DNA of 21,146 nucleotides, from the IMG/VR virus record IMGVR_UViG_3300033141_006338, positions 1 to 21,146 of that record; one strand, written 5' to 3'. Positions 1 through 21,146 of this stretch are shown here, piece after piece. The DNA comes from a virus. The notes beneath the pieces were generated by a model. The model ran no database searches and was not told where the DNA came from. It saw only the letters and a program-made list of their open reading frames with translations. Each line of letters starts with the position of its first letter. The stretch's first letter is position 1. Made by a program: the position numbers and the translations under genes.

Positions 1-675
1 TCACCGGCTCAGATAGACTTTCCCCTGGTCGTCAATGTGATCATGCACGCTCCAGCCCAGCGCTTCGGCCAGCGCGCGCAGATCCACCCGCGTTACGCCC
101 TCCTCCACCCGCGCGTTGCAGTCCACCGTCTCGCTTCCCGGCAGCAGCACGATCTTCGGCCTCCCGCCGTCCACGGACGCGACTGCGTCCGCCACGTCGT
201 CGCGGAACTCCGGCAGCCGCAGCTTCAGCCCCGGGCAGGTCTTGGGCGCGAACTCCCGATGGAAGCGAATCGCCCGCGGCCGCAGATCGAAGCGCTTCAG
301 GAGCGCCGCCACCACCTGATGCGCCGCCGGCAGCCCCCCGTACGTCTCGGGATCGTCGCAATCGAAGTTCGCGATCAGCGCCAGACCGATCGTGTGCGCG
401 TTCCGACCCGCGGTATGCGCTCCCGCGCGGTGGAGCGGCCGGCACAGAAAGACCCGTCCATCCGGCCCGATCATGATATGATAGCCGTTGTCGGACCACC
501 CGCGGACACCCATGTGATAGCGCCGCACCCCGCGCACCGTCTCGATGCCGCGATACTCGCTCGCACTCGGCCGCCAGGTGTGATGGACCACCACCTCGTC
601 GATCCTCCGGCCAACCTTCGCCTCCCACAACTGCTCCCGGAACTGCTCGATCGTCACTTCGCGTTCAGTGGCCAT
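1..675 (-). CDS. N-acetylmuramoyl-L-alanine amidase endolysin with C-terminal stalk/copper-amine-oxidase-like domain
   Basis: This is a 224-residue lytic enzyme that cleaves the bond between muramic acid and the peptide of peptidoglycan. The N-terminal amidase_2/PGRP domain (about 10-165) has probable zinc ligands H31 (VVVHHTW), H139 (RFHREF) and C147 (KTCPG). Y65 (GYHIMIGPDGRV) and K145 sit at positions conserved in T7 lysozyme-like enzymes. The C-terminal 50 residues (about 173-224) read like the copper-amine-oxidase N-domain, with VDLRALAEALGWSV followed by a final strand, and probably bind cell wall. There is no signal peptide, in keeping with release by the adjacent holin. The chosen ATG at 675 has GAGG with six bases between. 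GTG at 687 is an alternative. The stop codon is at the left edge of the window. Confidence 0.9.
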   Translation of the reverse strand: MATEREVTIEQFREQLWEAKVGRRIDEVVVHHTWRPSASEYRGIETVRGVRRYHMGVRGWSDNGYHIMIGPDGRVFLCRPLHRAGAHTAGRNAHTIGLALIANFDCDDPETYGGLPAAHQVVAALLKRFDLRPRAIRFHREFAPKTCPGLKLRLPEFRDDVADAVASVDGGRPKIVLLPGSETVDCNARVEEGVTRVDLRALAEALGWSVHDHIDDQGKVYLSR

Positions 676-704
676 GCTCTCCCTCACTCTCAGCCGTCAC
701 GTGC

Positions 705-737
705 ATGACGGGCCCGGCACTCTACCGGACCCGTCAT
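705..737 (-). other. Intergenic RNA hairpin between holin and endolysin genes
   Basis: A 13-bp stem (705-717 with 725-737) and a 7-base loop. The one plus-strand mismatch (713/729, C-A) becomes G-U in minus-strand RNA, and the next pair (718/724) is also G-U. The structure is therefore complete only in the transcript. No U-tract follows. It is a candidate attenuator separating holin and endolysin expression. Confidence 0.75.
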
Positions 738-754
738 CGCCGCACTCCCGCCGC

Positions 755-1042
755 TTACCCGGCCTGCATCCTGAAGACCGCGGCCTCGATCCTCTCTCGA
801 TCCACTACCGGGACGCCCTGCTCACGCAGCTTCTGCATGACGTATCGCCGCTTCTCTGCGCCCTGACCGGGACCGTAGATCTGCTCCGCGGCCTCCACGA
901 GCTCGAGCAGCAGCTCCCGCAACCGCTCGTCCTCGAGCTTCGCGATGTAGCGCCGCACGAGCGCGAAGATCGCGCCCATCAGCACGGTCCCGAAGCCCGG
1001 CAGCAGGATCTCCTGCAGCCATCCGCCGATGACATCCATCAT
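755..1042 (-). CDS. Phage holin, LLH-like family
   Basis: This is 95 residues with a single membrane segment at about 10-30 (ILLPGFGTVLMGAIFALV). After it comes an amphipathic charged region with ELVEAAEQIYGPGQGAEKRR (about 48-67) and a C-terminal helix with VVDRERIEAAVFRM. One N-terminal membrane span, the AAEQ motif, a Gly-rich linker and a C-terminal 'E-x-x-I-E-A-A-V' helix are characteristic of LL-H type holins. These permeabilise the membrane to release or activate the endolysin. The amidase gene follows after 79 bases with a hairpin, consistent with a holin-endolysin pair. The start is the ATG at 1042 (a second ATG follows immediately). Confidence 0.75.
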   Translation of the reverse strand: MMDVIGGWLQEILLPGFGTVLMGAIFALVRRYIAKLEDERLRELLLELVEAAEQIYGPGQGAEKRRYVMQKLREQGVPVVDRERIEAAVFRMQAG

Positions 1043-1049
1043 CCGATCG

Positions 1050-1054
1050 CCTCC
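1050..1054 (-). promoter_or_regulatory. Ribosome binding site fixing the holin start
   Basis: GGAGG on the minus strand, then seven bases, then ATG at 1042. The in-frame TTG at 1060 lies upstream of this site and is rejected. Confidence 0.7.
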
Positions 1055-1066
1055 CTGCAATGTTGA

Positions 1067-1089
1067 GCGCCCGCCTCGTCGGCGGGCGC
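1067..1089 (-). other. Intergenic GC-rich RNA hairpin upstream of the holin gene
   Basis: A perfect 9-bp all-G/C stem (1067-1075 with 1081-1089) and a 5-base loop lie between the membrane protein gene and the holin gene. It ends about 24 bases before the holin ATG. No U-tract is present. It could delay or dampen holin expression. Confidence 0.7.
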
Positions 1090-1095
1090 CTCGTG

Positions 1096-1108
1096 CACGG
1101 CTTCCGTG
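1096..1108 (-). other. Short intergenic hairpin upstream of the holin gene
   Basis: A 5-bp stem (1096-1100 with 1104-1108) and a 3-base loop lie 7 bases upstream, in transcription, of the larger hairpin at 1067-1089, making a tandem pair. Alone it would be weak evidence. Confidence 0.4.
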
Positions 1109-1114
1109 GCGCGC

Positions 1115-1411
1115 TCACCTCCGACAGGCGGCGATGAGCATGCCCATGTGATAGAGCGTGTAAAGAAACACGAAGCTAAAGAGCGCTTCAGTCAGCCACG
1201 TCCATGACAGTGCCCCGGTGCATGAATCCGTTGCGGCCGGCAGTGAAGCCGTGCTCAGCCGGACCATCACCAGCAGCGCCAGCCCAAGCTGACACGGGCC
1301 GTTCACGTGCAGTCGCGCCAGCGAGCGCCACACCAGCGCCACGCCAACGAGAAACGCGATCTCCAACCCCGCAACAAGCAGCCATGCACACACCGACTCA
1401 GCCGGCGTCAT
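1115..1411 (-). CDS. Small predicted multi-pass membrane protein, lysis cassette
   Basis: This is 98 residues from ATG at 1411 (101 from GTG at 1420). AGGAGGT lies 11 bases before the ATG but only two bases before the GTG, so the ATG is preferred. Hydrophobic segments are at about 8-27 (AWLLVAGLEIAFLVGVALVW), 39-53 (CQLGLALLVMVRL) and 74-95 (LFSFVFLYTLYHMGMLIAA). There is no signal peptide or recognised domain. It overlaps the upstream membrane protein gene and precedes the holin gene, so it could be a second holin, an antiholin or another membrane factor for lysis. This is inference from context only. Confidence 0.6.
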   Translation of the reverse strand: MTPAESVCAWLLVAGLEIAFLVGVALVWRSLARLHVNGPCQLGLALLVMVRLSTASLPAATDSCTGALSWTWLTEALFSFVFLYTLYHMGMLIAACRR

Positions 1412-1742
1412 CGTCCTCACCGACCTCCTTTCGTTCGTACTCGAAAGCGCTCTCTATACGTGACTTGAACGTCCGCAGCGTGGTGGTCCCGCAGACCGCC
1501 GCGAAGAACGAGGTCGCGAAGTCCTGGTCCGCCACATGCGCCATCGTCACCGAGACGATCATGTTGCCCAGAAAGCCCAGGTGCAGCCGCCGCCCGTGCA
1601 TCCTCGGCAGCACCACCACTTCGTCCTCCAGCACTACGTTCGCCAGCGCGCCGAGCACGCCCGCGGCGGTGCACCTCAGCAGCGGCCACGCCTGACCGCT
1701 CAGAGCCGCGATGATCGCCGTCAGCTTCTGCGCGTCATCCAC
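1398..1742 (-). CDS. Small predicted membrane protein, lysis cassette
   Basis: This is 114 residues from GTG at 1742, with a purine-rich AAAGGGGG site about nine bases upstream. A longer reading from 1826 would overlap the previous gene and has a coding-unlike N-terminus. Three hydrophobic stretches are visible at about 19-37 (PLLRCTAAGVLGALANVVL), 53-70 (LHLGFLGNMIVSVTMAHV) and 75-88 (FATSFFAAVCGTTT). A charged acidic tail follows. It overlaps the next membrane protein gene by 14 bases. Its position before a holin and endolysin suggests a role in lysis or membrane anchoring. No family is recognised with confidence. Confidence 0.6.
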   Translation of the reverse strand: MDDAQKLTAIIAALSGQAWPLLRCTAAGVLGALANVVLEDEVVVLPRMHGRRLHLGFLGNMIVSVTMAHVADQDFATSFFAAVCGTTTLRTFKSRIESAFEYERKEVGEDDDAG

Positions 1743-1770
1743 GGGGCCCAGCCCCCTTTGATCCGTCGGC

Positions 1771-2469
1771 TTACGGTGCGATCCCCTCGCGCTCCCAGGT
1801 GTACTCGAAGTCCGCGGCCGATCCACCGTTGTTCGTGCAGGTCACGGCAAAGCCATCTGCCGCGTGAGCGCCCGTGATCTCCCAGGTGAAATCCGGCGAG
1901 CTGCTCTCGAGGGTGATCGCCCCCGGAATCCGCAGCGGGTCGTGGCTGACCGTGAACGTCGCATCCCCGCCGGCGGGCACTGACGGCTCCGTGCCCGAGC
2001 CGCGCAGCGTTACCCACGCCAGCGCGTAGCACTGCCGATCGACGCCAGCCGCCGCGTTGTCGATCGCCACCACGGTGCCGTCTGACGCGAGCTCGATCGT
2101 GCCGAGGTAGATCGCGTCGTCCGGTCCGCTGGCCGAGAGCTGGCCGAAGACCGACACGCTCCCGTCGCGCGGTGCCGTGGCGCTCGCCTCGAGGAATACA
2201 TAGTTGACCGCTCCGTCGGTCAGGCCCGCGATCGGCGTCGCCTCCACCGTCCGGCACCAGCACGCGCCGACCAGCCCCTGCCCCGCCCCCACGCTCCGGT
2301 CCGCGAGGATGCTCCATCCCTCATGCACGCCCGGCGTCAGAAGCCGCCGCAGCACCGACCCCAGCACGTGATCGACGGTGTCCGCGATCCGGTTGTTGTG
2401 CTCCGGCTCGATGAAATCATCAGCCGATACCGCCGTCGTCAGGCCGTAGTTCTCGGTCGTCTCCGCCAT
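1771..2469 (-). CDS. Probable tail-tip/fibre protein
   Basis: This is a 232-residue protein. The N-terminus, NYGLTTAVSADDFIEPEHNNRIADTV split at residue 20, resembles the opening of many phage tail-fibre and baseplate wedge-like proteins that attach to the tail tip. The central part (about 85-165) contains beta-strands such as VNYVFLEASATAP and DAIYLGTIELASDG. This is a pattern seen in fibre domains that display receptor-binding or host-range modules. The C-terminus is an Ig-like beta-sandwich (about 165-230: GDATFTVSHDPL, FTWEITG, DFEYTWE). The ATG at 2469 has GAGGAG nine bases upstream. It is the last structural gene before the lysis cassette, which fits a fibre or tip role. Receptor binding is inference. 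Confidence 0.55.
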   Translation of the reverse strand: MAETTENYGLTTAVSADDFIEPEHNNRIADTVDHVLGSVLRRLLTPGVHEGWSILADRSVGAGQGLVGACWCRTVEATPIAGLTDGAVNYVFLEASATAPRDGSVSVFGQLSASGPDDAIYLGTIELASDGTVVAIDNAAAGVDRQCYALAWVTLRGSGTEPSVPAGGDATFTVSHDPLRIPGAITLESSSPDFTWEITGAHAADGFAVTCTNNGGSAADFEYTWEREGIAP

Positions 2470-2488
2470 CTGTCATCGCTCCTCTCAG
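2462..2488 (-). repeat. Duplicated translation-initiation block, copy 2
   Basis: These 27 bases are 26/27 identical to 12324-12350. The block spans the upstream stop codon, GAGGAG, a 9-base spacer, the ATG at 2469 and the first codons. The encoded proteins differ completely beyond the first residues. Confidence 0.8.
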
Positions 2489-2712
2489 TACACCCGCGCG
2501 ATCGCACGGTACCGCGCCACGCCGTAGCGTCCGCGCCCGTACACTCCGTACGCCCAATTGCTCTGCGTGGCCCAGTCCCAGCGGTTCGTGCCGAGGTGGC
2601 CCGTCGGCGCCAGCGCTCGCGGCGCCGGGCTTCGGTGCACCACCACGCTCGCTCCCGGCTGACCGGGACGCACCCGGCTGTCGATCAGCTCCCGTAGGTC
2701 GTTCGCGTCCAT
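2485..2712 (-). CDS. Small hypothetical protein with an aromatic/glycine-rich tail
   Basis: This 75-residue protein is of no known family. The N-terminus is a short helix (DANDLRELIDSR). The C-terminal third is rich in Tyr, Gly, Arg and Trp (WDWATQSNWAYGVYGRGRYG). It has no membrane segment or signal peptide. The strong ribosome binding site and its placement between hub and tail-fibre-like genes suggest a minor tail component. Its stop TGA is the first part of the duplicated 27-base start block of the next gene. Confidence 0.6.
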   Translation of the reverse strand: MDANDLRELIDSRVRPGQPGASVVVHRSPAPRALAPTGHLGTNRWDWATQSNWAYGVYGRGRYGVARYRAIARVY

Positions 2713-2718
2713 ATCATC

Positions 2719-2724
2719 ACCTCC
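2719..2724 (-). promoter_or_regulatory. Ribosome binding site fixing the start of the 75-residue gene
   Basis: GGAGGT on the minus strand, then six bases, then ATG at 2712. This is an ideal spacing and excludes the upstream GTG at 2745. Confidence 0.7.
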
Positions 2725-2734
2725 GCCGCCCGAC

Positions 2735-5041
2735 TCACACACCATCCGCGATCCAGCGCGCCTTGATCTCCGTCACGGCCGCCTCAGCGTCATCCCGTGT
2801 ACGATCCAGCCGGTGCCGCAGCGCCGTGACGCGATACGCGCTGTCTGTCGCCCCAACATCCTCGCCGCCACGGACCGCTATCACCTGCCCGATGCGCATC
2901 TGCGGCAGAAGCGGTGTCACGATCTCGATGTGCTCGGGTCGCCGCGACAACTGACCGAACAGCTCCAGCGCCAGGCGGTTCACCGCCGCCTGCGACCGGC
3001 ATGCCTCCAGGGCCTCGACATGCATCTTCCGCCAGCCCACGTAGCGGTCGCTCGCCGGATCGTACATCGACTCGGGGTCGTAGACCACCGCCGCCACCGG
3101 CACTCCTCCGTCGTCCACGCCCGAGACCATCACGTAGTTCGCGTAGTCCTCCAGCGCCGACAGGCTCAACCGTGGTCGCTCGAGGCGCAGGATCTCGCCT
3201 GCGCCGGCAGCATCGCCGGCCTCCGACACCCGCGTGTAAAGCTCCCAGTCGATCGTGCTCGAGCACGCGCCATCGGCACCGCCGTCGTGCCGCGTCACGT
3301 CCTCCGCCGTCCGCAGCGCGCGGCAATGCGGGCAGGCCTTCGTGAACACCCCGCTTGCGTCGAAGAAGATCCCCGCTCCGTGGTCGAAGCGCGCCACCTC
3401 CGTCAGCAACTCCAGCCACGGTCGCCCCGGCTCCACGCGCCACAGCGGCCGCTCCGGCTGTCCGGCGCTCAGCTCCGTCCCCGTGTCCTCCAGGTTCTGC
3501 TCATCGCGCGAGAGCCCGCAGCGGTCGAGCACCCAGCGGAAGACATCGATCACTGGCCAGCCATCGAAGATCGGCGCGCGCCCGTCGCACTTCTCGTCAC
3601 GCAGCCGGATCATCGGGTCGAGCAGCGTGAGCCTCAGTGACGTCCGGCCACCCTCCTCGGTCATCGGCGGCGGCTCCACCACGTATCCGGACATGGTGTC
3701 GGCCACGCTCGTCGTCGCGTCCGACATCCGCCAGCCCAATCGCACGTTCACACGGCGGTGCTCCTCGATGCCGCTGTGCTGGCCCAGCTGGTTGTCCACA
3801 GCAAGCTCGCACAGCACCGCGCGCTGATCGTCAGGATGATCGCTCTCCAGCGCCATCACATCCGCGCTCAGCTCCGTCACCGCCCGCTCCCCATTGTCGA
3901 TGACCTCCGCGTACTGCCCCGACTGCACGGTGTAAAGCTCCGGCGAGACCTGGGTGCGAAACTCCAGCTCCTCCCCGGTCTCCGGGTCCGTCCCGAAGCC
4001 CTCCTGCACGTATGTGTACGGCTCGATCGTCGCCCGCCATGCGCGCTGTGTCGCCGTCAGGTCGCTGCGCTGCGCCGTCGTGTCCTCCGCCACCGCCTCG
4101 GCCAGCACGTTCCCGTCCCCATCCTTGACCGGCCGACGTTGCAGCTGCAGCAGCACCTGCCCCGCGCTGTCTGTCGTGTCGTAGCCGGCGTCGATTCCGC
4201 AGCTGTCGATCGTCGCGGTCGGCATCTTCACCGCGAACATCGAGAACATCCACTGCCCCCCGATGTGCGTCAGCCGCAGTCGCCCCTGCGGGATGCTCAG
4301 GCTCCGCCCCGGCCGCTCGTACACCCACAGGTCCTCCGCGAAGCCGTCCGTTGACATCACAATCCGCTCGCGCAGGCACGCCACCCACAGAAACAGCCGC
4401 TGCCCACTGCCGAAGCCCTCGAGCGTCGGCACGCGCACGCTGCGCTCGGTCTCCGTCACGCGCTCCCAGCCCCCCTCGCCGTTGTGCATCAGAAACACCG
4501 GCCCCGCGTAGGGCAGCACCAGGGCCCAGTGCTCGCGTCCGGCGATCCCGAAGTTGATCTGCGTCCTCGGCGCCGCCGCGGCCCAGTCGTGGTCCGGCGC
4601 CGCCTCCGCGCGGTACAGCGAGATGCAGAAGACCGGATTCCTCGGCAGCTCAAAGCGACTCTCGACGCCCGTGAGCTGGTTCGCACGACCGTCCGACTGA
4701 TACAGCCGCACCTCGTTGGGCAGCCCGATGCCCTTCAGCGCCTGCCACGTGCCTGCAATGGGCTGAAAGTGCCCCAGCCCGATCGACTGTGACAGGTCGA
4801 GCAGCGGCCGCGCGATCACCGCGTTCAGCTCCCCGCGTCCCACCACCATCGCCGCGCTGTGCCGCGCCGCGGATCCAACCGCGGGCTCCCCCCGCCAGTC
4901 AACGAAGTTCGTGCTCGCCTGCCCGGTCGCCAGCAGGTCCGCCACGAGGTCGGCTCTCGCGAATCCGTCGTACTTCACCTGGTAGCGCTGGCCGGGCTCC
5001 AGCAGGTCGACCTCCGCTACGGGCGCAACTCTGCTCGCCAT
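2735..5041 (-). CDS. Baseplate hub/tail-tip protein (gp27/gpD-like) with N-terminal beta-rich extension
   Basis: This is 768 residues from the ATG at 5041, which has GAGGAGG seven bases upstream. Residues 1 to about 330 form a beta-rich region of unknown family. From about 330 on, the pattern is that of phage hub proteins: MSGYVVEPPPMTEEGGRTSLRLTLLD, split by position, then DGWPVIDVFRWVLDRCGLSRDE. Next come WRVEPGRPWLELLTEVARFD and GAGIFFDASGVFTK, and near the end LLPQMRIGQVIAVRGG and YRVTALRHRLDRT. This arrangement of domains is typical of the trimeric hub that caps the tube and connects to the spike or fibres. Unusual features are CPHC at about 570-573 and a Cys near 591, which could bind metal or form disulphides. 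The small gene after it is 22 bases away. Confidence 0.72.
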   Translation of the reverse strand: MASRVAPVAEVDLLEPGQRYQVKYDGFARADLVADLLATGQASTNFVDWRGEPAVGSAARHSAAMVVGRGELNAVIARPLLDLSQSIGLGHFQPIAGTWQALKGIGLPNEVRLYQSDGRANQLTGVESRFELPRNPVFCISLYRAEAAPDHDWAAAAPRTQINFGIAGREHWALVLPYAGPVFLMHNGEGGWERVTETERSVRVPTLEGFGSGQRLFLWVACLRERIVMSTDGFAEDLWVYERPGRSLSIPQGRLRLTHIGGQWMFSMFAVKMPTATIDSCGIDAGYDTTDSAGQVLLQLQRRPVKDGDGNVLAEAVAEDTTAQRSDLTATQRAWRATIEPYTYVQEGFGTDPETGEELEFRTQVSPELYTVQSGQYAEVIDNGERAVTELSADVMALESDHPDDQRAVLCELAVDNQLGQHSGIEEHRRVNVRLGWRMSDATTSVADTMSGYVVEPPPMTEEGGRTSLRLTLLDPMIRLRDEKCDGRAPIFDGWPVIDVFRWVLDRCGLSRDEQNLEDTGTELSAGQPERPLWRVEPGRPWLELLTEVARFDHGAGIFFDASGVFTKACPHCRALRTAEDVTRHDGGADGACSSTIDWELYTRVSEAGDAAGAGEILRLERPRLSLSALEDYANYVMVSGVDDGGVPVAAVVYDPESMYDPASDRYVGWRKMHVEALEACRSQAAVNRLALELFGQLSRRPEHIEIVTPLLPQMRIGQVIAVRGGEDVGATDSAYRVTALRHRLDRTRDDAEAAVTEIKARWIADGV

Positions 5042-5062
5042 CGTCAGCCTCCTCACAATGCA

Positions 5063-5096
5063 GCGGGCCGGGCGCACTCCGTCGCGCCCGGCCCGC
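5063..5096 (-). other. Intergenic GC-rich RNA hairpin upstream of the hub gene
   Basis: A perfect 13-bp all-G/C stem (5063-5075 with 5084-5096) with an 8-base loop lies between the Asp-box gene and the hub gene. It ends about 21 bases before the ATG at 5041, close to the GAGGAGG binding site. No U-tract is present. It could attenuate transcription, protect mRNA ends or affect initiation on the hub gene. Confidence 0.75.
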
Positions 5097-5122
5097 CTCG
5101 TCCTCTCGGTTCGCGCTCGCGC

Positions 5123-5437
5123 TCAGACCTCGACCGGCGCCTCTACCTCCCACGTCTCTCCATCATCGCGCGAGATATAGATCGCGATCTCGGGCCAGCG
5201 CGGCACGCCCACGATCAGCGCCCGCCCCTGTGTGGACATCTTCACGAACGCCACGCGCTGATCGTCCGACTCCGCCGCCACCTCCGCCTCCTCGCTCCCG
5301 TCCGAGAACCTCAGCCACGTCTGCCCACCGTCCGCGCTGCGCCGCAGGTACTGCCCGCCCGCCCGGTAGCCGATCAGGTAGAGCAGCCCGTTGTGCTCGA
5401 ACGCCATCGGGTGCGCAAGTCCGCTGATGGCCGCCAT
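5123..5437 (-). CDS. Asp-box (BNR) repeat protein continuing the propeller of the upstream gene
   Basis: This 104-residue protein has two Asp-box motifs: RRSADGGQTWLRF (about 33-45) and SRDDGETWEV (about 90-99). Between them are strands such as GLLYLIGYRAG and RALIVGVPRWPEIAIYI. It begins with TGATG, overlapping the upstream stop by one base, with AGGAG eight bases before the ATG. Its sequence reads like the next blades after the C-terminus of the upstream 1,060-residue protein. The two are therefore either separately translated parts of one propeller or an original single gene split in two. Two Asp-boxes are too few for a complete propeller, and no sialidase active-site arginine triad can be claimed. 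Confidence 0.7.
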   Translation of the reverse strand: MAAISGLAHPMAFEHNGLLYLIGYRAGGQYLRRSADGGQTWLRFSDGSEEAEVAAESDDQRVAFVKMSTQGRALIVGVPRWPEIAIYISRDDGETWEVEAPVEV

Positions 5438-8400
5438 CACTCAATCTCCTCCCACGTTCTGCCGTCATCGCGAGAGCGTAGCAGCCGCGCCCCGCCGCCG
5501 TCCCTGCCGCACGCCACGATCAGCCGCCCGCTCCCGTCCTTGCATGCCGACGGCTCCGACGCGTCGCCACCGTCGGTGATCCGCCGCGCCTCAGCCCACT
5601 CGCCCGGCAGTCCGCTGCGCCGGCGCATCCACAGATTCCCCTCGCGCACGTAGAACAGGAAGAGCTGCCCCACCGCGTCGTCCAGCAGATGTGGCTGGCC
5701 CTGGCGCGCCCCGATCTGCACCGCCCACGGCGTCGCCTCCCCGCGAACTACCGGCACACCCGCGTCGTCGGCCAGCCAGGGCACGTCGTTGACGATCGTG
5801 AACTCGCAGCCCGGCGCGCTCTGAGGATCAACCAGCCGCACCTCCACCACCGCCACATACAGGCCCACGTCCCGGTAGGGGCTGCCCGTGTCCTCCGCCG
5901 CCAGCAGGTCGCCCTCCACTATCGGGATCGCGTCACCGAACTCATCGTCGCCATCGGGGCCGCGCGTCCCGGCGGGAATCGTCACCGTCCGCGTCTCAAT
6001 CTGCCCGTCCACCCGCACGCAATCGATCTCCACCGTGTACGTCAGCGGCGCCACATGCCCCGGCGGGAAGATCAGCTTCATCGCAGCCAGCCCAAGCGGG
6101 CGGTCGACCTCAGGCAGCGCCTCGAACCACGCAACGTCGTGCCCCGGCACCCACGGCTCAGCCAGGTCGCCGTCGAAGCGCCCGAAGCCCAGCCCGTCAC
6201 CGAATTCGCTCACGTGTCGCGCAACCCACCGCGGCGCGTTCGTCGGCTGCCCCGATCCGCTCTGCGTGATGAACGCGTCGCTCTCGTCGTACAGGTCCGG
6301 CCGCCAGTGGCAGCCCAGCCTTCGGGACCAGCAGCCGTCGCGCTCGGAGATCCGCACGATCCGCATGTCGTAGCCCGGCTCTGTCCGCTTGGGCAGCGTC
6401 GGCGTCTCGAAGTAGCCCCTCGCGTCCATCGCATCGCCGCGCCCGAACGCCCCTGCGCATTGCGTGCAGTACCCGCGCAAGAATTGCCCGCTCGGCCCGC
6501 GATGCACCGGCCCACCGCAGTAGGGACAGATCGATCCGCTGAGGGCCGAACGCACCTGCTCGCCACCGACCGCCCGGGCCTCGACGAACCAGCGATGTTC
6601 GCCGAACTCCAGGCCCACACGCGCCGCCTCCGGCAGGTTCGCATTGACGCGCTCCTGCCGCCCGGACAGCACGTGCCCGCGCACCTTGCCGCCCAGCAGC
6701 ATCTTGAATTCCGGCGAGTATCCCGCGGCCCGGTACTCGCCCGCGCCGCTCCCGGTGTCGTCAAACGGCTGCCCGCGCAGCTCGAAGCTCGGGTCGACAA
6801 CCTCTCCATCCACCACGATGTCATACTGCCGCGCCTGCGCACCCCACTCGACCAGCTCCTCGAGATCCGCGACATACTTGAACTTCGGCAGCGTCTGTGC
6901 GGTCACCCAGCCACCGTACGCCGTCTCCTCCGTCGCATACGCCTCGCCTGTCTCCGCGTCACGCACTTCCACGCTCCCGGGGCAGAACTGAAAGTTCTTG
7001 TGCCCGCGCAGCGGTCGCCGCCATGCCTCGGGCTTGTAGTCCTCCGCCGACGACGAGTATGCCCGTGCGCCCAGCACCACGTCCGAGTACGGCCAGCCCA
7101 GCACCGGCAGCGATCCCCACACCGGGTCGTGGATCGCCGGCTGTCCGCCGAGGCCCTCCGGCGGCACAACTGCCTCCCAGTAGCCGTCGCCGTCCGTCGT
7201 CGCGATCGTGCCCACGAGCTCGTAGGTCATCGTGTCGATCGCCACGATCTCGATCCCGCTCGCGGGCACTCCCGGCCGCTCGTATACCCGCCCCGCAACG
7301 AGGTTCGGGTCCGTGTAGTGCTCCATCGACCCCAGGTCTACGCTCGTGCTCTCTCCGCGCCGAACCTGGGCTATCTGCCGTGCGCAGCCGTAGCTTTGAT
7401 CCCATGTCCCCCACGACGTCAGCCTGCACGCGACCACGCTATGCCCGGCCTCCGGAAGCCCCGTGAGCGTCACCGCCCCGCCCGCCGGGATCGTGTACGC
7501 ACTGCCGGGATCATCCAGCATCCCCACAAGTACCGTCGTGCCCGGCTCGCCGCGCACTTCCAGCGTCCCGCTGAGCACATCCAGCACCGCCTCCTCCCCC
7601 TCGCTCAGCGCGACCTTCCGTCCCTGCCAGGCGCAGCGCACCTCGTCAACGTGGCGCGCCAGCCGCCTTGCCGCCGTCTGCGGCGTATCATCCCGGCGGT
7701 CGCCTGCCCGCTGGTATATCGCACCATCGCCCTTCGGCACGATCGTCTCCCAGCGGCCGTCGAGGTCCGTCCGGATCGGCGCCAGCACCTGCGCGCCCTC
7801 CACCCACGTTTCCAGCTCGCTGTCCCAGACAAGCTCGTTGTACTCCACGCTGTCCCAGCAGATGACAGGGCCATCCTCGACCGTCTGCAGCTCCAGCTCC
7901 AGGCTCACGTTCGCGCCCTCAACCGGCGTGCCGTCCTCGAGGATCCGCCCTTTCAGCCGGTAGCCCATCGTGAACTCCTCGCTCAGCGGCCCCTCGACGA
8001 ATGCTGCCGGCTGGATCCGACGTCCCCACCACGGGTCATCAACCATGAGCGCGTATCGCCCCGTCGGCGCTTCGGCGCCCTCCTCGGCCATCGCTTCCAG
8101 CAGGTACACCGGCGCTCCGTTCAGCACCACATCCGGGCTCCGCGCCTCGTAGAGGTCTGCGGTCAGCGTCCCCTCGGGCGTCTCGAAGCTCACGCTGCCG
8201 GCGACCGTCTGTGCTCGCTCAACGGTGATCGCCTCCTCGTCGCCGAGCCGCACGATCTCCCGCCGCCACGTGAGGTCCTCTGTTGAGTGCAGGTCATCAA
8301 GCAGTCCCGCCAGCGTATCGACCTCCGGCCATGTGCGCACCGGCTCAGCCTGCAGCCGCTGCAGCAGCGTCGCCATCATCCCCACGCAGTTGCGCTTGTG

Positions 8401-8619
8401 ATAGCTCTCCTCAGCGCTCCGGTCGACATCCTCGTAGTCCAGCGCGTTCGTGCCATCGTCCCGCGCCAGCGCGCTCGCGATGACGATGACATTCGCGGAC
8501 AGCATCGCTTTCGCGGTTGCTCCGTCAATGCTGTCGTCCTCCGCCTCGGCCTCCATCGCCCGTATCTGCGTCACACATTCGATGATCTGCTCTCCGAGCC
8601 CCGGGTTCACAAGCGCCAT
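5437..8619 (-). CDS. Large multidomain tail protein: Ig-like repeats, zinc ribbon, Asp-box C-terminus
   Basis: This 1,060-residue protein has several modules. Residues 1-125 are helical (GEQIIECVTQIRAMEAEAE, GMMATLLQRLQAE). At least two carboxypeptidase-regulatory/Ig-like beta-modules follow, at about 218-305 (LKGRILEDGTPVEGANVSL) and about 439-490 (VAGRVYERPGVPASGIEIV). A zinc ribbon is formed by C698/C701 (CPYC) and C718/C721 (CTQC). The C-terminus at about 960-1060 looks like sialidase-type propeller sequence, with the Asp-box SRDDGRTWEEI just before the stop. No coiled coil or membrane segment typical of a tape measure is present, although the gene occupies that slot. A tail-tip, fibre or host-binding role is inferred. 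The stop TGA overlaps the ATG of the next gene by one base. The start ATG is at 8619, with an AGGTGGGAG-like site upstream. Confidence 0.6.
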   Translation of the reverse strand: MALVNPGLGEQIIECVTQIRAMEAEAEDDSIDGATAKAMLSANVIVIASALARDDGTNALDYEDVDRSAEESYHKRNCVGMMATLLQRLQAEPVRTWPEVDTLAGLLDDLHSTEDLTWRREIVRLGDEEAITVERAQTVAGSVSFETPEGTLTADLYEARSPDVVLNGAPVYLLEAMAEEGAEAPTGRYALMVDDPWWGRRIQPAAFVEGPLSEEFTMGYRLKGRILEDGTPVEGANVSLELELQTVEDGPVICWDSVEYNELVWDSELETWVEGAQVLAPIRTDLDGRWETIVPKGDGAIYQRAGDRRDDTPQTAARRLARHVDEVRCAWQGRKVALSEGEEAVLDVLSGTLEVRGEPGTTVLVGMLDDPGSAYTIPAGGAVTLTGLPEAGHSVVACRLTSWGTWDQSYGCARQIAQVRRGESTSVDLGSMEHYTDPNLVAGRVYERPGVPASGIEIVAIDTMTYELVGTIATTDGDGYWEAVVPPEGLGGQPAIHDPVWGSLPVLGWPYSDVVLGARAYSSSAEDYKPEAWRRPLRGHKNFQFCPGSVEVRDAETGEAYATEETAYGGWVTAQTLPKFKYVADLEELVEWGAQARQYDIVVDGEVVDPSFELRGQPFDDTGSGAGEYRAAGYSPEFKMLLGGKVRGHVLSGRQERVNANLPEAARVGLEFGEHRWFVEARAVGGEQVRSALSGSICPYCGGPVHRGPSGQFLRGYCTQCAGAFGRGDAMDARGYFETPTLPKRTEPGYDMRIVRISERDGCWSRRLGCHWRPDLYDESDAFITQSGSGQPTNAPRWVARHVSEFGDGLGFGRFDGDLAEPWVPGHDVAWFEALPEVDRPLGLAAMKLIFPPGHVAPLTYTVEIDCVRVDGQIETRTVTIPAGTRGPDGDDEFGDAIPIVEGDLLAAEDTGSPYRDVGLYVAVVEVRLVDPQSAPGCEFTIVNDVPWLADDAGVPVVRGEATPWAVQIGARQGQPHLLDDAVGQLFLFYVREGNLWMRRRSGLPGEWAEARRITDGGDASEPSACKDGSGRLIVACGRDGGGARLLRSRDDGRTWEEIE

Positions 8620-8665
8620 CGGCTCCCACCTTCCATCGCCTCAGTCTCTCTCGCCCGCACTGCCG

Positions 8666-9745
8666 CTACCTGTGCAGCTCCAGCCGCGCTCTGTGTCGCC
8701 TGGAGGCCTCCACGCGCCGGTTTCGCGCCTCATCCCGACCGTATCTCGTGCACCCCTGCGCCGCCGCAACGTGAGCGCCCGGCCATCGGCAGCTGCTCTC
8801 GCTCTCCTCCGCGATCGGCGCCATTCGCGCATTGCCGGCCGGCGTCAGTCCCGCTCCAGTGCGCGCCCCACGCGGCATGGCCGCACGCGGCCATGACACG
8901 ACCGCGGCCGACGCCCCCGGACCACCATCCCGGCCTGCGTGACCCATCCGCCGCCCCTCACTCACGGGCGCCGCCCTGGCCTCGCACACGACCCGCGGCG
9001 GCGTGCCATCCGCCCCCTCGCGAGGCATCGACTCCTCGCGCGCGTCGGGCAGCGACAGCCCCTCCCGGGCCTGCTCGCTCTCACCCAGCCAGTGCTCCCA
9101 CAGCGCTGCGCGCCACGCCGGCTGCTCGTCCCAGGGCACACCTCCGGGAAGCACACCCGACCACTCAAACCACGCCATCTCCCGCAGGACCGTCCGTGCC
9201 AGCCGTCCGCTCAGCGTTGGCTTCACGCGCCTCGCGGCTGCCTCATTGCGTGCATGAAGCTCCTCCGTGGTCGCGAAATCGTGCCCCTCCCGCAGTGTCT
9301 CCGTGGCGTCATCGTCCGGCAGGTCCAGCCCGGCGACCTCCAGCCCCAGCGCCGTCGCCCGCGCAGCGGCGGTTAGAAGCTCTCGGGTCTCGCCGAGCAG
9401 CGCCATATCCTCAGTCCGTCGCATGTTCACCGCGTCGAGACGTTCCCGGAGCCACGCGCCTCTCGCCGCCGGCCCACGCTCAATCACGCAGCACTCCAGC
9501 TCGTACGCCAGCGCGGCCCTGACGTCCCATGTGCGCTCCACCAACTGCGGCACACCAAACATGCCCAACTCGTACTCCTCAGCCAGCGCCAGCGCCTCAA
9601 CCTGCATGGCCTCGCGTACGGTGAGCGGCCGCAGGACCACCCACGGCCGCTCACCGTTCCTCGCCGCGCCCTCGAAGCGCCGCGTGGTCATCCGCCCCGC
9701 AGCACCAAGCACCCAGGCCTGCTCATGTCGGTCACGCTCCCGCAT
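8666..9745 (-). CDS. Putative tail assembly chaperone-like protein
   Basis: This 359-residue protein is not matched to a family with confidence. The N-terminal half is helical and resembles tail-assembly-associated proteins (WVVLRPLTVREAMQVEALAL, ERTWDVRAALAYELECCVIE, LGETRELLTAAARATALGLEV). Around 200-235 is a Trp-rich stretch (MAWFEWSGV, PAWRAALWEHWLG). The last 110 or so residues are low in hydrophobics and rich in Arg, Gly, Ala and Pro, probably disordered. No better frame was found there. The start is ATG at 9745, with AGGAGG nine bases upstream inside the previous gene (GTG at 9748 is also possible). In most siphophages the tape measure gene would come next, but here the large zinc-ribbon protein does. 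Confidence 0.5.
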   Translation of the reverse strand: MRERDRHEQAWVLGAAGRMTTRRFEGAARNGERPWVVLRPLTVREAMQVEALALAEEYELGMFGVPQLVERTWDVRAALAYELECCVIERGPAARGAWLRERLDAVNMRRTEDMALLGETRELLTAAARATALGLEVAGLDLPDDDATETLREGHDFATTEELHARNEAAARRVKPTLSGRLARTVLREMAWFEWSGVLPGGVPWDEQPAWRAALWEHWLGESEQAREGLSLPDAREESMPREGADGTPPRVVCEARAAPVSEGRRMGHAGRDGGPGASAAVVSWPRAAMPRGARTGAGLTPAGNARMAPIAEESESSCRWPGAHVAAAQGCTRYGRDEARNRRVEASRRHRARLELHR

Positions 9746-10019
9746 CACCCGACGCCTCCTCGGCCAGCGCCCGGCGCATTTTCGCCGCGGTCTCGTTCCG
9801 TCGCCGCGCGAACTCGCCTGCCTCTACCAGCAGCTCTCCTCGCGCGTAGGCCTCCGTCAGCTTCGCGAACTCCTCCGGCTCCAGGGTATGCCCGATCACG
9901 AAGGTCGCCCAGCCGCCCTGCACCTCAATTGCGTGCAGCGGATGCCCCAGTGACCACAACGCAGCCGCCTCCGTCAGGTCCGTGGTCCGATACAGCCGCA
10001 CCGTCATCTCCTCGTTCAT
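9732..10019 (-). CDS. Small protein in the tail-chaperone position
   Basis: This is a 95-residue soluble protein with no confident family. The first half is beta-like (MTVRLYRTTDLTEAAAL, IEVQGGWATFVIGHT). The second half is strongly helical and charged (LEPEEFAKLTEAYARGELLVEAGEFARRR, split by turns). It lies directly after the tail tube gene and overlaps the next gene by 14 bases, which is where many siphophages encode the first tail assembly chaperone (lambda G-like). The ATG at 10019 has GGGGGAGG with five bases between. A lambda-like programmed frameshift into the next frame would have to be +1, and no obvious slippery site is seen, so independent initiation is favoured. Confidence 0.55.
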   Translation of the reverse strand: MNEEMTVRLYRTTDLTEAAALWSLGHPLHAIEVQGGWATFVIGHTLEPEEFAKLTEAYARGELLVEAGEFARRRNETAAKMRRALAEEASGDAGA

Positions 10020-10061
10020 CGATGCCTCCCCCGCGCGCGCTCGCGCGTCATCCGCCTCCTG

Positions 10062-10967
10062 TCACGTCAGCGCGACCGGCGCGGTCACTCCATCGAAGCT
10101 CCCAAGTGCCACAAACTCCACGCGCTCCACGATCCGCTGGTCGTGGCTGCCCGGCAGGCCCATGTCACTGCCGGTGTATACCAGCCGCGGCAGCGAGATC
10201 ACCGCGCTCGCCGCACCGCGCGCCAGTGTCACCGCTAGTGCCGCCTCCTGCCCGCTCGCGAAGTCCGCGTACACCGCCTCGTCCACAAAGTCCCGGCTGA
10301 AACTGCCCCAGCAGCGCACGCCCGCGAGGTTGTACATCTGCTGCGGCGCGGTGTCCTCCGTCACCCGCATCCCCTCGGCCATCGCCTCCACCGAGTTGTC
10401 GATCACGATGTCGATCCGCTCGCAGTTGATGTCCTCCGCCAGCGCACCACCGCCCGTCGCGATCTCCACGGTCGCCTCCCGGAAGATGTACGGCACGGCC
10501 GTCGGCAGCGTCGGCGCAGGCGACGTCCCGGACTCCATCTTCAGCGCACCAACGTCCAGGGTGCAGATCACCGGCTGGCCCTTCACCAGGCTCACTGTCG
10601 CCCGCCGCACCTTCGCGTCGGTCAGCTTCTTGACGCTGTTGACGCAGTCGACCACCACCGACGCCCACCGGCCCTGGGCCTCGCTGTCGCGATCCTGGAT
10701 CCACGACAGCAGCGCACTCAGCGAGCCCGGGATCATCGGCACCGCAACCTCGCCCTCGGCCCACTCGCCCGCCGAGTAGTACAGGCTCTGAAACGCGTTC
10801 CTGTCGGCCATATCAAGCAGCGTGATGTTCCGCTGCAGCACGATCTCCTCGCCGCGACCGCCGCTGCGCTTTACCAGCGGCAGCCACGTAGACGGCGCCT
10901 CATATACGCCCTTCTGCGCCTGAATCGAGAAGCCGAAGCTCCCCTCCTGTGCCAGTGCAACGCCCAT
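10062..10967 (-). CDS. Phage tail tube protein
   Basis: This 301-residue protein has the character of the tail tube family found in many siphophages, whose hexamer rings form the DNA channel of the tail. Supporting features are the N-terminal GSFGFSIQAQKGVYEAPSTW, then EIVLQRNITLLDMADRNAF and a long beta-rich body (RRATVSLVKGQPVICTLDV, YIFREATVEIATGG, ERIDIVIDNSVEAM). It ends in RIVERVEFVALG. The ATG at 10967 follows GAGG with a 5-base spacer. It is followed by two overlapping genes in the chaperone position. Its presence argues for a real tail tube, which makes the lack of a visible tape measure puzzling. Confidence 0.8.
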   Translation of the reverse strand: MGVALAQEGSFGFSIQAQKGVYEAPSTWLPLVKRSGGRGEEIVLQRNITLLDMADRNAFQSLYYSAGEWAEGEVAVPMIPGSLSALLSWIQDRDSEAQGRWASVVVDCVNSVKKLTDAKVRRATVSLVKGQPVICTLDVGALKMESGTSPAPTLPTAVPYIFREATVEIATGGGALAEDINCERIDIVIDNSVEAMAEGMRVTEDTAPQQMYNLAGVRCWGSFSRDFVDEAVYADFASGQEAALAVTLARGAASAVISLPRLVYTGSDMGLPGSHDQRIVERVEFVALGSFDGVTAPVALT

Positions 10968-11019
10968 CGTCGCCTCACCCTCTATCCGTCAGCGCCTCGT
11001 TGTCCTCGCGGTCCGCCCG

Positions 11020-11700
11020 TCACTGCCATACTGCCGCCCGCCGCGCCAGCATCGTCATCCTCACCACCCGAAGCGGCCACTCACGCTCCCGCATCCGCTC
11101 CTGCACATCCGGCCGGGCGTTCACCTCGACCACCTGGCTGTGCCAGCAGGTCCCACCCAGATACGGGTCGCTCATCAGCAGGTTGAACAGCTTCCCCGCC
11201 TCATCCACCACCTCGACGTTCGCAGCCTCCCCCTCGCCGTGCTCCCGGACGTAATAAACCTCGAAACGGTAGTCCTGCTGGAAGGTCCGGTTGCTCCCAC
11301 GGTTTAGCGGCTGCTCCATCGTCGTCGGCAGCACCAGCGCGCACGGGAAGCTCTCCGGCGCAATGCCGGGCAGCAGCTCCGGGGAGCCCTGCCCCACCCA
11401 GCGCAGTTCCGGCAACGACCCGTCCACCACCTCAAGCCGCGCGCCGCGCGAGGTCAGGTATTCCCCCGACACCGCCCCCGTCAGCCGCACCGTCGTCAGG
11501 CCCACCAGCTCCGCCACCGTCAACTCCTCGCTGCCCGCCGTGTCCACCAGCCTGACCTGCTGCCCGACCTCGAACAGCTCGTTCGAGCCCACCGTCAGCT
11601 CATCGCCGCCATCCACATCAGCAGTCAGCGCTGTCGCTCCCTGACACAGCAGCCGAATCGCCCGCGCAATCTTGTTCTGATGGAACATATCCGCGACCAT
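11020..11700 (-). CDS. Tail-terminator/tail-completion-like protein with an inserted beta-domain
   Basis: This 226-residue protein sits in the canonical slot between head closure and tail tube. A short N-terminal helix (NKIARAIRLLCQ) is followed by a beta-rich segment at about 25-92, with ELTVGSNELFEVGQQVRLV, GSEELTVAELVG and GARLEVVDG. This is similar in length and pattern to the insert of the preceding head-closure-like protein. After that come features of a tail terminator: FPCALVLPTTMEQP, YRFEVYYVREHGEGEAANVE and a C-terminal LRVVRMTMLARRAAV. The fold assignment is by position and pattern, not by a clear family signature. The ATG at 11700 is preceded by GAGGAG with six bases between. The product would join head and tail in the virion. 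Confidence 0.6.
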   Translation of the reverse strand: MVADMFHQNKIARAIRLLCQGATALTADVDGGDELTVGSNELFEVGQQVRLVDTAGSEELTVAELVGLTTVRLTGAVSGEYLTSRGARLEVVDGSLPELRWVGQGSPELLPGIAPESFPCALVLPTTMEQPLNRGSNRTFQQDYRFEVYYVREHGEGEAANVEVVDEAGKLFNLLMSDPYLGGTCWHSQVVEVNARPDVQERMREREWPLRVVRMTMLARRAAVWQ

Positions 11701-11741
11701 CGCTCTCTCCTCTCATCACTCGAGGAGCGCCGCAAATGCGA

Positions 11742-11767
11742 AGCGGGCGGCATCGCTGCCGCCCGCT
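11742..11767 (-). other. Intergenic RNA hairpin with GNRA tetraloop between neck genes
   Basis: A perfect 11-bp stem (11742-11752 with 11757-11767) is closed on the minus strand by the loop GCGA, a GNRA tetraloop. This is one of the most stable RNA hairpin closures. It starts about 25 bases after the head-closure stop and has no U-tract. The remainder of the 91-base gap contains the next gene's GAGGAG site. Confidence 0.75.
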
Positions 11768-11791
11768 CTCCAGCACCACGACCCGACGCCC

Positions 11792-12331
11792 CTACAGCTC
11801 GCGCGCCAGCAGCCGCAGGTGATGACCCGCGCCCGCCACGTCCTCAACCTCGATCACCTCGTAGCGATCAACCGCCACCACCGGATCGCCCTCGAGATGA
11901 TCGCAGGTCAGCGCAGGCGTCACGTACACTGTCCCGTCCTCCACCTCGCGCACCGTCACGGTCTCCATCGTGTCGCCGCTGCCAACCTCCAGGCACTGCC
12001 CCTCGACCGGAGCCTCCAGCGCCCCGAATGACAGCAGGTCACTGCCGGCAGGCGCATCTGCGGCCAGCGTCCACGTCTCCGGTCGCAGCACCAGTCGGTC
12101 CGACGCCCGCACGTCCGCCGGCTCGGCGTACACCACGTGCGTCACGCTCTCCCGACGCCCAAGCAGCCCGTCATCGCTCAGCGTTCCCGCCGGCGCCATC
12201 CGCACCCGCAGGCCCGTCATCGCGCGCTCATACGTCGGCGTCATCGGCGCACCATCACTGCTCAGCGCCACCTCCGGCCGCAGCACCTCCGCGCTCCCGG
12301 TCAGCAGCGCCAGGAAGGTGTCATCCGCCAT
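11792..12331 (-). CDS. Head-closure-like neck protein with an inserted beta-domain
   Basis: This 179-residue protein is most likely the SPP1 gp16/head-closure type protein that plugs the connector after packaging. The outer parts fit: VTHVVYAEPADVRASDRLVL (about 63-82) and RYEVIEVEDVAGAGHHLRLL (about 156-175) together make the usual small beta-barrel ending. Between them, residues about 88-154 look like an insertion. They are rich in beta-strands and Gly/Asp turns and contain GQCLEVGSGD, ETVTVREVEDGTVYV and LEGDPVVAVD. The tail-terminator-like neighbour carries a similar segment. The ATG at 12331 has GAGGAG with a 9-base spacer. An out-of-frame ATG lies between them and is probably unused. 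A 91-base gap with a hairpin follows. Confidence 0.68.
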   Translation of the reverse strand: MADDTFLALLTGSAEVLRPEVALSSDGAPMTPTYERAMTGLRVRMAPAGTLSDDGLLGRRESVTHVVYAEPADVRASDRLVLRPETWTLAADAPAGSDLLSFGALEAPVEGQCLEVGSGDTMETVTVREVEDGTVYVTPALTCDHLEGDPVVAVDRYEVIEVEDVAGAGHHLRLLAREL

Positions 12332-12350
12332 CGGTCATCGCTCCTCTCAG
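12324..12350 (-). repeat. Duplicated translation-initiation block, copy 1
   Basis: These 27 bases match 2462-2488 with a single mismatch (12333 G versus 2471 T on the plus strand). On the minus strand the block reads: stop codon TGA of the upstream gene, GAGGAG ribosome binding site, 9-base spacer, ATG and the first codons of the next gene. Confidence 0.8.
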
Positions 12351-13000
12351 ATCACGCATAGCTCCGGCCGCCGATGGCGCCCCAAAAGCTCCTCGGCCTC
12401 GGCCACCAGCCGCCTGATCGTGTACCCGTGGCGCCCTTCCTCGTAACGCACGCTGTAGTCGCCGATCCGTACCGCCTCCACACCGCCCTGCTCGCCGCTG
12501 TTGCGCGCCAGCAGCTCCGCCGCCGTTAGCTTCGCCTGCGCCAGCCGCACATCCGCTGGAGGCGTCTCATAGCCCCAGTCAAGCGTTACCTCCACGTTCT
12601 GATTCCCCTCCGGAAAGCGCACGCCGAACGTGCTTGACGCCGCCAGCACCAGCGCGCCCTCCTCGGCGTAAAACAGCCAGTCGCTCTCCTCAAGCGCCCG
12701 GCCCTCAACCACCACGCTCTCGATCTGTGTCACCGGATGCAGGCCGTGCGGGCTCAGCAGCAGCACGCGCGTGCCGCTACCGTCCAGCCGCACCGTCTCG
12801 CCGGGGTGCAGCATGAAGTCGCGGCCCGCAACCCCGTCCACCGCCTCCCGCGTCTGCGCGAGCAGCCCCGTGATCGCGGTCTCCAGCTCCTCGGCGCTGC
12901 CCCACCCGCTCGTATCGTAGCCCTGCAGTTGTGCCAGGACGTCCGCCGCGCTGCAGTAACTGACGAGGCTCACCGTCGTGAACACTCCGCTGGCTACCAT
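12347..13000 (-). CDS. Head-tail connector protein, gp6-like (neck adaptor)
   Basis: This is a 217-residue protein of the HK97 gp6/SPP1 gp15-like adaptor group that forms the ring below the portal. Evidence is its position and a recognisable pattern: an N-terminal helical part (SAADVLAQLQGY, then ITGLLAQTREAVDGVAGRDF), and a central beta part with VRLDGSGTRVLLL and GLHPVTQIESVVVEG. Then comes VTLDWGYETPPADVRLAQAKLTAAELLAR, split here by position, which is the classic adaptor helix. The ATG at 13000 overlaps the stop of the giant protein by seven bases, so translation is probably coupled. The upstream GTG at 13012 is a weaker choice. The stop is 15 bases before the next gene and forms part of a 27-base block repeated near 2462-2488. 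Confidence 0.82.
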   Translation of the reverse strand: MVASGVFTTVSLVSYCSAADVLAQLQGYDTSGWGSAEELETAITGLLAQTREAVDGVAGRDFMLHPGETVRLDGSGTRVLLLSPHGLHPVTQIESVVVEGRALEESDWLFYAEEGALVLAASSTFGVRFPEGNQNVEVTLDWGYETPPADVRLAQAKLTAAELLARNSGEQGGVEAVRIGDYSVRYEEGRHGYTIRRLVAEAEELLGRHRRPELCVI

Positions 13001-16000
13001 TCCTCGGACCACACTCCTTCATCATTGCGCACACGCACCTTCCAAAAGTGCGTCTGCTCCGAGCCAAGCTGCGCACCGGCGTACTCTACCGTCTGCGCGT
13101 CCGAAACCACCACGCCGCTGTCCCACAGGTCACCCTCGCCCGCATCCAGCTTCTCCTGGCTCGAGCTTACCAGCACCTGAAAGGCCGTCTGCGTGCGCCC
13201 CTCACGATCCTGGAACTCCCACGACAGCTCCGGCTTCGGGTCCGCCACCCGCGTCGGATTCACCGCGCCCTCCACGCGTAGACCGCTTACGCTCGGACGA
13301 TTCTCGCTCCGCCAACGCGCGATCCGCCATGCATAAAGCTCCGGCGACGGATCCTCGGCGGTCGCCCGCGTCAGTCGGAAGCGCAGCCGAATACTATCGA
13401 GGCCGACCTCCGTCAGGCCCGCGCCGTTCCACGTGGCACGCGCGTCCACCTCATCGCCCACACCATCGAAGTCCCCGTGGTCAAACCCCGCCAGCGGCTC
13501 ATCGGTCTCCGCGTCCACCACGCAGACACTCACCTCGCCGCCCTTCGGGTCCACGTTCAGACGCAGGTTGTCCCACGTCTCTCGCTCGCGCACCAGCTCG
13601 CTCGTCTCCAGCTCGCCGGTCGTCTCACCGTCACTCAGTCGATACAGCGCCTCGCCGTCGAGCCGAATCGTCGCCATGTTCCCCTCGAGCCCCGTCTTGC
13701 CGGAGATATACCAGTACAGCCGCCTGCGCCCCAGACGCACAGGGTTCGAGCGCGGCATGATATAGCCCGCGTTGAAGGGCGGGGAGTACCGCGGAATCAG
13801 CGGCTGCCCCAGCGGGTTCTGGACATGTGCGCCGTCCTCCGAGGCGTACAGCGTCACATCCGACAGCGTCACGCCCCCATCGTCCACCACCAGCCCCGGC
13901 GTGTTCGGCCCAAACCACTCTGGATGTGGCCAGTGGAACCAGCCGTAGCACGGCACGATCATCGCGTTCCGCCACGGCCGCCGGCGCAGGTTCCGCATGT
14001 CCTCGCTCATCAGGCAGGCCAGCGGCCGCGAGAGCTCCTGGTTCAGGTTGTTGGCGTTGTTCACAATCGTCTTCGCCCGCGCGTAACCCAAAAAGCGGTT
14101 CCCTCTGGCGCAACGCCACGGGTTCTGCACGAATCGCGGCTCATGATCCCAGTTCCCGTACAACGTCGCGCCGCCGCCCTCCGGCACCACCTTGTCGATT
14201 CCTTCGTCCGCCGGCGTCAGCGGATTGAGCTGCGGATCGAAATGCTTCTCGGGGTCGAATGAATAGCGGTCCGGTGCCCCGGTCAGCGCGCAGCCGGCGA
14301 TGTGGTCGCTGCTGCTTCCGGCGGTAAAGAACAAAACCCAGTCACCCTCCGCCACCTCGAACACCGCGTTCAGCGCCGGCAGCTCGGTGTAGTGCGCCCC
14401 AAAGCGCTCCAGAACACGCTTCAGTTGCTCGATCTCGAGGAACGGATTGCGCGGGTCGGGGTCATCCTCCCAGACCACGTGTCCGAGCGTCTCATCCCAC
14501 GTCCCGAGAATGTATCCCGCCCGCTGAACACCGGACTCATCCTCACCGACCGCCAGCGCCCGGATACGCTCATACTCCGGCTCATACTCCATCCACGTCG
14601 GCCAGTAGGCCAGCGAGTGCCGCCACGTGCCAGGCTCCATGATCGCGTCCTGAATCGCCTGCGGGTCGGAGTACTGCTCCGGAATCCGAACCTCCCGCTC
14701 AACGCCCTCAGTCCGCCACAGCTTGATGCTTTCACCCGTGTGCGGATCGGTCACCAGGAAGGTATCGTCCGGCGCCGTCGTCTTCGCGTACACGCCCGGC
14801 CCGTCCACCTCGATGCGCTCCAGCAGAATCCGGCACTGCCAGCTCGCAAACGTCCCCTCGCCGCGCTTGCCGAAACGCACCTGGTTTGCGCTCATCTCCA
14901 CCGGATAGCGCTGCAGCCGTCCGTAGTTGATGCACGTGTAGCCGCCCTGCGAGTTCATCGCGGCCGTCTCCACCGACTGGAACCGGTAGTTGCCCTCACA
15001 CAGGTCGCACTCCAGACGATACAGGTGGCCGTCGTAGGTCGGCGGCTCCAGCCGCCCGGGCCTCGTCACGATCGCCACATCTCCGGCCGCCGGCGCCTCC
15101 GAGAGCTGACCGTCCAGTGTCAGCGATTGGCCCGCCTGGCTGCTGTCGGCCACTCGCAGCTTCTGGTTCCGCGCGTTGCCGGTGAGCATGTGCAGCTCAG
15201 CCCCGGCCCAGAAACCGTCAGCCTCGTCAATGCCGCTGGCCACGATCGTGTTCGTCGTGCAACCCTCGCCGCAGACGAGGCGCGCCTCGTCCCCCTTGTA
15301 GTAGTTGACCGCCCCGATGGCCACCGGCAGATCACCAGGCGTGTGCGCGTTCGGCACATACAGCGTCACCCGCAGCGTCATCGGCGCCATCGGCTCCGGC
15401 AGCCACGGCGCGAGCTGGTAGTTCACACCCACATACACGCCCGACGCATCGACGTCGATCTGCGCGTGGTCGTCCATATTTGTGATCGACGTGCCTGCCG
15501 CCTCGCTGACCAGCACGGCATCGCCCGGCACGCGCTCGTTGTAAGGATCGTCGTGGTCGGGCAGCCCCAGCAGGTAGCTGAAACGGTTGCCCTGCCGACG
15601 CGATCCCACGTCCAGCCGGCAGTACTGGTCCGCCGCGCCGATGAGCGTCGCGACGCCCGAGCCTTCGGCCACGTCGGCATCGAAGCTCCCGTCCCACGTC
15701 GCCCGCATCGTCAGCGTCCCCGCGCCATCCTCCTCGCGCGGCACGTAGTGCCGCCCGCGCTCGTAGAGCGCCTCCACGGCTGCGGCGCTGATCGCATCAT
15801 TCCACACGCACAGCGTGTCCGTGACGTGGCCGCGCGATGCCGGCAGATCTGCGGTGCCGGGCCCGACGATGATCTCCGCAGGCGGGCCCACCAGCGCCCA
15901 CGCGCCCGTCACTGACGCCACCTCGATACCGTCGAGGTACAGCTTCAGCACGCCATCCTCCGGGCCGGCGCTGAAATCCCACGTCGCGACCACATGCCGC

Positions 16001-16269
16001 CATTGCACCGGGGTGCCGGTGAACAGTGCCTGCTTCACCACCCCACTCACACGCGTCTCGAATACCCACCGCTCCTGGTCGATTCGAATCCGCATCTGAT
16101 TGTCGTCATCCACGATCACCTTGACGATCTCGTTGCGCTGCCCCCAGACGGCATGGTGAAACCACAGCGCAATGGTGCCCTTGTCGCCACTCCCGACCTC
16201 GACATTCCCGATCGCCTCGTAACTCACCGCGCCCTCCGGCCCGGTGTAGAGCATCTGCGGTCGAGCCAA
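12994..16269 (-). CDS. Giant multidomain virion protein: LamG-like lectin, glycosidase-like core, Fn3/rhamnosidase N-like C-terminus
   Basis: From the TTG at 16269 this is 1,091 residues. About residues 20-170 form a LamG/concanavalin-like beta-sandwich (GTIALWF near the start, then WRHVVATWD and LKLYLDGIEVASVTG). About 345-385 is a short beta-module of a kind common in phage structural proteins (LRVADSSQAGQSLTLDG, EAPAAGDVAIV). About 520-900 resembles the beta-propeller glycosidase/sialidase-like proteins of polysaccharide-degrading bacteria (VTLYASEDGAHVQNP, NPVRLGRRRLYWYISG). About 900-985 resembles the beta-sandwich that commonly follows in those proteins (GEVSVCVVDAETDEPLAGF, ATWNGAGLTEVGLDSIRLRF). 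The last 100 residues match the Fn3-like N-domain of bacterial alpha-L-rhamnosidases (LWDSGVV, THFWKVRVRNDEGVWS). It sits between capsid and connector genes, so a head decoration, head fibre or glycan-binding role is inferred. No catalytic residues could be assigned. Its stop overlaps the connector start. Confidence 0.7.
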   Translation of the reverse strand: MARPQMLYTGPEGAVSYEAIGNVEVGSGDKGTIALWFHHAVWGQRNEIVKVIVDDDNQMRIRIDQERWVFETRVSGVVKQALFTGTPVQWRHVVATWDFSAGPEDGVLKLYLDGIEVASVTGAWALVGPPAEIIVGPGTADLPASRGHVTDTLCVWNDAISAAAVEALYERGRHYVPREEDGAGTLTMRATWDGSFDADVAEGSGVATLIGAADQYCRLDVGSRRQGNRFSYLLGLPDHDDPYNERVPGDAVLVSEAAGTSITNMDDHAQIDVDASGVYVGVNYQLAPWLPEPMAPMTLRVTLYVPNAHTPGDLPVAIGAVNYYKGDEARLVCGEGCTTNTIVASGIDEADGFWAGAELHMLTGNARNQKLRVADSSQAGQSLTLDGQLSEAPAAGDVAIVTRPGRLEPPTYDGHLYRLECDLCEGNYRFQSVETAAMNSQGGYTCINYGRLQRYPVEMSANQVRFGKRGEGTFASWQCRILLERIEVDGPGVYAKTTAPDDTFLVTDPHTGESIKLWRTEGVEREVRIPEQYSDPQAIQDAIMEPGTWRHSLAYWPTWMEYEPEYERIRALAVGEDESGVQRAGYILGTWDETLGHVVWEDDPDPRNPFLEIEQLKRVLERFGAHYTELPALNAVFEVAEGDWVLFFTAGSSSDHIAGCALTGAPDRYSFDPEKHFDPQLNPLTPADEGIDKVVPEGGGATLYGNWDHEPRFVQNPWRCARGNRFLGYARAKTIVNNANNLNQELSRPLACLMSEDMRNLRRRPWRNAMIVPCYGWFHWPHPEWFGPNTPGLVVDDGGVTLSDVTLYASEDGAHVQNPLGQPLIPRYSPPFNAGYIMPRSNPVRLGRRRLYWYISGKTGLEGNMATIRLDGEALYRLSDGETTGELETSELVRERETWDNLRLNVDPKGGEVSVCVVDAETDEPLAGFDHGDFDGVGDEVDARATWNGAGLTEVGLDSIRLRFRLTRATAEDPSPELYAWRIARWRSENRPSVSGLRVEGAVNPTRVADPKPELSWEFQDREGRTQTAFQVLVSSSQEKLDAGEGDLWDSGVVVSDAQTVEYAGAQLGSEQTHFWKVRVRNDEGVWSEEW

Positions 16270-16277
16270 CTTCCCGC

Positions 16278-16283
16278 ACCTCC
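16278..16283 (-). promoter_or_regulatory. Strong ribosome binding site for the TTG start of the giant protein
   Basis: GGAGGT on the minus strand is followed by exactly 8 bases and then TTG at 16269. The in-frame ATG at 16254 would lie 23 bases away, and the ATG at 16395 has no comparable site. This places the start at 16269. Confidence 0.7.
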
Positions 16284-16348
16284 GTTCTCGTCTCCATCGA
16301 ACCGCCGGCCTGCCCGCTGCCGCCTGCCTCTCCCTAAAGACACGACGT

Positions 16349-16392
16349 GCGGGCGAGGGCGCCCCGCTCCATGGGTTGCCGCCCTCGCCCGC
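16349..16392 (-). other. Intergenic GC-rich RNA hairpin downstream of the capsid gene
   Basis: A perfect 13-bp stem is formed by 16349-16361 and 16380-16392, with an 18-base loop, starting about 40 bases after the capsid stop codon. It lies in the leader of the giant LamG protein gene and would be inside coding sequence if the far-upstream ATG at 16395 were used. No clear U-tract follows, only TCTTT about nine bases on. It is a candidate attenuator or 3'-end stabiliser for the capsid mRNA. Confidence 0.7.
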
Positions 16393-16433
16393 CATCGTCG
16401 CCAGCCGCTACTGCCGGCACGCCCGTCCCGCCG

Positions 16434-17375
16434 CTACGCGCTCAGGCCCAGGTTCACCGCCAGTACAACCGCGTCATTGTCCTCGAACGCTACCGCAACG
16501 CGTGTGGTGATCGTGTAGATGTTCACCCCGCGCAGGATGTCGCGGTCCTTGTCGATGCGGATCTCCCGGTGGATGCCGAAGACCAGGTTCTCGCGCGGCG
16601 TCAGGAAGCCGTAGCTCAGGTTCGAGCCCGAATAACCGTCCACGCCATCCTGGTCGGTCGGAATGCTCGGCACCGCGGTCAGCGGCACACCCATGTACGG
16701 AGGCGCCGTCGCGCTGGTCATCGCCTCATCGCCGAGCGCGCTGGCGCGATCGCTGAACGTGTCGTGCCAGTCCTGCACGGCGCCGGGCGCGAAGTAGTAG
16801 CGCAGGTCGCCGTGGTTGCGCTTGTAGCGATTCGGCAGCGCCTTGTACATCGCTGAGAGCGCGCTCTTGTCGAGCGTCGCGCCCTCAAGGTTAACCTTGT
16901 TCGCGCTCTCGGCGAGCTTCCGCCAGCCGTCGAGGCCCTGCAGGAAGCTGTCGCCGGAGGACGTGTCGCCCTGTATCGCGAGCTCCTCGAGGTCGGTCGC
17001 GGTCTGCCGCGCCATCACACGCACAACGGTGTTCTCGAGGTCCCCGCGCTCGATGCTGTCCTCGAGCGCCTGCATCGTCAGCTCGAAGGGTGTGATGATG
17101 TCCACCGCCGTGAGCGTCACCTTCGAGAAGCCGGGCTCAGACAGCGTTGCCGGCGCCACGCCCTCGGTGCGAAGCTGACTGACGCGCCCGCTGGTCGCAA
17201 TCTTGTCGAGCTCCATGACCGCACTGTGCATCCGCACCACGCGCGCGTCCTTGAGCATCACCGACTGGTCCACAGACATCTCTACAAACCGGTCGTACTG
17301 CCCGGTGTTGAGCAGCCCACCACCGAGCAGATCCGTGGTATCGACGGCCTTCTGCAGCATCTCTTCCTGGCTCAA
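16434..17375 (-). CDS. Major capsid protein (HK97 fold)
   Basis: This is the main shell protein, about 313 residues from the TTG at 17375 (316 if GTG at 17384 is used). Evidence is its position after portal and protease and its alpha/beta pattern. Near residues 85-120 there is a helix-rich 'spine' region (ITPFELTMQALEDSIERGD). The C-terminal segment runs through RIDKDRDILRGVNIYTIT and ends in VAFEDNDAVVLAVNLG, as in many phage capsid families. The N-terminus (SQEEMLQKAVDTTDLL) is short and lacks a cleavable delta domain, so scaffolding is probably provided by the protease extension. A 164-base gap with a strong hairpin follows, which may set capsid mRNA abundance or stability relative to the next gene. 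Confidence 0.9.
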   Translation of the reverse strand: MSQEEMLQKAVDTTDLLGGGLLNTGQYDRFVEMSVDQSVMLKDARVVRMHSAVMELDKIATSGRVSQLRTEGVAPATLSEPGFSKVTLTAVDIITPFELTMQALEDSIERGDLENTVVRVMARQTATDLEELAIQGDTSSGDSFLQGLDGWRKLAESANKVNLEGATLDKSALSAMYKALPNRYKRNHGDLRYYFAPGAVQDWHDTFSDRASALGDEAMTSATAPPYMGVPLTAVPSIPTDQDGVDGYSGSNLSYGFLTPRENLVFGIHREIRIDKDRDILRGVNIYTITTRVAVAFEDNDAVVLAVNLGLSA

Positions 17376-17383
17376 AACGAACA

Positions 17384-17389
17384 CTCCCT
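17384..17389 (-). promoter_or_regulatory. Ribosome binding site deciding a TTG start for the capsid gene
   Basis: AGGGAG on the minus strand lies 8 bases before TTG at 17375. The alternative GTG at 17384 would overlap this site and leave no spacing, so TTG is the better start. Confidence 0.55.
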
Positions 17390-17453
17390 GTGGTACGCCA
17401 TCTGCACTTCGCGCTCTCCTGCCTCAGTCTCCCTTGTCACCCGCAGCGCCCCC

Positions 17454-18323
17454 TCACACGACCCCGCTCCACATGTCGCCCCCCGCGCTTCGCTCCTGGC
17501 CGGCGATGGCGCGAGATACCCCCGGCGTCGGCTCCTCCGATTCATCGGCCTCCGCCTCCGCCAATTCGCCATCCTCTGCGCCCTCCGCCATCTTCTCCAG
17601 CGCATCATTCAGTCGCGCCAGCGCATCCTCCACGCTCTTGCGCAGCGCCCGCATCGCCGCCAGCTCCTCGGCCAACTCCTCACCGCCGTCGTCCATCTGC
17701 TTCACCTCGCTCTTCGCGAACGGCCACAGACTCCGCGCCGCCTGCACCGCCGCCCGTCCGACGCGCGCAAGCATCGCGGCCTCGTCCTCACCATCCGGGG
17801 CCGGCTCGGTCATGCCCTCCGCGGCCTTCGCCAGCGTCGAAAGATAGGTGTCCGGGTTCGCGGCCGCGGCGGGTCGGCACACCGCCACGTGATCCAGCTC
17901 CACGTCATCGATGAACCGAATCTGACGCCCGGCCTCATCGTCGTGGCGCCAGAACGCCTTCGTCACGCGCCCCCCAACGCTCAGACCGTATCTCCGCCCC
18001 TGTGACACCTTCTCGAACAGCCGCACCGCCTCGGGATTGCTCTCATCGAGCCGCCCCGCGATCCGAAACTGATCGTTGTCCACCCACGCCTCCTCCACTA
18101 CGCCCAGCTCCTCCAGCGCTCCCGCGTCGTGCGAAGGCAGCAGGTCCAGGCCGGTCTGCGTGGCCATCTTCCGGATCGCGTTTGGGGTCATCCGCTCCTT
18201 CTGCCTGTCAAGCCGCGTCGATGACGCCACCCCCTCAAATCGCAGCGTGCCGTCCGCGCCGCGCCAGACCTTCGTCATCGGCAGCGACACGGCGAACTCG
18301 CCCATCTGTGCCTCTGCTCCCAT
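17454..18323 (-). CDS. Prohead protease fused to a scaffold-like C-terminal extension
   Basis: This is a 289-residue capsid maturation protease of the HK97/XkdF-like serine type. The candidate catalytic residues are H65 in LLPSHD and S115 in YGLSVGG, with E142 or D144 in DVELDHVAV as the acidic partner. The protease domain ends near residue 165 at the usual conserved run ending in a Pro-Ala-rich segment. After it come about 120 residues rich in Glu, Ala, Leu and Lys, including a probable coiled coil at about 210-260. This is the expected composition of an internal scaffold. The capsid protein has no long N-terminal delta domain, which fits scaffolding being supplied by this extension. The ATG at 18323 overlaps the portal stop (ATGA), with GGAGGT six bases upstream. 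That the protease and scaffold parts act together is inference. Confidence 0.85.
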   Translation of the reverse strand: MGAEAQMGEFAVSLPMTKVWRGADGTLRFEGVASSTRLDRQKERMTPNAIRKMATQTGLDLLPSHDAGALEELGVVEEAWVDNDQFRIAGRLDESNPEAVRLFEKVSQGRRYGLSVGGRVTKAFWRHDDEAGRQIRFIDDVELDHVAVCRPAAAANPDTYLSTLAKAAEGMTEPAPDGEDEAAMLARVGRAAVQAARSLWPFAKSEVKQMDDGGEELAEELAAMRALRKSVEDALARLNDALEKMAEGAEDGELAEAEADESEEPTPGVSRAIAGQERSAGGDMWSGVV

Positions 18324-19546
18324 CAGCTCACCTCCGTGCTCGTCGCCCGCTCGCCGAGCGGCTCGAGGCCCTGCTTCGCCCGAATCTCATCCGGCGTCCA
18401 GACGCCGATCTTCGAGTATATCTCGGCGATCTGGGCCTGCTGATGCTCCTCGCTCAGATCCATCTCCCGGAAGCGGAACTCCCAGCCGTCGATGCCCATC
18501 TGCTCCCGTATCATCCGGTTGATCTGATACTCCACGCGCCTCTGTTCAGGCCGCACCACCTGCTCGCGGAAGGTCTTGTCCTGGTCGCGGCTATTCGCAA
18601 GGTTCGCGTTCTCCACGATCGTGATCTTGCTCGGCGGCACCCGATGGACCATCAGAATCTCGTCGCGATTGGCCTTCCGGTACTTCAGGAAGCTCGCGTC
18701 ATCGCCGCCGGTCTCCCCCAGCGGCTCCAGTCGCACCGTTGAAGAGCCTGGCATCTCAAGCACCAGCGTCCGGTGCGCCTTCGCCTTGACCTCCGTCTCC
18801 ATGAAACGCCGGATCTGATGCAGGACATCCTTCGGAGGCGGGCCGCCCTCGAAGATCACCGCCATCCGCGGCATCGCATGGTGTTCGAAGAAGCTCACGT
18901 TGTACTCAGCCGCCGCGCGATCGCCGCCCACCGCAGTGATCGCGGGCATGATGTCGGGCATCCCGTAGTAGCTCGACTGAGGCGTGTACTTCCGAAAGTG
19001 CACGATCTCATTGAGCGTTTCACCATCATCCGCGGACACCCCACCGAGGTTCCGGAACTCCTGCCTTCTGCCGTCCCGCATCTGCACGAAGCCGCTGCGG
19101 TCGCTCTTGACCCTCATCGTCGTCGCGGGCACGTGGTAGAAGCCGTCGATCTCCCCCGCGCTGCTGCGCGTGACCTCCAGGTATCCGTTCCCGACGGTCT
19201 CCACGTCGGTCCAGATCGCACGCATAATCTCCGTGAAGGTCATCTCCGGATTGCAGTGGTTGAACAGGTCCTCCAACCTCTGCCTCTCCTCCGGCTGCGC
19301 GTCGTCGCGTACGCGCACGAACCGGTATCCCAGCCCGCAGATGTTCACGGTCTTCGCATCAACACACGCGCGGTGCGTCGAGTTGATTTCGTAAAGCTGC
19401 GCGAGCGCTTCGAGCGAATACGGGGGCTCCTTCACCTCCCCGGCGTCGTAGGCGTCCTGCCAGCGACTGTCGGGCAGCTGTCGCGTCTGCCCCTTTCCCT
19501 CCTCTCCGCCGATGATGTGCGCCTTCATCAGTCTGTCCTCGTCCAT
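18323..19546 (-). CDS. Phage portal protein (PBSX/HK97-type)
   Basis: This is the dodecameric portal at the unique capsid vertex, through which DNA enters and leaves and on which the neck assembles. The 407-residue length, the position directly after terL and the run YTPQSSYYGMPD followed by AEYNVSFFEHHAMPR are typical of the phage_portal family, especially PBSX-like members. The C-terminal part has charged helices and the segment WTPDEIRAKQGLEPL, a common portal ending. The ATG at 19546 is preceded by GGAGGT at an 8-base spacing. The stop codon overlaps the start of the protease gene by four bases (ATGA), implying translational coupling. Confidence 0.93.
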   Translation of the reverse strand: MDEDRLMKAHIIGGEEGKGQTRQLPDSRWQDAYDAGEVKEPPYSLEALAQLYEINSTHRACVDAKTVNICGLGYRFVRVRDDAQPEERQRLEDLFNHCNPEMTFTEIMRAIWTDVETVGNGYLEVTRSSAGEIDGFYHVPATTMRVKSDRSGFVQMRDGRRQEFRNLGGVSADDGETLNEIVHFRKYTPQSSYYGMPDIMPAITAVGGDRAAAEYNVSFFEHHAMPRMAVIFEGGPPPKDVLHQIRRFMETEVKAKAHRTLVLEMPGSSTVRLEPLGETGGDDASFLKYRKANRDEILMVHRVPPSKITIVENANLANSRDQDKTFREQVVRPEQRRVEYQINRMIREQMGIDGWEFRFREMDLSEEHQQAQIAEIYSKIGVWTPDEIRAKQGLEPLGERATSTEVS

Positions 19547-19569
19547 GGTGCCACCTCCGGTACACCAAC

Positions 19570-19596
19570 CCGGGACGCCGTCTGCTGGCGCCCCGG
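19570..19596 (-). other. Intergenic GC-rich RNA hairpin between terL and portal gene
   Basis: The arms 19570-19579 and 19587-19596 form a 10-bp stem with a 7-base loop. One position (19575/19591) is an A-C mismatch on the plus strand but a U-G wobble in minus-strand RNA, which fits a structure formed in the transcript. No U-tract follows, so it is not a textbook Rho-independent terminator. It could be a weak attenuator or a 3'-end stabiliser. The rest of the 112-base gap shows only GC-rich sequence and the portal gene's ribosome binding site. Confidence 0.6.
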
Positions 19597-19658
19597 ATGA
19601 TCGCTCTTCCCGTCACCGCCCCCACCTGCGGCCGTCTCGCCGTTCGCCGCTGCCGCCG

Positions 19659-21146
19659 TCACACCACGTGCGCCCTCATCACACCCCCGCGCCAGCGCTC
19701 CACCGCCGAGTTGACTGCCCCCGCTACCGCGTCGGCGACATCCTTCGAGCCGCCGTGGCGGTGATCCACCTTGTCTCCGCGAATCATCTCCAGCCCCTTA
19801 CACTCGCGTAGCAGCGGTTCGTACCGATACCACCGCAGGCGGCCGTCGTAGAGCAGCTCCTTCATCGTCTCGTAGGCCGAGGCCGTTCGATCCACCGACG
19901 CGATCTCCACATTCAGGCCCTTACGCCGCAGAATCTGCCTGCTGTCGGCGCTCTGGAAGCCGTCGAAGGTCACCAGACCGATCGCGAAGCCGCGCGCGGA
20001 GATCTGCTCGATCAGCCCGCGGATCTGCGCCAGCTCCAGCTCGCCGTCGCTCGGGGGCACGATACGCAGCATCAGGTCCACGATCACGGTCGGCCGATCG
20101 CCCCCATCCTCGGCCTCGCAGTGCGCCATGGCGATCCCGCAGGCGTCGCGCTTCAGGCCGAGATCGACATGCACGTAGTACTCTCTCCCCGGCTGCGGCC
20201 GGATCTCGTCCGTCAGGTGCCCATGCGCGTCAAAGGCGATCGGCAGCTCAGCATCGACCGCCCGCTCGAGCACGTCGGTGTCGCGGAAGAATGGCTCGAA
20301 TGCCTCGGCCGGTCGCGCTGCGAGGTCGCGCAGGGCGCGCGTTGCATTACGCTCGAACTCGTCACGATACTCGACCGGCACCTCCAGGCCCTCACACTCG
20401 AAGGTCTCCCCGCAGTACGTACCGGCGGGCTTCACCTCCCACGTCGCCCGCCGTGAGGCGTAGATCTTCGGGTTACTCTCAGCCTCCTGCAGCTTGCGCT
20501 CGAGGAAGTCGCCCCGGTGCCGCGGCGATGAGATCATGATCAGCAGGCCCTGATCGAGGAACCGGCTGCGGATCCGTCGCTGCAGCGCGTTATAGATCTC
20601 CTCCGCCGAGTCCCGCCTGCCCCCATCGCTTTCGAGCAGCCAGCTCGCCTCATCGATCACCGCCCCGAGCACGTTGTAGCCCAGCGGGTAGGTCTCCGCG
20701 GAGTTGCCGCAGATCACCGCGATGTCCTTGGGAAAGCGCAGCTCACGGCTCATCGTCTTCGGCTTGTGCCGCGCGAACCAGGGAGATCGCTCAATCCGCT
20801 GCAGGATCTCGCCAAAAACCACCCGGCGCGCCTGCTCGCCATTGGTGGACATGTTCATGAAGCAGATCGTGCTGCCTTCGGCGATCCCCAGCGTCCTCTG
20901 TGGTGACCTCAGGCACAGCGTCCGGTGAATCTGGTATGTGATCGCGAGACTCGCGGTGTATGACTTGCCTGCGCCGATACCCCAGCACAGGGCGGCCTCG
21001 TTATAGTCTCCCTCGAAGATCTCTTCGAGCACGTCAATGATCTTCGGATATACGTCTCCTCTGAGCCCCAGATACTCCTCGTCCAGCACGAAATCACGCA
21101 ATCGCGCCGGATCTTCCTCCCATGTTTCGGCGTCCTCGCTCGGCAT
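19659..21146 (-). CDS. terL: Phage terminase large subunit (TerL)
   Basis: This is the packaging motor ATPase and nuclease, which docks on the portal, pumps DNA into the prohead and cuts the concatemer. Visible motifs are a Walker A-like loop GIGAGKS (about residues 56-62), a Walker B segment ending in D165-E166, and the coupling-type motif ISSP at about 205-208. The C-terminal half has RNase H-like nuclease acidic residues: D328 in VHVDLG, D395 in TFDG and D469 or D472 in the KDVADA segment. The 495-residue length is normal for the family. The ATG is the last three bases of the window, so a longer N-terminus or a start further upstream cannot be excluded. The portal gene follows after 112 bases that contain a hairpin. 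The small terminase subunit is not in the window and may lie just upstream. Confidence 0.95.
   Translation of the reverse strand: MPSEDAETWEEDPARLRDFVLDEEYLGLRGDVYPKIIDVLEEIFEGDYNEAALCWGIGAGKSYTASLAITYQIHRTLCLRSPQRTLGIAEGSTICFMNMSTNGEQARRVVFGEILQRIERSPWFARHKPKTMSRELRFPKDIAVICGNSAETYPLGYNVLGAVIDEASWLLESDGGRRDSAEEIYNALQRRIRSRFLDQGLLIMISSPRHRGDFLERKLQEAESNPKIYASRRATWEVKPAGTYCGETFECEGLEVPVEYRDEFERNATRALRDLAARPAEAFEPFFRDTDVLERAVDAELPIAFDAHGHLTDEIRPQPGREYYVHVDLGLKRDACGIAMAHCEAEDGGDRPTVIVDLMLRIVPPSDGELELAQIRGLIEQISARGFAIGLVTFDGFQSADSRQILRRKGLNVEIASVDRTASAYETMKELLYDGRLRWYRYEPLLRECKGLEMIRGDKVDHRHGGSKDVADAVAGAVNSAVERWRGGVMRAHVV

Follow-up and report, generated by a model that had tools for sequence, protein, structure and literature searches.

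An apparently vertically inherited phage-like particle cluster in Candidatus Zipacnadia, most likely a gene transfer agent, with a probable glycan-recognition arm at the neck

Six features define a gene transfer agent (GTA) in the excerpted text of Kogay et al. 2022 (PMC9662315): proteins of tailed-phage derivation, packaging of largely random host DNA, full endogenisation, a head size that prevents complete packaging of the agent's own genome, mainly vertical inheritance with co-diversification, and DNA delivery to further cells. For the Rhodobacter capsulatus GTA (RcGTA, Rhodogtaviriformidae), excerpts of that paper, of PMC7296036, and of PMC10218006 describe a head-tail gene cluster of phage origin that is passed on vertically and diverges along with its hosts, and surface proteins that bind carbohydrate in adsorption; by PMC10218006, the head-spike and tail fibres bind the capsule. 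Outside alphaproteobacteria, GTAs are hard to find because of their prophage-like appearance (PMC11841831, in the part available). In the accessible portion of the open-access literature, we found no GTA report for Armatimonadota or Zipacnadia and no virus, phage, or gene-transfer wording in the excerpts found on Zipacnadia; excerpts that touch on Armatimonadota report no GTA of this phylum, and one source lists incomplete prophages in Fimbriimonadales.

The window analysed here, a 21,146-nucleotide stretch of DNA listed as viral in IMG/VR, carries a cluster of about 21 kb (TerL, portal, protease, capsid, giant protein, adaptor, tail, and amidase genes) that is found in Candidatus Zipacnadia (Armatimonadota). 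We consider it rather probable that this is a vertically inherited, domesticated phage-like particle cluster, most likely a GTA, whose giant protein is a probable glycan-recognition arm at the neck. It looks like an unreported GTA lineage, as far as our searches of the open-access literature go. The cluster resembles RcGTA in its phage-derived head-tail genes, vertical inheritance, and co-divergence with the host and, putatively, in a surface protein that binds carbohydrate in adsorption. It differs in host phylum, in placing its recognition protein between capsid and adaptor genes at 1,091 residues versus 325 for the RcGTA head fibre (PMC7296036, excerpted), and in that no tape measure gene was found in it. 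When a profile of its capsid was compared with the PDB sequence set, in which RcGTA is deposited as 6TBA, no chain matched at E ≤ 0.01.

The cluster and its distribution

The window encodes the following features:

1..657 (-), N-acetylmuramoyl-L-alanine amidase (Amidase_2)
755..1042 (-), holin-like small protein (Phage_holin_6_1, 4e-4, below cut-off)
2735..5077 (-), tail/baseplate hub-like protein (phrog_1887, 1.9e-5)
5437..8619 (-), 1,060-residue protein at the place of the tape measure gene in phages (no family match above cut-off)
8666..9748 (-), tail-chaperone-like reading frame (an overlapping pair in the -1 frame in relatives)
10062..10967 (-), tail tube (Phage_tube_2)
11020..11700 (-), conserved gene g11 (no PHROG match)
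11792..12331 (-), conserved gene g12 (no PHROG match)
12347..13000 (-), head-tail adaptor (phrog_442, 2.8e-25), overlapping the giant gene
12994..13000 (-), ATGGTAG, adaptor start codon overlapping the giant stop codon
12994..16269 (-), giant protein gene, 1,091 residues (TTG start at 16269, stop at 12994)
16434..17384 (-), major capsid protein, HK97 type (Phage_capsid, 2.6e-9; phrog_1623, 2e-83)
17454..18323 (-), S78 prohead protease (aligned His and Ser conserved in 16 of 16)
18323..19546 (-), portal protein
19659..21146 (-), large terminase, TerL (Walker A, DEA, and nuclease Asp motifs conserved in 12 of 12)

TerL, portal, S78 protease, HK97 capsid, adaptor, and tail tube together provide the proteins of tailed-phage derivation that characterise GTAs. 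For the 1,060-residue protein, we would guess a baseplate role from its position.

The capsid gene was detected in 22 of the 46 genomes of the class, with one locus in each capsid-bearing genome (all drafts), and a common gene order was seen in 21 of the 22 regions, which are in part incomplete. No capsid gene was detected in the other 24 genomes, including five of one genus (G012, 96% completeness), so that vertical inheritance requires gene loss or contigs missing from the drafts. The contigs of G004 and G007 are 99.66% identical over an 11,111-bp end overlap; one of these genomes is probably misbinned, and G004 was therefore dropped from the distances, the seven-protein tree, and the giant tree, while still being counted in the tallies of homologues, gene order, capsid, and overlap. 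In G016, the capsid gene is in two pieces with a stop between them, through decay or assembly error. Five of 12 IMG/VR loci encode proteins 99.5-100% identical to those of loci in metagenome-assembled genomes (MAGs); if the GTA reading is true, such fragments listed as viruses are pieces of host genomes.

As the first-pass annotation had noted, a large open reading frame lies inside the head cluster, with the major capsid gene upstream and the adaptor gene downstream on the minus strand. The nearest homologues open with M-A-R-P-Q or similar at the same place, in agreement with the 1,091-residue start, and give no backing to a 1,133-residue ATG form (16395). Homologues spanning more than half of the protein occur in 26 of the 41 genomes of the order (its own genome counted), so the gene is not a chance reading frame, and its position between capsid and adaptor is kept in all 19 regions that reach the capsid gene. 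The giant homologue of G020 adjoins unrelated tail genes, and that of G005 is split over three consecutive reading frames, through decay or assembly error. Among INPHARED phages, two records matched, to the immunoglobulin-like (Ig) domain alone. A scan of the viral collection by exact patterns returned no giant and one using the giant alignment returned two contigs, which are of G004 and G003 type. Such pattern scans miss some copies, because two loci found through their capsids (L095 and L097) also carry the giant.

Three tailed phages in IMG/VR (L098, L099, and L100) have a homologous capsid at 31-33% identity. In L100, a phrog_442 adaptor follows the capsid gene with no giant between them, and in L099 the capsid is followed by a 145-residue frame and then by a weakly matching adaptor candidate, again with no giant; L098 ends too early to bear on this. 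The giant is also absent from another armatimonadotal locus (G047). It is a lineage-specific insertion between capsid and adaptor, gained in the lineage of the Zipacnadia cluster. An oddly placed ordinary phage tail fibre was rejected as an explanation, given the position kept in 19 of 19 regions and the comparable phages that have no giant there.

Unlike the Zipacnadia cluster, L099 and L100 encode clear tape measure proteins, of 1,017 and 1,380 residues. A tape measure was sought between the tail tube and the 1,060-residue gene, where the gap measures 0.75-2.8 kb in 16 regions (G004 and G007 counted as one locus) and holds stop-to-stop frames of up to 385 residues, the longest being the window's chaperone-like frame. 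Beyond the overlapping chaperone pair, these 16 regions share no frame from one family to another, and no tape measure gene is recognisable; roughly 0.4 kb of the gap is estimated to remain in the window. Of 11 genomes searched with phrog_28, two have tape measures at other places. Going by its segments in the excerpted PMC7296036, the RcGTA tape measure is about 216 residues long, and a short unrecognised protein of this kind would be too long for the window's gap and could fit others, so that we infer, rather than observe, that the tape measure was lost.

Domains of the giant protein

The giant can be divided into the following domains:

15604..16266 (-), domain 1, residues 2-222, pentraxin/LamG-type jellyroll (Laminin_G_3, 5.4e-10)
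14686..15603 (-), domain 2, residues ~223-528, second sandwich with an insertion, of sialidase-lectin or ConA-like type
13645..14685 (-), domain 3, residues ~529-875, five-bladed GH43/GH130-type propeller
12997..13308 (-), domain 4, residues 988-1091, Rha78A-type N-terminal Ig domain (Ig_Rha78A_N, 1.7e-20)

In Pfam, Laminin_G_3 (PF13385) matches residues 16-165 with 40.1 bits against a curated cut-off of 27.6, and Ig_Rha78A_N (PF25788) matches residues 994-1089 with 73.7 bits against 27.4; at E ≤ 1, the former is found in 12 of the 21 giant members and the latter in all 21. An AlphaFold2 model of the whole protein (pLDDT 83.7, pTM 0.77) places residues 2-222 with the LamG domain of PAPP-A and with pentraxins (Z ~17-21), and a separate model of residues 218-532 (pLDDT 79.7) covers domain 2, whose fold comparison (Z up to 12.3, identity 3-10%) is moderate evidence. 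The propeller aligns with GH43/GH130-type five-bladed glycosidases (Z ~16, rmsd 3.7-4.7, 249-283 residues aligned), from which it differs in its identity of 6-10% and in that the giant of the window has no Pfam match to a glycosidase family at E ≤ 1. Its loops within residues 688-769 have low model confidence. Residues 988-1091 are homologous to the N-terminal Ig domain of GH78 alpha-L-rhamnosidases (PDB 6i60 and 3w5m; Z 16.7, with 36% identity to 6i60 over 104 residues), and differ in context, since the Pfam scan of the giant at E ≤ 1 returned no GH78 catalytic domain. Fold matches to clostridial neurotoxin binding domains were attributed to the common jellyroll fold and set aside.

The LamG-like, glycosidase/sialidase-like, and rhamnosidase-N modules recognised at first pass are thus borne out by Pfam and fold comparison, as is their likeness to secreted polysaccharide-acting proteins; of the folds and families expected there, the lectin-like and propeller folds and PF25788 were recovered, and a glycosidase family by sequence was not. 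The Planctomycetes-like source once suggested does not hold, the relatives being Armatimonadota of the class Zipacnadia. Because Ig_Rha78A_N matches many other genes of this phylum, acquisition from a host gene repertoire is plausible.

It is doubtful that the particle carries the giant as an enzyme actively depolymerising polysaccharide, although the propeller fold itself, four acidic residues within it that are invariant in 18 alignment rows (D655, D667, D757, and E873), and the presence of sialidases and GH43 enzymes with lectin-like sandwiches among the fold matches of the middle region all speak for catalysis. Against this, the structural identity is just 6-10%, and the sole enzyme-family match among 21 giant members is a weak one to a polysaccharide lyase (0.018) in one of them.

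The giant-adaptor junction and probable placement on the particle

The giant stop and adaptor start codons overlap in 20 of 21 genomes, 19 of them as in the window and one as ATGA, and the two proteins are probably translationally coupled through this overlap. In G042, giant and adaptor form a single in-frame open reading frame; the fusion is seen on one MAG contig, where translation of the adaptor may also start internally. Since the giant gene overlaps the adaptor gene and is once fused with it, display at the neck is better supported than display on the capsid, as first proposed, and the giant is probably mounted at the neck. The placement of the gene in the head cluster, noted at first pass, holds.

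A GTA-like particle bearing the giant on capsid vertices or hexamers is, in our view, unlikely. The giant gene does come after the capsid gene in cluster order, and in RcGTA the head spikes, located on capsid pentamers, bind the capsule (PMC7296036 and PMC10218006, in excerpt); however, at least four f3 genomes have a glycosyltransferase gene between capsid and giant, it is the adaptor start and no capsid codon that the giant stop overlaps, and the fusion partner in G042 is again the adaptor.

With the giant at the neck, the protein would be made in step with the head-tail adaptor via the overlapping codons and would form a long arm, with the LamG and sandwich lectin-like domains outermost, the glycosidase-type propeller mid-arm, and the Rha78A-type Ig domain adjoining the adaptor. 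Each arm could bind, and perhaps also trim, the surface polysaccharide of sister cells, after which the particle would deliver its packaged host DNA. If true, linking a giant recognition protein to the neck adaptor would give a particle with no detectable tape measure a novel way to find its recipient.

Inheritance, chromosomal setting, and other readings of the cluster

A tree of seven particle proteins from 20 genomes (G020 and G004 left out) was compared with an rpoB tree of the hosts, and particle-gene distances with host alaS and rpoB distances; the broken copy of G005 was excluded from giant distances and the giant tree. The seven-protein tree recovers families f1, f3, f4, and f6 at 100%, and inside f1, f3, and f6 it branches as rpoB does at every node that rpoB resolves. 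In the giant tree, each of the four families again forms a group, and f2, f3, and f6 come together with starred support, as they do for rpoB; giant and alaS distances correlate at r = 0.90. Within f6, a family of three genomes, the giant tree pairs G014 with G019 (91/90), whereas rpoB and the seven-protein tree pair G019 with G026. The seven-protein tree does not resolve the order of the families and leans (62/75) towards f1 plus f3, which conflicts with a starred branch of rpoB. When ranked against rpoB distances, those of terL (0.05) and of a 780-residue gene (g780, -0.08) have a correlation near zero, and those of the portal one of 0.21. Apart from the f6 conflict in the giant tree and the unresolved deep branches, the trees are congruent, in keeping with the vertical inheritance and co-diversification expected of a GTA. 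All 18 gene-pair comparisons gave dN/dS of 0.06-0.37, indicating purifying selection; together with the motifs intact where checked in TerL and protease, this counters a decayed prophage for the family as a whole, with the G005 and G016 genes broken or mis-assembled.

Housekeeping genes surround the f1 cluster, as in full endogenisation: RRF, UppS, and CODH lie on its terminase side, and yidC-jag flanks the other side in f1 (G005, G007) as well as in f6 (G014, G019); in f3 and f4, the flanks that were read show a site other than yidC. In its behaviour, the cluster is like a chromosomal locus present in single copy and passed on vertically, which is why we read it as GTA-like and no longer take the giant for a phage gene, as at first pass. 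In an uncultured class, such a cluster, if a GTA, would add a separate origin of these agents and offer a case in which to study why such particles persist. More tentatively, it could be a GTA lineage that was domesticated independently, has an age no less than that of an armatimonadotal order, lost its tape measure, and carries giant glycan-recognition arms on its neck adaptor, fused as in G042 in one lineage. Were the adaptor dodecameric like that of RcGTA (PMC7296036, excerpted), each particle would bear about twelve arms.

An ordinary temperate phage lineage closely tracking its hosts, with the giant as receptor-binding protein, seems improbable. It would account for the head, tail, holin-like, and amidase genes, the patchy presence across the class, and the listing of fragments as viral, and it could draw on a tyrosine recombinase 4 kb away in G011; yet the loci are single-copy with congruent trees and common housekeeping flanks, their divergence parallels that of host genes across the whole order, and no replication or integration genes were recognised in the f1 flanks read. 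Also improbable is a domesticated particle kept for another purpose, such as killing relatives or programmed lysis, which the holin-like and amidase genes and the disputed benefit of GTAs (PMC6209664, in excerpt) would suit, but which as a headless or DNA-free device would need none of the retained terminase, portal, protease, and capsid genes.

The temperate-phage feature, integration or attachment signs beside the structural genes, was largely lacking. No tRNA gene occurs in 29 loci, and the recombinase of G011 is the only one of tyrosine type, the type searched for, within 5 kb in the seven genomes whose contig extends at least 5 kb on both sides (five more searched genomes have a short contig on one or both sides). 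Flank repeats are at chance level in seven of eight loci; in G022, a 16-bp flank repeat exceeds its 30 shuffles.

Gene order and predicted structure of the giant protein

The window corresponds to G000:C152:253-21398 within a 4.24-Mb draft genome, and its giant protein is encoded by the following gene:

16269 to 12994, minus strand: giant gene, 1,091 residues

In the direction of transcription, the particle cluster runs from the large terminase through the portal, S78 protease, HK97-type capsid, giant and head-tail adaptor (phrog_442) to two conserved genes without assignment, the tail tube, chaperone-like frames, a 1,060-aa protein, a 780-aa tail/hub-like protein, a 232-aa protein, small genes (one holin-like) and an amidase, an order that bears out the placement of the giant between the capsid and adaptor genes in the first-pass annotation. 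The giant adjoins the adaptor gene in 21 of the 22 fetched regions and lies beside the capsid gene in all 19 regions whose contig extends to the capsid, with G020 as the exception. Within family f3 of the class Candidatus Zipacnadia, at least four genomes (G011, G024, G029, and G036) carry a GT9-related gene between capsid and giant, akin to the GT9 gene in the f1 flank; it is absent at this position from G016, also of f3. The f3 insertion loci are L047/L046 (G011), L063 (G024), L049 (G036), and L069 (G029); in G011 and G024 a GT4-like gene, recognized by eye, separates portal from protease, and in f1 a GT9 gene is also found upstream of the terminase. These inserted glycosyltransferases could have a role in glycosylating the particle.

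Two Pfam domains in the giant exceed their cut-offs, Laminin_G_3 (residues 16-165) and Ig_Rha78A_N (994-1089); among the 21 family members, the Ig domain is found in 21 and LamG in 12 (E<=1). An AlphaFold2 model built with 21 homologues as input reached a pLDDT of 83.7 and a pTM of 0.77, with poor loops within residues 688-769, and was compared by VIA-align with a list of structures from Foldseek. The predicted fold of residues 2-222 resembles PAPP-A and pentraxins (Z about 17-21), that of residues about 529-875 resembles propellers of the GH43 and GH130 type at Z about 16 and rmsd 3.7-4.7 (6-10% identity), and that of residues 988-1091 resembles the N-domain of Rha78A with Z 16.7 at 36% identity. 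Residues 218-532, folded separately (pLDDT 79.7), gave a model that resembles ConA-like domains, including the sialidase lectin, with Z up to 12.3 at 3-10% identity. The lectin-, glycosidase-, and rhamnosidase-N-like modules suggested from the sequence, for which fold searches had been proposed as a check, all found structural counterparts, although likeness in predicted fold alone is no proof of glycan binding or catalysis.

Probable coupling to the adaptor and a putative recognition role

The last residues of the giant, W-S-E-x-W, are largely conserved, and the TAG that closes its frame overlaps the adaptor ATG (ATGGTAG) in 19 of 21 genomes, a count that takes in both G004 and G007, which represent one locus. 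The overlap is ATGA in G019, and a 250-nt gap separates the two genes in G016. The two genes make up a single uninterrupted 1,248-residue frame in G042, which belongs to another order of the class; this fusion is seen on one contig, and internal initiation is possible. This arrangement argues that the two proteins would be produced together and be able to function as one chain, which would place the giant at the neck.

Kogay et al. define gene transfer agents (GTAs) by six features (PMC9662315); three of these were tested on the cluster, and all three were found. A functional parallel is offered by the GTA of Rhodobacter capsulatus, whose head-spike and tail fibres attach to the capsule (PMC10218006; PMC7296036). 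We therefore favour a reading in which the giant serves a GTA-like particle as its arm for recognizing glycans, with the neck as the most likely site.

Distribution, chromosomal setting and inheritance

The records that contain relatives are labelled Candidatus Zipacnadia, candidate division WS1 or Armatimonadetes bacterium, or are other MAGs. A giant homologue covering more than half of the query is present in 26 of the 41 genomes of the order, own genome included, and a capsid profile search matched 22 of the 46 genomes of the class, at a single locus each.

Capsid-positive genomes by family (f1-f6) of the class
f1: 7/10
f3: 9/15
f6: 3/4
f4: 2/7
f2: 0/3
f5: 0/2
Five remaining class genomes: 1/5 (G042)

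The capsid match falls into two pieces at the one locus in G002 and G016; in the latter (L061, G016:C71, 3094-4003) the gene also has a stop codon and is either broken or mis-assembled. The giant of G005 is likewise spread across three successive ORFs (L041, G005:C8, 1242-4448), reflecting frameshifts or assembly errors. Broken contigs explain the absences in part, as in G008, whose contig stops shortly past the giant, but hardly all of them, as G012 is 96% complete. A phylum-wide search of 291 genomes added three distant capsid matches at E<=1e-10. The cluster contigs of G004 (L033, G004:C113) and G007 (L035, G007:C38) are 99.66% identical across an 11,111-bp end overlap despite rpoB proteins that differ by ~13%, and one of them is probably misbinned. 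Five loci listed as viral genomes in IMG/VR (L089, L091, L093, L096, and L097) would on this reading be fragments of the host cluster, with proteins 99.5-100% identical to MAG loci.

On the terminase side, f1 clusters are flanked by genes for a TIM-barrel protein, GT9, CO dehydrogenase, a ferredoxin-type protein, UppS, and ribosome recycling factor (Pfam), and, by eye only, a peptidase and an Rrf2-like regulator; part of this region is inverted in G005, at whose flank the GT9 gene was not found. The opposite end borders yidC and jag, in varying orientation, in two f1 genomes (G005, G007) and two f6 genomes (G014, G019); the fetched f3 and f4 flanks hold other genes. No tRNA genes were found across 29 loci. 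Among 12 genomes searched for tyrosine recombinases, seven had at least 5 kb of contig on both cluster sides, one of which (G011) carried such a gene within 5 kb; the other five had none on the cluster-bearing contig. The longest direct flank-to-flank repeats were at chance level in seven of eight genomes, and that of G022 measured 16 bp versus a shuffled maximum of 15.

Three genome pairs yielded 18 comparisons of genes other than terminase and portal, in which dN/dS (NG86) was 0.064-0.369 (giant: 0.159, 0.168, and 0.369). The Walker A, DEA, and nuclease aspartate motifs are retained in 12 of 12 terminases, and all 16 proteases have the His and Ser.

Seven particle proteins were concatenated for 20 genomes, with six rows less than half filled. 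The resulting tree, in which 15 of the 17 inner branches are starred, recovered f1, f3, f4, and f6 each as a single clade at 100%, and inside f1, f3, and f6 it branches as the rpoB tree does where the latter is resolved. Between families its branches are weak (52/63 and 62/75) and lean differently from rpoB, in whose tree G016, G020, and G042 form long rows. The same four families are clades in the giant tree, which unites f2, f3, and f6 with starred support, as rpoB does; the two conflict in f6, where the giant pairs G014 with G019 (91/90) and rpoB pairs G019 with G026. Giant distances correlate with those of alaS (r 0.90) and rpoB (0.79), compared with 0.50-0.89 and 0.37-0.79, respectively, for the remaining particle genes, whose rank correlations with rpoB extend from -0.08 (g780, encoding the 780-aa protein) and 0.05 (terL) up to 0.65. 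Median identities within/between families are 0.77/0.68 for capsid, 0.56/0.35 for giant, 0.77/0.65 for rpoB, and 0.70/0.54 for alaS. In our judgement, vertical inheritance of the cluster is quite probable.

Related loci and the tape measure

Two loci, one on the phage contig L100 and one in the Armatimonadota genome G047, have the phrog_442 adaptor directly after the capsid, unlike the Zipacnadia cluster, where the giant intervenes; phage L099 has a 145-aa frame after the capsid, then an adaptor candidate with a weak match, and no giant. No tape measure protein was recognized in the Zipacnadia clusters, though one is evident in both L099 (1,017 aa) and L100 (1,380 aa). Two changes therefore seem to distinguish the Zipacnadia lineage: it gained the giant, and its tape measure was lost or became extremely short.

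Giant relatives also occur outside the cluster. A homologue with 30% identity (L066, G020:C88, 13509-16817) lies next to tail-like genes that have no relation to those of the cluster, with weak matches to phrog_4577 and phrog_1259 and a moderate one to phrog_1084; we read this locus as a different particle or phage with the same recognition protein. Another locus (L163, G041:C36, 14816-19253) encodes a 1,029-aa relative with LamG and propeller, followed by a 313-aa ORF and a small ORF that looks holin-like by eye; the remaining cluster genes were not found across this 19.5-kb stretch. Short portal-capsid clusters in two genera of another Armatimonadota family (L164, G047:C24, 13220-18522; L167, G116:C739), with the capsid-adaptor arrangement seen in G047, are possibly remnants or another domesticated element.

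Behind the tail tube, at 8666-9748 in the window and in the corresponding gaps of relatives, lies a conserved pair of overlapping frames with a -1 shift, which resembles the phage tail chaperones gpG/gpGT. Away from the cluster, the window's genome has a match to a tape measure (G000:C72:31643-32986) that probably belongs to another prophage.
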